Assembly (NCBI GenBank): GCA_913056365.1
Contig: CAJXLT010000001.1
Span: 310,001 to 374,000, forward strand
Direction of reading: 5' to 3'
From: an uncultured Paenibacillaceae bacterium
Lineage (GTDB): Bacteria; Bacillota; Bacilli; Paenibacillales; K13
DNA length: 64,000 nt
Shown: positions 1-64,000 of the stretch, piece after piece
Position numbering within the stretch: the first letter of the stretch is position 1
How the letters are laid out: each line of letters begins with the position of its first letter
Translations under genes and position numbers: made by a program
The notes under the pieces: model-generated
What the model was told of the DNA's origin: nothing
What the model saw: only the letters and a program-made list of their open reading frames with translations
The model's database searches: none

Positions 1-1219
1 TATGTATTTTACTATTCAAAATATGAGAGGAGTGTGTTGTAATTATTAACTGGCTATTTACATTCTTTTTCTTATTTTTTAATAGAGATGCTATAGCTTC
101 ATTTATATTTTTAATAAATAATTCTTGCATTTGTGGATGCATGAATGTTTCTGGTTCTTCAATCGAAATAAGATTAACCTTACTATTAAATGAGTCCTCT
201 GGATATTTTTCCATATAGTCAATAAGATCGGCAATTATCATCATTAGGTTTGTATATCCTAGCCCAAACTGATTTTCAGGTATATTTAAACCACGTTCAA
301 CATATTCATATTTAATTAAATTATTCATCATCTTTTGAAAAGTTAAATCAGCACTTAACAGTACTTTAAGTCTTTCATTTGATTCAATTTCTTCTAGTGA
401 TTGATTAATACTTGTTGTGTGCCTTTTATCAATCAAGTCAGTAAGTTCTTCATTTATATCAGCAATTTTTTTGTTAAGTTCATTTCCTTCTTCTTTTAAA
501 AATGATTTATAGCGATACTCGATTATTTTACTAAACGCTTTTGACAGACAATTGTCACTCTCGATATTATTTGCTTTTATTAATCTTAGTTCAATTAAAT
601 TATTTATCTTAAAATCCTTTATGTATTCATCCTCTGTGTTATAGTAGTTTGTTTTGAATTTTGAAGTATTTATCAACTCAAAGAATCTTCTTAATAAAAC
701 ACTCTCTTGCTGACCTTGTGTTTCTTGTATAATATGTTTGATATCTCTGAAAAACACTTCGTCGTTTTCTAATTCCACTTTTATAACAATTTCCAACTCT
801 GAATTATCAACATCTGTTAATCTCATAAAAGGCACTATATTTGTTATTAAGTCATTGCTACTATTTTCAATTCCTATACAAATATTAAATTGTAGAAACG
901 GGGAAACAATTTTTTCTTTAGATTTGTTATCTAATTTTGGTATTAGTTCTTCATATGTATCCAACAAACCTTTCAGATAGGAAAAATTAAAATCATTTGC
1001 CTTAAATCGATCTTTATTGTTGATAAGATAATCTACAGCCTTTACTATAGTTGTTTTGCCACAATTATTCTTTCCTACAATCAAGGTAGTTGTAGGAGCA
1101 ATGTTTAATTCCTGTTTGTCTTTTTGCTCTCGATAACTTTTAGCATCGACGAATTCTACTTTGTTATTATTTTCACCAAATTTTCTGAAGTTGGTGATCT
1201 TTAAACTTTTCAAATACAT
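1..1219 (-). CDS. OLD-family AAA ATPase / endonuclease-like protein, N-terminal part (cut by window edge)
   Basis: The reading frame starts at an ATG at 1219 behind a GGAGGG ribosome binding site and runs open off the left edge (about 406 codons visible). The N-terminus reads MYLKSLKITNFRKFGE, typical of SMC/RecF-like ATPases. Walker A is VGKNNCGKTT (about residue 48), a Walker B stretch reads LISIEEPETFMHPQMQ near residue 357, followed by an H-loop IITTHSSHIL. This order (AAA_15/AAA_21, FRKF, EEPE, THS) is that of OLD-family ATPases, which usually end in a TOPRIM nuclease domain; that part would lie outside the window, so nuclease activity is unproven. The gene is far richer in AT than everything downstream and sits next to a dead insertion sequence, which suggests horizontal acquisition. 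Families of this kind include phage-defence effectors such as GajA, but the subfamily cannot be decided here. Confidence 0.8.
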   Translation of the reverse strand, partial: MYLKSLKITNFRKFGENNNKVEFVDAKSYREQKDKQELNIAPTTTLIVGKNNCGKTTIVKAVDYLINNKDRFKANDFNFSYLKGLLDTYEELIPKLDNKSKEKIVSPFLQFNICIGIENSSNDLITNIVPFMRLTDVDNSELEIVIKVELENDEVFFRDIKHIIQETQGQQESVLLRRFFELINTSKFKTNYYNTEDEYIKDFKINNLIELRLIKANNIESDNCLSKAFSKIIEYRYKSFLKEEGNELNKKIADINEELTDLIDKRHTTSINQSLEEIESNERLKVLLSADLTFQKMMNNLIKYEYVERGLNIPENQFGLGYTNLMMIIADLIDYMEKYPEDSFNSKVNLISIEEPETFMHPQMQELFIKNINEAIASLLKNKKKNVNSQLIITTHSSHILNSKIH

Positions 1220-1509
1220 TTTTTACCCTCCAATTCAATACAATTTAAATCTAGGTGGTTTAAATTTCTTTTAATTCGACATATACTTCCACTATTATAC
1301 ACCTATTACACACTATTTGAATATATTTGTGTAATGTAAACTAAAAATACCCCGAATGATCAAAGTCATTTCCCCGAAAAAATCGTGCAAAATTCCCCAT
1401 CATGATCGTGGGGGACAAACTGTTCGATCACAACGAACCGATACCTTTCGTAAGAGGTGAACGACGAGAGGTTCGGTGATGGGAGATGTTGAAGATGAGT
1501 TAGGTGGAA

Positions 1510-2388
1510 ATGATCAAAGATCTGCAGAGCAAGGGGTTGGGTCCTGTGGCTATAGCCGAACGGTTGCAGGTCGATCGAAAGACGGTGAGCAAATACATGG
1601 CCCATGAAACGTTCGTGTAGCAAGTTCGCAAGGCAGCCCTACCTTCCAAGCTAGATCCGTATAAGCCGCTCATTCAGCAGTGGTTCGAAGAAGACCGCAA
1701 GAATCGCTATAAGCAGCGGCATACAGCCATGCGTATTCACAAGCACTTGATCGCCGAGTGTGAAGACTACTATGCTTCCTACCCGCTGGTGCAACGCTAT
1801 GTGAAGAACTTGCGTGACTATCATCACCAAGAAGGCACATTAGAACTAGATTGGCAGCCCGGAGAAGCTCAGGTGGACTTTGGAGAGGCGGACTTCTTGG
1901 ATGCGGGAGGCCAAAAGCGCATGTACAACTTTCTGTGCGTCAGCTCCCCCTACAGTAACGCCAGTTACGTTTAGCTCTTTGGCGGAGAGACCGCAGGTGC
2001 GTGGCGCACGGACTCCAGGACCTGTTCCACCGGATCGATGGTGTGCCGACTCGACTCATCTTCGACAACGCCAGCGGCGTCGGTCGTCGTGTCAGTGACA
2101 ACGTGAGGATGGCGGAAGTATTCTTGCGTTTCAAAGCGCACTATGGCTTCCAAATACCTGCCTACATCCCCATTCGCCGCTTGTCGCTACACACGCGTGA
2201 AGACCGATGGCTATGGGAAATTCCTTGTGGACGGCAAGCACTTCTTCGAGATCTTTGCACGATCGATTCCAACTGACATGAAGCAGTTTGGCTTGCTATT
2301 CGGCGAGCAGTACGGAATGAGTATGGATTTCGAGCAGCAGTTTCTGTATGGACTGCGTGTGTTGTTTGCGGGGCTATTGGCGGAATAA
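1510..2388 (+). pseudogene. decayed IS21-type transposase (istA remnant)
   Basis: Fragments of one IstA-like protein lie in order in changing frames. The N-terminal helix-turn-helix (MIKDLQSKGLGPVAIAERL) starts at 1510 and hits an in-frame TAG at 1618; the same frame resumes through LDWQPGEAQVDFGEADF (part of the DDE integrase core) to a TAG at 1972. A shifted frame continues with GLQDLFHRIDGVPTRLIFDN and AHYGFQ to about 2155. Then a C-terminal piece containing RVKTDGYGKFLVDGKHFF follows directly, so the middle of the catalytic domain is deleted. No istB helper gene follows. Between 2390 and 2530 two imperfect direct repeats around TGGCANAANTGCCACTG may be remains of an IS end; the outer limits of the element are not clear. 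Inactive. Confidence 0.82.
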
Positions 2389-2530
2389 GGGATTGTCTGG
2401 TCAGAAAAAAAGACATCGCGAAGGTGCCTCTTCCTAGCGCGGAATTAATGGCAGAAGTGCCACTGTTCAAGCCGAACGCCGCACCAAGAGCCGCAATAGT
2501 GGCACAATTGCCACTGCTAGCCCCAAACAG

Positions 2531-2585
2531 AAAAAATCGTCCCTCGTATGGAGGTTGCCCGTCATACATGGGACGATTTTTTATT
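2531..2585. terminator. bidirectional hairpin terminator
   Basis: AAAAAATCGTCCC at 2531-2543 pairs perfectly with GGGACGATTTTTT at 2570-2582, and GTATG/CATAC extends the stem inside the loop. A-tract and T-tract allow termination in both directions; it would end the sugar-transporter operon read from the right. Confidence 0.8.
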
Positions 2586-2661
2586 GAAGCATTGCATCAC
2601 TTTCGTGGAATGTATTCGCGCTCTAGTTTGAACCCTCACGCCCAGAACCTTGAAGGTTCAC

Positions 2662-3537
2662 TCACCCTTTCACTGCGCCGCTTGTAATGCCTTCTGTAAT
2701 TTGATCCGTGAACAGCAGGTAGATGATGACGGTCGGCAGTGCAATGATCGACAGCACCGCGAACTGTGCGCCGTAGTTGGACGAGTACTGGCCCATGAAG
2801 TAGACGACGGCGAACGGCAGCGTTCGGAATGTATCGCTGTCGATATAGGTAACCGCCATGATGAACTCGTTCCAGCAGTTCAGGAAGGCGATCACCGTCA
2901 CGGTGGCGATAGCTGGCTTCAGCATCGGCAGAATGATGCGGAAGATGATTCCCCATACATTCAACCCGTCGATGACGGCCGCTTCCTCGACTGCGCGCGG
3001 CAGTGTCTCCATGAATCCGGTCATGATGAACATGCTGAGCGGAATCGAGAAGGCGATGTACGGCAGGATCAGTGCCCAGTACGTATCGATGATGCCAAAT
3101 TTATTGAAGATGATAAAGTTCGGCAGCAAAGTCGAGTAGATCGGAATGATCATGCCGACCATGAAGAGCGAGAAGAATGTCTTGCGCCCACGCCATTCCA
3201 TTCTGGTGAAGGCATACCCGAGCAGAATCGAGCAAGCAATGATGACTAGAATCGAGATTAAGCAGACGAATACACTATTGAAGAACAACAGCGGAATATG
3301 CGCATTGATGAACGCGTCCTTATAGTTCTTCCACATTGGCGGGTCCGGCCAGATCAAGATATCTGAGCCGAAGAAGTCGCCGCTCTTGAGCAAGGAGAAA
3401 TCAATCAGCCAGATCAGCGGGAATAAATCGGCAATGACGATGACAAGCAAGAAAACGGTCAGAAGCAAACGGCCCAAGCTGAAACGGGAACGTGACGGCT
3501 GCGGGGAGGTTTTCTGCAAGATTACTTTTCCGTCCAT
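2662..3537 (-). CDS. sugar ABC transporter permease (MalG/AraQ type)
   Basis: Inner-membrane permease of a carbohydrate (CUT1) ABC importer, 291 aa, with about six hydrophobic segments. The conserved EAA loop reads PRAVEEAAVIDGLNVWGIIF and sits before the last two membrane segments. The frame can be opened at an ATG at 3555, but the ATG at 3537 is preferred because GGGGGA lies 8 bases before it; the 3555 start has no ribosome site and overlaps the upstream gene. It is last in the order binding protein, MalF-type permease, MalG-type permease, and is followed by a strong hairpin terminator. The ATPase is not encoded here, as is usual for this family, where a shared MsmX-like ATPase serves several importers. 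Substrate unknown. Confidence 0.9.
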   Translation of the reverse strand: MDGKVILQKTSPQPSRSRFSLGRLLLTVFLLVIVIADLFPLIWLIDFSLLKSGDFFGSDILIWPDPPMWKNYKDAFINAHIPLLFFNSVFVCLISILVIIACSILLGYAFTRMEWRGRKTFFSLFMVGMIIPIYSTLLPNFIIFNKFGIIDTYWALILPYIAFSIPLSMFIMTGFMETLPRAVEEAAVIDGLNVWGIIFRIILPMLKPAIATVTVIAFLNCWNEFIMAVTYIDSDTFRTLPFAVVYFMGQYSSNYGAQFAVLSIIALPTVIIYLLFTDQITEGITSGAVKG

Positions 3538-3538
3538 A

Positions 3539-4420
3539 TTAAAATTCCCCCACATCTCTGCGAATTACGCGGTTCATGAAGACTGTAATGATCAGGCAGA
3601 TCACAACCAGCAGAATCGATATCGCGTTGCCGTAGCCGTATAATGCCTCTCTGAATGCCTTGGAATACAAGTACGTGGACAAGAATTCCGTGCTGTTGGC
3701 TGGACCGCCACCTGTCATCAGATAGACAGTTTCCATCTGCTTGAATGCGGAGATGACGGCCAGCACGAGATTGATTCGCAGCACCGGCGTCAAGAGCGGC
3801 AGTACGACGTGGAAATTCACTTGAAACTTGCTCGCCCCATCCAGATAGGCGGCCTCATACAGATCATTCGGCACGCCCTTGACTCCAGCGTAGTATAGCA
3901 GGAATGCATAGCCGAAGCCCTGCCACATGCAGACGAAGATGATGCAGAGGATGGCAAGCGTCGAATCACCGAGCCAGTCCTGCCTCCAGGATTCCAGTCC
4001 AGCCATCGTCAGCGCATTGTTCAACATCCCGAACTGCGTATTGAAGACGCTGACCCACAGCTTGCTGGTGACGAAGGTTGAGATAATCGCAGGGATGAAG
4101 ATGACGACCCGCATAAACTTCTCCCAGCGGCCTGTGTAGGTCACGATCATGGCCATCAATATGGCGATTGGATGCTGCAGGAAGACAAGCCCGATTCCGA
4201 GCAGCAATGAATTGATCAGCGCCTTCCAGAATACCTCGTCACTCATTAGCGCTTTATAATTTTCCAGCCAAGTAAGCGAATACTCGCCTGTTCCGTTCCA
4301 GTCCGTCAAGCTGTAATAGAAGCTGGCGGTAATGGGGACGAAGATCATGCAGGCAAACAGTAAAAAACCGGGGGTGACTAGCAAAAAGACAGTTCTTCGG
4401 CTTCCCAGTATGGTATGCAT
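3539..4420 (-). CDS. sugar ABC transporter permease (MalF/AraP type)
   Basis: Inner-membrane permease of the same CUT1 importer, 293 aa with about six membrane segments beginning at VFLLVTPGFLLFACMIFVPI. The EAA loop is visible as PNDLYEAAYLDGASKFQVNF. The start ATG at 4420 has AAGGAG about 7 bases upstream. The stop codon lies one base from the preferred start of the downstream permease, so the two are translated together. It pairs with the MalG-type permease as a heterodimer. Family assignment is firm; substrate is not readable from sequence. Confidence 0.9.
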   Translation of the reverse strand: MHTILGSRRTVFLLVTPGFLLFACMIFVPITASFYYSLTDWNGTGEYSLTWLENYKALMSDEVFWKALINSLLLGIGLVFLQHPIAILMAMIVTYTGRWEKFMRVVIFIPAIISTFVTSKLWVSVFNTQFGMLNNALTMAGLESWRQDWLGDSTLAILCIIFVCMWQGFGYAFLLYYAGVKGVPNDLYEAAYLDGASKFQVNFHVVLPLLTPVLRINLVLAVISAFKQMETVYLMTGGGPANSTEFLSTYLYSKAFREALYGYGNAISILLVVICLIITVFMNRVIRRDVGEF

Positions 4421-4478
4421 TTCCTACTCCTTTCCGGCTTAACAATCCTGCGCGTGAATTCTTGCTTAGTGGTAAAGG

Positions 4479-4529
4479 AAGCCGCCGCGTTCAGCACCGT
4501 TCGAGATGATCGGCGTTAGGCGGCGGCTT
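4479..4529. promoter_or_regulatory. intra-operon hairpin
   Basis: AAGCCGCCGC at 4479-4488 and GCGGCGGCTT at 4520-4529 form a perfect 10-bp stem between binding-protein and permease genes. No T-tract follows. Such hairpins often stabilise or partly terminate transcripts so that the binding protein is made in excess; that role is inferred. Confidence 0.55.
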
Positions 4530-4567
4530 GACATGAACAGGATCAAAACGGTCATGGTTGAACGTTT

Positions 4568-4584
4568 CCGTCCTAGTAGGACGG
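4568..4584. promoter_or_regulatory. short palindromic hairpin in operon spacer
   Basis: CCGTCCTAGTAGGACGG is a near-perfect palindrome 55 bases downstream of the binding-protein stop (read on the minus strand). Without a U-tract it looks like a second transcript-shaping hairpin rather than a full terminator. Confidence 0.4.
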
Positions 4585-4638
4585 CGCGTTTTGTTATCCT
4601 TGGTACCGCGAAGGGTTACCTTTCTCTAGTGCAAATCA

Positions 4639-6060
4639 TTATTTTGCTGATTTGGTTTGAGCCGACTGATCGGCAAATTGGTCGATTTCTTTAGCGAATT
4701 CTTCTGGACTCAAGGCACCGCCCTCAAGCTTCTGAATCGCATCGTAGTAAGATTTTTGTGTATCCGGCGTAAACTTATCCTGGGACACGGTGCCGCTGTA
4801 GCTGCCTGCTTTGTTGAAGAGATCGCTCAAGTCGTTCTGTACGGGCGTTTCGTTGCCAGTGATGAAGGCTTCATAGGTTTGCGCTGGGAACGTAATACCG
4901 TTCTCCCAAACGCCCTTCGCCCAGTTCTCAGGCATGAACATCCACTTCGCGAAGTCCATCGCTGCTTCTTTGTGCTCGGAATTGTTGGAAACTGCGTAGC
5001 CGCCGCCGAACCATGCTGTCAGATCGGAAGTTTGGCCTTTGCCGCCATCGATGGCCGGGAATGCCATGGCGCCGATATTGTCGCGGACTTCAGCTGGGAA
5101 GTTCTCATCTGTAGCCATGCCCATTTCCCATTGTCCCATCATATACATAGCCGCCTTGCCTTGCCCGAACAGGTTGCGTGCTGTACCGTAATCGGTGTTC
5201 AGGAAGCCTTCGCCGAATGCGCCGGCATCGATCCATTTCATCATATTCGTCGCTGCGTCTTTCACCGCTTGTACATCATAAGAGCCGCTGCGGTCCATCG
5301 CTTGCTTGGAAGTATCCCAAGTGCCGCTGACACGCTGAACCATTGTGTCGAACCAGATACCGGAAACCCAAGCATCGCGGCCGTCCATAGCGATTGGAAT
5401 GATGTCGTTTGCTTTCAACGTTTCGAAGGCTTTCAACAGATCGGCTTGCGTTGCTGGGACTTCGATGCCGTTGTCTGCGAAGATTTGCTTGTTGTAGAAC
5501 AGGGTGAAGAAGTCGGAGTTGCGCGGCAGTCCATAAAGCTTGCCGTCAATCGTGAAGCCGTCGAGTGAGCCTTCGACGAACTTGTGGTCGCCTAGTTCAC
5601 TTGGATCAAACTCAGCCAGCGCCTTGTTATTGACGAGTGGAGCCAGATAAGATTCGTTGCCCCAAGCCGTAATGATGTCCGGTAGTTTGTTGGAAGCATT
5701 ATAAACCTTGATCTTGTCCTGGAACTGCGGGTCTGGAGACAGTGTCTCTACCTTGATCGTGACGTTCGGGTTTTCCTCCATGTACTTGTCGATCAGTATT
5801 TGTTCCATCTTGCCTTGCCCGGCTGTGCGGTCGGAGTTGTTCGTGAAGAAGGTCAGCTCGATATCCTCAGCCGGCTCTTCTGCAGGTGCATTTTCGTCGC
5901 CACTTGCGTTGCTGTTGCCTCCGTTGTTGGAAGTCTGGCCGCTGTTAGCCGTATTTTTACTGCCGTCATTGTTGTTGCCGCCGCAAGCGGCCAAGCTGAA
6001 CATGAGCACTGCGATCAGAACGAGCATTACAGCTTTTTGCCATTTGGTGGTTCGTACCAT
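4639..6060 (-). CDS. extracellular sugar-binding lipoprotein of ABC transporter
   Basis: Solute-binding protein (family 1, MalE-like) of 473 aa. The signal peptide ends in a lipobox LAAC with the lipidated Cys at residue 26, followed by a long low-complexity linker rich in Asn, Gly and Ser that acts as a tether. The mature part starts with DIELTFFTNNSDRT, resembling other oligosaccharide-binding proteins, and has a C-terminal hydrophobic W-rich region (FGGGYAVSNNSEHKEAAMDF). AAGGGG lies about 10 bases before the ATG. It is the first gene of the minus-strand operon with the two permeases and is divergent from a YesM/YesN pair that probably controls it. The sugar is unknown. Confidence 0.9.
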   Translation of the reverse strand: MVRTTKWQKAVMLVLIAVLMFSLAACGGNNNDGSKNTANSGQTSNNGGNSNASGDENAPAEEPAEDIELTFFTNNSDRTAGQGKMEQILIDKYMEENPNVTIKVETLSPDPQFQDKIKVYNASNKLPDIITAWGNESYLAPLVNNKALAEFDPSELGDHKFVEGSLDGFTIDGKLYGLPRNSDFFTLFYNKQIFADNGIEVPATQADLLKAFETLKANDIIPIAMDGRDAWVSGIWFDTMVQRVSGTWDTSKQAMDRSGSYDVQAVKDAATNMMKWIDAGAFGEGFLNTDYGTARNLFGQGKAAMYMMGQWEMGMATDENFPAEVRDNIGAMAFPAIDGGKGQTSDLTAWFGGGYAVSNNSEHKEAAMDFAKWMFMPENWAKGVWENGITFPAQTYEAFITGNETPVQNDLSDLFNKAGSYSGTVSQDKFTPDTQKSYYDAIQKLEGGALSPEEFAKEIDQFADQSAQTKSAK

Positions 6061-6260
6061 GTGTCATTTACCCCTTTCAAATTTGGCTGATATGATTTTT
6101 TTTCTGGTGATGCTAGTTCTGATTATACGAGGGCGTGTCGGATTTCGTCAGAGTGCAAATTTCCGAAAACTTGTACATTTTTTAGGTCGGTGTATCGCAG
6201 CTTGGCGGATTCCACTATAATCAAATTGTAAACATTATGGGAGCTGGAGCGTGACTTGAA
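6061..6260. promoter_or_regulatory. divergent intergenic region between sugar importer and YesM/YesN pair
   Basis: A 200-base spacer holds the start signals of both operons. I do not see a convincing consensus promoter, nor a clear cre site. By analogy with other YesN-type systems, the regulator encoded on the right would bind here to activate the importer operon; this is inference. Confidence 0.4.
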
Positions 6261-8105
6261 TTGCAGACTACACCGCTAGCACTGTATAGAAAGCTGCCAT
6301 TGAGAGGGAAGCTTATCCTTTGGTACACGCCGATATTGCTGGCTACCATTGCCATTACCGGGTACTATGCCTACAGCATTGCCTCAGGAAGTTTGGTCGA
6401 CAAGACGGATCAAGAGCAGCAGCGTATGGCAGCCGAAACGGTGATGCATCTAGATTATTTCGCGCAGGATGCGATCGATATTTCGAACTATCTTTTTTTG
6501 TCCCAGGATATCCAGTCGCTATTGGTCTCGGACCGCAGCAAGGCCGTGCCGGTCAGCAGCTCTTCGCTCTATAAGGTAATCAACCGGTTGATGGTCACGC
6601 GTGCGTTTTTTCAATTTTTGACGATTTACTCCGACCACTTTGCAGCCATCGAGTTTAATAATAAGGGCCTCTCGTCTGCTATTCCTTTCCCGCAATACAA
6701 GGAGCAGTTCGATTACGACACGATCATGACCCATCCTTCCATTTATCATTGGGACGTGGAGGTTCCGGGCCAGAGCAAGAAGGTCTTCTACGGCGACAAC
6801 ATGAACAAGCTGCTGCTGACTGCGGTATTGAAGAATGAGTATACGCTGAAGCCCGAAGGGCTGATTATTCTCGGCGTCGATGAGAAGGATGTCCGCCAAG
6901 CCTACGTTACGCCCAATGAATCGGCTGAAATCATAGTCGTCAACAATAATGGGAGGGTACTTTCGGACAGCAGCGGCAAGTGGGTGGGAAGCCAGGTCAG
7001 CGATTTGCCTCATCTTGCGAATGCGGTTGCAACACCGGAGCAATTCGCCCAAGACATCGACCGCAAGCAGTGGCTGTTCGCTCAGGCGCGTTCTGAGCTT
7101 ACGGGCTGGCATGTGTTTGTCATTCAGCCGAAGCTGGAGCTGCTTGATCAACTGAACCGGATCAAGTGGATCACGGTCGCAATTATGGCGGTGACCTTCC
7201 TGTGCATATCGATTTTGTCCTGGTGGATATCTACTGTAATTACCGGTCCCATCCGGCGTATCCTGGTTTCCATGAAACGGCTGCAGCGCGGTGACTTCTC
7301 GCAGCGAGTCACGCATAATTGGGGAGATGAAATCGGACAGCTGGGCACAGGCTACAATATCATGGTGAGCCGAATTCAGGAGCTCATCGATGACGTCTAT
7401 CTCTCCAAGCTGAATGAGCGCGAATCGGAGCTGAAGCGGAGGAATGCCGAGCTGAGCCTGCTGCAGTCGCAGATGAATCCGCATTTTCTGTACAATACGT
7501 TGAATACGATTTCATGGACGGCCCACAGACGCGGGGATGAAGAAGTGGCCGAGATGATTTATTCCTTGTCCAACCTGCTGCGCATCAGCTTAAGCGGCGG
7601 GAAGGAATTCATCCGCCTTCACGAAGAAATCAGCCTTGTGGAGAAATACTTGTTCTTGCAGCAGATGCGGTTTGCCAATAAGCTGGTTTATGAAATCCAT
7701 GTGGATGAGGAAGCGGAAGGCATCGAAATTCCTAAGCTGATCATCCAACCGTTTGTCGAAAATGCAATCGTGCACGGTATCGAGCCGCTCTCTGATGATG
7801 CGGGGCTCGTGCAGCTTCAAGTCAGGGTCGAGCATAGAAGACTCATGATCGAAATTACCGACGACGGTGCGGGCATGAGCGAGGCTCGTTTGCAGGAGGT
7901 TCGAAGTGCGCTTGAGCAGGAAGGCGGCACAACAGCTGAGCTGGATTCAAGTATCGGCAAGCAGGCCGGAAGCGGCTTCGCGCTGCAGAACGTATGGGCG
8001 CGGCTTCGCCTGATTTATGGAGAATCCGCTGACATAGAAATTCATAGTGTTGCGCAGTCGGGAACGCGGGTGCGCTTATATATGCCATTAACCAGAGAGA
8101 GGTGA
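6261..8105 (+). CDS. YesM-type sensor histidine kinase
   Basis: Membrane sensor kinase, 614 aa, start codon TTG with GGAG about 11 bases upstream. A membrane segment lies near residues 17-38, then an extracellular sensing region of about 260 residues, a second membrane segment near 295-320 and a HAMP linker (ITGPIRRILVSMKRLQRGDF). The phospho-acceptor region reads QMNPHFLYNTLNTI around residue 405, diagnostic of the LytS/YesM kinase family, followed by an ATPase domain with VENAIVHGIEP and DDGAGMS. Stop and the next start overlap within an operon with a YesN-type regulator. Kinases of this type commonly sit beside sugar importers and sense the incoming oligosaccharide or its loaded binding protein; the neighbouring divergent transporter is the likely target. 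Confidence 0.92.
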   Translation: MQTTPLALYRKLPLRGKLILWYTPILLATIAITGYYAYSIASGSLVDKTDQEQQRMAAETVMHLDYFAQDAIDISNYLFLSQDIQSLLVSDRSKAVPVSSSSLYKVINRLMVTRAFFQFLTIYSDHFAAIEFNNKGLSSAIPFPQYKEQFDYDTIMTHPSIYHWDVEVPGQSKKVFYGDNMNKLLLTAVLKNEYTLKPEGLIILGVDEKDVRQAYVTPNESAEIIVVNNNGRVLSDSSGKWVGSQVSDLPHLANAVATPEQFAQDIDRKQWLFAQARSELTGWHVFVIQPKLELLDQLNRIKWITVAIMAVTFLCISILSWWISTVITGPIRRILVSMKRLQRGDFSQRVTHNWGDEIGQLGTGYNIMVSRIQELIDDVYLSKLNERESELKRRNAELSLLQSQMNPHFLYNTLNTISWTAHRRGDEEVAEMIYSLSNLLRISLSGGKEFIRLHEEISLVEKYLFLQQMRFANKLVYEIHVDEEAEGIEIPKLIIQPFVENAIVHGIEPLSDDAGLVQLQVRVEHRRLMIEITDDGAGMSEARLQEVRSALEQEGGTTAELDSSIGKQAGSGFALQNVWARLRLIYGESADIEIHSVAQSGTRVRLYMPLTRER

Positions 8106-8110
8106 CAGGG

Positions 8111-9790
8111 ATGCTTCGTTTATTGATTGCTGAGGATGAAGCGGTGTTTCTGGAAGGGCTTGTCGAAAGTGTGGATTGGGCTTCGATCGGCGTAGAGGTG
8201 TGCGGCACGGCGACCAACGGCGGAGATGCCTTGGCTCTTGCTGAGGAGCTGCAGCCGGACCTGCTGCTTACCGATATTCGTATGCCTCGCATGGACGGGC
8301 TTGAGCTGGTTGAAACGCTTGTCAAACACCAACAGAATGTGGCATGCATCTTGCTCACAGGTTATGGGGATTTCCATTATGCGCTCAAGGCGATGCGGCT
8401 CGGTGTATCCGACTATCTCGTGAAGCCTTGCCGGCCGGCTGAGCTGATCGCCGTCTTCCAGAAGGTAATCGAGAAGCTGCTGCAGAAGCGGGAAATGGAG
8501 GATGATTTGTCGGGCTTGCGGCGGCGCCTGCAGGAGAATGAGGAAGCGGCGAAGAGAAAGCATCTGCTGCAATGGTTGAAATCCCCCAAGTCCTCAGCCG
8601 GCCGGAAGGAGCTGATCGGGAAGTATCGGATGGTTATCGGCCAGGCGCCTTACTGGGCGGCGGCACTGCGTATTGACGCCAAATCGCTCCGCAGGCTGGA
8701 TTACGGTCAATCCGAGATGGATTTGCTGCGCTACGCAGCCGTGAATATCGCCTATGAGACGCTGCATGCGGAATACCCGCAGATCGAAATCACCTACGAT
8801 GACCGAGATTTGTTTGTCGTAAGCAGCGGCGCAGAATACTCGGTGCCCAAGCTGAGAAGAGCCCTGATCAGGCTGCAGCATAATTTGAACGGATTTCTGC
8901 GGCTGACTGTGAGCATCGGCGTAAGCGGCTCCTTCGCTTCCATGGACCAGTTGCACGATGCCTGTGAGCAATCGCTGGAAGCGCTGGAAACGAGCTTCTT
9001 CAAGGGCACAGGCCATATTTATTTCGTCAGCCAGGAAGGCAAGCCGGAGGAGGCAGATGCGGACTCCGAACACGGCGACAGCGCGAAGAAGAATGAAGCT
9101 ACCCTCGAGCATCTGGAGCAGCTGCTGATCGATTATATGAAGAACGGACTCCATGCCAATGCGCTAACGACCGTGGAGCAGTGGTTCGCGTATTTCCAGC
9201 GGGAATCCTCCGCATACTCGCACAAGGAAATCCGCTTGCATACCTTGTCCCTGCTAGCTCGTTTCATGCAGCTGTCGAAGGAGATGGACGTAAGAGATAG
9301 TCCATGGAAGAATCAGTTGGTAGAGCTCGCGGAGCGCGTGAATCATGCGGAAACCTTGGAGGAGCTGGACGGGCTGGTATCGCTTGCCCTGAAGCAGTGG
9401 GTGGAGGCGACGCGCTCCGAGCATGCGCCGAAGCGCAAGGTCGAGCAGGCGCTTGAGCTGATCTTCCAGCACTATAATTCGTCGGAATTGTCCCTGTCCT
9501 TCGTGGCTCAGTCGATCTTCGTCTCGCCTTCTTACCTGTCGACATTGTTCAAGCAGGAAACCGGAATGAACTTCCTGGATTACGTACACCAATACCGGAT
9601 TGAACGGGCCAAGCCGGTGCTGCTCAGCGGCCAGATGAAAATCTACCAGATCGCGAGGGAGATCGGTTATTTCGATGAAGCGCACTTCACCCGCACCTTC
9701 AAGAAGTGGACCGGCAAATCACCGTCGCAGTTTCAGAAGAACCCGCCGCTGGAAGAGGAAGCCTCATCCAAGCAGTCGAACGGCAATTAG
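8111..9790 (+). CDS. YesN-type response regulator (REC + AraC-type DNA-binding domain)
   Basis: The N-terminal receiver domain begins MLRLLIAEDEAVFLEGL, with the phospho-acceptor Asp in LLLTDIRMP (about residue 55) and the Lys of YLVKPC. A long middle region, partly helical, leads to a C-terminal AraC/XylS pair of helix-turn-helix motifs (SYLSTLFKQETGMNFLDYV and IAREIGYFDEAHFTRTFKKW). A GTG at 8102 overlaps the kinase stop, but the ATG at 8111 with GAGAGGTGA about 6 bases ahead is the better start (559 aa). Partner of the preceding kinase; expected to activate the divergent sugar importer. Family call firm, target inferred. Confidence 0.92.
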   Translation: MLRLLIAEDEAVFLEGLVESVDWASIGVEVCGTATNGGDALALAEELQPDLLLTDIRMPRMDGLELVETLVKHQQNVACILLTGYGDFHYALKAMRLGVSDYLVKPCRPAELIAVFQKVIEKLLQKREMEDDLSGLRRRLQENEEAAKRKHLLQWLKSPKSSAGRKELIGKYRMVIGQAPYWAAALRIDAKSLRRLDYGQSEMDLLRYAAVNIAYETLHAEYPQIEITYDDRDLFVVSSGAEYSVPKLRRALIRLQHNLNGFLRLTVSIGVSGSFASMDQLHDACEQSLEALETSFFKGTGHIYFVSQEGKPEEADADSEHGDSAKKNEATLEHLEQLLIDYMKNGLHANALTTVEQWFAYFQRESSAYSHKEIRLHTLSLLARFMQLSKEMDVRDSPWKNQLVELAERVNHAETLEELDGLVSLALKQWVEATRSEHAPKRKVEQALELIFQHYNSSELSLSFVAQSIFVSPSYLSTLFKQETGMNFLDYVHQYRIERAKPVLLSGQMKIYQIAREIGYFDEAHFTRTFKKWTGKSPSQFQKNPPLEEEASSKQSNGN

Positions 9791-10000
9791 AGCACCATGA
9801 GCGCCAAAAGCCTCGGGTCACTCTACACTTAATATAATTTTTGCCACTATTTAGGCTCTTTGTGCGGCATTCGGCTTGAAAGTCCATCTTGCCATTTTCA
9901 GATTAAAGAGATCTAGACCAGCCCTGCATAACGGTGCAATCAAAGTCGGATACGTCTTCGCTGTATTTGTTATTCTGTTCACGAGAGGAGGTAATCAGCT

Positions 10001-10891
10001 ATGGATTCGCTGAAGCACTTGAACGCAGCACTGGCATACATGGAATCACGGCTTGTGGACGACATCGACATGGCCGAGGCAGCGCGGATAGCGCTCTGCT
10101 CGGAGTATCATCTCAGTAGGATGTTCTCGTTTCTAGCGGGCATACCGCTGTCCGAGTACATCCGGCGCAGAAGACTAACATGCGCTGCGGCAGACCTGCA
10201 GCACAGCGATGTGAAGGTGATCGACATCGCCCTGAAGTACGGCTATTCGTCGCCAGACGCATTCGCACGAGCGTTCCAGCAGTTGCACGGCGTGACGCCT
10301 TCCGAAGCAAGAAGGTCGGGCGCGATGCTGAAAGCTTATCCGCCGATGACCTTCCGATTGACGATACAAGGAGGAAGCGAGATGAACTATCGGATCGTGG
10401 ATAAGGAAGCGTTCCGCATTGTTGGTTACAGCAAGCGGGTGCCGATGGTGTTCGATGGTGTAAATACGGACATTGCGGCGATGTGGAATTCGCTGGACGA
10501 AGAGGAGTTCGCACGCTTGGAACAGCTGTCCAACATCGAGCCAGCAGGGCTCATAAGCGCGTCGGCAAGCATCACCGAGGAACGGAACGAGGACCAAGGC
10601 GAATTCGATTACTACATCGGCGCCGCAACGACGAATGCTTGCCCGGAACAGTTCGCTGTGCTGGAGGTACCGGCCTTGACGTGGGCATTGTTCGAGGTGG
10701 TCGGTTCATTCCCGGAGGCACTGCAATTGGTGTGGAGACGCATTTATTCCGAGTGGTTCCCTTCGTCCGGCTACGAGGTGGTGCCAGGACCGGAGATGCT
10801 ACGGAACTTGAGCAAGGATACAAGTTCGCCATCGTTCCGGAGCGAGATCTGGATTCCGGTTATGAAGCGATCCATCGGATCGGAGGCGTAA
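10001..10891 (+). CDS. AraC-family regulator with GyrI-like effector-binding domain
   Basis: 296 aa. An N-terminal AraC-type DNA-binding domain (residues about 8-108; two helix-turn-helix units including [29 protein letters not shown]) is followed by a GyrI-like small-molecule-binding domain (about 125-290, starting [20 protein letters not shown]). This order is that of Rob/BmrR-like regulators, which respond to amphipathic drugs or lipophilic ligands. A very strong GAGAGGAGG ribosome site precedes the ATG. The gene stands alone with its own terminator; no target is obvious, though it lies directly upstream of the NRPS operon. Confidence 0.9.
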
Positions 10892-10905
10892 TGGGAAGGG
10901 CAATG

Positions 10906-10937
10906 GAGGGCTGTTCTGAGGCAGCTCTCTTTTTTTT
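10906..10937 (+). terminator. rho-independent terminator
   Basis: GAGGGCTG at 10906-10913 pairs with CAGCTCTC at 10922-10929 (one G-U), loop of 8, then eight T residues. It ends the AraC-family gene and insulates the NRPS operon from upstream transcription. Confidence 0.85.
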
Positions 10938-11325
10938 ACTCATTCATTGCTGCTGATACATAGTTTCATATATTCACCCATATTGTGAACACGATTCGAC
11001 AATAAGATTTAATATTGTGTAAAAAGCTCCATTTATCCGACAAAGTTTTTGTAATAGTGAGACTATTATGTTAATATCGAAAATATCTTAATTAATAGAA
11101 ATCATATAACGATTGAGGTGTTGGCGGGATTTTTCTGCATGTTGATTCATGCGGAAATATACAAAAGCGGGGTCACGGAGTCGACTTCATAATGAGGCTA
11201 TAAGCAGATTTCATCACCATTTGAACAAGATCTAGTGACGGCATCAGCAGAAACAGCAACTATGAAATGGACTCCATGTGAAACATATTTCTAATCATTG
11301 ACGAAGGAGTGAGCTTAATAATCGA
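10938..11325 (+). promoter_or_regulatory. leader region of the NRPS/glycosyltransferase operon
   Basis: A 390-base AT-rich noncoding stretch that must contain the operon promoter. An imperfect 10-bp hairpin (TTTCTGCATG pairing with CATGCGGAAA, around 11132-11156) is visible. I see no Fur box and no clear promoter. The first gene has GAAGGAG at about 11302 with an unusually long 16-base gap to its ATG. Confidence 0.4.
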
Positions 11326-12705
11326 ATGGCAAATTTTATTCTGTGTACACATATGACTAGCGGGGATGTCCTGCCTTTCTTGCGGTTGGCATCGGCATTG
11401 CGCAAGCGGGGTCATCAGGCAACGCTTGTTACTCATGGCGCCTTTGCATCGATCGCAAGGAATGCTGGCGTTGCATTTCGGGCGATTGACAGCACGGAGG
11501 AATACGCTGTGCATATGAGTGACCTTCATATGCTGCAGGATCCACTGAATCGACAGGACTTGTTCGATGCGTATCAAGAGAAATATGTTACCGAGGAGAG
11601 ACTGCGCAAGGAATATGATCTGTTGGTCGAATTGTGTGAGAAGGAAGAGAATGTAATCGTTTGCAGGGAACGAGACAGCTATGCTGCGATGATGGTGTCA
11701 GAGTCGAAGCAGATCCCGATTGTGGCTGGTGTGTTGGCACCAAGCTATGTGACGCAATTGCAAATTTGGGATCAGGTGGACTTTGATTTCGGCTTGTCGC
11801 GAGTTAATGCAATACGTAAGAGTCTGGACTTGCAACCTGTTGCGAGCTGGACTTCTTGGACGGGCTCTGTGAAGAAGCTGATCGGATTCTGGCATGAGGC
11901 TTTCGATCGTGCAGTGGAAATGCCAAAAGGGGATATTCAAGCTGAGGCGGTTGGCTTTCCGTTGGCGGACGCAAGTGAATATGAGCAGCTTCCTACGGAT
12001 TTGCTAGCTTTCATCGAAGCAGGTGAACCGCCGCTGCTGATTACAGGCGGTACGAGCAAGATGATTAACCCGGCGTTCTACCGCGCTTCAATCGAAGCAT
12101 GCAAGCTTATGGGGAGAAGAACGATCTTGGTTACGCAGCATGAGGAGTTCGTCCATTGCGAGCTGCCTGATACGATTCGCTGGTACAAATCGCTTCCCTT
12201 GGCAAGCGTCTATCCGTTGGTTGCAGGCGTCATCCATCATGGCGGCATCGGGACTGCGACTGGTGCGATGGCGGCGGGTATTCCGCAGCTGGCGCTTGCA
12301 GCGGACAGCGATCGCCCGGACAACGGTATGCGTGTCAAAAATTTAGGGGTTGGTGATTTTCTGCCACCGATGCAGTGGCAGCCGGACACGATTGCGCAAG
12401 CAGTGGAACGGGTGATGTCCGCCTCTGTGAAGCATAACTGCCGAAGAATTGCTGAGATGTTGGAGCAGCATGACACGATGTCTGCTGCATGTGAGATTGT
12501 GGAGAGTGCGATCGGGGATCGATCGTGTGCGATCTCTTCAGAGCTGCTGCAGAGGGACTATATGGAAGCGGAACGAGCCAAACGAACTGAAGCCGAGAAG
12601 GATATTTCGAATCGGATGAAGCAAATTTCAGAAGACAAACAAGCTATGATTGCTCAAATATTGATGAAGCGCCAGTCCAGGATCAAGACAGGAGGGAACC
12701 GATGA
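11326..12705 (+). CDS. GT1-family glycosyltransferase (RhlB/sterol-glucosyltransferase type), copy 1
   Basis: 459 aa, GT-B fold. The N-terminal acceptor-binding half begins with the family signature THMTSGDVLPFLRLASALRK RGH-like pattern (residues 8-30), and the C-terminal half carries the nucleotide-sugar motif HHGGIGTATGAMAAGIPQ and DSDRPDNGMRVKNLGVGDFL. This pattern matches RhlB and UDP-glucose:sterol transferases, which move a hexose from an NDP-sugar to a lipophilic acceptor. After the catalytic domain there is a charged, helical tail of about 60 residues (ERAKRTEAEKDISNRMKQIS), perhaps an interaction segment. The stop overlaps the NRPS start by 4 bases, so the two are translationally coupled. 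A close paralogue ends the operon. Acceptor and sugar are unknown; glycosylation of the peptide product is inferred. Confidence 0.88.
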   Translation: MANFILCTHMTSGDVLPFLRLASALRKRGHQATLVTHGAFASIARNAGVAFRAIDSTEEYAVHMSDLHMLQDPLNRQDLFDAYQEKYVTEERLRKEYDLLVELCEKEENVIVCRERDSYAAMMVSESKQIPIVAGVLAPSYVTQLQIWDQVDFDFGLSRVNAIRKSLDLQPVASWTSWTGSVKKLIGFWHEAFDRAVEMPKGDIQAEAVGFPLADASEYEQLPTDLLAFIEAGEPPLLITGGTSKMINPAFYRASIEACKLMGRRTILVTQHEEFVHCELPDTIRWYKSLPLASVYPLVAGVIHHGGIGTATGAMAAGIPQLALAADSDRPDNGMRVKNLGVGDFLPPMQWQPDTIAQAVERVMSASVKHNCRRIAEMLEQHDTMSAACEIVESAIGDRSCAISSELLQRDYMEAERAKRTEAEKDISNRMKQISEDKQAMIAQILMKRQSRIKTGGNR

Positions 12706-15700
12706 ACAAGACGTTAGACCAGCTGGAAGCACTATCGCCAGAGAAGCGTGCGTTGCTGGCTCTGAAAGCGAAGAAGCAAAAGTTGAAGGCTGCTGCCCAA
12801 CAATCGGCGATGCGCAAGCAGCCGCGAGGTGAAGGAAGCCAGACATTCCCGTTGTCGACGGCACAGCAAAGTGTGATGTTCTACGAGGAATTCATGCCGA
12901 ACACGTATCGGTATCACTTCACGATTGCCTTCCGGCTGCTGGGCAAGCTGCGTATCGATGCCCTGCAGCGCGCCTTGAATGCGATTGTGGATCGCCATGA
13001 GGTGCTGCGCGCCTTGATCGCGTATGAGGATGATGATTATGTGCAGCACATTCAGCCTGAACGGAAGGTTGAGCTGGAGATCATCGAGCTGGACGATCCG
13101 AGTCGTCTGCATGAACAGATGTACGTAACCGCTCCTTATGACTTCAAGAACGGACCGTTGGTGCGGGCCAGGCTGGTGAAGGTATCGCCAGAGGAGCACG
13201 CGCTGGTCTGGATGACGCATCATCTTATGTTTGACGGTGAATCGATTAATATTTTCGTCGAGGAGATGTCTGCCTACTATCGGTCCTATGTACAGAATGT
13301 GCCGGTCCATCTGCCGGAACTGTCTGTCCAGTATCCAGATTATGCGGTATGGCAACGGCAGTGGATGAACAGTGATTCCTATGCGAAGCAGATGGACTTC
13401 TGGCTGGACAAGCTGCGCAGTCCGCTGCCGAAGCTGGATCTCCCGACTGATTATCCGCGTTCGACTTCCCGTACAGGGAACGAGAAGCAAGTGGCTTGTA
13501 TGATGGTGGAGCCTTCTGTCAGCGCACGACTGAAGGAGACGAGTAAGCAGCTTGGCTGCACGTTTTATTCGCTTATGCTTGCGGTATACAAATTAATGCT
13601 CAGCAGCTATAGTGGCCAGCAGGAAGTGTTGGTTGGCACGCCAATGGCTAATCGTCGGATGCAAGAGGTGGAGCGGCTGATCGGTTTCTTCGCGAATACG
13701 GTTGTGATTCGATCGCGTGTTGATTTGCAATCGCGATTTCGCGATTTCGCCGCTCAGGTTTGGGACAACGTGCTAGAGGCGAACGATCATCAGGATATTC
13801 CGTTCGACCGAATTGTAGAAGCGCTCAATCCAGAGCGAAGCAATGGACACGCTGTTCTATTCGATACGATGTTCCTGTACGAGCCGCCCAAGCAACCGGG
13901 TGTCGCATTGCCGGGGCTGAAGCTCGAAGCTTTCCCAGCTGGCAAGATCAGAGGCGGGGAGCTGGATCTGACGCTAACCGTCTTCGAACAGCAGGATGGC
14001 AGTATGGAGCTGGCGATGACATACAGCAGCGATCTGTTCAAGGAAGCAACGGTCAATCGGCTGGTGCATCATTACCGGACTATGCTGGAGCGGGTAGCTG
14101 ATAATGCGGACGGGTTCCTCTATGAAGTTGCAGCCGTACCGCAGGAGCAGTTCGAAGTGATGACAGGTTGGAACCGGATGAACGACGATACTCCGTCTGT
14201 TGAACTGCCGCATCTGCTTCTGGAACGGCAGGCTGCGCTTACCCCGGATAGCGCTGCCGTATGCTCGGAGGGCAAGCAGCTCAGCTATCGGGAGCTGAAT
14301 CAGCGCGCGAATTCGCTGGCTCACTATCTTCGCAGCCGCGGGGTTGGTCCTAACCAGACGGTAGGGCTATACATGGAACGAACGACGGATATTATGGTCG
14401 GTCTGCTCGGCATCTTGAAGGCAGGCGGTGTGTATGTGCCGCTCGATGCCAAGCTGCCTGGTGAGCGCATCCGAACGGTGATGGAGGAAGCAGACGTATC
14501 CGTACTAGTGACAGAGACTCTTCTGCGGAGCCAGGTTCCTGCTAGTGTGTCGGAGCAACAGGAAGTGATCGTCATGGATCGGGATTGGCCGCTGATTGCG
14601 CTGGAGGGTACGGACAATCCGGAGGTACTGTCGCGTCCTACCGATCTAATGTATTTGCTGTTCACATCGGGGTCAACGGGCAAGCCGAAAGGTGTGGCGG
14701 TCGAGCATCGCAACTATGCCAATTACTTGCAGGGAATTATGGATCGGATGCAATTGGAGCCTGGATTGCATTATGCGATTGTTAGCACGCTTGCGGCAGA
14801 TTTGGGAACACCGATGATTTGGGGGGCCTTTGCCACTGGCGGTACGCTGCATGTGATTCCTTATGAGAGAGCTGCTGATCCGGATGCCTTCGCTGATTAT
14901 TGCAGAGAGCATCCGATAGATGTGATGAAGATCGTGCCGAGTCATTTTGAAGCACTGATGAGTACAACGGAACCGGCTGTCATTATTCCGCGGCGTTGTC
15001 TGGCATTCGCAGGGGAAGCCTCTCATTGGGGAACGGTTCAGGAAGTGCGGCGGCTGCGGCCGGATTGTGAAATCCAGAACCACTACGGTCCAACCGAGAC
15101 AACGGTGTCCGTACTGGCTTATCCCGTACCGAATGAGGATGACGTAGAGCAGCAAGCTACGCTGCCGCTTGGGTACCCGATACCGAACGCTCCGGTATAT
15201 GTATTGAACGCGTGCATGCAGCCTGTGCCAATCGGGGCGGCGGGCGAGCTGTATATAGGCGGACGTGCGGTCACGCGGGGATATTTCGGCCGAACCGACC
15301 TGACAGCTGAGCGCTTCTTGCCGGATCCGTTCGCATCGGAGCCTGGCAGCCGCATGTACCGGACCGGCGACCTGGTTCGTTATCGTCCTGATGGTACACT
15401 GCAATTCATCGGGCGCACCGACTACCAAGTGAAAATTCGTGGCTACCGGATAGAGACAGGTGAGATTGAGCATTCACTGCTCGGCTTGGACGGCATTCGT
15501 GATGCTGTCGTCATTGCCAGAGAGGATGAACCGGGCGATAAGCGGCTGGTCGCTTACCTGGTGCCGGATTTGTCCGGCAATGCTGTGCCGCAGGAGCAGG
15601 AGGAGCAGAAGCTGCAGTTGGATGTAAGCGTCATCCGTCACTATTTGAAAGACCGGCTGCCGGATTATATGATTCCTTCCGCATTCGTGGAATTGGAGAA

Positions 15701-18236
15701 GCTGCCGTTGAATGCGAATGGCAAGCTGGATCGCGCCGCGCTGCCGAAGCCGGAGATGAATCAAGCAGCAGGCGATGATCTAGTCGCGCCGCGCACGAAG
15801 CTGGAGCAGGACATAGCAGATGTCTGGTGTGAAGTGATCGGCATGAAGCAGGTTGGCATTGATCAGGAGTTTTTCGATCTTGGGGGAGATTCGTTCAAAG
15901 CGATTAAGGTCGTGCGCAAGATGGGGAATACGTTCAGTGTCATGGATTTGTTCCAATACCCGACGATCCGCCAGCTGGCTGAGCACTTAACCTCAGGCGC
16001 TGCGAAGAGTGATGATATTCTCATTCCTTTCAAGAAGTCTTCTGCTATTAGCGGTCCTGTCAAGACGATGGTTTGTGTGCCATACGGAGGCGGCAGTGCG
16101 ATTACGTTCCAGCCGCTGGCCAGAGAGCTGCCGGACAACTTCAACTTGTTGGCTGTCGAGCTTCCTGGACATGACTTCAGCAGACCGGATCAGCCGTTGG
16201 CATCCTTAGATGCAGTAGCGGCCAGATGCGCGGAGGAAATTAAAGAAAAAGCTGAGGGCGACCTCTACTTGTACGGACATTGTCTAGGCGGTGCCATGAT
16301 TTTGCGTATCGGCATGCTGCTTGAACAAGCGAATGTGCAGGTGAAGGGTGTGTTCATGGCAGGGACGTTCCCTACTGCGCGGCTTCCATTCCGGATTATG
16401 GAATGGTGGCATAAGCTGTTCCCGCGTGAGAAGTGGACTTCTGACAAGTTCGCCCGCGATATGCTTCGGGCGTTCGGCGGATTCGATGATGAGGTTTCGC
16501 CGGAAGAAGAGAAGTTCATTCTGCGCAATATGCGCCACGATGCGAGAGAGGCAGAGGATTTCTATACAGCGCTGTACAGGATGGAGGAGCGGCCGAAGCT
16601 GCAGGCGCCGATTGCTTGTATCGTTGGGGAAGCGGACCGGATGACGGAGTTCTATGAAGAACGCCATCTGGAATGGAAGGACTTCTGTGAAGAGGTCAAC
16701 CTCCATGTTGTTGATAATGCAGGGCATTACTTCCACAAGCACCAAACGGATTATTTGTCGAGGATCTTATCGAACCAAATTGACGCTTGGGAGAATGGGG
16801 AGGTTGTTGAAGAGGTCGCGGCGACGAGTGAGACAGCTATCCATGCAGACATCCCGCCGATTTCTTCCTTAGATGAGCTTAAGGTGAAGCCTAGTGTCAA
16901 AGCGTTCCTGATGGTGACGATGTGTCTCATTATTGCGACAATTGGAACTTCCATAACTGGCTTCGCACTCGGAATATGGGTGTTCCAGCAAACCGGGTCC
17001 ATTTCAAACTATGCAACGATATCCCTGTTTGCCATTATTCCGACGATACTGCTGCTGCCTGTAGCGGGAGCGGTAGTCGATCGCTATGACCGCAGAAAGG
17101 TGATGCTCGCAGGTCAATGTCTGGCATTGATATCCGTATTGTTCCTTGCGACACTGTTGTACTTCGACGCGTTGACGATATGGGCGATTTATGTGGGTGC
17201 CTGTATGGGTTCTATCGCAGGTGCATTTATTAATCCGGCTTACCTGGCTGCTACTGCCCAGCTTGTTCCTAAGCGCTATCTGGGCAACGCGAACGGTCTA
17301 GGTCAGATGGTCTTCTCGATCAACGGCATTATGGCTCCGGCATTGGGCGGTGCGCTTATCGTCATGATCGGCGTGAAGCGGATGATTCTAATCGACATCG
17401 TTACGTTAATCATATCGATCCTTATTTTGTCCCTCATCCGGTTCCCGAATTTGATGTTCCGCAAGCAGGAAGAACCGATGATTAAGGAAATTATAGGCGG
17501 CTGGAAATATATTATAAACCGCAAAAGCATGGTGGCGATGGTCGTCTTCTTCGTTGTTGCGAACTTCTTCATGAGTCTGTACAACGTCCTGACTACCCCG
17601 TACCTGCTGCAATTTCTTAACCCGGAGCATGTCGGGCTTGTCGTGGGCATAGAAGGAGCAGGCCTCTTGATCGGTTCGATCATCATGTCGATCTGGGGCG
17701 GCTTCGACAGACGTACTGATGGCATGGTAGGCGCGGTCATCCTGACTGGCTTGTCCATTGTGATGGCTGGTATTTATCCTTCGCTTGTGACGGCAGTTAT
17801 TGGACTATTCGGATTCGGCTTGGCACTCGCCATCATTAATACACATTGGCTGGCGATTATTCAGACGAAGGTCGGACTTGAGCTGCAGGGACGGGTGGTG
17901 GCGACTAACCAGGTGATGGTGTTCAGTATGCGGCCGCTTAGCTTCCTGGTTGCCGGACCGCTGGTAGCTGTTGTATTCACGCCGTTGTTTGCAAGCATGC
18001 CGGATGCATTCTTGCCGTTCGGAATGTTCGGCAATGGCAGTGAATCGGGTATTGCCATGCTGCTCGTGACGATAGGTGCAATTTTAGTCTTATGGGGGGT
18101 GCTCGGTTTGAGGTATCGTCCACTGCGTGACATGGAGAACATTATGCCGGATGCGATACCGGATTCCATCATTATTAAGGACAAGGACAAGCTGCAGCAG
18201 CTGGCAGACAGCAAGATTGGTGCGAGTAAGTTATAA
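12702..18236 (+). CDS. NRPS (C-A-T-TE) fused to an MFS exporter
   Basis: 1844 aa. Domains in order: short helical N-terminus; condensation domain (about 48-480) with HHLMFDG near residue 172; adenylation domain (about 505-1010) with [12 protein letters not shown] near 653 and NHYGPTETT; thiolation domain with LGGDS, the carrier Ser near 1064; thioesterase (about 1110-1340) whose nucleophile motif is GHCLGG, with Cys near 1194 in place of the usual Ser, and a plausible Asp (GEADRMT) and His (AGHYFHKH); then about 440 residues of a 12-helix MFS transporter from about 1395, with the loop DRYDRRKV. In the A domain the usual FDxSVW segment is replaced by [10 protein letters not shown]. The reading frame is continuous, so the exporter is a true fusion. 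It would extend an aminoacyl group from a partner A-T protein, release the product and export it. The substrate cannot be assigned with confidence. Confidence 0.92.
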
Positions 18237-18262
18237 ATTATGAATCCAAGGAGGACAACGAT

Positions 18263-18442
18263 ATGGAAGAGCAACGTACGTATGTAGTTGTAGTGAACCA
18301 TGAAGAGCAGTATGCCTTGTGGCCGGAAGAGTTGGCCATACCAGCAGGCTGGCAGGATGCAGGTAAGCATGGTACCAAAGAGGAATGTCTGGCTTATGTG
18401 CAAGAAGTGTGGACAGACCTTAGACCGCTTAGCTTGCGGTAA
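18263..18442 (+). CDS. MbtH-like protein
   Basis: 59 aa starting with ATG behind CAAGGAGGA. The sequence contains all family marks: [17 protein letters not shown], and the ending [19 protein letters not shown] split around three conserved Trp. MbtH proteins bind NRPS adenylation domains and help them fold and activate amino acids. It lies between the two NRPS genes of the operon, 26 bases after the first and 50 before the second, so it probably serves one or both A domains. The gene is shorter than usual ORF cut-offs and easily missed. Confidence 0.95.
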
Positions 18443-18492
18443 TAGAGTAGCGGACACTAGTATTTCCAATACGAATGGAGGAGTGATTATAC

Positions 18493-20358
18493 ATGAACAC
18501 GAGACACGCATTCATTCATCACCAATTCGAGGAGCAGGTCCGACAGACGCCGGATCGCACCGCGGTTGTGTTCGAAGGGCATTCTCTTACTTATGAAGAA
18601 CTGAATCAGCGAGCTAACCGATTGGCACATCATCTATGCCAGCTTGGCGTAGGGCACGATGTGCGAGTAGGAATCTGTATGGAACGCTCATTCGAGATGG
18701 TTACAGCGATTTTCGCTGTATTGAAGGCCGGCGGTGCGTATGTGCCGCTAGATCCAGACTATCCGAAGGACAGACTGGAGCACTTGCTGACGGACAGTCA
18801 GGCAAGCGTCGTGCTGACACAGCAGCAACTGGCGCAACAATTTACTTCCTATTCCGGCACACTGCTGGCAGTAGACGAAGCGGGTGCACTGCCTGTCAGC
18901 AGTCAAGATACGAACGCGAATTTGGACATTCCTATGCATGAACAGCATCTGGCTTACGTGTACTATACATCCGGCTCTACCGGGAAGCCCAAGGGAGTCA
19001 TGGTTGCCCACAGCGCGATCCGAAGCAGGCTTGCATGGCTGCAGGAGACGTTCCAGATCGGCGAAGCAGACAGAGTGTTGCAGAAATCACCGTACAGCTT
19101 TGACGTTGCGGTATGGGAATTTCTCTCGCTCATATATGGAGCGTGCCTGGTCGTAGCCAAGCCGAAAGGCCATCTGGACAATGCATATTTGTGGAGCCTG
19201 CTCGATCGGGAACAGATTACAATTGTGCAGTTCGTGCCTACGATGCTGCAGACTTTCCTTGCTGAGCAGGCTGTGGAATTGCCGCATCTGAGACATGTCA
19301 TTGTGGCTGGCGAGGCGTTGACGGCTTCGCTGCATGCACGTTTTTGCCGGATGATGTCTGCCCAGCTGCACAATTTGTACGGGCCGACGGAGACAACGAT
19401 CTTCGCGACAGGATGGACGAGCGATCTGGATACATCGCGTAATGAAGTGCCGATTGGCAAAGCTCTCTCGGGCGGCGATGTGTACATTCTGAATGAACGA
19501 TATGAGAAGGTTGCGCCAGGCGAGGTCGGGGAGTTGTATATTAGCGGAGCCGGACTTGCCCGCGGTTACCTCAATCGGCCGGATCTGACTGCGGAGCGGT
19601 TCGTCCCAGACCCGTTCAGCAGCGAGCCGGGTGCGCGTATGTATGAGACGGGCGATCTTGCTCGCTGGCTGCCAGATAAGTCAGTGGAATGCCTGGGTCG
19701 CAACGATGATCAGGTCAAGCTGCGGGGCTATCGCATTGAGCTCGGAGAAATCAGTACGATGTTAGAAGAGCACCCGAACGTGCGGCAGGCGGTCGTCATC
19801 GTACGGGAAGACCATCCGGGCGACCAACGGTTGGCTGCCTATTATATGCCCGATGCAACAAGCGCGCCTTCAGTCAGTGAGCTGCGAGCGTACCTCCAAG
19901 ATCGACTGCCGGAATATATGGTCCCTTCCTACTTGGTAGAGATGGAGCAGTTCCCGCTTACGCCAAGCGGCAAGACGGACCGCAAAGCGCTGCCAAGCCC
20001 CGTGCTGTCGAGAGATATGATTAGCGGCGGCTACACGGCTCCAGAATCCTATATCCAGGAGGAGCTCTGCAACATATGGTCGGCATTCTTCAATCTGGAT
20101 CGAATCGGCATCGATGATGATTTCATAGACTTGGGCGGACATTCCCTCGTTGCCACACAGATTCTTGTACGCATCCAGCAAACATTGGACGTGAAGGTAT
20201 CGTTGAAGGATATGCTGACGAAGGGCAAGACTATACGTGCGTTGGCGGAGCTAGTAGAGGAAAGCTTGCTTGCCGACACAGACGAGCAGGAGCTGGAGCA
20301 GCTAATGCGCGAGATGGAACAGATGTCAGAGGATGAGCTTGCTGCACTGATGAAGTAG
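18493..20358 (+). CDS. stand-alone NRPS A-T protein (loading module)
   Basis: 621 aa: adenylation domain (about 8-510) with [11 protein letters not shown] near residue 157, SPYSFDVAVWEF, NLYGPTETTIFAT and GKTDRKAL, then a thiolation domain with LGGHS (carrier Ser near 551) and an acidic C-terminal tail. No condensation domain, so it should load the first amino acid and hand it to the condensation domain of the C-A-T-TE-MFS protein. Specificity residues read by eye are about D-V-W-Q-I-A-L-I-F-K, which match no common code I can name safely. GGAGGAG precedes the ATG. Assembly order is thus opposite to gene order. Confidence 0.92.
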   Translation: MNTRHAFIHHQFEEQVRQTPDRTAVVFEGHSLTYEELNQRANRLAHHLCQLGVGHDVRVGICMERSFEMVTAIFAVLKAGGAYVPLDPDYPKDRLEHLLTDSQASVVLTQQQLAQQFTSYSGTLLAVDEAGALPVSSQDTNANLDIPMHEQHLAYVYYTSGSTGKPKGVMVAHSAIRSRLAWLQETFQIGEADRVLQKSPYSFDVAVWEFLSLIYGACLVVAKPKGHLDNAYLWSLLDREQITIVQFVPTMLQTFLAEQAVELPHLRHVIVAGEALTASLHARFCRMMSAQLHNLYGPTETTIFATGWTSDLDTSRNEVPIGKALSGGDVYILNERYEKVAPGEVGELYISGAGLARGYLNRPDLTAERFVPDPFSSEPGARMYETGDLARWLPDKSVECLGRNDDQVKLRGYRIELGEISTMLEEHPNVRQAVVIVREDHPGDQRLAAYYMPDATSAPSVSELRAYLQDRLPEYMVPSYLVEMEQFPLTPSGKTDRKALPSPVLSRDMISGGYTAPESYIQEELCNIWSAFFNLDRIGIDDDFIDLGGHSLVATQILVRIQQTLDVKVSLKDMLTKGKTIRALAELVEESLLADTDEQELEQLMREMEQMSEDELAALMK

Positions 20359-20372
20359 ACAGGAGGGGAAGC

Positions 20373-21743
20373 ATGGCAAACTTTGTACTAAGTACACATA
20401 TGACCAACGGGGATGTGCTGCCTTTCCTGCGGATTGCTTCTGCTCTTGTCAAGCGCGGTCATCAAGCTACACTGGTCACACATGGCGTGTTCGAGCCGAT
20501 GGCCGCGAAGGCTGGCATTGGATTCGTCGCTCTGGATGAACCGGAGGAATATGCAGGCATCATGAAGGACTTGGAAATGTGGAAAGACCCTGATATGCAC
20601 CAAACGTATGAGAATAAGTACTATTCGATCGATAAGTTTATGAAAGAATATACGATACTCAAGGAGCTATGCAGCCGAGAAGATTCTGTGCTTATATGTA
20701 AGGAACGGGACAGCTACGTGGCGATGATGGTTTCCGAAGCGCTGCATGTTCCGATCGTCACAGTGGTGCTTGCGCCAAGCTATGCGACACAGCTGCAGGT
20801 TTGGAAGCAGATGGAGGCTGATATTACAGCGATTGACCGGATTAATGACTTCCGCAAGAGGATCGGGCTGCCGCCTATATCCGGCTTAGCTGGATGGATG
20901 GGGACGGTGAAGAAGCATATAGGCTTCTGGCATGAGTCATTCGATGCTGCCCTAGACCTTCCGGACTGGGCCATCCCGATCGAAACCGTCGGCTTCCCGT
21001 TGGCGGATTCCGCAGAGTATGAGACGCTGCCGGAGGACTTGACTACATTCATTCAGGAAAGGGAACCGCCGCTGCTCATAACCGGAGGAACGGGCAAGAT
21101 GATCAAGCCGGAGTTTTACTGGTCGGCCATCGAAGCTTGCAAATGGATGAAACGAAGGACGATTCTCGTAACGCGCCATGAAGAGTTCGTCCATTGCGAA
21201 CTGCCGGACTATATCCGTTGGTACAAGATTCTGCCGCTAGCTGGTGTCTATCCGCTGGTCAGTGGCGTCATCAACCATGGCGGTATCGGCACAGTATCGG
21301 CGGCAATGTTCGCGGGGACACCACAGCTGATCTTGGGGGCGGATACGGACCGACCGGATAATGGGCTGCGCGTGAAGAACATGGGTGTAGGTGATTACTT
21401 ACCGCCATTGTACTGGCAGCCGCAGCTGGTCGCTGAGAGAGTGGAAGGTATACTCACTTCACAGACGAAAGCAAGATGTGTTCGTCTGGCAGAGCAGTTA
21501 AGCCGTCACGACACGATGAAGACAGCTTGCGAGGAGATCGAGACGCTAATCGATCAACCGGCGTATGCGATTTCGTCTGAGACGATTCGGGCTGATTATG
21601 AGCAAGCCGAACGAATGCGGGACCATACTGCTGCACAAGTCAAGGCTAGCACTGAGGAACGGGATGAGCAGTTATATGATGAGAAGCGAGCTGCTCTGAA
21701 GAAGCTGCTGCTGAAGCGTAAGCTAGATAAGGGGTCCGTATAA
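20373..21743 (+). CDS. GT1-family glycosyltransferase (RhlB type), copy 2
   Basis: 456 aa, closely similar along its full length to the first gene of this operon: THMTNGDVLPFLRIASALVK at the start, MIKPEFYWSAIEACKWM, and the donor motif NHGGIGTVSAAMFAGTPQ with DTDRPDNGLRVKNMGVGDYL. The charged helical tail is also kept. One visible difference is NHGG here against HHGG in copy 1, next to the usual catalytic or donor-binding His. AGGAGGGG precedes the ATG 14 bases after the A-T gene. The two enzymes may add two sugars in turn or act on two positions; alternatively one is a specialised duplicate. Last gene of the operon. Confidence 0.88.
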   Translation: MANFVLSTHMTNGDVLPFLRIASALVKRGHQATLVTHGVFEPMAAKAGIGFVALDEPEEYAGIMKDLEMWKDPDMHQTYENKYYSIDKFMKEYTILKELCSREDSVLICKERDSYVAMMVSEALHVPIVTVVLAPSYATQLQVWKQMEADITAIDRINDFRKRIGLPPISGLAGWMGTVKKHIGFWHESFDAALDLPDWAIPIETVGFPLADSAEYETLPEDLTTFIQEREPPLLITGGTGKMIKPEFYWSAIEACKWMKRRTILVTRHEEFVHCELPDYIRWYKILPLAGVYPLVSGVINHGGIGTVSAAMFAGTPQLILGADTDRPDNGLRVKNMGVGDYLPPLYWQPQLVAERVEGILTSQTKARCVRLAEQLSRHDTMKTACEEIETLIDQPAYAISSETIRADYEQAERMRDHTAAQVKASTEERDEQLYDEKRAALKKLLLKRKLDKGSV

Positions 21744-21858
21744 ATACAGGGAGTCACTTCAATTTACCTTATACATGCGGAATAGAGGTTTGACAGCCGC
21801 ATTCCAACTGAGGTATTGAAGCTGGCTTCTTTTTCATTAGCGCAGTATGTGAGCATAT

Positions 21859-21873
21859 TGAAAATTATTCTCA
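21859..21873. promoter_or_regulatory. upstream Fur-like site
   Basis: TGAAAATTATTCTCA fits the 7-1-7 Fur half-site model TGATAAT-N-ATTATCA at 12 of 14 positions and lies just upstream of the -35 box of the iron transporter promoter. Weaker than the site at 21919. Confidence 0.5.
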
Positions 21874-21882
21874 ACGAAGTCA

Positions 21883-21911
21883 TTGCCAAACAAGCAAACA
21901 CATTGTATAAT
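21883..21911 (+). promoter_or_regulatory. sigma-A promoter of iron transporter operon
   Basis: TTGCCA (21883-21888), a 17-base spacer, and a perfect TATAAT (21906-21911). Transcription would start near 21918, at the edge of the Fur box. Confidence 0.75.
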
Positions 21912-21918
21912 AGCAATC

Positions 21919-21937
21919 GATAATGATTCTCATAATC
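21919..21937. promoter_or_regulatory. Fur box
   Basis: GATAATGATTCTCATAATC matches the 19-base Fur consensus at 16 positions. It covers the predicted transcription start, so iron-loaded Fur would block the promoter. This directly supports an iron role for the following transporter. Confidence 0.85.
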
Positions 21938-21969
21938 AGAAAAATAAAAGAGATAGGTTGGGGGAGCAT

Positions 21970-23103
21970 ATGGTGAGCAAGTCGAGGAAGGTTTGGATGC
22001 TTGGTCTAGTTTTTATTCTAGTTTTGTTAACAGCATGCGGTTCCGCTGGTTCTAATGATAACCAGGCTAACGGTAGCAATACGTCTGCTGAAGGGCAGCA
22101 AGAACAGAATGATTCCAACACGAATGAACCTGTAAGTGAAGAAGAATTGACGAGTGAAGTGAATATTTATACCGCACGGCATTATGATGTAGATGCAGAA
22201 TTGTATGCACAGTTTACAGAAGAAACTGGTATACAGGTGAATGTCATTGAAGGCAAAGCGCCAGAATTGATTGAACGACTGAAGCGAGAAGGAGAAAGCT
22301 CTCCTGCAGATCTGTTCATTACAGTGGATGGCGGTATTCTACATACTGCCAAAGCGGAGGGAGTCTTACAGCCTGTAGTATCTGATGTTGTAGACGCGCA
22401 GGTGCCTGCAGAGCTTAGGGACACAGATTCTCATTGGATCGGGCTGTCCACAAGAGCGCGTGTCATCGCATATGCCAAGGATCGCGTCAATCCAGAGGAG
22501 CTGTCGACCTATGAGGATTTGGCTTCGGATAAGTGGAAGGGCCGCTTGCTAGTGCGTTCCTCCTCGAATCTGTACAATCAGTCACTCATGGCTTCTTTGA
22601 TCGCACTCAACGGTGAAGAGGCAACAGAGCAGTGGGCAGCCGGTATCGCGGCCAATCTGGCGCGTGATCCGGAAGGCGGAGACCGTGACCAAGCGAAGGC
22701 GATCGTTGCCGGTGTTGGTGATGTAGCCATTATGAACACGTATTATGTTGGTCATATGTCAGTGTCCGATGATGCAGAAGAAGTGAAGGTTGCCGAGCAG
22801 ATTGGTGTCTTCTTCCCGAACCAGGATTCGACAGGCACGCATGTGAATATTTCCGGAGCAGGGTTAACGAAGCATGCACCGAACAAGGCAGCGGCAGTGA
22901 AGCTTATTGAGTACCTGACAGCTAAGGAAGCGCAAGAGAAGTTCTCCAGTGTGAACTTCGAGTATCCTGTGAACCCGGATGCAGAATGGCCAGAGCTTCT
23001 GCAGAGCTGGGGCACCTTCAACAAGCAATCAGTTGACTTCGCAGCATATAGCGAGTACAATCCTAAAACAGTTGAAATCTCGAACAAAGTGGGTTGGAAG
23101 TAA
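21970..23103 (+). CDS. ferric iron ABC transporter substrate-binding lipoprotein (FutA/AfuA type)
   Basis: 377 aa from the ATG at 21970; a GTG one codon later is equally placed behind GGGGGAG. Upstream in-frame codons overlap the promoter and Fur box and are not translated. Lipobox LLTAC, Cys 23, then an acidic Asn-rich linker. The mature protein starts EVNIYTARHYDVDAELYAQF, the typical opening of periplasmic Fe(III)-binding proteins, and has the iron-binding Tyr pair in MNTYYVGHM near residue 260. It captures ferric iron outside the cell and delivers it to the permease encoded next. Fur-regulated. Confidence 0.92.
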   Translation: MVSKSRKVWMLGLVFILVLLTACGSAGSNDNQANGSNTSAEGQQEQNDSNTNEPVSEEELTSEVNIYTARHYDVDAELYAQFTEETGIQVNVIEGKAPELIERLKREGESSPADLFITVDGGILHTAKAEGVLQPVVSDVVDAQVPAELRDTDSHWIGLSTRARVIAYAKDRVNPEELSTYEDLASDKWKGRLLVRSSSNLYNQSLMASLIALNGEEATEQWAAGIAANLARDPEGGDRDQAKAIVAGVGDVAIMNTYYVGHMSVSDDAEEVKVAEQIGVFFPNQDSTGTHVNISGAGLTKHAPNKAAAVKLIEYLTAKEAQEKFSSVNFEYPVNPDAEWPELLQSWGTFNKQSVDFAAYSEYNPKTVEISNKVGWK

Positions 23104-23105
23104 AC

Positions 23106-24758
23106 ATGCACTTGGCGGCGATAACTAGAAACTTCAAGAGACATATGAACGGATGGTTAGCCGTCAGTATGCTAGGGGCAGCAGGAATTCTGCTGCCCAT
23201 TCTCTATGTCTTGCTTAGCTTATTTACGAAGCCGAATGATAATTGGGAGCAAGTCAAGCAATATTTATTACTGGACTATATTCAAGGCACGCTGATGGTG
23301 GCAGGAATGACCGCAGTGCTGGCAGCTATACTTGGTGTAGGACTAGCTTGGTTAGTTACAGCCTATCGATTTCCATTCAGAGGGTTCTTTCGCTGGGCAT
23401 TAATTCTGCCATTGGCAATGCCGCCCTATATCGCTGCCTATACTTATAAAACCATGACAAGCTATACCGGTATTATCCAAGCAACACTACGCAATCATCT
23501 CGGGATTACGGTTCCTCCCGGAATGATTGAAGTGATGTCGATGCGAGGGGCTGTCTTTATACTAACCCTCTGTTTATTTCCTTACGTATTTCTTATTACG
23601 AGGACGTTCCTAGAACGGCAGAGCTCCGCTTATATTGACAATGCAAGACTCCTTGGTCGCAAGGGAATTGGGCTGTTCTTCCAAGTTGTTGTCCCGATCG
23701 CTAGACCTGCAATCATTGCAGGTGTGATGCTAGTGATCTTCGAAGCAATTAGCGATTATGGAGTCGTGAGCTACTTCGGCGTGCAGACCGTATCTACCGC
23801 GATTTTTCAAATTTGGTTCGGGATGTATGACGTAGATTCTGCACTGCGGCTAGCAGCCTGGCTGATGATTATAGTAATTGGCATCTTCCTGATTGAACGA
23901 TGGCTAAGGCGCAATCGGCAATTTCACAGTCTGACCCAACAAGCCAAGCCACTCGTTCCACGGTCTCTCAGCCGTTGGAAAGCTGTGTTCGCTTGTACAG
24001 TATGCTCGCTTGTCTTGTTGTTATCCTTCATTGTGCCTGTCGCGCAGATTGCTGTATGGAGTGTGTGGACCTCCCACAAGGTATGGGATTCGAACTTCGT
24101 GGAGCTGACACTGAACACGATGAAGGGTGCCTTGCTCGCTACCTTGATTATTATCATATTCGCAACCGTTGCCGCCAGGGTGTGCCGCTATGCTTCTAAT
24201 TCCTTCTCTTACGGGATGTCCCGTGTGATGACAGCGGGCTATGCGACTCCGGGTGCTGTGATAGCTGTTGGCGTTCTTGCTGTCTTCATCTCATTGGATA
24301 ACAGTCTCTCTTCCTTCTACGGATGGATGGGGCAAGGGGAAGGGGCGCTCATTCTGAGCTTGTCTCTCGGCATGCTGATTACCGGGTACGTCATTCGGTT
24401 CATGGCTACAGGCTATAACGCTATGGAAGCAGGTTATGAGAAGCTGTCGAAGTCGTACACAGAGGCAGCGCGAACGCTTGGGAGGGGTCATTTCGCCGCT
24501 TTCTTCAAGATAGAGCTACCCCTTATTCGCGGGGCTTTGTTCTCAGGCTTTGTCTTGGCCTTTGTCGAAATCATCAAGGAGCTACCACTAACGCTGCTGC
24601 TAAGACCCTTCAACTTCAATACACTTGCAACTAGAGCCTACACATACGCAATTGACGAACGAATCTACGAGGCTGCGCTGCCTTCCCTGCTATTAATTAT
24701 GCTCAGCCTGGTCTCGGTACTGACTATTCATCTTATCGGAAAGAGGGATACGCAATGA
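23106..24758 (+). CDS. ferric iron ABC transporter permease (FbpB/FutB type)
   Basis: 550 aa with two tandem permease halves, about 12 membrane segments. Each half carries an EAA-like loop: IDNARLLGRKGIGLFFQVVV in the first and YTEAARTLGRGHFAAFFKIE in the second. The ATG at 23106 follows the binding-protein stop by 2 bases; a TTG at 23094 would overlap that gene. The stop overlaps the start of the ATPase. A single double-length permease is the rule in Fe(III) importers of this class. Confidence 0.92.
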   Translation: MHLAAITRNFKRHMNGWLAVSMLGAAGILLPILYVLLSLFTKPNDNWEQVKQYLLLDYIQGTLMVAGMTAVLAAILGVGLAWLVTAYRFPFRGFFRWALILPLAMPPYIAAYTYKTMTSYTGIIQATLRNHLGITVPPGMIEVMSMRGAVFILTLCLFPYVFLITRTFLERQSSAYIDNARLLGRKGIGLFFQVVVPIARPAIIAGVMLVIFEAISDYGVVSYFGVQTVSTAIFQIWFGMYDVDSALRLAAWLMIIVIGIFLIERWLRRNRQFHSLTQQAKPLVPRSLSRWKAVFACTVCSLVLLLSFIVPVAQIAVWSVWTSHKVWDSNFVELTLNTMKGALLATLIIIIFATVAARVCRYASNSFSYGMSRVMTAGYATPGAVIAVGVLAVFISLDNSLSSFYGWMGQGEGALILSLSLGMLITGYVIRFMATGYNAMEAGYEKLSKSYTEAARTLGRGHFAAFFKIELPLIRGALFSGFVLAFVEIIKELPLTLLLRPFNFNTLATRAYTYAIDERIYEAALPSLLLIMLSLVSVLTIHLIGKRDTQ

Positions 24759-25408
24759 ATGATGTCATCATGAAAGATCTAACCTATCGATACAGCGCCA
24801 AGGAAGCACCGGTTATCGATGATTATTCTCTAACGATTAAGCAAGGGGAAGTGGTTGGAATCGTTGGAGCGAGCGGTAGTGGCAAGAGCACCCTGCTCAG
24901 ACTCATTGCGGGACTTGAGATGCCGGAGCAGGGAAGTATCACGATTGACAATCGTGTAGTAGTGGATAGCCATACGTTCATTCACGCGGAAGATAGAGGT
25001 GTGGGACTCGTATTCCAGGATTATGCGTTGTTTCCGCACCTGACCGTAGCGCAGAACATCGTGTTCGGTCTGAATCAGCTGAAGAGAGCGGAACGGAGAG
25101 AACGCTTGGTCGAGATGCTGGACTTGGTCCAGCTAGGGGGTTACGCGAAGCGATATCCACACGAGCTGAGCGGCGGCCAACAGCAGCGTGTTGCACTCGC
25201 TAGAGCGCTTGCGCCCAAGCCGTCCATCCTGCTTATGGATGAACCCTTCAGCAATCTAGATGCAGATCTGAAGGCTGGCATTCGCCAAGAGCTGCAGGAT
25301 ATTCTGCATAAGGCTCAGATTACGTGCTTGCTCGTCTCCCACGACCAGCAGGATATAGAGGCAATCTGCAGCAGAGCCGTGAATATGAATACTCCGGTTA
25401 TGGTGTGA
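24755..25408 (+). CDS. ferric iron ABC transporter ATPase, C-terminally short
   Basis: 217 aa. All nucleotide-binding motifs are present: Walker A GASGSGKST, Q-loop VFQDYALF, signature LSGGQQQRVALARALAPKP, Walker B ILLMDEPFSNLDA and H-loop SHDQQ. It stops right after ICSRAVNMNTPVMV, whereas FbpC-type ATPases run on for about 130 more residues of regulatory C-terminal domain. Only a 51-codon open stretch of unclear origin follows (25424-25588), so the regulatory domain seems lost. A bare ATPase core can still drive transport, so the protein may be active without the usual C-terminal feedback domain. Confidence 0.85.
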   Translation: MNDVIMKDLTYRYSAKEAPVIDDYSLTIKQGEVVGIVGASGSGKSTLLRLIAGLEMPEQGSITIDNRVVVDSHTFIHAEDRGVGLVFQDYALFPHLTVAQNIVFGLNQLKRAERRERLVEMLDLVQLGGYAKRYPHELSGGQQQRVALARALAPKPSILLMDEPFSNLDADLKAGIRQELQDILHKAQITCLLVSHDQQDIEAICSRAVNMNTPVMV

Positions 25409-25423
25409 CGGATTGGATGAAGG

Positions 25424-25588
25424 TATTGTGTTCCTGCCGTGCCGAAATTATTGGATGGCGTTGTTTCCTACAACCTTGTTCTAGTTAACGGGGCTGTTAC
25501 GCTTGAGAGCATGGATGGTCGTTCGTCCGCATATGACAGGGGAAGCTCGATAGATTATACGTCTATCGGGCTTTCTTACGTAAATTAA
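25424..25588 (+). other. short orphan reading-frame fragment after the truncated ATPase
   Basis: After a TGA at 25418 a frame stays open for about 54 codons (contains PAVPKLLDGVVSYNLVLVNG) up to a TAA at 25586. It has no start codon with ribosome site and runs through the terminator hairpin. It could be a decayed gene end. I do not recognise it. Confidence 0.3.
25545..25577 (+). terminator. probable terminator of iron transporter operon
   Basis: GCTCGATAGA at 25545-25554 pairs with TCTATCGGGC at 25562-25571 (one G-U), followed by TTTCTT. Confidence 0.65.
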
Positions 25589-25717
25589 GCGATCACTCCC
25601 ACAAGAAGGAAATTAGCGAAAGAAAGCGAATTAAGAATATGGAGCTTTATTCCATATGGAGTTGGAGAGTATCTACACCAGATTGAGAACATCTAAGAAC
25701 TTGAGGGGGAAGAGAAC

Positions 25718-27061
25718 ATGAGAAGTAAAATTGCAGCTATCTTGATCGTAGTGGCAATCATCTCAACACAATGGCTAAGTAATTCTACATTTGCCCAGCA
25801 GTCTCAGCAATCAGGCGGTATTACAGTAACATTGGACGGTGAGCAGATCGAATTTGAGCACGATCCGATCGTACAATCGGGTACGACAATGATTCAGTTT
25901 GTCCCGATTTTTCGTGAATTAGGTCTGCAATTTGACTGGGATCAAGGAAGTAAGACGGTAACAGGATACAAGGATGATTGGAAGATTGAACTTACAGTGG
26001 GGGAAAGCACAGCGTATATCAATGGGAAGGCTGTTGAACTAGCACAAGCACCAATTCTTCATAATAATACTACATTCGTACCGCTTCGCTTTATCGGGGA
26101 AGCATCAGGCAAAACTGTTATATGGCACGGTGAAGAGCAGAGAGCAGAGCTAGTAACTTCATTAGCTCAAATGCTATACGATACGATTACACAGGACACC
26201 CTTCACTTCGAATGGAATATGCATCAAACTAGTTTGAATGAATCAGCTGAATACTTAGAAACAAAAGATAGTAGGATGTATTTTGGTATTGAGACTGAAT
26301 TAGGGTTCTTACTAAAGATTTATCGTTTTAATGGTCAGGATATTGAACTCATTCATTATTTAGTATCGGATGACCAATTTGTTCAGTCAGACTTTACCCA
26401 AACTAGAGAGGAACTTATTTCAATATTTACGGATGCATACGGTTCTCCTGAAACTGACGAAAACGGTATTTTCTGGATGGGTCCAGGAAATTACAAATCC
26501 ATCGCAGGAAATGAAGAATCTATAAGTATTACTTTTGGTCCAGAATTATTTAAAACCCCATCGGTGATAGAACATGTAGAGAAGCTATTCGTAACAGATG
26601 AAGAGGCTGACTTTCGAAATGTGAAATGGGGTATGTCACAGGAAGATGTGAAGGCTAATGAGGAGCACGCAGTACTGTTATTAGATAATGGCGATGAGCT
26701 TTTATATCAAATCAATGTAGATCAGCAACAATTTATTCTGAAATATACATTTAAAGAAGGTTTACTGGTTGAAGGTAATTATATTTTCTCTGATTTAACG
26801 AATGATCATGTGCCGTTAATGGATGCATATAATCAATTCCATGACTTGCTCGTAGAACAATACGGTGAATCTACGTCCAATTCAGCAATTTGGACGAATG
26901 AAGAATATAAGCAACAGCCGGATAAGTGGGAATTAGCCGTGCAAAATGGAGATATGTCAATGCTCAGCAACTGGGAAACACCAACATCCTCGATTTTGTT
27001 AGCGTTGCATGGCACGGATGATGCTGTAGGCGTTTGGGTTACTTATCAGGAGCAAGAATAG
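25718..27061 (+). CDS. secreted protein with copper amine oxidase N-terminal (stalk) domain
   Basis: 447 aa with a signal peptide (hydrophobic IAAILIVVAIISTQWL, cleavage probably after STFA). Residues about 35-145 form a copper-amine-oxidase N1 domain: PIVQSGTTMIQFVPIFRELG and APILHNNTTFVPLRFIGEAS are the paired repeats characteristic of it. The remaining 300 residues are not recognised; the stretch FRNVKWGMSQEDVKANE resembles short repeats found in other secreted Bacillales proteins. GAGGGGGAAG precedes the ATG. Such proteins are common and usually uncharacterised in Paenibacillus. It stands alone between the iron importer and araR. Confidence 0.75.
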   Translation: MRSKIAAILIVVAIISTQWLSNSTFAQQSQQSGGITVTLDGEQIEFEHDPIVQSGTTMIQFVPIFRELGLQFDWDQGSKTVTGYKDDWKIELTVGESTAYINGKAVELAQAPILHNNTTFVPLRFIGEASGKTVIWHGEEQRAELVTSLAQMLYDTITQDTLHFEWNMHQTSLNESAEYLETKDSRMYFGIETELGFLLKIYRFNGQDIELIHYLVSDDQFVQSDFTQTREELISIFTDAYGSPETDENGIFWMGPGNYKSIAGNEESISITFGPELFKTPSVIEHVEKLFVTDEEADFRNVKWGMSQEDVKANEEHAVLLLDNGDELLYQINVDQQQFILKYTFKEGLLVEGNYIFSDLTNDHVPLMDAYNQFHDLLVEQYGESTSNSAIWTNEEYKQQPDKWELAVQNGDMSMLSNWETPTSSILLALHGTDDAVGVWVTYQEQE

Positions 27062-27166
27062 TTTTTATAAATATGCTTCGTCCATTCTGTTAAACTCTGA
27101 TACACCTGCGCTATTTTTGCAGCGTGTCATGGTTGCTTGGTTCTTCACGAAGAACGAAGGGGAACG

Positions 27167-28258
27167 TTATTCTGTACGGATGGATTGGATCGTTTCCCCT
27201 TCAATGAGTACAGGTTCATAGTACGTGCTTGTGGGCAGATCCTTCTTGCCTTGGAGACGCTTGATAATCCAGTCTGCGGCGTCTCGTCCCATCTGTTCCT
27301 GCGGATGGGTAAGCGTAGCGAGCTGAATATTCGCGTTCTTGGCGATATATGAATTGTCCTGAGCGATAATGGACAGCTCCGCTGGAATGGCGATCTCCAG
27401 TCTTCTGCACACATGCACGACTTCCAGCCCGACCTCGTCGTTATAGCAGACCAGGGCAGTCAATTCGTGTAGATGGTCGCTGAGAAATGTCTCCAGGTTG
27501 GCTGACAGATTCGGCTTCGTCGCCGTATCGAACGAAAGGACGTGCTCAGGATCGAACGGTAATTTGGCTTCCCCAAGCGCCTTGATGAATCCTTTCATCC
27601 GATATTTCCCTTGCAAGTCATCCATTTTGGCTATGAGCCCGATCCGGGTATGTCCGTTCGCGATCAGCTCGTTGGTCGCGAGGTAGCTGGATTGCACATC
27701 ATCCAGACAGAAGAACGGAACGTCCATCTCTTCATAATAAGCATTGATCATGACGAGCGGAATCTCTTGCTCTTGAAACATCAAGTAGTAAGCGATATTA
27801 GGGTTATATCGATTACTTCGGGTCGGTTCGACAATCAGTCCGTCTACACCGTTGGAGAGCATCGTCTCCAACGCTTTTTTCTCTTGTGTGACATCATTAT
27901 TCGTACTCGCCAGCAGCAAGGAATAGCTGTCTTCGTTCAACCGGCTCTCAATGCCGCGGATGATCGAAGGGAAGATGTAGTCGGAGATATAGGTCGTGAT
28001 GACGCCGATCGTTCTATTCGCTGACTTCCCGTTCGGTCTGGACCTGTACTGGTTGCTGACGTACGTGCCCGACCCCTTCTCACTTCTTAGAAACCCTTCA
28101 TTCGCTAACGCGAGAATCGCTTTGCGGACGGTCTGCCGGCTCACTTTATACGTATGCTGCAGAGCGGCCTCTGAAGGGATCTGCTCCCCTGCTTTGTGCG
28201 TCCCCGACAAAATATTACTTTTGATATCATCAATGATGATCTGGTATTTTGGCTTCAT
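27167..28258 (-). CDS. araR: AraR-type arabinose repressor (GntR HTH + LacI-type sensor)
   Basis: 363 aa from the ATG at 28258 (MKPKYQIIIDDIKSNILSG), the position at which AraR proteins normally begin; an ATG at 28285 has its ribosome site jammed against it. Residues 1-75 are a GntR winged helix (IPSEAALQHTYKVSRQTVRK). Residues about 85-360 form a LacI/periplasmic-binding sugar sensor (TIGVITTYISDYIFPSIIRG, NELIANGHTRIGLI, TTLTHP-like ATLTHPQEQMG). In Bacillus subtilis AraR represses arabinose genes until L-arabinose binds. Divergent from araBDA with two AraR boxes between, one overlapping its own -10 region, so autoregulation is likely. Confidence 0.92.
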   Translation of the reverse strand: MKPKYQIIIDDIKSNILSGTHKAGEQIPSEAALQHTYKVSRQTVRKAILALANEGFLRSEKGSGTYVSNQYRSRPNGKSANRTIGVITTYISDYIFPSIIRGIESRLNEDSYSLLLASTNNDVTQEKKALETMLSNGVDGLIVEPTRSNRYNPNIAYYLMFQEQEIPLVMINAYYEEMDVPFFCLDDVQSSYLATNELIANGHTRIGLIAKMDDLQGKYRMKGFIKALGEAKLPFDPEHVLSFDTATKPNLSANLETFLSDHLHELTALVCYNDEVGLEVVHVCRRLEIAIPAELSIIAQDNSYIAKNANIQLATLTHPQEQMGRDAADWIIKRLQGKKDLPTSTYYEPVLIEGETIQSIRTE

Positions 28259-28295
28259 ACAGTCCACTTCACTTCTTTCCTTCATCCTTCAATAA

Positions 28296-28311
28296 GTTGT
28301 ACGTACATATT
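28296..28311. promoter_or_regulatory. AraR operator 1 (araR side)
   Basis: AGTTGTACGTACATAT matches the Bacillus AraR consensus ATTTGTACGTACAAAT at 14 of 16 positions. It overlaps a minus-strand -10 box TAGAAT (28315-28310) that would drive araR. Confidence 0.8.
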
Positions 28312-28454
28312 CTAGCATGAAAATGATAATTTGAGAATGGAAGGTCCGATTATGTCAAATATTCAGCAATGAAGCGATCAATGGATGAATAACGCATACG
28401 AAAATGAAAAAGAACTGGCTACGGACGGCATGTAGGTATAACTACTAATTGTTG

Positions 28455-28484
28455 TTGACAAATGTACGTACAGATTAATAAACT
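28455..28484 (+). promoter_or_regulatory. araBDA promoter with AraR operator 2
   Basis: TTGACA (28455-28460) with a weak -10 TAAACT (28479-28484), spacing 18. The AraR box AAATGTACGTACAGAT (28460-28475, 13 of 16 matches) fills the spacer, so bound AraR would exclude RNA polymerase. Confidence 0.78.
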
Positions 28485-28564
28485 AAAGGTAGTGAAAGCG
28501 GCTTCTTCGGTTTGTTCATTATGTGTTAAGAGCATGCTAATCGCAGAACAGAAAGGGGACACGC

Positions 28565-30181
28565 GTGACCATGAATCATTGGAAAGAAGCGATAACCAAT
28601 GGAGAAACCTCCCTCGGTATCGAATTGGGCTCTACGCGGATTAAAGCGGTGCTGATTGACCGCGGCTTCAAGACGATCGCATCCGGAAGCTACGAGTGGG
28701 AGAATGAGTTGAAGGATGGCTATTGGACATACGAACAAGCGGACATGATAACGGGTCTGCAAGCCGCTTATCGGGAGTTGAAGCAGGAGATAGACAAGCG
28801 ATTCGGCGTCACTCTCCACACGATCGGTTCGATCGGATTCTCCGCGATGATGCACGGGTATATGGCCTTCGACAGCAAGGGTGAGCTGCTCGTACCATTT
28901 CGGACTTGGCGCAATGCCACAACGGGTACCGCTGCCAGCAAGCTGACGGAGTTGTTCGGGTTTAATATTCCTGAACGTTGGAGTATCGCCCATCTGTACC
29001 AAGCTATCTTAAATGAGGAAGAGCATGTGCCGCATATTGATTCCATGACGACGCTAGCCGGGTACGTCCATGGGCTGTTGACCGGCAACCAAGCGATTGG
29101 CATCGGAGATGCATCAGGCATGTTCCCGATTGATGAATCCACGCAAAGCTACCATCCATCGATGGTCAAGCAATTTGATGAGCTGATCGCAGGGAAGGGC
29201 TATCCGTGGAAGCTTGAGGATATTCTGCCGCGCGTGTATCTATCTGGTGAGCAAGCAGGTGAATTAACGGAATCGGGGGCCGGCATTTTGGACCCGGATG
29301 GGGATCTTGCGCCCGGCATTCCGCTCTGTCCGCCTGAAGGCGATGCGGGAACGGGGATGGTAGCGACGAATAGTGTGCGAAAGCGTACAGGCAACATTTC
29401 CGTCGGTACTTCCGTATTTGCAATGATTGTCATAGAGAAAGAGCTGTCCGCAGTGTATCCGGAGATTGACATGGTTACGACGCCAAGCGGCAGTCCGGTC
29501 GCGATGGTGCATGCCAACAACTGCTCCAGCGATCTGAATGCGTGGATGGAACTGTTCCGCGAATTTACCGAAGCGATGGGCTTCGATACGGATTCCGGCA
29601 AGCTATTCAGCGTGCTGCTGAACAAAGCGCTTGAAGCCGATCCGGATGGCGGGGGATTGCTCAGCTACGGCTACCTCTCCGGGGAGAATATTACAGGGCT
29701 TGAGCAAGGCCGACCGTTATTCGTTCGCTCGCCTGCAAGCAACTTCAATCTGGCGAACTTCATGCGCACGCACTTATTCACGGCATTCGGAGCGTTGAAG
29801 ATCGGCATGGACATCTTGACTGAGCATGAACAGGTAGCCATAGACAGCATATTGGCTCATGGAGGTCTCTTCAAGACGCCTGTAGTTGGACAGAAGATGC
29901 TGGCCGCCGCGCTGAACGTACCGGTATCCGTCATGTCCACAGCAGGAGAAGGCGGAGCATGGGGGATGGCGCTACTCGCCAGTTACATGATCAATCAAGA
30001 TCAAGGAGAAAGCCTGGCGGACTTCCTCGAACAGAAGGTATTCCGCGATGTCGAGGGGGAGAGGCTGTCTCCAGATCAGGCAGACGTACAGGGATTTGAA
30101 GCATTCATCGAACGGTATCGGGCAGGACTGGCGATCGAACGGGCAGCAGTAGAGCATTTGCTAGAGAACGGGAGGGCATAG
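28565..30181 (+). CDS. araB: L-ribulokinase, FGGY family
   Basis: 538 aa. Probably starts at GTG 28565, 6 bases after AAAGGGG (ATG at 28571 is the alternative). FGGY kinase fold: N-terminal phosphate-binding [16 protein letters not shown], substrate-domain [11 protein letters not shown], and ATP-binding C-terminal half with [14 protein letters not shown] and [18 protein letters not shown]. It phosphorylates L-ribulose made by the isomerase to L-ribulose 5-phosphate. The sequence is of the Paenibacillus/Clostridium type rather than the classic E. coli AraB, so the symbol is assigned from its position with araD and araA under AraR control. A related pentulose is the main alternative substrate. 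Confidence 0.85.
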
Positions 30182-30183
30182 CT

Positions 30184-30879
30184 GTGTTAGAACGACTGAA
30201 AGAAGAAGTGTATGAGGCGAATTTGGAATTGCCCAAGCATGGACTTGTCAAATTCACATGGGGCAATGTAAGCGGCATAGATCGGGAGAGCGGTCTGTTC
30301 GTAATCAAGCCAAGTGGAGTTAGCTATGAAACGATGAAGCCAAGTGATATGGTGGTCGTCGATCTCGACGGTCAAGTCGTAGAGGGCGCAATGCGGCCTT
30401 CCTCCGACACTGCTACGCATGCAGTGCTGTATAAGCATTATGCGGACATCGGCGGCATCGTGCATACACACTCAACCTGGGCTACCATCTGGGCGCAAGC
30501 AGGTCTTGACGTGCCAGTAATGGGAACGACGCATGCAGATACTTTCTATGGTGCGGTTCCATGCGCCCGATTCCTGAAGCAAGAGGAGATCGATCGGGGA
30601 TATGAATACGAAACCGGTCGCGTCATCATCGAGACATTCGAGGAGCGGGGCTTGGATGTTATGGCGATTCCGGCCGTCCTGCTCCAAGGGCATGCGCCGT
30701 TCACCTGGGGCAAGGATGTGAAGGCGGCGGTCGTCAACAGCGTCGTGCTGGAAGAGGTTTGTATGACGAATTTATACGCGCGTCAGTTGAACCATTTCGC
30801 CCAAGAATTGCCGCAAGGCATTCTTGATAAGCACTATCTTCGCAAGCATGGGAAAGATGCTTACTACGGGCAGAAGTAA
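30184..30879 (+). CDS. araD: L-ribulose-5-phosphate 4-epimerase
   Basis: 231 aa, GTG start 2 bases after the kinase stop, with GGGAGGG ahead. Class II aldolase/epimerase fold: GNVSGID near residue 27, the Zn-binding pair HTHSTWATIWAQ (about 95-97), TTHADTFYGAVPC, and YEYETGRVII. Converts L-ribulose 5-phosphate to D-xylulose 5-phosphate, which enters the pentose phosphate pathway. Length and motifs are those of standard AraD proteins. Confidence 0.95.
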   Translation: MLERLKEEVYEANLELPKHGLVKFTWGNVSGIDRESGLFVIKPSGVSYETMKPSDMVVVDLDGQVVEGAMRPSSDTATHAVLYKHYADIGGIVHTHSTWATIWAQAGLDVPVMGTTHADTFYGAVPCARFLKQEEIDRGYEYETGRVIIETFEERGLDVMAIPAVLLQGHAPFTWGKDVKAAVVNSVVLEEVCMTNLYARQLNHFAQELPQGILDKHYLRKHGKDAYYGQK

Positions 30880-30918
30880 AGGGAAACGAACAATTTTACA
30901 GAAAAGAGGATGATCAAG

Positions 30919-32340
30919 ATGTCTAATGCAGCAAAACAGTTTTGGTTCGTCGTCGGTTCACAGCATCTGTATGGGGAAGAAGCGCTTGCTGAAGTCAAGG
31001 CGAACGCACAGAAGATGACGGATGCCTTGAATAACAGCGGGGTGCTGCCTTATCCGCTTGTCCTGCAGGATCTGGCCGTTAGTGCGGATACGATCACCAG
31101 TATTATGAAAGAAGTCAACTATCGCGACGAGGTAGCAGGTGTCATCACTTGGATGCACACATTCTCACCTGCGAAGATGTGGATTCGCGGGACTAAGCTG
31201 TTGCAGAAGCCGCTGCTTCACTTGGCTACCCAGTTCAATGAAAGCATTCCCTGGGCAACGATCGACATGGACTTCATGAATCTGAACCAGGCCGCGCATG
31301 GTGATCGCGAATACGGCTTCATCAATGCCCGCCTGAACAAGCAAAACAAGGTCGTCGTCGGATACTGGGAGCGTCCGGAAGTGCAGCAGCAAATTGCGGA
31401 TTGGATGGACGTAGCGGTGGGCTATAACGAGAGCTTCAACATCAAAGTCGCTCGCTTCGGTGACAATATGCGCAACGTTGGTGTAACCGAAGGGGACAAG
31501 GTTGAGGCACAGATTCAATTCGGCTGGACCGTTGACTATTATGGAATCGGTGATCTGGTTGCGTATGTGAATGCGGTGACAAAGCAGGAAATTGATGCGT
31601 TGATGGGCGAATATGCAGAGCTCTACGACTTCGATTACGGGAATTACAGCAAGGAAGAGTGGGAAGCGAGCGTTCGTATCCAGGCCAGCTATGAGCTTGC
31701 GCTGAAACGCTTCTTGGACGAGAGAGGATACAATGCGTTCACTTCGAACTTCGAAGATCTGCACGGCATGAAGCAGCTTCCAGGTCTTGCGGTGCAACGC
31801 TTGATGGCGCAAGGGTACGGATTTGCCGGCGAGGGCGATTGGAAGACTGCCGCGCTTGATCGATTGATGAAGGTCATGAGTCACAATCAAAACACAGGCT
31901 TCATGGAAGATTACACATATGAGCTGGCTGCCGGTCAAGAGTCAATCCTGCAATCCCATATGTTAGAAGTGGACCCGAGCTTGGCAAGCACTAAGCCGAG
32001 AATCGTCGTATCTCCTCTTGGCATCGGTGACCGTGAAGATCCGGCGCGTCTCGTATTCGACGGCAAGGCTGGCGAGGGCGTCGTCGTATCGATGGCGGAC
32101 TTCGGCACGCACTATAAGCTGCTAATCAACGAGATTACCGCGTTCGAACCGACGGTCCCGGCTCCGAAGCTTCCCGTAGCTCGTGTGCTGTGGACAGTGA
32201 AGCCGAATTTCCAGGATGGAGTGAAGGCCTGGATCGAGAACGGCGGCGGACACCACACGGTTGTTTCCTTGAACCTGACGACAGACCAGATCGTCACCTA
32301 CGCGAAGCTGGTAGACTTGGATTACGTCGTCATTAAGTAG
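30919..32340 (+). CDS. araA: L-arabinose isomerase
   Basis: 473 aa from ATG 30919 ([19 protein letters not shown]); AAAGAGG lies 9 bases before it and abuts the ATG at 30910. Conserved blocks include [42 protein letters not shown]-type pattern, and the metal-binding Glu/His positions in [20 protein letters not shown] and DYTYEL. First enzyme of L-arabinose breakdown, L-arabinose to L-ribulose, Mn-dependent. Last gene of araBDA, followed by a terminator. Confidence 0.97.
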
Positions 32341-32442
32341 TGGGAAATTATCCGTAACCATAGTCACTCTGTGAGCGATCTAAATTCCAGCTAAGCGCAG
32401 ATTGCCCGCATTTACCGTCATGTCAAATGAAACTTTATGAGG

Positions 32443-32477
32443 AAAGCCTGCAGGCCTATGGTCTAGCGGGCTTTTTT
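32443..32477 (+). terminator. terminator after araA
   Basis: AAGCCTGC and GCGGGCTT form an 8-bp stem (one G-U) with an inner AGGCC/GGTCT pairing, followed by a T tract ending at 32477. Confidence 0.75.
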
Positions 32478-32517
32478 GGTCGGAGGAACTAGACAACGAA
32501 ACTATGTAACAAAATAA

Positions 32518-32551
32518 CGGGAACAGCTCTTATCTACAAGAGCTGTTCCCG
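32518..32551 (-). terminator. terminator of the signal peptidase operon
   Basis: A perfect 14-bp stem, CGGGAACAGCTCTT with AAGAGCTGTTCCCG, loop of 6. On the minus strand it is followed by TTATTTTG, fitting the end of the leftward operon. Confidence 0.75.
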
Positions 32552-32574
32552 TTTAACATTCATAATTCCACCAT

Positions 32575-33027
32575 TCATTGCTCAATCGAGATTACTTTCC
32601 CCACTATTTGTTCCCTTGTCACCACACCGAAGGACCGACTGTCCAAGCTATTATTCAGATTATCACCAAGTACGAAAAATTCGTCTTCCGCCAAGTGAAT
32701 CGGGTATTGGACGTCCCCCCAGATCACAGATTCATATTTTTTGTCATGAATCGTAATGGAATCGCGCGTAGTTTTCTCGATCACATCACCTGCTACGCCG
32801 ACTACACGTTTGACATACTGCTTATCATTGGCTGCGACTATGACAAGATCTGCACGCTCGATGTCCAGATCACTGCTCGTATCGACGATCATTCTATCTC
32901 CATGATTAATGGTTGGAGACATGGAAGGACCGCTTGCTATGAAGGATTTCGTTGTTGAAGTAGACGTTCCAGTGACCAACAGGGTCAGTATTAAAATCGC
33001 TTGAATGATGGCGTTCATTTTTTTCAT
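32575..33027 (-). CDS. signal peptidase I, small
   Basis: 150 aa with one N-terminal membrane segment (AIIQAILILTLLVTG). The catalytic Ser lies in GPSMSPT (near residue 36), the general-base Lys in YVKRVVGVAGD (near 73), and box E reads VLGDNLNNSLDSRSFG. These are the S26 family marks. It would cut secretory signal peptides at the outer membrane face. It is somewhat shorter than typical SipS/LepB (about 180 aa) because the N-terminal cytoplasmic tail is very short. Co-directional with and 17 bases downstream of a BtrH-like gene. Confidence 0.9.
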   Translation of the reverse strand: MKKMNAIIQAILILTLLVTGTSTSTTKSFIASGPSMSPTINHGDRMIVDTSSDLDIERADLVIVAANDKQYVKRVVGVAGDVIEKTTRDSITIHDKKYESVIWGDVQYPIHLAEDEFFVLGDNLNNSLDSRSFGVVTREQIVGKVISIEQ

Positions 33028-33044
33028 CCTCTTTCTTCAAGTTT

Positions 33045-33998
33045 CTAATTCCGAACGAAGGCTTGCTGGTGTCGAACCAACGTGGTCAAGATTGCTGTTT
33101 CGTTCTCTTGTAATTGCGTGCATTTCGTCTCCAGCTTGTGCAAGTCGATAGGCCGGACGCGACCTCTTAACACGAGTGCTCTTATGCCGAAGGCGAGATC
33201 AATAGATTGTTTTAGCAGCAACGCCAACTCTCCCTCAATGGAATAGGCTGTGACAAAGCGGCGGAACAGCTCACGAGATGAGGCTATGTACAGTAGGGCG
33301 CGTTCTGTTCCCTGAAGACCACCAGGAAGCTGAGTAATATCTGCTTGGTGGATGGTGCAATCCTGTAGCAGTCGATCGAGCATACTCAAGTCATCTGTAT
33401 ACGTGGATACATATTCAGCGAAGGACTGACCGATTGCACGCTTGTCAGGGTTCCGGGCTTGATCCAGGTCGAATTCGAAATAACCAAATTGGTGTGCATG
33501 CGGGTAATGGGCTAGATTATAGCTATCTCGTATGAGTGATTCGTCATAATAATCATAAAAATCAGGGCGGGCATGGTCTTCTACAAACCACTGCGTACCC
33601 GATTCATTCGTGCGATAGCCTGTTAGCATAAAGTTGTGGTCTTGATAGTAATTGTGGTACGATTCCACACGATGCGGGATGTAATAGCCGTCACATAGAA
33701 TGAACACGACCTTGCCTTGATCGATCAAGTGTTGGATTTCCGGCTTGGCCTCCTCGAAGGTGGGGACATGACGCGCTATGATGCGAGCGCCTAGCCTATT
33801 CAAGTCGAGGAAGTGTGTTGGAAAGTGCCAACGATCTCCTCCTTGCACAAGGAAATATTCATAGATTCTCTCTGTGGATTCCAAGCACTTGAAGAACAAC
33901 AATTCTACTGGCAAATCCAAGTGCTTCAAGTAACTAATCACATGCCCCATGTAACAGTTGAAGAAATCTTCGTCATATCGCGGGATCATTTTACTCAT
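33045..33998 (-). CDS. BtrH-like / C39-like cysteine-peptidase-fold protein
   Basis: 317 aa from the ATG at 33998, with AAGGGAG 8 bases before it; upstream in-frame ATGs lack a ribosome site. The N-terminal 170 residues read like the BtrH_N/C39-like fold: a Cys in DFFNCYMGHVISYL near the start, FILCDGYYIPHRVE, and a His in YYQDHNFMLTGY followed by WFVEDHA, giving a Cys-His pair. BtrH of butirosin synthesis transfers an acyl chain from a carrier protein to an amine, and relatives occur in NRPS clusters. The C-terminal part is helical and unrecognised. No carrier protein lies next to it; the NRPS operon is 11 kb away. Function open. Confidence 0.6.
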   Translation of the reverse strand: MSKMIPRYDEDFFNCYMGHVISYLKHLDLPVELLFFKCLESTERIYEYFLVQGGDRWHFPTHFLDLNRLGARIIARHVPTFEEAKPEIQHLIDQGKVVFILCDGYYIPHRVESYHNYYQDHNFMLTGYRTNESGTQWFVEDHARPDFYDYYDESLIRDSYNLAHYPHAHQFGYFEFDLDQARNPDKRAIGQSFAEYVSTYTDDLSMLDRLLQDCTIHQADITQLPGGLQGTERALLYIASSRELFRRFVTAYSIEGELALLLKQSIDLAFGIRALVLRGRVRPIDLHKLETKCTQLQENETAILTTLVRHQQAFVRN

Positions 33999-34081
33999 AA
34001 TGTAGCTCCCTTCTAGTTTGTATGAAGTCATACAGTGAAGTTTCAAACCCCTTCTTTCTTGGTGTAAGTGACTTTTTTTTG

Positions 34082-34487
34082 TTACTACTTAGCTGCTTGA
34101 AATCTGCTCCTTAGCACATGATGAAATAGACGCGAGCAAGCCAATATCCGGAGAGAAAAAGTACCGTTGATGAGCGAAAAGATGGACTGGACCAGCCAGT
34201 TTAACGCTAACGGACACGCGTGTCCGTTAGAGCGAAAAAAAACACAAGTTTGATTTGTAACGGTCACCGATGTCCATAAGAAGCCAATAACCGCCGTTTT
34301 GACCGTTCCATTCAGCGCTTACGGACATCCGTGACCGTTATATTGTTACTACACGCTCCTTACGCCTCGTAACGGTCACCGGTGTCCGTTAAAGTTATTT
34401 CCAATCGACTCAGTCGATAGAAGCGCTATGATCGCAAGCTCAGCTCAACAAGCAGTAACCAAGCATCAAGCTTGGGCTAAGTAGTAA
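34082..34487. mobile_element. MITE-like noncoding element, copy 1
   Basis: A 406-base intergenic element bounded by TTACTACTTAGC (34082-34093) and its exact inverse GCTAAGTAGTAA (34476-34487). It has no coding capacity. It contains a perfect 24-base palindrome at 34207-34230 (core GGACACGCGTGTCC) and further TAACGGTCACCGGTGTCCGTTA-like hairpins. A diverged second copy lies in inverted orientation at 52038-52389. I see no certain target-site duplication. Confidence 0.7.
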
Positions 34488-34564
34488 GCTTTTTTATACT
34501 ATTTTCGACAAAAATCGCTTCGATTCCTGTCAGCGATAATAATCTTTCTCGAAATCAACGAAAA

Positions 34565-34596
34565 AACCACAAGAGAAGGAATCCTCTCTTGTGGTT
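34565..34596 (-). terminator. terminator of TIM-barrel gene
   Basis: AACCACAAGAGA (34565-34576) pairs perfectly with TCTCTTGTGGTT (34585-34596); on the minus strand it runs into TTTTTT. Confidence 0.8.
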
Positions 34597-34607
34597 GATT
34601 CGGTCGT

Positions 34608-35399
34608 TCACTTGAATATAGTTCGAACCCGATTGGCCATCCATTGATTCACCTCGAACAGATCGGCTACGGGCTCGTTCGTGAAGGGAAGACGAGGCAT
34701 ATACCCCGGTGGACCGAACTCCGGTGTTACAGTGGCATAGGCTGCCCCGTCAGCCTTGCGCTGCTCCCAGATGCGCATCCACCATTGTTCGAAGCGCGCA
34801 AGCTCCTCCGCATATTCTGGCGCACCAGGGTGGGGAACCTGCGGACCTTCCGCATAGCCTACGCGGCAGTGCAGGTGAAGCGATCGGCTGATGGCCAAGG
34901 AGACATCCTCCTCCTGATCATGCAGCATAGACTCGCAGACACATGTGAAATGGCTGAAATCCGCGGTAATCTTCAGCTCGGGAAATCGACGGAGCAGCCT
35001 TGCTGTAGCATGCGGAGTGAACATCGCCCGCCCTCTATGCGTTTCATGGGCAACGGGAATGCCTTGTCTGCGTTCTTCATTCAGTGCAAATTCGAAATAA
35101 TTGTCCTGTTCCGCCTCTGACATGTAATCACTGGCACTGTGTACGTTGACTAGCAATGGACGGAACGATTTCGATCTGTCCAGCAGCTCCGCGAATGATT
35201 GTTGATGGTTGCCCGAGGTCAGGAGCTGCGGGATATATTGTAGCTCGAATTCTTCTATCAGCTCTTTAAATTCATTCTCTTCATCCACAGATGGCAGCGG
35301 TGATTCAATGCCGGTGTAGCCGTTGTCGCTTGCTCGGAGAAGCTTCTCACGCAAGGTTCCATCCATTCCCCACAAAGCATGAAACAGCCTTAATTCCAT
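34608..35399 (-). CDS. sugar phosphate isomerase/epimerase-like TIM-barrel protein
   Basis: 263 aa, AP-endonuclease-2/xylose-isomerase-like barrel. Visible marks are DNGYTGIESPLP at the start, the metal ligands in VAHETHRGRAMFTP (Glu/His), ITADFSHFTCV (Asp, His) and LHLHCRVGYAEGPQVPHP near the end. AAAGGAG stands 8 bases before the ATG. Members isomerise, epimerise or eliminate on sugars, inositols or keto-glycosides. It lies 40 bases downstream of a PhyH-type dioxygenase in the same direction. The reaction cannot be named from sequence. Confidence 0.8.
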   Translation of the reverse strand: MELRLFHALWGMDGTLREKLLRASDNGYTGIESPLPSVDEENEFKELIEEFELQYIPQLLTSGNHQQSFAELLDRSKSFRPLLVNVHSASDYMSEAEQDNYFEFALNEERRQGIPVAHETHRGRAMFTPHATARLLRRFPELKITADFSHFTCVCESMLHDQEEDVSLAISRSLHLHCRVGYAEGPQVPHPGAPEYAEELARFEQWWMRIWEQRKADGAAYATVTPEFGPPGYMPRLPFTNEPVADLFEVNQWMANRVRTIFK

Positions 35400-35439
35400 A
35401 GGTGTAGCTCCTTTCTATTATGTGGAAAGGTGAGAACGG

Positions 35440-36420
35440 TCACATCTCCATAGTGCCCATATCTCCATCGGGCATGGCTACATTGAGAGAGCCGCGGTCT
35501 TCGCCGTCAGGTGAGCTTAGCTCCACGGGTGTCCCGTATTTCGGCGCTCCATAAGGCAGGTGTGTGCGTCCACGCACTAGGATATGCTCGCTGTTCGCTG
35601 CTTCTCCTTCATAGGTTGAACCATGATTCCATGGCACCCATGAGCGGGCATTGCAGTAATGACATACATAGGCACGGCGCATCCGGTCCTCTGTCTGATT
35701 ACGATAGGAACGATGCAGCAAGTGAGAGTGGAAGAAGAGAACATCACCTGGCTCCAGCACTACTGGAATGGCATCTCCATATTTGCTTGCTACCTGAGAC
35801 AGCTTGTTCACACTATCATCCATATTGCTGGCCGCGCTTGCAGGGAATAGCCCGTCAATGTGCTGTTGATCGGCATGCACGAATCCGGCTTTATTATCAG
35901 GCGGATATACAGGCTCATGATGGGAACCCGGGGCTACCCAGAGGCAGCCGTTCTCTTCATCGGCATGGTCAAGGGCAATCCAAACACCAATTAACGAATC
36001 TGGCTGTGTCTGAATATAGAAGGAATCCTGGTGCCAGCCTTGTCCGCCCTTGCCCGGAGGATTGAAGAACATCATCGATTGCAGTGCCATCACATCCGGA
36101 CCAATTAAGGCTTCCAGCACATCCAAGATACCTGCATGCAGCATACCTCGTTCAGCTGTCTCGTTGTGCCGGTGCGGCATATGAATTCTTGCAGACTCGA
36201 GTCGATCCGCCTTCTCCTTCTCATTCATCCATTGGAATACAGGAGAGAGATGGTCCAAATTGATCCGACCTTCATAGATGTCATTCATCCATTGCTGAAG
36301 CTCACTCGTATTGGCTTCGGGCAGCAACCCTCTTACGATCAGATAGCCGTCCCGGTGATAGCTGACATAATCCTCTACCCGTACAGATTGCCGTTTGCGT
36401 GAATTGCTCTGTGTAGTCAC
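35440..36420 (-). CDS. phytanoyl-CoA dioxygenase (PhyH) family protein
   Basis: 326 aa from GTG 36420, 8 bases after AAAAGGAG; an ATG at 36426 sits too close to that site, and the longer frame up to 36495 has none. Non-haem Fe(II)/2-oxoglutarate oxygenase fold: iron ligands HQD in GWHQDSFYIQTQPDSLIGV, the distal His in FFHSHLLHRSYRNQ, followed by an Arg that would hold 2-oxoglutarate (DRMRRAYVCHY). WIALDHADEENGCLWVAPGSH is the usual core. It hydroxylates an unactivated carbon of a small molecule; substrate unknown. Probably co-transcribed with the AraC gene before it and the TIM barrel after it. Confidence 0.87.
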   Translation of the reverse strand: MTTQSNSRKRQSVRVEDYVSYHRDGYLIVRGLLPEANTSELQQWMNDIYEGRINLDHLSPVFQWMNEKEKADRLESARIHMPHRHNETAERGMLHAGILDVLEALIGPDVMALQSMMFFNPPGKGGQGWHQDSFYIQTQPDSLIGVWIALDHADEENGCLWVAPGSHHEPVYPPDNKAGFVHADQQHIDGLFPASAASNMDDSVNKLSQVASKYGDAIPVVLEPGDVLFFHSHLLHRSYRNQTEDRMRRAYVCHYCNARSWVPWNHGSTYEGEAANSEHILVRGRTHLPYGAPKYGTPVELSSPDGEDRGSLNVAMPDGDMGTMEM

Positions 36421-36522
36421 ATGCATCACTCCTTTTCCTGATTTATTACTATTCTCAAGGATAGGAGGGATTATCACAATGCATAGAACCGACAAAAAGA
36501 TGGACGGATTTGATATTGCTAT

Positions 36523-37437
36523 CTACAAATCAGGATCCTCTAAAACAAAGAAGTGGTTAAGCGGATAAAATCGTGACCAATCTTCAGCCGGCACTAGTTC
36601 TCGGAACCTTGGATCACCATACTTGATTCGGTATTGACTCGCCGTCATTCCCATCCAACGGCGAAATACACGGTGAAAATGGTACACATCGGCGAACCCT
36701 ACCTCTGGCGCGATCTTCTTGATAGGGTCATTACTTTGCAAAACCATCTGTGCCGCCCGTTCCATCTTGCGCTTGTTCACCCATTCACTTGGTGAATGAC
36801 CAATCAAGCGTTGGAATGTACGAGTGAAATGTTCGTGAGACCAGCCGGAAGCAGCTGCCAGCTGCTCAATTTCGATTTTGACATGGATATGATTATCGAT
36901 ATATTGAAGGGCGTTCATGATCGGCTTCGGAATGGGAATTTCATCTTCACTTGTCCGGCTTGCCCGTTCCATTGCTGTGCTTTCCATCTCCTCCAGCACT
37001 GCCATGAACAGGACCTCTGCCATCTGCAACCATCGTTCGGGCCTCTTGTAGAAGTAGTAGAGCAGTTGTCTCATCAAGGAAGGGATCAATGAATGCTCGT
37101 TCATGCGAATCACGGAATGAGCCGACTGCTTATCCAGCAGAGGATATCGCGTTGCAGTGCGGGCAGAGATTCCATCGAAATGAACGAAAATATGGCGGGT
37201 AGGTTCATTCGGGTCGAATTGGTAGGCGTGCGTCTCTCCGGGACGTGTAAGGAGAACGCAAGGGAATGAAAGCTCATACCTGACTTGCTCACAAGTGTAA
37301 ATGGTATGCGTAGCAGATGGGAAATAGACAAGCTCGTAATCTTGAAGCTGTCTAGAGGGGATAGCATGTCCTGCTTTGAGAGTGATGTCACCGGCGTGAT
37401 GAAACCGAATGTATTCGTTTGCGGGCAATGAAACCAC
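36523..37437 (-). CDS. AraC-family transcriptional regulator (cupin + HTH)
   Basis: 304 aa. The N-terminal half is a cupin-like sensing domain (YELVYFPSATHTIY, LLTRPGETHAYQF). The C-terminal 100 residues hold two helix-turn-helix motifs (IEQLAAASGWSHEHFTRTF and IKKIAPEVGFADVYHFHRVFRRWMG). The frame opens at GTG 37437, one base after AAAAGG; a TTG at 37428 has better spacing, so the exact start is unsure. Such regulators usually activate adjacent sugar-related genes, here most likely the PhyH and TIM-barrel genes on either side. Confidence 0.88.
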   Translation of the reverse strand: MVSLPANEYIRFHHAGDITLKAGHAIPSRQLQDYELVYFPSATHTIYTCEQVRYELSFPCVLLTRPGETHAYQFDPNEPTRHIFVHFDGISARTATRYPLLDKQSAHSVIRMNEHSLIPSLMRQLLYYFYKRPERWLQMAEVLFMAVLEEMESTAMERASRTSEDEIPIPKPIMNALQYIDNHIHVKIEIEQLAAASGWSHEHFTRTFQRLIGHSPSEWVNKRKMERAAQMVLQSNDPIKKIAPEVGFADVYHFHRVFRRWMGMTASQYRIKYGDPRFRELVPAEDWSRFYPLNHFFVLEDPDL

Positions 37438-37577
37438 ACCTTTTCACTAATAGATCGAATGGCATGCAAGTTCGTTGGTATTACTATAGCATAGTCTGTC
37501 CCAGGACATAACGGGTACCATTCTTATTGCAGCATGCGCTTGCAAATACATGTTCCACTAGCTACTAAGTCAGGTTG

Positions 37578-38375
37578 TCACTTCTTCACGATACCCATGG
37601 ACCTAAGAGCATGGATGCTGGTCTGGGCACTCTTCAATGGATTCCGACTCGTATCTTGTTCAACAAAGTAATAGCGGACTCCGGCTTCTTGAGCTGCTTG
37701 GAAGATGCCCATCCAATCTAATATCCCTGTGCCTATCTCGGCAAATTCGCCATCAGGCTTCATGTCCTTGAGATGGAGAATGGGGACCAGCCCGGCATAA
37801 CGTCGAAGAAGCTGCGCAGGATCAGCCCCGGCCTTCTTCATCCAGTAAGTGTCAAGCTGAAGCTGCATCCGATCTTGCCCCACTCCTTGTAGAAGCAGGT
37901 CGATCCTGGTTATTTTGTTGTGCTGCTTCTCGAATTCGTATTGATGGGGGTGATACAATAGCTGCAAGTCGTACTGTTTCAGCTCATCGGCTATAGCTCT
38001 CAGCATATGGATAAGTGTGTCCAGACTCGCTTGATCTGCGAAGTAATCCTCTCGGGCATAGGTCGCTACATAGGAGAAGCCCATGGCAAGCGCATAGTCG
38101 ATGTGATCCTGCAAGTGTTCCTTCAATGCATCAACGTCCATGATCGTGGAGTGAGCAGACAAGTTCAAGCGGTCTAATGCTTGTTTCATCTCGTCAGCCG
38201 GAATCCCTTCATAGGAGAAGAACTCCACCTGCTCATACCCCATAGCTGCAAGCTTGGCTAAAGTGCCGAAATAATCTTGTTCGACCTCCTCACGCACGGT
38301 ATATAGCTGAATCCCAGGAGTAATGCTGCGAAGTTCTGTTAGTTCGCCCTTTATTCTCAAGAATCTGATGATCAT
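37578..38375 (-). CDS. sugar phosphate isomerase/epimerase-like TIM-barrel protein
   Basis: 265 aa, xylose-isomerase-like barrel: GIQLYTVREEVEQDYFGTLAK at the start, LLYHPHQYEF (metal ligand region), LQLDTYWMKKAGADP (Asp), LHLKDMKPDGEFAEIGTG and YYFVEQDTS at the end. These are marks of the inosose-dehydratase/3-keto-sugar-processing branch. GAGGAGG lies close to the ATG. It starts 15 bases after the stop of a GMC oxidoreductase, so the oxidised product of that enzyme is a plausible substrate (inference). Confidence 0.85.
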   Translation of the reverse strand: MIIRFLRIKGELTELRSITPGIQLYTVREEVEQDYFGTLAKLAAMGYEQVEFFSYEGIPADEMKQALDRLNLSAHSTIMDVDALKEHLQDHIDYALAMGFSYVATYAREDYFADQASLDTLIHMLRAIADELKQYDLQLLYHPHQYEFEKQHNKITRIDLLLQGVGQDRMQLQLDTYWMKKAGADPAQLLRRYAGLVPILHLKDMKPDGEFAEIGTGILDWMGIFQAAQEAGVRYYFVEQDTSRNPLKSAQTSIHALRSMGIVKK

Positions 38376-38389
38376 GACCTCCTCTGGAA

Positions 38390-40045
38390 TTATTGGAGCT
38401 GCTCATTGATGTAATCGGCAGTACGCAGAGCCACAGCGACGGTAGTCAGAGTCGGGTTCGTTGCACCAGTAGCGGGAAGAACGCTATTATCTGCAACGAA
38501 TAGACCGGATACATGATGAATTTGCCCATATGGATTCGTTGCGGAAGTATGCGGGTTATGTCCCATCCGGCATGTTCCGAATTCATGATAGTCTCTCCCC
38601 GGCAGTTGCAAGCAAGTATGCTCCAAGCTTTGTTGATGGTTCGGATTAGGTCCTACTATTGTATGGATTTGTTGTACTGCTTGCAGCATGCGTTGAATAA
38701 TCACTTGATCTGCTTCATTATAGGCGAAACGAACGTTAAGTCGGGGAACACCGAACGCATCGAGCTGGCATGGGTCTAAGTATAGTTGATTCTCATATCT
38801 GGACTGTACAACCCCGAATGCTGCCATGCCGTATTGCCATAACTCGCGTGAAGGTTTGTCTTGATAGTGGTACCAGAAAAATTGACTCGGACCAAATATC
38901 TGGATCTGATAAGGCTTATGACGCTGTTGCGGCAATAAGATGCCGAGGGCTCCTTGTACTTCTGGAATTGTTCTTGTCATTAAGGTTCCTGTCGAGATTA
39001 GAAAGGAATGATTCGTGAGATAATGACCGATTGCTTGACCTGGAATGTCGGAATTCAGTAAAATGCGCGGAGTCTCGAAAGTGCTGGCAGCCAGAACAAT
39101 TGTCTTCGCTTTTAGTTCATAGGATGTTTTGTCGGGTGTCATTACTTTGATGGCACGTACGTTGTTCTGCTCTGTCATTACTTCAACGGCCCGCGCCTTG
39201 ACAGCTAAATCATACGATCTCAAATTCAGTGCCCTTCCGAGAAGTTGGATGGAGCTGAAAAAAACATTGGAATGAATTTCTCCATACATCGTAGGCTGTA
39301 GATCAGCTGCTAGTGGCATATACGTCGCTTCATGCAACCCCCCAGCCCAAAGCCTGTTAAGCTGGTATTCAGTTAGCGTAGAATGCTTGGCATAACCTTG
39401 GGAGACGGACATGACACGTTCTGCAAGGGAGTAATACACGTCCAGCTCGCTACTCGCTATGGGCCATTGTTCGAATACTTCTTCGCGTAGTCGCGGTGTG
39501 ACAGCATTCCAGAATAACGTTCTTCCACCTAAGGCGAACACTTCCTTAGCACCAGGATATTCGGGAAGAAAGCGTCCGATTGGAAAGGAAATGCGAGGGT
39601 TCAAAAAGTACTCCGCGGCTCGCTCATTATTCATGGTTGGCACATTTTGCACATTGGTTTGAAGTAACAGGTCGCCTGCCTCCACCACACCGATTTTTTT
39701 GCCGTTGTTCTGCCATTGCTGGCATAATCTCCATAATACAGCACCGCCGCCTGCACCTGTTCCCACGATGATAACATCATAATCCGTGTTCGCCATTTGC
39801 TCGAGCGGAGTAAGCGGTATCCAGTCATCTTGAAAGGGAGGCGATTCTAATGGGCAGTATGACAATGGGGGGGGTTGGTCATGGATGGGCGCAGATGAGT
39901 CTGGCAAAGTAATATGCATGCCTGCTATCGGTTCATCGGGGTTGTGGATCTGACGATTCAGCGATGTGAGCTGACTTAATGGGATATGGTGCTCTCTAGC
40001 TATAGTCGCCAATGTATCCTGCTGGCTAGCAACATATACTCTCAT
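38390..40045 (-). CDS. GMC-family FAD oxidoreductase with N-terminal LysM domain
   Basis: 551 aa from the ATG at 40045, 7 bases after GGGGAGG; a longer frame to 40081 lacks a ribosome site. Residues 1-48 form a LysM domain (VYVASQQDTLATIAREHHIP and GMHITLP). There is no signal peptide. From about residue 90 a GMC oxidoreductase follows: Rossmann motif DVIIVGTGAGGGAVLWRL, FALGGRTLFWNAVTPR, and C-terminal catalytic His/Asn region with YHEFGTCRMG and TGATNPTLT. The catalytic part resembles pyranose-oxidase-like enzymes that oxidise a sugar hydroxyl. LysM domains bind N-acetylglucosamine polymers, so finding one on a protein without an export signal is odd; spore attachment is one possibility. 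Confidence 0.87.
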   Translation of the reverse strand: MRVYVASQQDTLATIAREHHIPLSQLTSLNRQIHNPDEPIAGMHITLPDSSAPIHDQPPPLSYCPLESPPFQDDWIPLTPLEQMANTDYDVIIVGTGAGGGAVLWRLCQQWQNNGKKIGVVEAGDLLLQTNVQNVPTMNNERAAEYFLNPRISFPIGRFLPEYPGAKEVFALGGRTLFWNAVTPRLREEVFEQWPIASSELDVYYSLAERVMSVSQGYAKHSTLTEYQLNRLWAGGLHEATYMPLAADLQPTMYGEIHSNVFFSSIQLLGRALNLRSYDLAVKARAVEVMTEQNNVRAIKVMTPDKTSYELKAKTIVLAASTFETPRILLNSDIPGQAIGHYLTNHSFLISTGTLMTRTIPEVQGALGILLPQQRHKPYQIQIFGPSQFFWYHYQDKPSRELWQYGMAAFGVVQSRYENQLYLDPCQLDAFGVPRLNVRFAYNEADQVIIQRMLQAVQQIHTIVGPNPNHQQSLEHTCLQLPGRDYHEFGTCRMGHNPHTSATNPYGQIHHVSGLFVADNSVLPATGATNPTLTTVAVALRTADYINEQLQ

Positions 40046-40119
40046 CCAATTCCTCCCCAGATTATGTTCGACCTTATTCATACTATATAAGAACCATCTT
40101 CAATTATGTCCGCTATGAG

Positions 40120-40154
40120 AAAAAACCCAAGACGATGTAAGGATCGCTTGGGTT
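40120..40154 (-). terminator. terminator of azoreductase operon
   Basis: AACCCAAG pairs with CTTGGGTT, with an inner CGAT/ATCG extension; on the minus strand a run of T follows. Confidence 0.75.
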
Positions 40155-40176
40155 CATCATAATCATTGTCCAGTGG

Positions 40177-40830
40177 CTATTCCGCAATCGAAGCGCTAGC
40201 GAAGTTCATGGCTGCCTCCTGCGCACGTGCAATGGCGGCTTGTACGATCTGCTCGGCATCATTCGTCTGTATGCCTGTCCCCTCGACGAAGATAGAAGGT
40301 GCTGCATCTATACCGAGGAAGCGGAAGATCATCTGGAGGTATCGGTCTCCCCATTCCATAGAGGCTAGGGGACCATCGGAATAATGACCGCCTCGTGCTT
40401 GAATGTGGATGGCCTGCTTGTGCTTCAACAAGCCAACAGGTCCTTCTTCCGTATAGGCGAATGTTTGTCCGGCTATGCAGACCGCATCGATGTATGCTTT
40501 CAGCATCGGGGGAATACTGAAATTCCACATCGGTGTAACGAATACGTATTTGTCCGCAGCGATGAATTGTTCGAGCAGCGTGTTGAGTCTTGCTAGCTTC
40601 ACCTGCTGAGCAGGGGACAAGCTCTCATAAGTGTGATGTTGCAGATGCGCCCAACCGTCGAATACTTCACGGTCAAGAAGCGGTATGTCGTCTTGGTACA
40701 AGTCCAGCTCGGTTATTTTGACATCAGGCTGCTTGATCCGATAAGCGTTGAGAAATGCCCTTCCTGCACGCAGGCTGTAGGACTGCTCCTCAGCTTTCGG
40801 ATTTGCTGTAATATACAATAGTTTGGTCAT
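40177..40830 (-). CDS. azoR: FMN-dependent NADH-azoreductase
   Basis: 217 aa flavodoxin-fold protein. The FMN phosphate loop reads TANPKAEEQSYSLRAG, followed by VTPMWNFSIPPMLKAYIDAVC and IQARGGHYSDGP, the usual AzoR blocks. These enzymes reduce quinones and azo compounds with NADH, acting against electrophile stress. The start overlaps the end of the MFS pump by 4 bases. The operon with a DJ-1 protein and a divergent HxlR regulator points to a quinone/aldehyde stress response. Confidence 0.92.
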   Translation of the reverse strand: MTKLLYITANPKAEEQSYSLRAGRAFLNAYRIKQPDVKITELDLYQDDIPLLDREVFDGWAHLQHHTYESLSPAQQVKLARLNTLLEQFIAADKYVFVTPMWNFSIPPMLKAYIDAVCIAGQTFAYTEEGPVGLLKHKQAIHIQARGGHYSDGPLASMEWGDRYLQMIFRFLGIDAAPSIFVEGTGIQTNDAEQIVQAAIARAQEAAMNFASASIAE

Positions 40831-42257
40831 GCTTCAACTTCCTTTCTGTGTTCAGGGTGTATTCGTAGCAAACAGGCGAATATGAGAGCGGCAGCGACTG
40901 CACAGGCGCCGATCTGGAAAGTGCCGGACAGCGCATGCCGGAGTAATTCGGGATGGTGCAGCAACGCATCATCTTCGAGCGAGTGACTATCCATCCGCAT
41001 GCTTATCACCGTGCCCATCACGGTGAGGCCTCCGGCCGCGCCAAGCTGGCGGAATAGTTGATAGACGGCGGTTGCCGTGCCGAGTCTGGATCGTTCCACC
41101 GCGTTCTGTACCGTAAGGGCGAATACAGAGAGTGCCGTTCCGAGTCCAAGTCCGAATACGATAAGACCGGCTATGATGTGGACAAGATCGGTTCTAGCAT
41201 CCATGACAGAGAGGAAGATCTGGCCTGCCGTCATCGCTGCCAATCCTGTGACGGCAAGCCATTTGGCAGTGCCGGACTTGGCAAGCAGCCAGCCCGCTGC
41301 CGCGTTGGCGATGACCAGGCTGAGTGTGACGGCCATGATGGCATAGCCCGATACCGAGGCGGAAGTTAACGTAACGCCCTGTAGAAAAAGTGGGACATAG
41401 GTGAGCGTCCCGAACATGCCGATACTGCTCGTCAAGCCTGCCAGACAGGACAGCGTGAAGCTGCGATTGCGGAATAGATGCAGTGGCAGAACAGGATAGG
41501 GAGCCCGCTGCTGCGACCTTAGGAACAATCCCGCGCACAACAGCGTAAGCAACAAGAGTGCCAGCATCGTCGGCGATGTCCATGCGAAGCGAGATCCTGC
41601 CACACTAAGGGAGAGCAGCAGGACAGTGATCGTACTGGCGAGCCAAGCTGAACCGGCAATATCGACTGGCTTCCCTCGCGCTTTCTTCTCACTTGGATAG
41701 TGCAGTCCTATCGCAGCCAATGCCAGCACACCGAGTGGCAAGAAGGACCAGTATGCCCATCGCCAATCTGCATGATCGACTAGATATCCGCCCAGTGTAG
41801 GTCCGGACAGGCTGGCAAGTCCATATACCGAGGTCATCAAGCCGAGCCATCGTCCGCGCTCATGCGGTTCGAACAAATCGCCTACAACCGTGAAGGCCAT
41901 GCTGATAATAATGCCAACGCCGATTCCTTGTATGCCGCGGTAATAGATGAATGACCACATGCTATGCGCTAACCCGCAGAGTAAGGTTCCGATGAGGAGC
42001 AGCAGCAGACCGATTAGCAGAAAGGGCTTGCGCCCATAGCGATCCGAGAAACTGCCGATCAACGCTGTGGCAACAGTAGAAGTCAGCATGAACAGCGTGA
42101 ACACCCATGTCAATTGCTTAGTGCCGCCTAGCTCTGTAGCAATGCGCGGGACTATTGTTCCGATAATGGTCTGATTAAGCGCAGCGAACAACAAGGCTGT
42201 CATGACGGCGATCATCAACACGACCTTATTCCGCAACCTGTTCTGTTGCATACTCAC
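40827..42257 (-). CDS. MFS drug exporter (DHA2/EmrB type)
   Basis: 476 aa with about 13-14 hydrophobic segments. Motif A is SDRYGRKPFL in the loop between segments 2 and 3, and motif C-like GPTLGGYLVDHADWRWAYW marks a proton-driven drug antiporter. LNQTIIGTIVPRIATELGG is typical of the DHA2 family. Start GTG 42257, 4 bases after AAGGGGC; ATG 42251 is possible. Middle gene between a DJ-1/PfpI protein and azoreductase, all likely under the divergent HxlR regulator. Confidence 0.9.
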   Translation of the reverse strand: MSMQQNRLRNKVVLMIAVMTALLFAALNQTIIGTIVPRIATELGGTKQLTWVFTLFMLTSTVATALIGSFSDRYGRKPFLLIGLLLLLIGTLLCGLAHSMWSFIYYRGIQGIGVGIIISMAFTVVGDLFEPHERGRWLGLMTSVYGLASLSGPTLGGYLVDHADWRWAYWSFLPLGVLALAAIGLHYPSEKKARGKPVDIAGSAWLASTITVLLLSLSVAGSRFAWTSPTMLALLLLTLLCAGLFLRSQQRAPYPVLPLHLFRNRSFTLSCLAGLTSSIGMFGTLTYVPLFLQGVTLTSASVSGYAIMAVTLSLVIANAAAGWLLAKSGTAKWLAVTGLAAMTAGQIFLSVMDARTDLVHIIAGLIVFGLGLGTALSVFALTVQNAVERSRLGTATAVYQLFRQLGAAGGLTVMGTVISMRMDSHSLEDDALLHHPELLRHALSGTFQIGACAVAAALIFACLLRIHPEHRKEVEA

Positions 42258-42274
42258 ATTGCCCCTTGTATGAA

Positions 42275-43003
42275 TTAGCCAAGCTGCAGCGCTTCAATAA
42301 CAAGCTCAGCAGTTTTGCGACCGGAATGTTGCTGCTGTCCAGTGATAAGGTGACCGTCTCTATATGCATAAGGCTCAAAGGCGTTCCCTTTCACGAAGTT
42401 CGCGCCAAGTGCCTTCGCTTCGTCTTCGATACGGAATGGTTGCACCTTCTGACCGAGGGTTTGGTCGAAATAGTCTTCTTCTTCATTCGTGAAGCCTGTC
42501 ATTGTCTTACCTTGAATCAGCGGACTGCCGTCAGAGAGCTTCGTATACAGCAGTAATGCCGTGCCGTGACACAGCGCTGCGGAGATTTTGCCACTCTCAT
42601 AAAATTGGCTGAACAATTGCTGCAGCTCGGTTTCCTCTGCGAATGTGAACATCGGGGACAGTCCCCCTGCCACGACTATCGCATCGAAGTCTCGCGCATC
42701 CAGCTCGGACACGGCAGGCGTGTTCTCCAGCATAGCGGTGAATGACTCCTTATGCAGATAGCCTAATGTAATAATATCGTCAGCTGCATAGCCATCGGGG
42801 TTCAGCGGGTTGCTGAATGCATCCATCTCTACCTTCCCGCCCTGCGGGCTGGCGACGGTGACTGCTAATCCAGCTTCACTGCAAGCATAGTATACATGGG
42901 TTAATTCGGATGCCCAGAAGCCGACGGGCCAGCCTAATGTTGTGGATACGGCTGGATTGGCTACGATGAGTAAGACGTGTTTCTGATTTGCATGTTCTTC
43001 CAT
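42275..43003 (-). CDS. DJ-1/PfpI family protein (Hsp31/glyoxalase III-like)
   Basis: 242 aa from ATG 43003, 8 bases after AGGAG. The nucleophile elbow reads SAALCHGTALLLY, with Cys followed by His, preceded by AIVVAGGLSPMF. GFWASELTHVYYACSEAGLAVTVASPQGG is the N-terminal block with the Glu that activates the Cys. Members detoxify methylglyoxal or act as protein deglycases or holdases. First gene of the leftward stress operon. Confidence 0.88.
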   Translation of the reverse strand: MEEHANQKHVLLIVANPAVSTTLGWPVGFWASELTHVYYACSEAGLAVTVASPQGGKVEMDAFSNPLNPDGYAADDIITLGYLHKESFTAMLENTPAVSELDARDFDAIVVAGGLSPMFTFAEETELQQLFSQFYESGKISAALCHGTALLLYTKLSDGSPLIQGKTMTGFTNEEEDYFDQTLGQKVQPFRIEDEAKALGANFVKGNAFEPYAYRDGHLITGQQQHSGRKTAELVIEALQLG

Positions 43004-43095
43004 TTGACACACTCCTAAGGTATTATTTCAAGCCGTTGCATGATGCCGCGCCTGTACTCAGGTTCATGGCGTTGTGCAGAGCTGGCTGATATTCG

Positions 43096-43137
43096 TATAA
43101 TAGAGGGAGATGAATATTTAGAAAAGTATGCACTTTT
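43096..43137 (+). promoter_or_regulatory. possible promoter and operator of the hxlR-like gene
   Basis: TATAAT at 43096-43101 has a weak -35 (TTGTGC, 43072-43077) 18 bases upstream. Twenty bases further on, AAAAGT-ATGC-ACTTTT (43122-43137) is a perfect inverted repeat in the spacer shared with the divergent stress operon, well placed to bind a dimeric HxlR regulator. Confidence 0.5.
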
Positions 43138-43177
43138 TTGTGATAGACTTACTTTTTGGAAAGCGGGTGTGATACCA

Positions 43178-43528
43178 ATGCCGAAGTATCGCATGAATGA
43201 ATACACGTACAATTGCCCGGTTGAACTGACGTTAAATACGATAATGGGGAAATGGAAGGCGCTCATCTTGTGGCAATTGCGGAAGGGAACGAAGCGATAT
43301 AATGAACTGAAGCGGCTGCTGCCCAACATTACGGACAAAATGCTTGCTCAGCAGCTTAAGGAGCTGGAAGCCGCAGGCATGATTAAGCGAAAGGTGTATC
43401 CTGTCGTACCGCCCAAGGTGGAATACTCGCTCGGCGAGTTCGGCGAAGAGATTCAGCCGATTCTTACGATGATGCAGCAATGGGGAAGAAAGTTCAAAGT
43501 GATGGAGCTTGAGCAAGACGGAGAATGA
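43178..43528 (+). CDS. HxlR-family transcriptional regulator
   Basis: 116 aa from the ATG at 43178 (MPKYRMNEYTYNCPVELTL). A winged helix follows: Cys 13 in the typical N-terminal position, IMGKWKALILWQLRKGTKRYNELKR split over helices, ITDKMLAQQLKELEAAGMIKR and YSLGEFG. Upstream in-frame codons run through the promoter and are not used. In relatives such as YodB and HypR, the single N-terminal Cys senses quinones or disulfide stress. Divergent from the DJ-1/MFS/azoreductase operon it likely represses. Confidence 0.88.
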   Translation: MPKYRMNEYTYNCPVELTLNTIMGKWKALILWQLRKGTKRYNELKRLLPNITDKMLAQQLKELEAAGMIKRKVYPVVPPKVEYSLGEFGEEIQPILTMMQQWGRKFKVMELEQDGE

Positions 43529-43661
43529 CCTGTTTCGACAGGAGCGGTTACTTTTTGGATAGTATCGAACTTGAAAGTGCGTTCTTGTTTTCTATGGCTA
43601 GTTGATCCTATTCTTAATTTGGAAGACAGATTAGCGAGAAACAAGAAGGAGCGAAATCCAC

Positions 43662-44453
43662 ATGACCGTTCACGTTAAAGTTCATGTTATGCACACGGGG
43701 AAAGTAAAAGTAGACACAGCGTTGCCATACAGAGAGCTGGACAAAGTGCCGCCTGTCAATCAGAGAGGGGAAGCGCATCAAATCTGGCTGCCGATGTCAT
43801 CGTATCTCATAGAGCATCCGGCAGGACGAATCGTGGTCGACGCAGGCTGGCATGAAGATGTGCGTACGAGACCGGAGGAGCACCTCGGTCCAGCAGCGAG
43901 CTTCGTAGAGTATGAGCTTCCAGCAGGCTGGTCCATTCGGGAACAGCTGCATGCACGCGGACTTGCTCCATGCGATATTGATCTTGTCGCTGTCTCGCAT
44001 ATGGATGTGGACCATATTAGCGGTCTGACACTGTTAGGCGGCGCCAAGCGCTTCTGGGTCAGTGAGCCGGAGCTGGCTGCTGTGAAGCCATTCAAGCAAG
44101 CTTGGTATGAGGGAATAGACTTGGAGCCCTATGCACTCGAGCCCATACCATTCGGACCTTACGAGCTTGGCAAGGACGTGTTCAACGACGGGTCCGTCTA
44201 TCTGATTCATACACCGGGTCACAGTGCAGGGCAATTCTCCGTGCTTGCCCGATTGCAGCAAGGCTGGCTGCTGCTGGCTTCGGACGTAGGCTATAGCGAG
44301 CGCTCCTGGAAGGAGATGATCCTGCCTGGCGTCATGACAGACAGAGAGCAGGCGCTGCAGTCGCTGGCATGGGTGAAGGAATTTGCCATGCGTGACGACT
44401 GCATGATGGTGCTGGCGAACCATGACCCGGCAGTTGTTCCAGCAACGTTCTGA
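43662..44453 (+). CDS. metallo-beta-lactamase-fold hydrolase (AHL-lactonase-like)
   Basis: 263 aa. The metal motif reads SHMDVDHISGL (about residues 111-121), with Asp where the classic HxHxDH has its second His; further ligands are HTPGHSAGQF, the Asp in ASDVGY and a late His in LANHDP. The layout IVVDAGWHED and the length match the AiiA-like N-acyl homoserine lactonase branch. The enzyme may open lactones, but the His-to-Asp change makes that uncertain. Transcribed alone, with a terminator directly after it. Confidence 0.82.
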   Translation: MTVHVKVHVMHTGKVKVDTALPYRELDKVPPVNQRGEAHQIWLPMSSYLIEHPAGRIVVDAGWHEDVRTRPEEHLGPAASFVEYELPAGWSIREQLHARGLAPCDIDLVAVSHMDVDHISGLTLLGGAKRFWVSEPELAAVKPFKQAWYEGIDLEPYALEPIPFGPYELGKDVFNDGSVYLIHTPGHSAGQFSVLARLQQGWLLLASDVGYSERSWKEMILPGVMTDREQALQSLAWVKEFAMRDDCMMVLANHDPAVVPATF

Positions 44454-44476
44454 CATCATCTTCATAACCTGGCAAG

Positions 44477-44507
44477 CTAGCGGCGAGCAAGTGCCGCTAG
44501 TTTTTTT
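44477..44507 (+). terminator. rho-independent terminator
   Basis: CTAGCGGC (44477-44484) pairs perfectly with GCCGCTAG (44493-44500), followed by seven T. Confidence 0.9.
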
Positions 44508-44652
44508 ATATATTGACGGTCTACCGAAGCAGGAACCGATTCAGGCGATGTTGAATGATTGATGTTGGTGAGTTTACTTGGATTTTACCTTCAGCTTCTA
44601 TGCTGGAAGAACACGAATTTGCGTTGCCCCATATAGGGAGGAGGAGCTTACA

Positions 44653-45339
44653 CTGGCAAGCACAACGATTATGATCGTAGAAGATGAAGCGGGAATTCGG
44701 GATTTGACCAGCATGTATTTAGATAAAAAAGGCTATACAGTAGTCACAGCTGAGAACGGTCGGCAAGCACTGGAACGATTGGATGAAGCTGATCCGCAGC
44801 TGATCTTGTTGGACATTGAAATGCCGGAGAAGAACGGATTTGAGGTGTGTCAGGAAATTCGCCGTAAGAGGACGATTCCGATCATCTTTCTTAGTGTTCG
44901 CCGCAGCACATTGGATAAAGTGAAATGCTTCGAATTAGGCGCGGATGATTATCTCACGAAGCCATTCGACTTTGCCGAGCTGGAGGCGCGCATTCAGGCG
45001 AATCTTCGGCGCTATCAGGTGCAGTCTTCAAGAGATGTCAATAGCTTGAAGTATGAAGAGTTGGAGATCAATCTTGATAGCTATGCATGTACGGTGAAGG
45101 GTGAACGCATCATGCTGACGGCCAAGGAGCTGGAGCTGTTAATTCATCTGGCTAAGCGGCCCAATCAAGTGTGGAGCCAAGAACAGCTGTATGATCATAT
45201 CTGGGATCTCGATGGGACCGGCAATCTTGATACGGTGAAGGTACATATCGGAAGCTTGCGGCGCAAGCTGGAGCACGATCCCGCCAAGCCGAAGTGGATT
45301 AGAACAGCGCGGGGATTCGGGTATTTCTTCGCAGATTGA
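44653..45339 (+). CDS. OmpR-family response regulator (probable CTG start)
   Basis: 228 aa. Receiver domain with TIMIVEDEAGIRDL, phospho-acceptor Asp near residue 54 (LLDIEMPEKNG), Lys in YLTKPFD; then an OmpR winged helix (LTAKELELLIHLAKRPNQVW and VKVHIGSLRRKLE). No ATG or GTG stands at the expected place. AGGGAGGAGGAG ends 6 bases before a CTG at 44653, which gives a normal N-terminus; the in-frame TTG at 44578 would add 25 odd residues, and ATG 44671 is too far from the site. The next gene, a hybrid kinase, follows with overlap of the ORFs. Probable targets are the two genes downstream of the kinase. Confidence 0.87.
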   Translation: MASTTIMIVEDEAGIRDLTSMYLDKKGYTVVTAENGRQALERLDEADPQLILLDIEMPEKNGFEVCQEIRRKRTIPIIFLSVRRSTLDKVKCFELGADDYLTKPFDFAELEARIQANLRRYQVQSSRDVNSLKYEELEINLDSYACTVKGERIMLTAKELELLIHLAKRPNQVWSQEQLYDHIWDLDGTGNLDTVKVHIGSLRRKLEHDPAKPKWIRTARGFGYFFAD

Positions 45340-45356
45340 AGGGAGGGAAGGCTTGC

Positions 45357-48300
45357 GTGTGCCAATGGAAGGTCAACTATCGTACCATCATTATACTTGT
45401 CCTGTATGTGCTGCTTCTGCTGCCTGATGCGGCATACGGAAGTCAACCTGATCCGTTAGTTCTAGATGAATCGACCGAGAAAGTGGATGTGTATCCAGCT
45501 ATTGAGATGCTGAAGGACCCTTCCAGGCAATGGACAATTCAGGATGTGCTGTCTGATCCGTTATCCGGTCAGTTTCTTCCGGCGGATGAGATTGTGCAGA
45601 AGCCGGGTTTTTTTGAAACGGGGACCTGGATTCGCTTCGACATCTCGAACCAATCCGATCAGCTTGAATGGCTGCTGGAATTCGCATTCCCGCTTATTCA
45701 TGAAATCCGGATTTATACGGTGAGTGATTCGGAAGTAGTGGAACTGCACCGCGGCGGGGCTGACTATCGGTTCGGGAACAGGGATATGAATCATCGTCAT
45801 TTCATCTATGATCTGGCTGTGGAGCCAGGCGAGACACGAACCTACTACGCGTTCGCTTCAGGAGGCGGTGATCTGCACCCGCCGATTCATATTTGGCAGC
45901 AGCAGGCGTTCATCGAGCAGACAGGGCAGGAATCTACGCTTCTCGGAATTTTTTACGGCATTGTGCTAGTCATGATCGTCTATAATCTGTTCTTGTACAT
46001 CAGTCTGCGAATCAGAAGCTATCTGTATTATGTCATCGCGATTACGTGTACATTAATGGGCAAGTTGTCGATCAACGGCCTCGGATTCCAATACCTGTGG
46101 CCGAATCTTCCCTATTGGAACAAGCTTGCAACATCGTTTTGGGTGGCGTTAGCGTGCATCTTTATTCTGATTTTCACACGCAGCTTTCTAGAAGCCGATC
46201 AGCATATACCCGCATTCAAGAAGTGGATGTATGGGCTTATTACGTTGAATGGACTGGTTCTCGTTCTCCTGCTTGTGTCTTCGATGACGGAATCGGTTAC
46301 CTATTATTCGGCACAGTATGTAATGGTGCTGGCGGCATTGACTACCTTCATCACTGTTCTAGTAACGGCATTTGTATGCTTGCGACGCGGAGCACGACAA
46401 GCGCGGTTTTATATTGCCGGTTGGCTCATATTTTTAACCGGAGTATCCCTCACAATCTTGCAGAGAACTGTCATTTTTCCCTTCTCGTCGTGGATGGATT
46501 ATACAGGTCAGGCTTCGCTAACAGTTGAAGTCGTCCTGCTGTCGCTTGCTTTGGCGGATAAGATCAATATGATGCGCAGCGAGAAGGAAGAAGCGGAGGC
46601 GAAAGCACAAGAAAGTCAGGCTCTATTAATTCGAAGCTTGGAAGAAGCGGACAAGTTGAAGGATGAATTCCTTGCTGTGACCTCCCATGAGCTGCGAACG
46701 CCCTTATACGGCATGATCGGGATTGCGGAGTCGCTGCGCGACGGCATTGCCGGACCTATGTCCGATGGGGTGAAGGAACAGCTGTCGACGATCGTTAGCA
46801 GCGGACAGCGGCTGACGCATTTGCTCAATGATATTCTCGACCTGTCCCAATTGAAGCATGGGAGGCTTACCTTGCATCGCAAACCGGTTGATGTAAGGGC
46901 TGTTGTCCAGCTTGTCTGCGCTGTTTCCATACCATTGTTGAAGCAGAAGCCGATTCGCATGCATAACCACCTTCACACTGGACTTCCGCTAGTATGGGCT
47001 GATGAGAACCGGCTGCAGCAAATACTGTATAATTTGATCGGGAATGCGATCAAGTATACAGATGAAGGGGAAATTGTCATTACAGCACGGCCGGTTGCGG
47101 ACGGGCTAATGATAGAAGTGTCAGACACTGGATGCGGCATCGCCCGAGAGCAGTTGGAGCTAATCTTCCAACCGTTCCAGCAAGGACACGATTCCCTTGC
47201 AAGGAAGGCGGGCGGTACAGGAATCGGTCTAAGTATCGCGAAGCGGCTTGTCGACTTGCATGAAGGGAGGATGGAAGTCGAATCACAGGAAGGAGAAGGT
47301 TCGACGTTCCGTGTGACGCTTCCTATCTGCGATGAGAACGAAGCAGTGGGGCGGAGTGGCGCAGACGGTGTTGGACAGTCTGTTGCGTCTGCGATGCTTG
47401 AGCAAGCAGCAGGTTTGGCATTGACAGAACAGCCGGAATTGCCGCCGCTCCCTTCTGATTCATCTGAGAACCGATCGACGATTCTCATTGCGGATGATGA
47501 ACCGGTGAATGTTCAAGTGCTGACGAACCAGTTAACATTACAAGGGTATGAAGTGCGGGCGGTGTTGCAAGGAGAAGATGTGCACCGCATGCTGGCAGAA
47601 CAAGATTTCGATCTGCTCATTCTGGATATTATGATGCCGGATCAGTCCGGTTATGAAGTGTGCCGCAGGTTGCGCAACACGTATTCCTTGATGGATTTGC
47701 CCATTTTGATGTTGACTGCGAAGGATCAGCTTCAGGATAAGGTCGCAGCATTCGAAGCAGGTGCGAACGATTACTTGGTGAAGCCATGTGACAAGCAAGA
47801 GCTACTGTCGCGGGTCAGGTCGTTAGTGCGTGTGAAGACGTTAAATCAGGAATTGATCCGATTAAACCTCCACCTAGAGGAGAAAGTCGAGCAACGGACT
47901 CAGGCATTGGAAGCTGCCAATGGTGACCTGAATCGTATGAACGAGCGATTGCGCGCGATTCTATCCTCAAGACGCGAGCTGATGGCGAACATTGCTCATG
48001 AACTAGGTGGCCCTGTAACTCTTGTGCATGGGTATGTACAGTCAGTGCGGGAAGGTCTGATACGGTATGATGACGCCCATTACCAACAGCTAGTGCTAGA
48101 CAAGATGAATGTGTTGAATCGATTGATCGATGATTTGTTTGATTTAGCCAAATTAGAAGCGGGTCAGGCAAGCTTGAATCGCAAGGAAATTCATCTGGAT
48201 GCTTGGATGAATCGGGTATTGGCTCATTGCGAATTCGCTACTGTGCAAGCAGACAGGCAATTCCATCGAGGAACAGTGTCAGACGTGCTGGAACATTACA

Positions 48301-48668
48301 TCAGTGAGATCGATCTTGACCGCATGGATCAAGTCTTCACCAACGTCATTATCAATGCGGTGAAGCATACGAAACCGACAATCGGGAGCATCATTGTTGA
48401 AGCAGTGTTAGTAGATTCTAATCGCCTGCTGATTCGGGTGAAGGATAACGGATCAGGCATCCCCGAGGCTGAACTGCCTCATATATTCGAACGGTTTTAC
48501 AAGGAACAGCAAGCAGCATCTCCATTGGCGCCTAGCGGTACAGGATTAGGGTTGGCGATTGTCCAGCAGATCGTTCGTGCGCATCAAGGGACAATATGGG
48601 CAGAAAGCCGTGTGAAGGAAGGAACGACGATATGTATGACACTGCCTGTATCGTTCAGAGAAATATAA
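45357..48668 (+). CDS. 7TMR-DISM hybrid sensor kinase with two kinase cores and a receiver
   Basis: 1103 aa from GTG 45357 behind GGGAGGGA. Order: signal peptide; extracellular 7TMR-DISM sensing domain (about 45-200, GTWIRFDISNQSDQLEWLLE); seven membrane segments (about 195-400); coiled coil; HisKA with His near 444 (TSHELRTPLYG); ATPase (NAIKYTDEGEI, GTGIGLSIAKRLV); receiver with Asp near 757 (LLILDIMMPDQSG); a second coiled coil; a second HisKA with His near 881 (MANIAHELGGPVTLVHG); a second ATPase (NAVKHTKPTIGSI, GTGLGLAIVQQIV). Two complete kinase cores around one receiver suggest an internal relay before the OmpR-type partner. Ligand unknown. Confidence 0.92.
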   Translation: MCQWKVNYRTIIILVLYVLLLLPDAAYGSQPDPLVLDESTEKVDVYPAIEMLKDPSRQWTIQDVLSDPLSGQFLPADEIVQKPGFFETGTWIRFDISNQSDQLEWLLEFAFPLIHEIRIYTVSDSEVVELHRGGADYRFGNRDMNHRHFIYDLAVEPGETRTYYAFASGGGDLHPPIHIWQQQAFIEQTGQESTLLGIFYGIVLVMIVYNLFLYISLRIRSYLYYVIAITCTLMGKLSINGLGFQYLWPNLPYWNKLATSFWVALACIFILIFTRSFLEADQHIPAFKKWMYGLITLNGLVLVLLLVSSMTESVTYYSAQYVMVLAALTTFITVLVTAFVCLRRGARQARFYIAGWLIFLTGVSLTILQRTVIFPFSSWMDYTGQASLTVEVVLLSLALADKINMMRSEKEEAEAKAQESQALLIRSLEEADKLKDEFLAVTSHELRTPLYGMIGIAESLRDGIAGPMSDGVKEQLSTIVSSGQRLTHLLNDILDLSQLKHGRLTLHRKPVDVRAVVQLVCAVSIPLLKQKPIRMHNHLHTGLPLVWADENRLQQILYNLIGNAIKYTDEGEIVITARPVADGLMIEVSDTGCGIAREQLELIFQPFQQGHDSLARKAGGTGIGLSIAKRLVDLHEGRMEVESQEGEGSTFRVTLPICDENEAVGRSGADGVGQSVASAMLEQAAGLALTEQPELPPLPSDSSENRSTILIADDEPVNVQVLTNQLTLQGYEVRAVLQGEDVHRMLAEQDFDLLILDIMMPDQSGYEVCRRLRNTYSLMDLPILMLTAKDQLQDKVAAFEAGANDYLVKPCDKQELLSRVRSLVRVKTLNQELIRLNLHLEEKVEQRTQALEAANGDLNRMNERLRAILSSRRELMANIAHELGGPVTLVHGYVQSVREGLIRYDDAHYQQLVLDKMNVLNRLIDDLFDLAKLEAGQASLNRKEIHLDAWMNRVLAHCEFATVQADRQFHRGTVSDVLEHYISEIDLDRMDQVFTNVIINAVKHTKPTIGSIIVEAVLVDSNRLLIRVKDNGSGIPEAELPHIFERFYKEQQAASPLAPSGTGLGLAIVQQIVRAHQGTIWAESRVKEGTTICMTLPVSFREI

Positions 48669-48699
48669 TTGACTTGATCCCCTACAGGCTAGCTCTTGT

Positions 48700-48738
48700 G
48701 CATATGCGGTCTTTTCCAAGACTGTGTATGCTTTTTTT
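48700..48738 (+). terminator. terminator of two-component operon
   Basis: GCATA...GTCTT pairs with AAGAC...TATGC across a short loop, followed by seven T. Confidence 0.75.
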
Positions 48739-48767
48739 GTGTGCATTCTGAAATAAAATTTTCGGTA

Positions 48768-48800
48768 TTTTACTTATATTTTACTTCTCTTCTCTATACT
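48768..48800 (+). promoter_or_regulatory. activator-type promoter with 11-bp repeats
   Basis: TTTTACTT occurs at 48768-48775 and again at 48779-48786, exactly 11 bases apart, taking the place of a -35 box ahead of TATACT (48795-48800). This is the arrangement expected for an OmpR-type regulator. A similar pair lies at 49338-49355. Confidence 0.6.
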
Positions 48801-48840
48801 TCAGTGCAAGGGATTCACCCAAGATTGGAGGGATGTATGC

Positions 48841-49257
48841 GTGAATGAGAACAATTCGAACGGAGACGGACAGACTGTGTTCAAGGAAGATGCAGCAGAT
48901 CTGCATCAGCCGAATTCGCAGGGAACGAAGACTTCGACAGGGCTGGAGGCTAATATCGCCGGGTTGTTGTGCTATGTATTCGGCGCAATTACCGGAATTG
49001 TCTTCCTTATACTAGAAAAGGAAAATAAATTTGTCCGATTCCATGCTTGGCAGTCTACGATCACATTCTTAACGCTCGTTGTACTCAACTTCGTTCTGAC
49101 TGCGATTCCGATTATTGGCTGGTTAATCGGGCTGCTGATTACACCACTCGGATTTATTCTGTGGATTGTCTTAATGGTCATGGCGTATCAAGGCAAATGG
49201 TTCAAACTACCGGTGATTGGAAATTTCTCTGAAAATCAATTGAAAAATCAAGCTTAA
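48841..49257 (+). CDS. DUF4870-type small membrane protein
   Basis: 138 aa, GTG start behind GGAGGG. A polar N-terminus of about 35 residues precedes three membrane segments: NIAGLLCYVFGAITGIVFLI, the stretch after KFVRFHAWQSTITF, and GFILWIVLMVMAYQGK. The FVRFHAWQS motif is the signature of the DUF4870/Tic20-like family, whose role is unknown. It directly follows a large sensor kinase operon and carries a repeat-type promoter shared with the next gene, suggesting both are outputs of that system. Confidence 0.8.
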   Translation: MNENNSNGDGQTVFKEDAADLHQPNSQGTKTSTGLEANIAGLLCYVFGAITGIVFLILEKENKFVRFHAWQSTITFLTLVVLNFVLTAIPIIGWLIGLLITPLGFILWIVLMVMAYQGKWFKLPVIGNFSENQLKNQA

Positions 49258-49337
49258 TAAGAACGCAGCAACACTTCTAACCGGCAGAACTCGATAAGTA
49301 GGTACTTAGACCTGTTTTTTCGGGCTTTGCCGTATAC

Positions 49338-49369
49338 TTTACCCTGATTTTACTTTCACATGATATTTT
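49338..49369 (+). promoter_or_regulatory. second 11-bp-spaced repeat pair
   Basis: CTTTACC at 49337-49343 and TTTTACTT at 49348-49355 place their TTTAC cores 11 bases apart, like the pair before the previous gene. A weak -10 (TATTTT, 49364-49369) stands at the same distance from the repeats. Confidence 0.45.
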
Positions 49370-49419
49370 TTGTTTGCTAGCGATTATAGTACTGCTATCT
49401 TATGAGGAGGAACGAACGA

Positions 49420-50160
49420 ATGAAAACTTTTTTGAGGAAAAACGGGCTAGTTGTAGCTCTAGCAACATTGCTGATGTTCAGTGTAGCGGGACAAGCATTG
49501 GGCTCTGGTACATTGCGAGAGGTTAAAGTGTTCTTGAATTCCGGAATTAATATTATGCTGCACGGTGAGCGCTTTGTCGCAACAGATCCAAGCTCGGGAA
49601 CGGAGCTGCTGCCGATTACGTACAACGGGAATACATACTTGCCGTTGCGAGCTGTTGCAGAAGCGACCGGGTTGGAGACGGTATGGGAAAGCCGTACACA
49701 GACAATTTATTTGGGCGGTTCAGATGGAAATGTCGAGCAAACGGATGAACGGGTTGTTCAATTAAATACGGAGTATGGCAAGCCTGCCAACAAGTTTAGA
49801 TTAGCAAGCGCTACACCACACTTGTTGAATAGAGGTCCAGATCATACGTTCACGTATGGCTTCTCCAATGATCAGGAATTCCAGTCAAACTTGCAAGTGT
49901 ATGTGGACAATGATTTCGAGTTCCATACATTGAAAGCGAAGGTTTGGGTCGATGACGTATTGAACGACGCAGGGGATTACAGCAGTCCTAACCCGCGCAT
50001 TGAGGTGCGCAATGAGCGCGAAGAAGTGATCTATAGCGTTCCTGATGTGGAACATGGCAACTATTACGACATTGAAGTGGATATTAGCAAGACAGAGACA
50101 GTTAGAATCATTGTGGACGGCGTATACAGTGTGCTTGGTGATCCTGTCCTAGTGAAATAA
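49420..50160 (+). CDS. secreted stalk-domain protein with NPCBM-like C-terminus
   Basis: 246 aa from ATG 49420, 9 bases after GAGGAGG; ATG 49402 overlaps that site. Signal peptide VVALATLLMFSVAGQALG. Residues about 25-90 form a half copper-amine-oxidase N1 domain (LPITYNGNTYLPLRAVAEAT, ESRTQTIYLG). The rest (KAKVWVDD, IEVRNEREEVIYSV, IIVDGVYSVLGDPVLVK) has the pattern of NPCBM-type beta-sandwich domains that bind carbohydrate. Probably exposed at the cell surface and controlled with the DUF4870 gene by the neighbouring two-component system. Confidence 0.75.
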   Translation: MKTFLRKNGLVVALATLLMFSVAGQALGSGTLREVKVFLNSGINIMLHGERFVATDPSSGTELLPITYNGNTYLPLRAVAEATGLETVWESRTQTIYLGGSDGNVEQTDERVVQLNTEYGKPANKFRLASATPHLLNRGPDHTFTYGFSNDQEFQSNLQVYVDNDFEFHTLKAKVWVDDVLNDAGDYSSPNPRIEVRNEREEVIYSVPDVEHGNYYDIEVDISKTETVRIIVDGVYSVLGDPVLVK

Positions 50161-50195
50161 TAGTAGATAATATGAGTGTTCATAGGCATGATGAA

Positions 50196-50225
50196 GAAGC
50201 GCGCCGCTGCGGAGTGGCGCGCTTC
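50196..50225. terminator. convergent hairpin between stalk-protein and GNAT genes
   Basis: GAAGCGCGCC (50196-50205) pairs perfectly with GGCGCGCTTC (50216-50225). It lies between converging genes; T-tracts are poor, so termination efficiency is unclear. Confidence 0.5.
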
Positions 50226-50243
50226 TAGCGTGCAATGAAGTGA

Positions 50244-50753
50244 TCAGCCCTGTAACCACTCTTCGGCAAGCAGTCCCATCATATAGGTGTCGTAATATTG
50301 ACCGTCCACGAAGCAATGCTTGCGCAAGGTGCCTTCAACAACGAAGCCAAGCTTCGTATAGGCACGATAGGCTTGTTCGTTGAAGCCGCGTGTCGTCAAG
50401 TAGATCTTGTTCAAGCGAAGCTGCTTGAAGCCAATGTCGATCATGTGTGACATCGCTTGCGGCGCGATACCTTGACCGCGATACTCTGGCGCGAGCAGGA
50501 TGCCAATGCTTGCCCGCCCATGCTCATACTCCAACTTCTGAAGGAACACCCAACCTGCTAGCTGGCTATTGTCTAATTCGATCGCCATGACGATATCGCC
50601 GCTAGCTTTCTTCTTCTCTACATGCGAACAAGCTTCTTCATAGGATACAGGGGAGTGGCCAGTGTTGCGAATGGCGTCTGCATCATTCATCCAACGGTGC
50701 AGCTCTTTCGAATCCTCAGGTTCAAATGCCCGCAATTGCACATTGCTTCCCAT
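50244..50753 (-). CDS. GNAT family N-acetyltransferase (RimJ/RimL type)
   Basis: 169 aa from ATG 50753 with GGAGG ahead; this start sits 2 bases beyond the ROK stop, so the pair is co-transcribed. GNAT fold with acetyl-CoA loop EYRGQGIAPQAM, and LNKIYLTTRGFNEQAYRAYTKLGFVVEGTLRKH, the typical RimJ/L C-terminus. It would acetylate an amino group of a protein N-terminus, drug or small metabolite. The specific substrate is unknown. Confidence 0.88.
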   Translation of the reverse strand: MGSNVQLRAFEPEDSKELHRWMNDADAIRNTGHSPVSYEEACSHVEKKKASGDIVMAIELDNSQLAGWVFLQKLEYEHGRASIGILLAPEYRGQGIAPQAMSHMIDIGFKQLRLNKIYLTTRGFNEQAYRAYTKLGFVVEGTLRKHCFVDGQYYDTYMMGLLAEEWLQG

Positions 50754-50754
50754 G

Positions 50755-51906
50755 CTACATGTCCTCCTTAGGAAATAAATAACGGTATTTGGCGAGCAGC
50801 GCAGCGCCATACATGCCTTGCTCGTGCTGAAAGCTGCTTCTCTCCAAGCGCAATCCGACCGTAGCGAAGCGATTGGCGCGCAAGATGATCGTTCGCTTCG
50901 TCTCCTCGAACAGAATCGGGAAATCATCGAACATCGGACCGCCTAAGTATATCGCTAGCGGATTGAATAAATTGACGACATTGCTCAGGGCGATGCCTAG
51001 CGCATGTCCGGCATCGATGCACACATCTAGCGCATGCTTGTCATTTTCCAGGTAGGCTTCCAGCAAGGTCCGGCTCGGTTCGCGCGTATGCCGCCTCGCT
51101 TCGAAGTCTTGTTCCAGCATCGGATACGTGACAATGTTCTCCAGGCAGCCGTAGTTACCGCACAAGCATCGTGTTCCGTTAGGGTCTGCTGTAATATGTC
51201 CGAGCAATCCGCCCAAGTTGTGCGCGCCACGGATGAGATGACCGTTAGTAACAATGCCGGAGACGACACCGTAGGCAGCATGTACGATGACGAAATCATC
51301 CACTTCCTTCGCCTTGCCCAAATACTTCTCAGCTAACGCAAGCGTACGCCCACCTTCGTCCAAAAATACAGGGCAGCCGAATGCCTCTTGCAAGCTGTGT
51401 GTGATAGGTACTTCGTTCCAATTGTCGGCATTCGGGATATTGAGAATGGTCTGACAGCTGCGATCGACAATACCGGTTACACCTATGCCGATGGCAGACA
51501 GTGAAGGCAGAGCATCGCCCACCTCACGCATACATTGACGGACGCTCTCGATTACGAATTCTTCTTTGGTCTGCTCAGGATCGGCCGAGGACAATAGGAA
51601 TTCACGGCTATGAAGCAGTTCCAGACAATTGTTCGCGACTGTGATACGCATACGGTAGCCGCCAATATCGATACCTATGAAGGTGAATTTATGCGGATTC
51701 GAATACAGCATGACCTCCTTGCGACCGAGACCGCTGCCCACTCTCTCTCCTTCGATGATATAAGTGCTTTGTATCAGTTCTTTGCTAATCATCGTAATTG
51801 CGGCTTGTGACAAGCCGGTTCGCTTGGCAAGCTCCTTCCGTGAGACCCCGTTAGACAAGCTGATGATCTTCAGTACCTTCCATTCAGAATCAGATAGATG
51901 ATGCAT
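50755..51906 (-). CDS. ROK-family transcriptional regulator
   Basis: 383 aa from ATG 51906 (MHHLSDSEWKVLKIIS), 7 bases after GAGGAG. N-terminal winged helix with GVSRKELAKRTGLSQAAITM; then a ROK sugar-kinase-like domain with IGIDIGGYRMRITV and the zinc motif CLCGNYGCLEN preceded by a His in LLGHITADPNG. ROK repressors (XylR, NagC) release DNA on binding a sugar or sugar phosphate. An AT-rich site just upstream (51924-51940) recurs before the divergent aminotransferase gene, suggesting both are regulated by it. Confidence 0.9.
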   Translation of the reverse strand: MHHLSDSEWKVLKIISLSNGVSRKELAKRTGLSQAAITMISKELIQSTYIIEGERVGSGLGRKEVMLYSNPHKFTFIGIDIGGYRMRITVANNCLELLHSREFLLSSADPEQTKEEFVIESVRQCMREVGDALPSLSAIGIGVTGIVDRSCQTILNIPNADNWNEVPITHSLQEAFGCPVFLDEGGRTLALAEKYLGKAKEVDDFVIVHAAYGVVSGIVTNGHLIRGAHNLGGLLGHITADPNGTRCLCGNYGCLENIVTYPMLEQDFEARRHTREPSRTLLEAYLENDKHALDVCIDAGHALGIALSNVVNLFNPLAIYLGGPMFDDFPILFEETKRTIILRANRFATVGLRLERSSFQHEQGMYGAALLAKYRYLFPKEDM

Positions 51907-51923
51907 GCATGCGCTCCTCATAT

Positions 51924-51940
51924 ATTTTATTAATTAAATT
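51924..51940. promoter_or_regulatory. candidate ROK operator (regulator side)
   Basis: ATTTTATTAATTAAATT; its reverse complement matches AATTCAATTAATAAATT at 52429-52445 in 14 or more of 17 positions. Its distance from the ROK start fits autoregulation. Confidence 0.45.
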
Positions 51941-52037
51941 ATTATCGTTACCGTGAACAATGTCAAGAATGAACGCCAACGGACATTGGTGAGGCTGTCG
52001 ATGCATGGTGAGAACACGATATTTGTACGATTGATCG

Positions 52038-52389
52038 TTACTACTTAGCCCTAGCTTGACGATTGGCTACTGCTGATCGAGCTTGCCGATGATCACGCTT
52101 CTACCGACTAACGCCGATTGGAGATAACTGTAACGGACACCTGTGTCCGTAAGAGCTGAATCGGACGTCAAAACGGCGGTTATTGGCTGCTAATGGACAT
52201 TGGCGACCTTTACGAATCAAACGTGCGTATTATTTCGCTCTAACGGACACGCGTGTCCGTTACAGTTACAACTGGCTGATCCAGTTCATTCTTTTCCATT
52301 TCCTACTTCTACGCTCTTCGTCGCGGATACTGTTGCTTACTCAAGACCTTTGCAACTTGCGTAGAAGAATCCGAGCAGGTAAGTAGTAA
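52038..52389. mobile_element. MITE-like noncoding element, copy 2 (inverted)
   Basis: 352 bases between TTACTACTTAGC (52038-52049) and GGTAAGTAGTAA (52378-52389), inverted repeats with one mismatch. Read on the minus strand it follows copy 1 (34082-34487) nearly end to end: GGATCAGCCAGTT, the palindrome with core GGACACGCGTGTCC, CCAATAACCGCCGTTTTGAC, and GGGCTAAGTAGTAA. No coding capacity. Confidence 0.7.
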
Positions 52390-52428
52390 TGGAAAAAACA
52401 GCTTTACAAAGTCAAACATGGTTTATAT

Positions 52429-52445
52429 AATTCAATTAATAAATT
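52429..52445. promoter_or_regulatory. candidate ROK operator (aminotransferase side)
   Basis: AATTCAATTAATAAATT, the counterpart of the site upstream of the ROK gene; lies about 200 bases before the aminotransferase start. Confidence 0.4.
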
Positions 52446-52646
52446 AAATATAGAAAAAAACGACTATATAATTCGTATCGTGAATTGAGAAGATTGATAT
52501 CATGACGGGCTTGGCGGCTATGAGATGAATACTACGCTCTATACAGATGAAGCAGAATCGATTGTCTTGGAAGGGATAAGCGATGTTGTACAAGCTCTAC
52601 ATGCATAATGCAATACAGCAAGAACGACAACGAAGGAGGCGGCAGC

Positions 52647-53909
52647 ATGCATAAGCTAGCTATTGACGGAGGAAGTCCGGTTCGCACTAAGCCTTGGATG
52701 TTCGACTATCATGGCCCATTAGAGATCGGTGAGTTGGAGAAGCAGTATGTGCTGGATGTGCTGGATCACGGCAGAGTATTCCGATTCATGAATGAGGTAG
52801 ACAGCTCCTACCCGTCCTTATTGGAAAACTACTATAAGCAAAGACTGGGAGTCGAGTATGCCCTTGCTGTGAACGGGGGGACTTCTGCGCTCATCTGTGC
52901 GCTTGCCGCGCTAGGCGTAGGACCAGGCGACGAAGTGATCATCCCTGCCTATACGTTCGTCGCGACGGCAGCGGCTGTCGTTGCAGTGCGGGCTGTGCCT
53001 ATCATCGTCGAATGCGATGACACGTTGAATATGGACCCGCAAGCCTTCGAAGCGGCAATTACTCCATATACGAAAGCAGTCATTCCCGTCCATATGCGGG
53101 GTGTCATGGCACAGATGGACGAGATTATGAGGATTGCGAAGCAGCATGACATCTTCGTTGTAGAGGATGTGGCGCAAGCGAACGGAGGAAGCTACTTCGG
53201 TAGGCCGCTTGGCTCTATTGGCGATATGGGCTGCTTCAGCTTTCAATTTTACAAAGTGATTACTTCTGGTGAGGGCGGCATGGTAGTCACGAATCAGGAA
53301 GCTTGGGCGGCTCGTGCAGGTTATCAGCATGACTCGGCCTTCCAATTCTGGGGGGATACGATGAAGGTCCCGTCCATTCCGGGTGAGAATTACCGCATGA
53401 GTGAGATTAATGGAGCGCTCGGTTATGCGCAAGCTCAGAAGCTAGAGGATATCGTAGCGAAGCTGCGCGCAGTCAAGAAGCAGATTGTGCATGGAATCAG
53501 GAATGTGCCGGGCATCCAGCTGCAGCGAGTCGTAGATCCAGAGGGAGATGTGTCGACAAGCGTTATTCTCTATCTGCGCAATCATGAAGCGGCCCAACAA
53601 TTCAGCAAGGCATTGGAAGCCGAAGGTGTTCCGAACGGTCATATATACAACGGAGGCTTCGCAGACCGTCACATTTACTGCAATTGGGATTATATTATGG
53701 AGCAGAGAATGGCTTCGCCTGTAGGCACGCCATGGAACTGCAGCGAGTATAAAGGGAATGTATCCTACGACAGACAGATGTGTCCCGTCACGTTGGAGTA
53801 TCTGTCAAGAGCGATTACGATTGGATTGAATCAGAAGATGACAGAAGAGGACTGTGAGGATGTCGTACAGGCTGTCACGAAAGTAGCTGAGGCAGCAGCC
53901 AAACAGTAG
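52647..53909 (+). CDS. DegT/DnrJ/EryC1-family PLP-dependent aminotransferase
   Basis: 420 aa from ATG 52647, 7 bases after AAGGAGG; the longer frame from 52608 has no ribosome site. Aspartate-aminotransferase fold with LAVNGGTSALICALAALGVGPGDEVIIPAYTF split over the cofactor site, VVEDVAQANGG (Asp contacting the pyridine N) and the PLP Lys in FSFQFYKVITSGEGG. The opening LAIDGGSPVRTKPW is typical of members that aminate keto-sugars or keto-cyclitols such as scyllo-inosose. Divergent from a ROK regulator. No other amino-sugar gene is close by, so the substrate is open. Confidence 0.88.
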   Translation: MHKLAIDGGSPVRTKPWMFDYHGPLEIGELEKQYVLDVLDHGRVFRFMNEVDSSYPSLLENYYKQRLGVEYALAVNGGTSALICALAALGVGPGDEVIIPAYTFVATAAAVVAVRAVPIIVECDDTLNMDPQAFEAAITPYTKAVIPVHMRGVMAQMDEIMRIAKQHDIFVVEDVAQANGGSYFGRPLGSIGDMGCFSFQFYKVITSGEGGMVVTNQEAWAARAGYQHDSAFQFWGDTMKVPSIPGENYRMSEINGALGYAQAQKLEDIVAKLRAVKKQIVHGIRNVPGIQLQRVVDPEGDVSTSVILYLRNHEAAQQFSKALEAEGVPNGHIYNGGFADRHIYCNWDYIMEQRMASPVGTPWNCSEYKGNVSYDRQMCPVTLEYLSRAITIGLNQKMTEEDCEDVVQAVTKVAEAAAKQ

Positions 53910-54006
53910 AGGAGTAGATCATAGCATTACTATACGTCACATTGACATTTCCTTGACACATTATAAGCTTATAATAATGGGAAGTGATCAATGGGAGGAC
54001 GTTATT

Positions 54007-55896
54007 GTGTATGAGAATTATCGCAGCTACCCGATGATCGGTGAATTATCACAAGAAGACTTTCAAGGCATCGAGCCATTCTTGCAAGAACTAGAGTACT
54101 GTGCAGACGCAATATTATTGAAGCAAGGAGAACATAGCGAACGGTTCCATATTCTGTTATCCGGTTCGGTAGAGGTTTATCTTGAGCAAGAGACGAAGGT
54201 AAGCGTTGCTACGCTGGAGTCGGGGCATTTTATTGGCGAAATGTCTTGTTTGACAGGGGGAGCGGTGAGTGCGACCGTGCAAGCGATAGAGGCTGTGCGG
54301 ACACTCTCGATGCCTCGTGAGGGCATCCTTCAACTGATGGACAAGAGTACATCATTCCGGAAGCATATGATCGAGGCGATGGTTGCGCGAATTAGCGAGT
54401 CTAACGAGCGAGTAGCAGAAGAATATACGAGAAGCTTCGCTGTAACGAGGCAGCTGGAGTTGGAACGCCATGCGCATTACGGCAGACTGGCAGGCAGCAG
54501 CTCATTCATGAACGAGCTGCGTGAACGTATAGCGGAATTGGCAAGTCGGGATGATAGGGTGTGCATAACAGGTGAGAGCGGTGTAGGTAAATTTCATATT
54601 GCTTGTGACATTCACAATCATTCGAGCCGCGCAAGGAATCCAATACTGAGTATGGACGCGGCGAGCTTCAACCAAGAAGATTGGACGTTGAAGGCTCGCG
54701 CAGCACAAGGCGGTACACTTATACTCGAACAGGCGGATATGCTGTCGGAAGATGTGTTGCATCGCCTGATGCAATCCAGGCATGAATTCCGCTTGATTAT
54801 GACTGCTCGTCATATGCCTTCAGTTAACGTGCAGCAGCTGGAGTTACTTCCGCTGCGAGATAGAACCGAGGATATTCCGGAGCTGGTCGCTTACTTCTTG
54901 AAGGAGTCTGGGGTATTCGATCCGTCTGAGGCGATTTCCCAAGAAGCGATGAATATGATCTGTGCGTTTCCGTATCTCGCTGGCAATATTCAGGAGCTGA
55001 AGCGTGTCGTTGAGGATGCGCTAGTGCTTAGTAGAGGCAGCGTGATTCGTATTTCACACTTGCGGTTCGGGAGTATGCGGAAGCCCGGAACTAGACCGAG
55101 GATCGGTCTTGCGCTAGGAAGCGGATCTGCAAGAGGCGCGGCGCATGTCGGTGTACTGAAAGTGCTGGAGGAAGCGAAGATTCCGATTGATATTATAGCC
55201 GGTACGAGTGTCGGGGCATTCATCGGAGCGCTTTACGCTGGCGGACAACCTATTTCCGCATTCGAGCAAGTGCTGCCTACGGTTCGCTGGAGTCAGCTGC
55301 TGCAAGCTTCAGTACCGCCGAAGGCGATCGTGAACAATGCACCGATGGCTCGATTCGTAGAGAAATATATTGGACAAGTAGATTTCGAGGATTTGCCTAT
55401 CCCCTTCGCTGCCATGTCATCGGATGCCGTTACTGGGGAAGCTTGTATTCTGAACGAAGGTAGAGTATCCCATGCCATATGCGCTTCTACCGCGATTCCC
55501 GGCATCATGAAGCCAGTGAAGCACCAACAGCGGCTGTTGGTCGATGGTGCTGTGGTCCACCCTGTGCCAGTTGCGCTTGCCAGAAGTATGGGAGCCGACA
55601 TCGTCATTGCTGTAGATCTCAGCTCTCCGGCTAATTCGCGAAAGCCTCCGAAGCACTTTATTTCCTCGATACTACATACGATTGACATTATGAGCGAAAA
55701 AATTGTACAAGAGGAGCTGCAATTGGCAGATATTGTTCTTCAGCCTCAACTAGAGTCGCAGCTGGATTTCAAAGCGTCTCTTAGTTACATCCAAGAAGGA
55801 GAGAAGGTTGCGCGCAAGGCCGTTCCATCTCTCCATAAGAAAATACAATCCTTTACCGTGCATGAACAAGGAAAACCTGCTGTGGTCGTCGAATGA
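54007..55896 (+). CDS. cNMP-binding / degenerate AAA / patatin-like phospholipase fusion
   Basis: 629 aa from GTG 54007, 8 bases after GGGAGG. Residues about 8-135: cyclic-nucleotide-binding domain (ILLKQGEHSERFHILLSGSV, GHFIGEMSCLTGG). About 165-355: an NtrC-like AAA domain with Walker A GESGVGK (189-195) and LLPLRDRTEDIPELVAYFL, but the ELFG...GAFTGA loop is missing and Walker B reads LILEQAD instead of LFLDEI, so it should not activate sigma-54 and may not hydrolyse ATP. About 362-560: patatin with the oxyanion loop GSGSARGAAHVG, Ser near 401 in GTSVGA and Asp near 513 in DGA. cNMP plus patatin recalls neuropathy-target-esterase enzymes; an AAA module between them is very unusual. Followed by a two-component pair. 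Confidence 0.9.
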   Translation: MYENYRSYPMIGELSQEDFQGIEPFLQELEYCADAILLKQGEHSERFHILLSGSVEVYLEQETKVSVATLESGHFIGEMSCLTGGAVSATVQAIEAVRTLSMPREGILQLMDKSTSFRKHMIEAMVARISESNERVAEEYTRSFAVTRQLELERHAHYGRLAGSSSFMNELRERIAELASRDDRVCITGESGVGKFHIACDIHNHSSRARNPILSMDAASFNQEDWTLKARAAQGGTLILEQADMLSEDVLHRLMQSRHEFRLIMTARHMPSVNVQQLELLPLRDRTEDIPELVAYFLKESGVFDPSEAISQEAMNMICAFPYLAGNIQELKRVVEDALVLSRGSVIRISHLRFGSMRKPGTRPRIGLALGSGSARGAAHVGVLKVLEEAKIPIDIIAGTSVGAFIGALYAGGQPISAFEQVLPTVRWSQLLQASVPPKAIVNNAPMARFVEKYIGQVDFEDLPIPFAAMSSDAVTGEACILNEGRVSHAICASTAIPGIMKPVKHQQRLLVDGAVVHPVPVALARSMGADIVIAVDLSSPANSRKPPKHFISSILHTIDIMSEKIVQEELQLADIVLQPQLESQLDFKASLSYIQEGEKVARKAVPSLHKKIQSFTVHEQGKPAVVVE

Positions 55897-55954
55897 GCTT
55901 ACGGCATACGCAATCGGACGTGCTTGAGCAATCAAGTGATGGGAGGACATAAGG

Positions 55955-56641
55955 ATGCGCAAAATTCTCGTCGTTGAGGATGACACAGGCATATCGATGG
56001 TGCTTCGAGCTTATTTGGTGAAGGCTGGTTATGAGGTGGAGCAAGTGTTCGACGGTGAGCAGGCGATGAGGAGATTCGAACAGTGGAATCCATCGCTGGT
56101 GCTGTTAGATATTAAGCTTCCAAGTGAGAATGGCTGGGCGATTTTAAGCTGGATTCGTGAACGGAGCTCCTGTCCGATCATTATGCTGACAGCGCTCGGA
56201 GACATCTCCAATCGATTGGCAGGTCTCAGGGGCGGAGCGGATGATTACTTGGTCAAGCCGTTCGTGGGGGAGGAATTAGTTGCTAGAGTAGAAGCGGTCC
56301 TGCGGCGTCAGCTTCAGGTAGTGAGTGAGCATATTGCGATATTCGGCAGTCTTAAGCTGGATTATGCTTCACACGAAGTGCTCTTGCACGGGCGATCTGT
56401 GCGACTGACACCGCGAGATCTGTCCTTACTGTTCTTCTTGGCAAGACATCCGAATCAATCCTTCGACCGGGAACAGTTGATTCGTTGCGTATGGGGAGAG
56501 GATTATGACGGAAGTGATCGCGCTGTTGACTTAGCTGTTAAGCGTATCCGCCAGTCTCTTGCGGACTGGCCGGAGGAAGAAGGCGATCTTGTGACGCTGC
56601 GAGGATTGGGGTATAAGTTTCATGTCCGGACGGGAACGTAA
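55955..56641 (+). CDS. OmpR-family response regulator
   Basis: 228 aa. Receiver: KILVVEDDTGISMVLRAY, phospho-acceptor Asp near 52 in LVLLDIKLPSENG, YLVKPF. DNA-binding winged helix: RLTPRDLSLLFFLARHPNQS, DRAVDLAVKRIRQSL, LRGLGYKF. GGGAGGA precedes the ATG. Its end overlaps the kinase start by 20 bases, so both are made together. It stands 58 bases after the patatin fusion in the same direction and may share its transcript. Confidence 0.93.
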   Translation: MRKILVVEDDTGISMVLRAYLVKAGYEVEQVFDGEQAMRRFEQWNPSLVLLDIKLPSENGWAILSWIRERSSCPIIMLTALGDISNRLAGLRGGADDYLVKPFVGEELVARVEAVLRRQLQVVSEHIAIFGSLKLDYASHEVLLHGRSVRLTPRDLSLLFFLARHPNQSFDREQLIRCVWGEDYDGSDRAVDLAVKRIRQSLADWPEEEGDLVTLRGLGYKFHVRTGT

Positions 56642-58049
56642 ATCACTGCTCTATTATTGGAGTATTCGTTATTTTGCCATATTGCTTCTTTGCATGGTAC
56701 TCGTTAGCGCTGTGCTGTTGTATTCTGTACACAAGGAAAGCCTGTCGCGGCAGCATAACGGGATGGAGAAGATGGTGCGCACAATTAGCGAGACGGCAGT
56801 CGAGAATGGCGGGCGCTTGCCCGATGAGATGAATATGGGAAGGTACTTGGACGAGCTCGCCTATCAATTCGGACTGGGAGACAGACCGATCATGCTCATA
56901 ACAGATAGGTCGAACAAGCTTGTTCAGTATTATCCTTCCCATCTGCCTGGTGAAGCTGCTCAGCTTGAATCGCGCTTGCCAGAGTTGATGTCGGGCAAGG
57001 AGGACTTCATACGGCTTGAAGCGCAGGGTGACCGTTCGTCGTTCCTAGTTGCGGTACATCCGATTGTTATGGATGACCGCGTGACAGGAAGCGTCATCTA
57101 TATGATGCCAGAGATTGCTACAGTGGAAGGAGTGCTGGAATTTCAATGGCCTCGTCTTATCCTTCTGCTTACACTTGCGTTCAGCGGTTGGGGCATTATC
57201 TATGTGCTGACGCGCCGTCTCGTCGAGCCAATCCAAGAAGTAGCGGGTGCCGCTCGGCAGGTTGTAGCAGGCGATTACCATATTCAACTCAGTAAGGACT
57301 ACCAAGAGAAGGAAGTAGACGAGTTGCTGACCTCCTTCAAGGAAATGGCTGACCGTCTGCAACGGCTTGAGTCGCTGCGCACGCAGTTGCTGGCAGGCGT
57401 CACGCATGAGCTGAAGACTCCGATTACATCCGTAAGCGGGCTTGTACAAGCTGTGAAAGACGGTGTAGTCGAAGGGGAAGAAGCCGTCGTGTTCTTGGAT
57501 CGATGCTTAATAGAGAGCAATCGCTTGCAGAAGATGGTTGAGGACTTGTTGGATTTCAATAGCTTCGCAGCAGGAGCAGTCACCGTATCGAAGGAGCCTG
57601 TTGATCTGCACACGCTCCTCTTAGAAATTATTGAAAAGTGGCGAATGGCTCAGGAAGAAGTTGCACCAATAGTCGAGGTGCATATGGTTCATGCATGCAA
57701 GCGTTGGGAACTGGCAACGGACCCGGTTCGTGTAGGGCAAATTGTCATCAATCTGCTGAATAACGCGCAGGCAGCTCTAGAGCCCGGAGGTAGCATCAAC
57801 CTTTCACTGGATGCCAGTCCCGAAGCCTGTCGGATACATGTAGAAGATACAGGGCGAGGCATACCAGAGGAGGAACAACGGGACATATTCGAACCGTTCT
57901 TCAGAGGGGAAGAGAAGTCAACGCGAGTACGCGGACTCGGATTGGGGCTTCCGTTCAGCAGGTTAATCGCGCGATCCCTGGGAGGAGACATCGAGCTTGC
58001 AAGCAGCCGACCGGGCAGCACGATCTTCACGCTGACTTTGCCGCAGTGA
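56622..58049 (+). CDS. sensor histidine kinase (HAMP, HisKA, HATPase)
   Basis: 475 aa. Membrane segments near 15-36 and 182-200 frame an extracellular domain of about 145 residues. HAMP linker (RRLVEPIQEVAGAARQVVAGD), HisKA with His in AGVTHELKTPITSV (near 265), then ATPase boxes NLLNNAQAAL, DTGRGIPEEEQRDIF and GLGLGLPFSRLIA. Classic partner of the OmpR-type regulator just before it. Signal unknown; linkage with the cNMP/patatin gene suggests membrane-lipid or envelope stress, as inference only. Confidence 0.93.
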   Translation: MSGRERKSLLYYWSIRYFAILLLCMVLVSAVLLYSVHKESLSRQHNGMEKMVRTISETAVENGGRLPDEMNMGRYLDELAYQFGLGDRPIMLITDRSNKLVQYYPSHLPGEAAQLESRLPELMSGKEDFIRLEAQGDRSSFLVAVHPIVMDDRVTGSVIYMMPEIATVEGVLEFQWPRLILLLTLAFSGWGIIYVLTRRLVEPIQEVAGAARQVVAGDYHIQLSKDYQEKEVDELLTSFKEMADRLQRLESLRTQLLAGVTHELKTPITSVSGLVQAVKDGVVEGEEAVVFLDRCLIESNRLQKMVEDLLDFNSFAAGAVTVSKEPVDLHTLLLEIIEKWRMAQEEVAPIVEVHMVHACKRWELATDPVRVGQIVINLLNNAQAALEPGGSINLSLDASPEACRIHVEDTGRGIPEEEQRDIFEPFFRGEEKSTRVRGLGLGLPFSRLIARSLGGDIELASSRPGSTIFTLTLPQ

Positions 58050-58515
58050 TGTGCACGCTCACTGATTCATAGATGCACACTGTTGTAGTCATATTCGTTC
58101 GTACCATAGTGTTGGAATTACTGCGAAAGTGCAGGCTTGATCCTGCAATAGAGAGAGTTTCTCGAAATACCTGCGAATCTGCATCTTCCCTTACCCGAAT
58201 TGGCTGAATCCGTTCATTTGGGGGGTGAAAGCCTGCATTTTCGCGGTTATTTTGCATTCTGGCGTTTTTAGAAGTATATTCCTGCACTTTCGCAGCTTTT
58301 CCCCGATCACCACCTAGCTCCCAGCCTGTGACGGATGAGCATCTTCACCTGTAGTCGGAGCTAGCCATTTCCCCAAATAAATTCCAATAAAAACACAAAA
58401 TATTGCATTTCCTTTCCTATGCGCGGACTTTAAAATGAAGATGATTCATGGACCATTGCCGTGTGGAAGGAGGTGTTCTCGGTAACAGCAAATAGAGAGG
58501 AGATGACGCTTTTTT
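58050..58515. promoter_or_regulatory. long intergenic region
   Basis: About 470 bases without a gene. The first half holds an inverted-repeat element (58121-58295). The second half is AT-rich leader sequence ahead of the GH43 gene, with the cre site and promoter at its right end. No RNA gene recognised. Confidence 0.5.
58121..58295. repeat. palindromic intergenic element with CTGCGAAAGTGCAGG ends
   Basis: CTGCGAAAGTGCAGG (58121-58135) and its exact inverse CCTGCACTTTCGCAG (58281-58295) bound 175 bases. Degenerate copies of the same unit lie inside, for example CCTGCATTTTCGCGG near 58231. No coding capacity. It looks like one of the dispersed intergenic repeats of Paenibacillus-type genomes. 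Confidence 0.6.
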
Positions 58516-58529
58516 TGACAGCGCTTTCA
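58515..58529 (+). promoter_or_regulatory. CcpA cre site overlapping the -35 box of GH43
   Basis: TGACAGCGCTTTCA (58516-58529) differs from the cre consensus palindrome TGAAAGCGCTTTCA at one base. TTGACA (58515-58520) overlaps it and can act as -35; the -10 at about 58539 (TTACCA) is weak. Carbon catabolite repression of the glycosidase is the natural reading. Confidence 0.7.
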
Positions 58530-58566
58530 CAAAGAAGCTTACCATGAAAAGGAGGATGAATGAAGA

Positions 58567-60834
58567 ATGAGAAGTATTCGATTGCTGACCGCACTTCTGA
58601 TCGTTACGTTAGTATTCATAACTGGAATGAACCATATCGGACCAGCAGTAGAAGCGGCAACACCTGCCTATGCCAAGACACCAGGCAATTCGAATCCGCT
58701 AATTACGCATAAGATGGGGGCCGATCCCAACGCACTGGTGTACAACAACAGATTGTATGTGTATATGACAGGAGATGACTATATTACGGACAGCAGCGGC
58801 AATGTGCAGGAGAACGACTACGGTGCGATTAGAACGATTCATGTCATTTCCTCAGATGACATGGTGAACTGGACCGATCACGGTGATGTTCCGGCGGCTG
58901 GATCGGACGGAATTGCAAGTTGGGCCTCGAATTCGTGGGCTCCGGCAATTGCACATAAGGTCATTAATGGACAAGATAAGTTTTTCTTGTATTTCGCGAA
59001 CAATGGGAGCGGTGTCGGCGTGCTTACTGCGGATAGTCCAATCGGCCCGTGGACAGATCCGATCGGAGGTCCGCTGATCTCTTGGAGCACACCAGGTGTC
59101 AATGGTGTAGTATGGCTGTTCGACCCGGCTGTACTCGTCGATGATGACGGCAGAGGCTACTTGTACTTCGGCGGAGGCGTTCCTAGTAATGCCAGCCAAA
59201 GTGATTATGCGAATCCAAGAACATCGAGAGTCATTGCATTGACGGATGATATGGTTCATACACAAGGTTCGGCACAGGTCATAGATGCGCCGTTCATGTT
59301 CGAGAATTCGGGGATTCATAAGTACAACGGCAAGTATTATTACTCCTATTGCTCCAACTTTGGCGGCAATCATCCGCCGGGCTCACCGCCACCAGGTGAG
59401 ATAGCCTATATGGTGAGCGATAATCCGATGGGGCCGTTTACGTATGTGAAGCCGATCTTGAAAAATCCAGGTTACTTCTTCGGTGTCGGCGGGAACAACC
59501 ATCATACGATCTTCGAGTTCAACAATCAATGGTACATTACTTATCACGCGCAGACCGTGAGTAATGCTGAGCTTGGCGATCCCAAGGGATATCGGTCAAC
59601 CCATATTAACAAGCTTGAGTACGATTGGAATGGGGAGATTATTGCTGTTCAAGCGGATATGCAAGGGGTAGCACAGATTAAGAATCTGAATCCATATGTG
59701 CGAACTGAGGCAGAGACGATCGGATGGCAAGGAGGGATTGAGACGGAAGCTGCGCAGTCACCGGGCAGTATGGTGTCTAGTGTGAATCTGAATGTGGGAT
59801 ACATCAATGACGAAGACTGGATCGGTGTCGGCAATGTCGATTTTGGCTCGACTGGAGCGACCTCATTCCTAGCGAATGTCGCATCACCGAATGAAGGGCA
59901 GATTGAGATTCGGCTTGGCAGCGTTACCGGACCTGTGGCAGGCACGTTAGATGTCAATCCTACAGGCGGCTGGCAAACGTGGGCTGTGGAAGAGACGAGT
60001 ATCAATCGAATAACAGGTGTTCATGATGTCTACTTTGTGTTCAAAGGTCCAGACGGCTATTTGTTCAATATCGATTATTGGCAGTTTTCATCCGATACGA
60101 ATGAAGAACCAGAAGCGCCTGCAGCTCCTGCTAATTTGTCTGCTACAGCAGGCAATGGCGCAGTAACATTGAGCTGGACGGCTTCTTCTGGTGCCGACAG
60201 CTATGCGGTACAACGATCGACGGCAAGCGGCGGACCGTACACGACGATAGCCGCGAACGTGACAACACCGAACTATTCGGATACGGGATTGACCAACGGC
60301 ACGATCTATTACTATGTGGTTAGCGCTTCCAACAGTGCTGGCACGAGTGCTAATTCCGCGCAGGCGAGCGCCGAACCACATAGCAATAACAATGGCGACG
60401 GTACAGGTGAATGGGTTGTGCAATACCGGGCTGGCGATACGAATGCGAGTGACAACCAGATCAAGCCTTACTTCAATGTGAAGAACAACGGAACAAGCGC
60501 TGCCAATCTGAGCGATCTCAAGCTGCGTTATTACTTCAGCAAGGACGGCAGTCAAGCGATGAATGCGTGGATCGATTGGGCCCAGATCGGCAGCAGCCAG
60601 ATTACAACTGCTTTCACAGAGGATTATGTAGAGCTGGGCTTCGCAGCAGGTGCCGGAAGTATTCAATCAAGTGGTCAGACGGGGGATATTCAGCTGCGTA
60701 TGTCGAAGGCAGACTGGTCGAATTTCGATGAATCGAATGATTATTCCTTCGATCCGACGAAATCTTCCTATGCGGATTGGGACCGTGTCACACTCTATCA
60801 CAATGGCACGCTCGTCTGGGGAATAGAGCCTTAA
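58567..60834 (+). CDS. secreted modular GH43 glycoside hydrolase (GH43-CBM6-FN3-CBM3)
   Basis: 755 aa with a signal peptide (LLTALLIVTLVFITG, cleavage near VEAA). GH43 five-blade propeller about 40-385: catalytic base Asp in MGADPNALVYNNRLYVY, pKa-tuning Asp in LFDPAVLVDDDG and acid Glu in MFENSGIHKYNGKYY. Then CBM6 (about 388-512, EAETIGWQGGIETE, YINDEDWIGV), a fibronectin III domain (about 520-608, APANLSATAGNGAVTLSW) and a C-terminal CBM3 (about 615-755, WVVQYRAGDTNASDNQIKPY). Xylan- and cellulose-type binding modules with GH43 point to arabinofuranose or xylose release from plant arabinoxylan. It would feed the arabinose operon and importers nearby. AAGGAGG stands 11 bases before the ATG. 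Confidence 0.93.
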   Translation: MRSIRLLTALLIVTLVFITGMNHIGPAVEAATPAYAKTPGNSNPLITHKMGADPNALVYNNRLYVYMTGDDYITDSSGNVQENDYGAIRTIHVISSDDMVNWTDHGDVPAAGSDGIASWASNSWAPAIAHKVINGQDKFFLYFANNGSGVGVLTADSPIGPWTDPIGGPLISWSTPGVNGVVWLFDPAVLVDDDGRGYLYFGGGVPSNASQSDYANPRTSRVIALTDDMVHTQGSAQVIDAPFMFENSGIHKYNGKYYYSYCSNFGGNHPPGSPPPGEIAYMVSDNPMGPFTYVKPILKNPGYFFGVGGNNHHTIFEFNNQWYITYHAQTVSNAELGDPKGYRSTHINKLEYDWNGEIIAVQADMQGVAQIKNLNPYVRTEAETIGWQGGIETEAAQSPGSMVSSVNLNVGYINDEDWIGVGNVDFGSTGATSFLANVASPNEGQIEIRLGSVTGPVAGTLDVNPTGGWQTWAVEETSINRITGVHDVYFVFKGPDGYLFNIDYWQFSSDTNEEPEAPAAPANLSATAGNGAVTLSWTASSGADSYAVQRSTASGGPYTTIAANVTTPNYSDTGLTNGTIYYYVVSASNSAGTSANSAQASAEPHSNNNGDGTGEWVVQYRAGDTNASDNQIKPYFNVKNNGTSAANLSDLKLRYYFSKDGSQAMNAWIDWAQIGSSQITTAFTEDYVELGFAAGAGSIQSSGQTGDIQLRMSKADWSNFDESNDYSFDPTKSSYADWDRVTLYHNGTLVWGIEP

Positions 60835-60929
60835 AGTAGCAGAGTCAGAATGACAGCATGGAGAAGCGCACACTCTGCTTACGCACAATATGCAAGCCGG
60901 ATGCGATGACCCGCACGTCCGGATCTGGG

Positions 60930-60955
60930 AGGCCTATGCGCATGCGCATAGGCCT
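60930..60955. repeat. 26-base perfect palindrome
   Basis: The two 13-base halves begin AGGCCTATGCGCA and are exact reverse complements. It lies about 95 bases after the GH43 stop. No T tract follows directly, so it is either a transcript-end hairpin or a protein-binding site. Confidence 0.6.
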
Positions 60956-61073
60956 ACTTGATTTGCGTTCCCGCAGACCCGTTGTTTTTTTACATGTTTC
61001 GTTAATGGGTGTTCTAGTATGGGTTTCGGCAATGATTTAGCATTAGAGTACAAACAAAAAGCGTGGTGATGAG

Positions 61074-62072
61074 ATGAGAGGCAATACGGAGAGGAACAGG
61101 AATGATATGTTACAGGCTGAGCGGCCCATACAAGCTGGGCAGGCAGGCCAACCTTCGCTGTGGATGAGATTGTTCCAGCAGTGGGAGTTCCAATTGATGA
61201 TACTGCCTGCGATCGTGTTCCTATTGATTTTCAACTACGCCCCGATGTGGGGCATTCTGCTGTCCTTCCAGGAGTACAACCTGTTTACGGGTTTCTGGGA
61301 AAGCCCATGGGTCGGATTCGAACATTTCCAGATGTTCTTCGACTCTCCTGAGTTCTGGAACATTATGCGGAACACCTTCGCCATCAGCTTCCTGAAGCTG
61401 CTGATCGGGTTTCCGGCGCCCATTATGCTGGCCTTAATGCTGAACGAAATCGGCAATCTATTCTTCAAGCGGATCGTGCAGACGATTACGTACATTCCGC
61501 ATTTTATCTCTTGGGTGGTTGTGTCGGGACTAGTGTTCTCGATGCTTGCCGTGGATAACGGAGCGGTGAACGATACGTTGCAGCAATTCAATCTGATCGA
61601 GGAACCGATCAATTGGATGTCGATCCCGGAGTACTTCTGGGGCATCTTGGTGACGGTCAACGTGTGGAAGGAAATCGGCTTCGGGTCGATCGTGTATTTG
61701 GCGGCCATCGTCGGCATTGATCCTTCCTTGTATGAATCGGCTTCGATTGACGGAGCGAGTAAGCTGCAGCAAATATTCAAGATTACGATCCCGTGCATTG
61801 CGCCGGTTATCGTCATCTTCCTCATCTTGAATATCGGCAATCTGTTGAATGCGGGCTTCGAGGATGTGTTCGTCTTAACCCGCAACTTGAATAATGGCAT
61901 TCTGATGTCGGTGGCCGAAACGATCGATACGTATGTGTACCAGATGGGGATTCTCAATCAGCGCTTCTCCTATGCGACAGCGGCTGGGCTGTTCAAGTCG
62001 ATACTGAGCATCGTCCTGTTGATTGCAGCCAACGGCATTGCCAGAAGATTGGGCAGAACGAGCTTATGGTAA
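61074..62072 (+). CDS. polysaccharide ABC transporter permease (LplB type)
   Basis: 332 aa with six membrane segments after a 35-residue cytoplasmic start. MLPAIVFLLIFNYAPMWGILLSFQEYN-type opening and the EAA loop IDPSLYESASIDGASKLQQIF are those of the LplB family. Partner of the LplC-type permease 29 bases downstream and of the lipoprotein binding protein after that. Imports oligosaccharides, probably ones released by the GH43 upstream (inference). No ATPase gene is seen. Confidence 0.92.
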   Translation: MRGNTERNRNDMLQAERPIQAGQAGQPSLWMRLFQQWEFQLMILPAIVFLLIFNYAPMWGILLSFQEYNLFTGFWESPWVGFEHFQMFFDSPEFWNIMRNTFAISFLKLLIGFPAPIMLALMLNEIGNLFFKRIVQTITYIPHFISWVVVSGLVFSMLAVDNGAVNDTLQQFNLIEEPINWMSIPEYFWGILVTVNVWKEIGFGSIVYLAAIVGIDPSLYESASIDGASKLQQIFKITIPCIAPVIVIFLILNIGNLLNAGFEDVFVLTRNLNNGILMSVAETIDTYVYQMGILNQRFSYATAAGLFKSILSIVLLIAANGIARRLGRTSLW

Positions 62073-62101
62073 GCGCGAACGATAATAGGGAGGTGCACTA
62101 G

Positions 62102-62989
62102 ATGAAGCTGTCCTTGGGCGACAAGTTGATGCGGGTAATGATTTATATGATCCTTGCGGTTCTCGCTTTCATTACCTTTTATCCGTTCTGGAATTCTCTC
62201 GTGCTTTCATTCAATACAGGCTCAGACACTTCGCTTGGCGGCGTGTCGTTCTGGCCGAGGGACTTCACCTTGGAAAATTATCAAATCGTATTCGAAGAGA
62301 AGAAGATATTCCAAGCTTATCTGATTACGATATTGCGGACTTTGGTCGGCACGGCTGTGGCGATGTTCTTCACGTCGCTGTTCGCTTACGCGCTGTCGAA
62401 GAAAGGCATTGTGTTCAAAAAGTTTTACATGATCTTCGCTGTGTTCACGATGTTTTTCAACGGCGGACTGATTCCGTACTTTATCGTTATGTACCATTTG
62501 AACCTGTACAACACCTTCGCCTTCCTGATCTTGCACGGCTTGATCAATGTGTATAACGTGATCATCTTCCGGACGTTCTTCCTGGAGCTGCCGGACGGGC
62601 TGGAGGAGTCGGCGAAGATCGACGGCTGCACCAATTTCGGCGTGTTCTTTCGCATCGTGCTCCCGATTTCGGGGCCGGTGTTCGCTACATTGTCTTTGTT
62701 CACGGCTGTGTTCCTGTGGAACGATTGGTTTTTCCCGGCGGTGTTTATCAACGATCAGAATTTGATCCCGCTGCAGACAATGATGGTGCAAATTATCAAT
62801 GAAGGCACGACGGCGACGCTGATCTCGAATCTCAACACGTATGCGCAGAACTTGGTGGAGAACTCTGTTACGGTACGGTCCATCCAAATGGCTACGATGA
62901 TGGTCGCTACCTTGCCGATTCTGTTCATCTACCCGTTCCTGCAGCGGTTTTTCGTCAAGGGCGTGCTGGTCGGTTCGCTGAAGGAGTAG
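62102..62989 (+). CDS. polysaccharide ABC transporter permease (LplC type)
   Basis: 295 aa, six membrane segments. Opening LAFITFYPFWNSLVLSFNTG and EAA loop LPDGLEESAKIDGCTNFGVFF are typical of LplC. GGGAGG precedes the ATG. Ends VLVGSLKE, the usual C-terminus of this family. Forms the channel with the LplB-type partner. Confidence 0.93.
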   Translation: MKLSLGDKLMRVMIYMILAVLAFITFYPFWNSLVLSFNTGSDTSLGGVSFWPRDFTLENYQIVFEEKKIFQAYLITILRTLVGTAVAMFFTSLFAYALSKKGIVFKKFYMIFAVFTMFFNGGLIPYFIVMYHLNLYNTFAFLILHGLINVYNVIIFRTFFLELPDGLEESAKIDGCTNFGVFFRIVLPISGPVFATLSLFTAVFLWNDWFFPAVFINDQNLIPLQTMMVQIINEGTTATLISNLNTYAQNLVENSVTVRSIQMATMMVATLPILFIYPFLQRFFVKGVLVGSLKE

Positions 62990-63005
62990 CTTCGGTTATG
63001 AAGCA

Positions 63006-63023
63006 GGACTTGTCAACAAGTCC
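63006..63023 (+). promoter_or_regulatory. intra-operon hairpin
   Basis: GGACTTG-TCAA-CAAGTCC, a perfect 7-bp stem with a 4-base loop, between permease and binding-protein genes and without a T tract; probably modulates relative transcript levels. Confidence 0.5.
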
Positions 63024-63069
63024 GCTTATAACATAATATTCAATCAGGGAAGAGGGGTAAGGAACAAAC

Positions 63070-64000
63070 ATGAAGAACAAGACTTTGCTTACGCTGCTCA
63101 TCGTAGTATTGAGTACGGTGATGGTGCTGTCTGCATGCTCTGGCAGCAATAACGGTACTGGCAACAACAATCAAGGATCGGAAAATGCAATGAATACTGA
63201 AGGAAACAACGGTGCTAATGCCAATAACGGCAACGAAGTTGATGCAGGTAGCGAATCGGAAACAGGCGTCAAGCCTGTTACATTCACGCAATATGTGAAT
63301 TACGATTGGTTTACCGCTCCTACATGGATGGAGCGTCCGCATGCGCAATGGATGACGGAAAATCTGGGCGTGGAAGTCGTACCGGTACAATCGAACGGTG
63401 CAGCAGCGCAGAAGTTGAACTCTATGATCGTAGCGAACGAGCTGCCGGACGCGATCGTTCTGGATCGCGGCAAAGACGTTGAACGTCTGGTGGAAGCGGG
63501 CCGCTTGGTAGCGCTTGATCCTTACTTGGAGAAGTATCCGGAGTTTATAGAGACGATTGGGGAAGAGACGCTGAATATGCTCAGAAGCGCCGACGGCAAG
63601 CTGTATCAAGTCCCGAACTGGTTCATTAGCGGCGACAACGGCAACGGCAACGCGGCCTACCTGGTGAATAAGAAGATTTATAAGGAGCTAGGATCTCCAG
63701 CCTTGGCAACGTGGGCCGATCTGGAATCTTACCTGCAGCAAGTCAAGGAGAAGTACCCGGACGTAGTTCCTCTCGATTTCGGCGAAATTCGCGACGGCTC
63801 CGAGCTGCAAATGCTCGGCATGCTGTACAGCGGCGCGGTCAACGGCGCTACGCCTGCCTACTTGTCACCTGGCGGGGTGTTCGGCGTTCCGAACGGAGAC
63901 GAGCTGACTTCGATTTACAAGGACCCGGCGTTCAAGGATACGGCGATCTTCGCAAGCAGACTGTTCCGCAACGGCCTGACATCGCAAGACGTGTTCACCC
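63070..64000 (+). CDS. extracellular solute-binding lipoprotein (LplA type), cut by window edge
   Basis: The first 310 residues are visible. Signal peptide with lipobox LSAC, Cys 23, then an Asn/Gly-rich linker of about 40 residues. The mature part starts KPVTFTQYVNYDWFTAPTWM and continues VEVVPVQSNGAAAQKLNSMI and LPDAIVLDRG, as in LplA/family 1 binding proteins that run to about 540 residues. AAGGA precedes the ATG by 6 bases. Third component of the LplB/LplC importer. Confidence 0.9.
   Translation, partial: MKNKTLLTLLIVVLSTVMVLSACSGSNNGTGNNNQGSENAMNTEGNNGANANNGNEVDAGSESETGVKPVTFTQYVNYDWFTAPTWMERPHAQWMTENLGVEVVPVQSNGAAAQKLNSMIVANELPDAIVLDRGKDVERLVEAGRLVALDPYLEKYPEFIETIGEETLNMLRSADGKLYQVPNWFISGDNGNGNAAYLVNKKIYKELGSPALATWADLESYLQQVKEKYPDVVPLDFGEIRDGSELQMLGMLYSGAVNGATPAYLSPGGVFGVPNGDELTSIYKDPAFKDTAIFASRLFRNGLTSQDVFT

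Follow-up and report, generated by a model that had tools for sequence, protein, structure and literature searches.

Does the thioesterase of a nonribosomal peptide synthetase (NRPS) pass its product to a pump? The question is raised by a five-gene operon at 11326-21743 on the + strand of the window, the whole 64,000-nucleotide stretch of DNA that was analysed, in which a GT1 glycosyltransferase gene (GTa), a C-A-T-TE-MFS synthetase gene, an MbtH gene, an A-T loader gene and a second GT1 gene (GTb) stand in a row with their core motifs intact (Table 1). The reading that we favour, at a probability of roughly 0.6, is that the operon encodes a membrane-tethered mini-synthetase for an exported, glycosylated, dipeptide-sized product.

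Operon architecture and the thioesterase-transporter fusion

The GTa and synthetase genes overlap by 4 bases and the later intergenic gaps are 26, 50 and 14 bases; gene order, overlap and small gaps are thus as a preliminary description of this DNA had read them, with the ORFs where it placed them. That description also called the operon complete in itself, which is not quite the case: a search of the genome with PF01648 located no phosphopantetheinyl transferase gene in the operon and three genes over the cut-off elsewhere. No Rfam match was obtained in the window at gathering scores, and no inverted repeat of at least 12 was detected in 10900-11330.

Pfam assigned residues 47-485 of the synthetase to C, 507-862 and 921-1008 to A, 1037-1096 to T, 1122-1346 to TE and 1407-1743 to MFS_1. 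The protein therefore carries the C, A, T and TE domains of a type I NRPS, with core motifs (read by eye) and the carrier serine, and this domain content supports the earlier view of a dimodular, dipeptide-sized synthetase accompanied by two glycosyltransferases.

Table 1. Coordinates of the operon's genes, domains and proposed functional elements within the window.
Feature	Position	Strand	Basis
GTa (GT1), 459 aa	11326..12705	+	Pfam PF03033/PF06722 (Glyco_transf_28, EryCIII-like_C); AF2 model, GT-B fold
C-terminal helix of GTa, SEDKQAMIAQILMKRQSRI; NRPS N-terminal-like by eye, not significant	12631..12687	+	Helix 436-454 in model
NRPS C-A-T-TE-MFS, 1844 aa, single ORF	12702..18236	+	ORF and Pfam
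N-terminal stretch of synthetase, proposed docking helix	12732..12776	+	Sequence
Condensation domain (C), HHLMFDG motif by eye	12840..14156	+	PF00668, E 1e-97
Adenylation domain (A), code DLPKAAHVS	14220..15725	+	PF00501/PF13193; code by alignment
Carrier domain T1 (LGGDSF)	15810..15989	+	PF00550
Thioesterase (TE), proposed triad Cys1194 (16281-16283), Asp1312 (16635-16637), His1342 (16725-16727)	16065..16796	+	PF00975 covers 1122-1346, remainder from model
Disordered linker between TE and MFS	16812..16877	+	pLDDT < 50 at model residues 242-263
MFS exporter-type domain, 12 transmembrane helices and C-terminal tail	16896..18236	+	PF07690 over cut-off; TIGR00900 below cut-off; model, hydropathy, Foldseek
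MbtH-like protein, 59 aa, genome's only match	18263..18442	+	PF03621
Stand-alone loader A-T, code DVWQIALIF, acidic C-terminus MSEDELAALMK	18493..20358	+	AMP-binding, AMP-binding_C and T by Pfam
GTb (GT1), 456 aa, 57% identity to GTa	20373..21743	+	Pfam Glyco_transf_28, EryCIII-like_C
C-terminal motif of GTb, DEQLYDEKRAALKKLL; matches the NRPS N-terminal motif strongly	21663..21710	+	PSSM

The fusion of the MFS part to the thioesterase had been proposed from the first reading, and one in-frame ORF indeed encodes both. Residues 1130-1844 were modelled with a mean pLDDT of 86.3; an alpha/beta-hydrolase part is followed by a linker and membrane helices, and the topology check gave 12 membrane spans by model and hydropathy scan, the long helix 395-449 being scored as two. 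The reading frame stays open at the joint near 16860, and 78 of the 80 related loci that were examined, drawn from several phyla, encode A, TE and MFS in a single frame; in the two exceptions (L092 and L104) the ORFs are fragmented in the assemblies. A sequencing error joining two separate genes at this point is thereby excluded. Among the matches listed in searches of the open-access literature on the fusion, on ObiF-type thioesterases, on docked glycosyltransferases and on Paenibacillus glycodipeptides, no bacterial NRPS-MFS fusion was seen, and the earlier statement that no characterised product is known for the layout extends to the C-A-T-TE-MFS relatives, for which none was found either.

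A recurring cassette with two families of glycosyltransferase

Genome contigs were scanned with a 19-sequence alignment, which yielded 306 related stretches from which the 80 loci were kept; the same scan with the window protein alone as query gave no match. A loader, a glycosyltransferase and a C-A-T-TE-MFS synthetase follow one another in 16 of the 80, the loader being A-T in 15 and FkbH-T in one (L077, assigned through a domain identified in its homologue L048). Uniqueness of the layout is rejected: the TE-MFS fusion defines a family, the cassette recurs among related loci, and the window's gene order with its flanking pair of glycosyltransferases is its own variant of a recurring layout. 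The loci of P. algorifonticola, luteus, oryzae and paridis (L054, L055, L056 and L113) share with the window A-T, GT1, C-A-T-TE-MFS and MbtH, with TE-MFS parts 68-71% identical to that of the window. They differ in having the order A-T / GT / NRPS / MbtH and a single glycosyltransferase, whereas the window has its A-T gene behind the synthetase gene and a pair of glycosyltransferases. Three of these four loci continue with a phosphopantetheinyl transferase-like gene. Six further Paenibacillaceae loci (L069, L070, L072, L081, L084 and L086) and, with broken genes, an Anaerolineales MAG (L104) have the cassette A-T / GT / C-A-T-TE-MFS, and their terminal A code is very like that of the window, but in all seven the glycosyltransferase is of the GT4 family and the loader code is DAST[IV]AAVC, which we take to be a Tyr code.

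Across the GT-bearing loci the terminal A-domain code is kept and the loader code differs. By comparison with known codes, the window's terminal code is, at low confidence, nearest to Asp/Asn and presumably not Ser/Thr-like; the A-code strings had no match in the open-access literature. Some relatives have a Gly-like loader code and some a Gly-like terminal code. The former would leave no side-chain hydroxyl at that residue, which counts against the favoured reading.

The slot between loader and synthetase is occupied by GT1 in nine and by GT4 in eight of 17 GT-bearing loci (Pfam assigned the family for the window's two enzymes and for four GT4 examples), and we take this sharing of one slot by two families as a sign of probable selection for glycosyltransferase activity there. 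Four BLAST queries detected no glycosyltransferase in 63 of the 80 loci, 31 of the 80 having at most 3 kb before the synthetase; glycosylation is therefore not tied to the TE-MFS fusion. Genes for sugar metabolism beside relatives comprise a galactokinase-like gene and a nucleotidyltransferase gene (L048) and polysaccharide deacetylase genes (L059, L105). The only glycosidase met in the part of the window's genes that was scanned is a GH43 enzyme with carbohydrate-binding modules at 58567-60834, 37 kb off.

The window's enzymes have the GT-B fold and the HHGGxGT donor motif of GT1, which reads NHGGIGT in GTb. Foldseek matched the GTa model best to UGT51 (sterol glucosyltransferase), the vancomycin-type enzymes GtfA/B/D and CalG1 (calicheamicin), which share the fold, the donor motif and the Asp of a GDVxP motif. 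They are only 18-22% identical (Foldseek rows), and the window's enzymes differ from them in extra C-terminal helices and, in GTb, in a tail motif resembling the N-terminus of the synthetase. Tails were scored with a PSSM of NRPS N-termini against 500 shuffles, the loci being read as six-frame ORFs. The GTb tail scored 18.1, reached by none of the 500 shuffles; the GTa tail scored 1.8, reached by 61, so that of the window's two enzymes only GTb passes. Above the 99% shuffle level were 14 of 22 glycosyltransferase tails from these loci versus 0 of 24 other glycosyltransferases of the genome, with only 7 of 14 GT1 tails passing. The motif is not general to condensation-domain N-termini, since it passed in only 6 of 46 C-starting proteins from loci without a glycosyltransferase. 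The resemblance between tails and synthetase N-terminus suggests that these enzymes may dock on the assembly line.

Alternatively, the glycosyltransferases could serve self-resistance instead of tailoring, inactivating the product within the cell as macrolide-inactivating glycosyltransferases do, and NCBIfam did return matches to macrolide- and rifamycin-inactivating enzymes and to OleI, all far below their cut-offs. Such a role fits poorly with the gene's position between loader and synthetase in 16 loci, with two families in that slot and with the many NRPS-like tails, and a reactivating glycosidase was absent among the immediate neighbours scanned; we regard it as very unlikely.

Product release and transport

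The Cys/Asp/His triad proposed for the thioesterase is invariant in 38 of 38 aligned sequences, and in the nucleophile motif GXCXG the Cys is found in 38, the first G in 36 and the second in 37. The Asp (Asp183 of the model) lies on a late strand, an equivalence judged by eye, and model and alignment place no Asp at the EntF position, 91-94, after the earlier strand. The residue before the Cys is H in 35 sequences and Q in 3, and V, L, A or M follows; the window reads His-Cys-Leu.

The nearest solved thioesterase is that of ObiF1 (PDB 6n8e), which ranks first by fold (Foldseek) and by sequence, at 105 bits versus 48 for the next, and likewise ends an A-T-TE run with a Cys thioesterase. ObiF is not known to have an MFS part. 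Both systems have an MbtH-like partner, which PMC6668435 describes as a domain of the ObiF synthetase and which is a separate gene in the window. The thioesterase might therefore close a strained ring, a beta-lactone or other, giving a reactive warhead of the obafluorin or sulfazecin kind from which glycosylation and coupled export would protect the producer. This would agree with the ObiF1 match and with the nucleophile and the position of the Asp, since ObiF and SulM are likewise reported to use a Cys and an Asp on a late strand (PMC6668435 and PMC11298585). It would also agree with the size of the products of those two thioesterases, below 370 Da (PMC11298585). Yet the Gln-Cys-Asn motif by which the SulM authors mark beta-lactam-forming thioesterases is absent from the window's enzyme, where His-Cys-Leu stands instead. 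The five-gene operon also has no beta-hydroxylase or transaldolase gene, and the Gly-like terminal code of some relatives could not form a four-membered ring through a side chain. Finally, the ObiF product derives from a beta-hydroxy residue, whereas the window's terminal code is presumably not Ser/Thr-like. We consider a warhead of this kind unlikely.

A second question is whether the MFS part exports the product or is a mere membrane anchor or an importer. In favour of an anchor or importer, a sequence search among solved MFS proteins gave no match up to an E-value of 1. Against it, the fold is closest by Foldseek to MdfA/VMAT antiporters, residues are invariant throughout this part in 38 sequences, and by eye it contains a motif-A-like loop. 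In two cyanobacterial plasmids, moreover, an unfused MFS homologue directly follows a TE-ending NRPS gene, its start lying 14 bases behind that gene in one plasmid and 1 base behind it in the other, an arrangement that supports export of the product; the thioesterase there is of the Ser type, unlike the Cys type of the fusion. An anchor or importer is, in our judgement, highly unlikely.

What is exported could in principle be a small siderophore. Directly downstream, at 21883-25405, lie iron-type ABC genes (substrate-binding protein, permease and ATPase), and at 21919-21937 there is a Fur-box-like sequence, GATAATGATTCTCATAATC, which departs from the Fur consensus at two positions, a match for which chance predicts no occurrence in the window. 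The window holds no further Fur-like match with up to three mismatches, and hence none before 11326, and none of the 80 TE-MFS loci has relatives of the window's binding protein and permease, which places the pair outside the cassette. The siderophore interpretation appears weakened by these comparisons and is highly improbable.

A proposed membrane-tethered assembly line

In the membrane-tethered mini-synthetase that we favour, the A-T loader, with MbtH, would activate the first residue and keep it in thioester linkage. Docked through its C-terminal helix, a GT1 enzyme would glycosylate the carrier-bound or just-released intermediate. The terminal A domain would activate the second residue, to which the C domain would couple the first, and the Cys thioesterase would take the product from T1 and release it as an acid or a ring. 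Because the thioesterase is covalently tied to a 12-helix MFS protein of the drug/proton-antiporter fold, the product would be delivered beside the pump and, if handed over, presumably carried outwards. A broader proposal, that such loci are widespread membrane-embedded peptide factories in which a Cys thioesterase feeds a fused pump with a small, possibly ring-closed product, glycosylated on the carrier by two glycosyltransferase families that use borrowed NRPS docking helices, is quite unlikely as a whole.

If the mini-synthetase reading is true, synthesis, tailoring and export would be physically coupled in one protein and its docked partners, in several phyla. The TE-MFS signature would then give a clear means of recognising clusters of this type, and engineering could make use of a glycosyltransferase whose NRPS docking helix can be transplanted. 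The dimodular version is small enough for expression and testing.

Fusion of thioesterase and exporter-type domain in a broad family

The operon is as the preliminary description had it, five genes with the synthetase and its MFS exporter-type domain joined in frame: GTa and the synthetase overlap by 4 bases and the remaining intergenic gaps are 26, 50 and 14 bases, while inspection by eye finds the condensation motif HHxxxDG, the serines of both carriers and the core motifs of the A domains intact. An AF2 model of synthetase residues 1130-1844, built from a 38-sequence alignment (mean pLDDT 86.3, pTM 0.83), shows a hydrolase part and a set of helices, with a disordered linker between them at model residues 242-263; together with a hydropathy scan it gives 12 membrane spans when helix 395-449 is taken as two. 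In Foldseek the obafluorin synthetase ObiF1 came out on top by virtue of the thioesterase (TE), and the next matches, MdfA and VMAT, fell on the MFS part, for which a sequence search up to E = 1 yielded no solved MFS structure.

The layout is not a stand-alone case. Among 392 genomes of the same order, at least 12 (G000, the genome of the window, and G075, G081, G154, G160, G184, G248, G291, G296, G359, G377 and G378) have a match spanning TE and MFS, a lower bound as two candidates were scored per genome; the sole genus mate in that set, G003, has an MFS match only (29%). Among plasmid records, two from Embleya and three from Streptomyces clavuligerus contain a place that matches the TE-MFS query over 80% or more of its length. 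Scanning species-level genomes with a 19-sequence alignment yielded 339 pattern matches, of which 306 encode a relative; an earlier scan with a single sequence as query had found no relatives. The best 80 of the 306, with a few genomes contributing two loci, come from Paenibacillus, Brevibacillus, Clostridia, Streptomyces, Kitasatospora, Micromonospora, Nonomuraea, Amycolatopsis, Vibrio, Dyella, Rhodanobacter, Anaerolineae, a SAR324 MAG, a Spirochaetes MAG and others. A, TE and MFS domains share one ORF in 78 of these 80 loci (exceptions L092 and L104). The TE-MFS family is broad, and it is undescribed among the open-access literature listings searched.

An unfused MFS homologue occurs in Trichormus and Nostoc plasmids (39% and 35% identical), where the gene starts 14 bases and 1 base, respectively, past an NRPS gene ending in a Ser-type TE. 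From these sequences we take the plasmid MFS to be the unfused counterpart of TE-MFS, paired with a different TE.

Positions of the operon and of features in the window, its genome and compared loci
Feature	Position	Description
Window	G000:C1:310001-374000	host genome 4.65 Mb
GTa, C-A-T-TE-MFS, MbtH, A-T, GTb	window 11326-21743	five genes, one strand; Pfam/ORFs
Upstream pair	window 6261-9790	sensor kinase (Cache, HAMP, His_kinase) and AraC-type response regulator
AraC/GyrI-like regulator	window 10001-10891	after the upstream pair
Terminator-like stem	window 10905-10930	3' of upstream AraC-type gene
Fur-box-like site	window 21919-21937	two mismatches to consensus; none expected by chance
Iron-type ABC transporter genes	window 21883-25405	behind the operon
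Single ORF	window 53953-55896	cNMP-binding domain, sigma-54 activator domain parts, patatin-like phospholipase domain
Another NRPS region	G000:C1:1066100-1077970	EryCIII-like GT (L165) between condensation-domain matches
Separate MFS gene	L172 15001-16305	directly after Ser-type-TE NRPS; cyanobacterial plasmid
Separate MFS gene	L173 14986-16299	directly after Ser-type-TE NRPS; cyanobacterial plasmid
FkbH-T variant	L048 2099-14049	FkbH-T in place of A-T loader; similar in L051 and L077
Polysaccharide deacetylase gene	L059 12216-12947	cluster with tandem GTs
Polysaccharide deacetylase gene	L105 2074-2868	cluster with tandem GTs

Glycosyltransferase cassettes and their surroundings

By BLAST with four glycosyltransferase (GT) queries, 17 of the 80 loci proved to carry a GT; absences are partly uninformative, as only 49 of the 80 have more than 3 kb ahead of the synthetase. 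By best query nine loci carry GT1 (L054-L059, L105, L109, L113) and eight GT4 (L069, L070, L072, L077, L081, L084, L086, L104). The order loader, GT, C-A-T-TE-MFS is found in 16 of the 17 (L104 in broken pieces); the exception, L105, has a longer synthetase, preceded by a GT in two pieces, a polysaccharide deacetylase gene and a PPTase-like one. In L059, L105 and L109 the GTs stand in tandem, which is comparable with the pair in the window, and the deacetylase genes of L059 and L105 suggest a sugar that is N-acetylated and then deacetylated. The arrangement in the window, with the loader 3' of the synthetase and a GT at either end, was found neither in the 80 loci nor in L036-L053; the grouping of GTa with GTb has no more than moderate support (78/76).

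One GT locus, L077, has FkbH-T as loader, 90% identical over the FkbH domain to the protein of L048 (279 bits for that domain), where a galactokinase-like GHMP kinase and a nucleotidyltransferase lie behind the synthetase. The FkbH-T variant, which carries GT4, kinase and nucleotidyltransferase, suggests a glyceryl-type starter, given the role of FkbH, and a sugar nucleotide made for this pathway.

Terminal A-domain codes were read off against a typed gramicidin synthetase segment, which succeeded for 76 of the 81 loci submitted, the window among them. Of these 76, 29 have DLTKIAHVS and 46 match DLxKxA[HNY]V[SA] (window, DLPKAAHVS), for which the nearest residue is presumably Asp/Asn; the remaining codes we take to be Gly-, Ser-, Cys- and Gln-like, all residue names being tentative. 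The code is readable in 16 of the 17 GT loci (not L059), and all 16 match DLxKIA[HN]VS; an additional GT locus, L053, deviates (DLTKVSGVT). Loader codes are DAST[IV]AAVC in seven loci with GT4, DILQ..W-like in L057, L058 and L059 with GT1, DISQVGLIY in L109, DVWQFCLVF in L054, L055, L056 and L113, and DVWQIALIF in the window. Judged by these codes, the GT-bearing group looks constant in its terminal residue and variable in loader and GT.

Relatives of the ABC binding protein and permease behind the operon, and of the AraC-type regulator upstream of it, were found in none of the 80 TE-MFS loci, placing these genes outside the cassette; 18 other loci gave one weak and short AraC match (L039). 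The Fur-box-like site precedes the ABC genes and lies inside the listed first ABC ORF, so the true start is probably downstream of its TTG. The terminator-like stem is weak, such stems being rarer than in shuffles. The whole genome has one MbtH match, that of the operon, three PF01648 matches and 15 C-domain matches over the cut-off, and thus further NRPS genes.

A motif shared by glycosyltransferase tails and synthetase N-termini

Many GT1 and GT4 tails end like LSxEKRALLxxLxxR, the start of the synthetases of the same loci. A position matrix, designed after the tails had been inspected, was trained on 16 of 19 synthetase N-termini (L105 and L109 lack the motif, L113 copies L055), and each GT's own locus was left out at scoring. 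Of 24 GT pieces, those of L104 and L109 that are broken were set aside, and 14 of the remaining 22 tails scored above the 99th percentile of shuffled tails (GT4 7/8, GT1 7/14; related loci are not independent). None of 24 control GTs did so, these being the GT loci of the genome that holds the window (27) without GTa, GTb and one duplicate; the L165 tail does not pass. The GTb tail passes, its score reached by 0 of 500 shuffles, and that of GTa fails (61 of 500); a model of GTa places the tail residues, with lower confidence, in helices that stand apart from the GT-B fold. In loci without a GT the motif precedes the C domain in 6 of 46 C-starting proteins (start codons uncertain), so it is no general trait of such proteins. 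The tail motif could be a duplicated segment without function; its presence in both GT tails and synthetase N-termini suggests docking to a shared partner, which may be the acidic loader C-terminus.

Thioesterase and proposed working

Cys1194, Asp1312 and His1342 of the TE are invariant in all 38 sequences, and the nearest solved TE by sequence is that of ObiF1 (105 bits versus 48 for the runner-up). According to PMC6668435 and PMC11298585, the TEs of ObiF and of the sulfazecin synthetase SulM have a Cys nucleophile and a late Asp, like type II TEs, and products below 370 Da. By analogy, a Cys TE of this kind fits a dipeptide-sized product. The likeness does not imply ring closure, because the Gln-Cys-Asn motif of SulM is missing from the window TE and the terminal code is Gly-like in some relatives.

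Most likely, the loader A-T with MbtH would charge the first residue, a GT would dock on the line and add a sugar, C-A-T would append the second residue, and the Cys TE would free the product next to its own pump, the MFS part.
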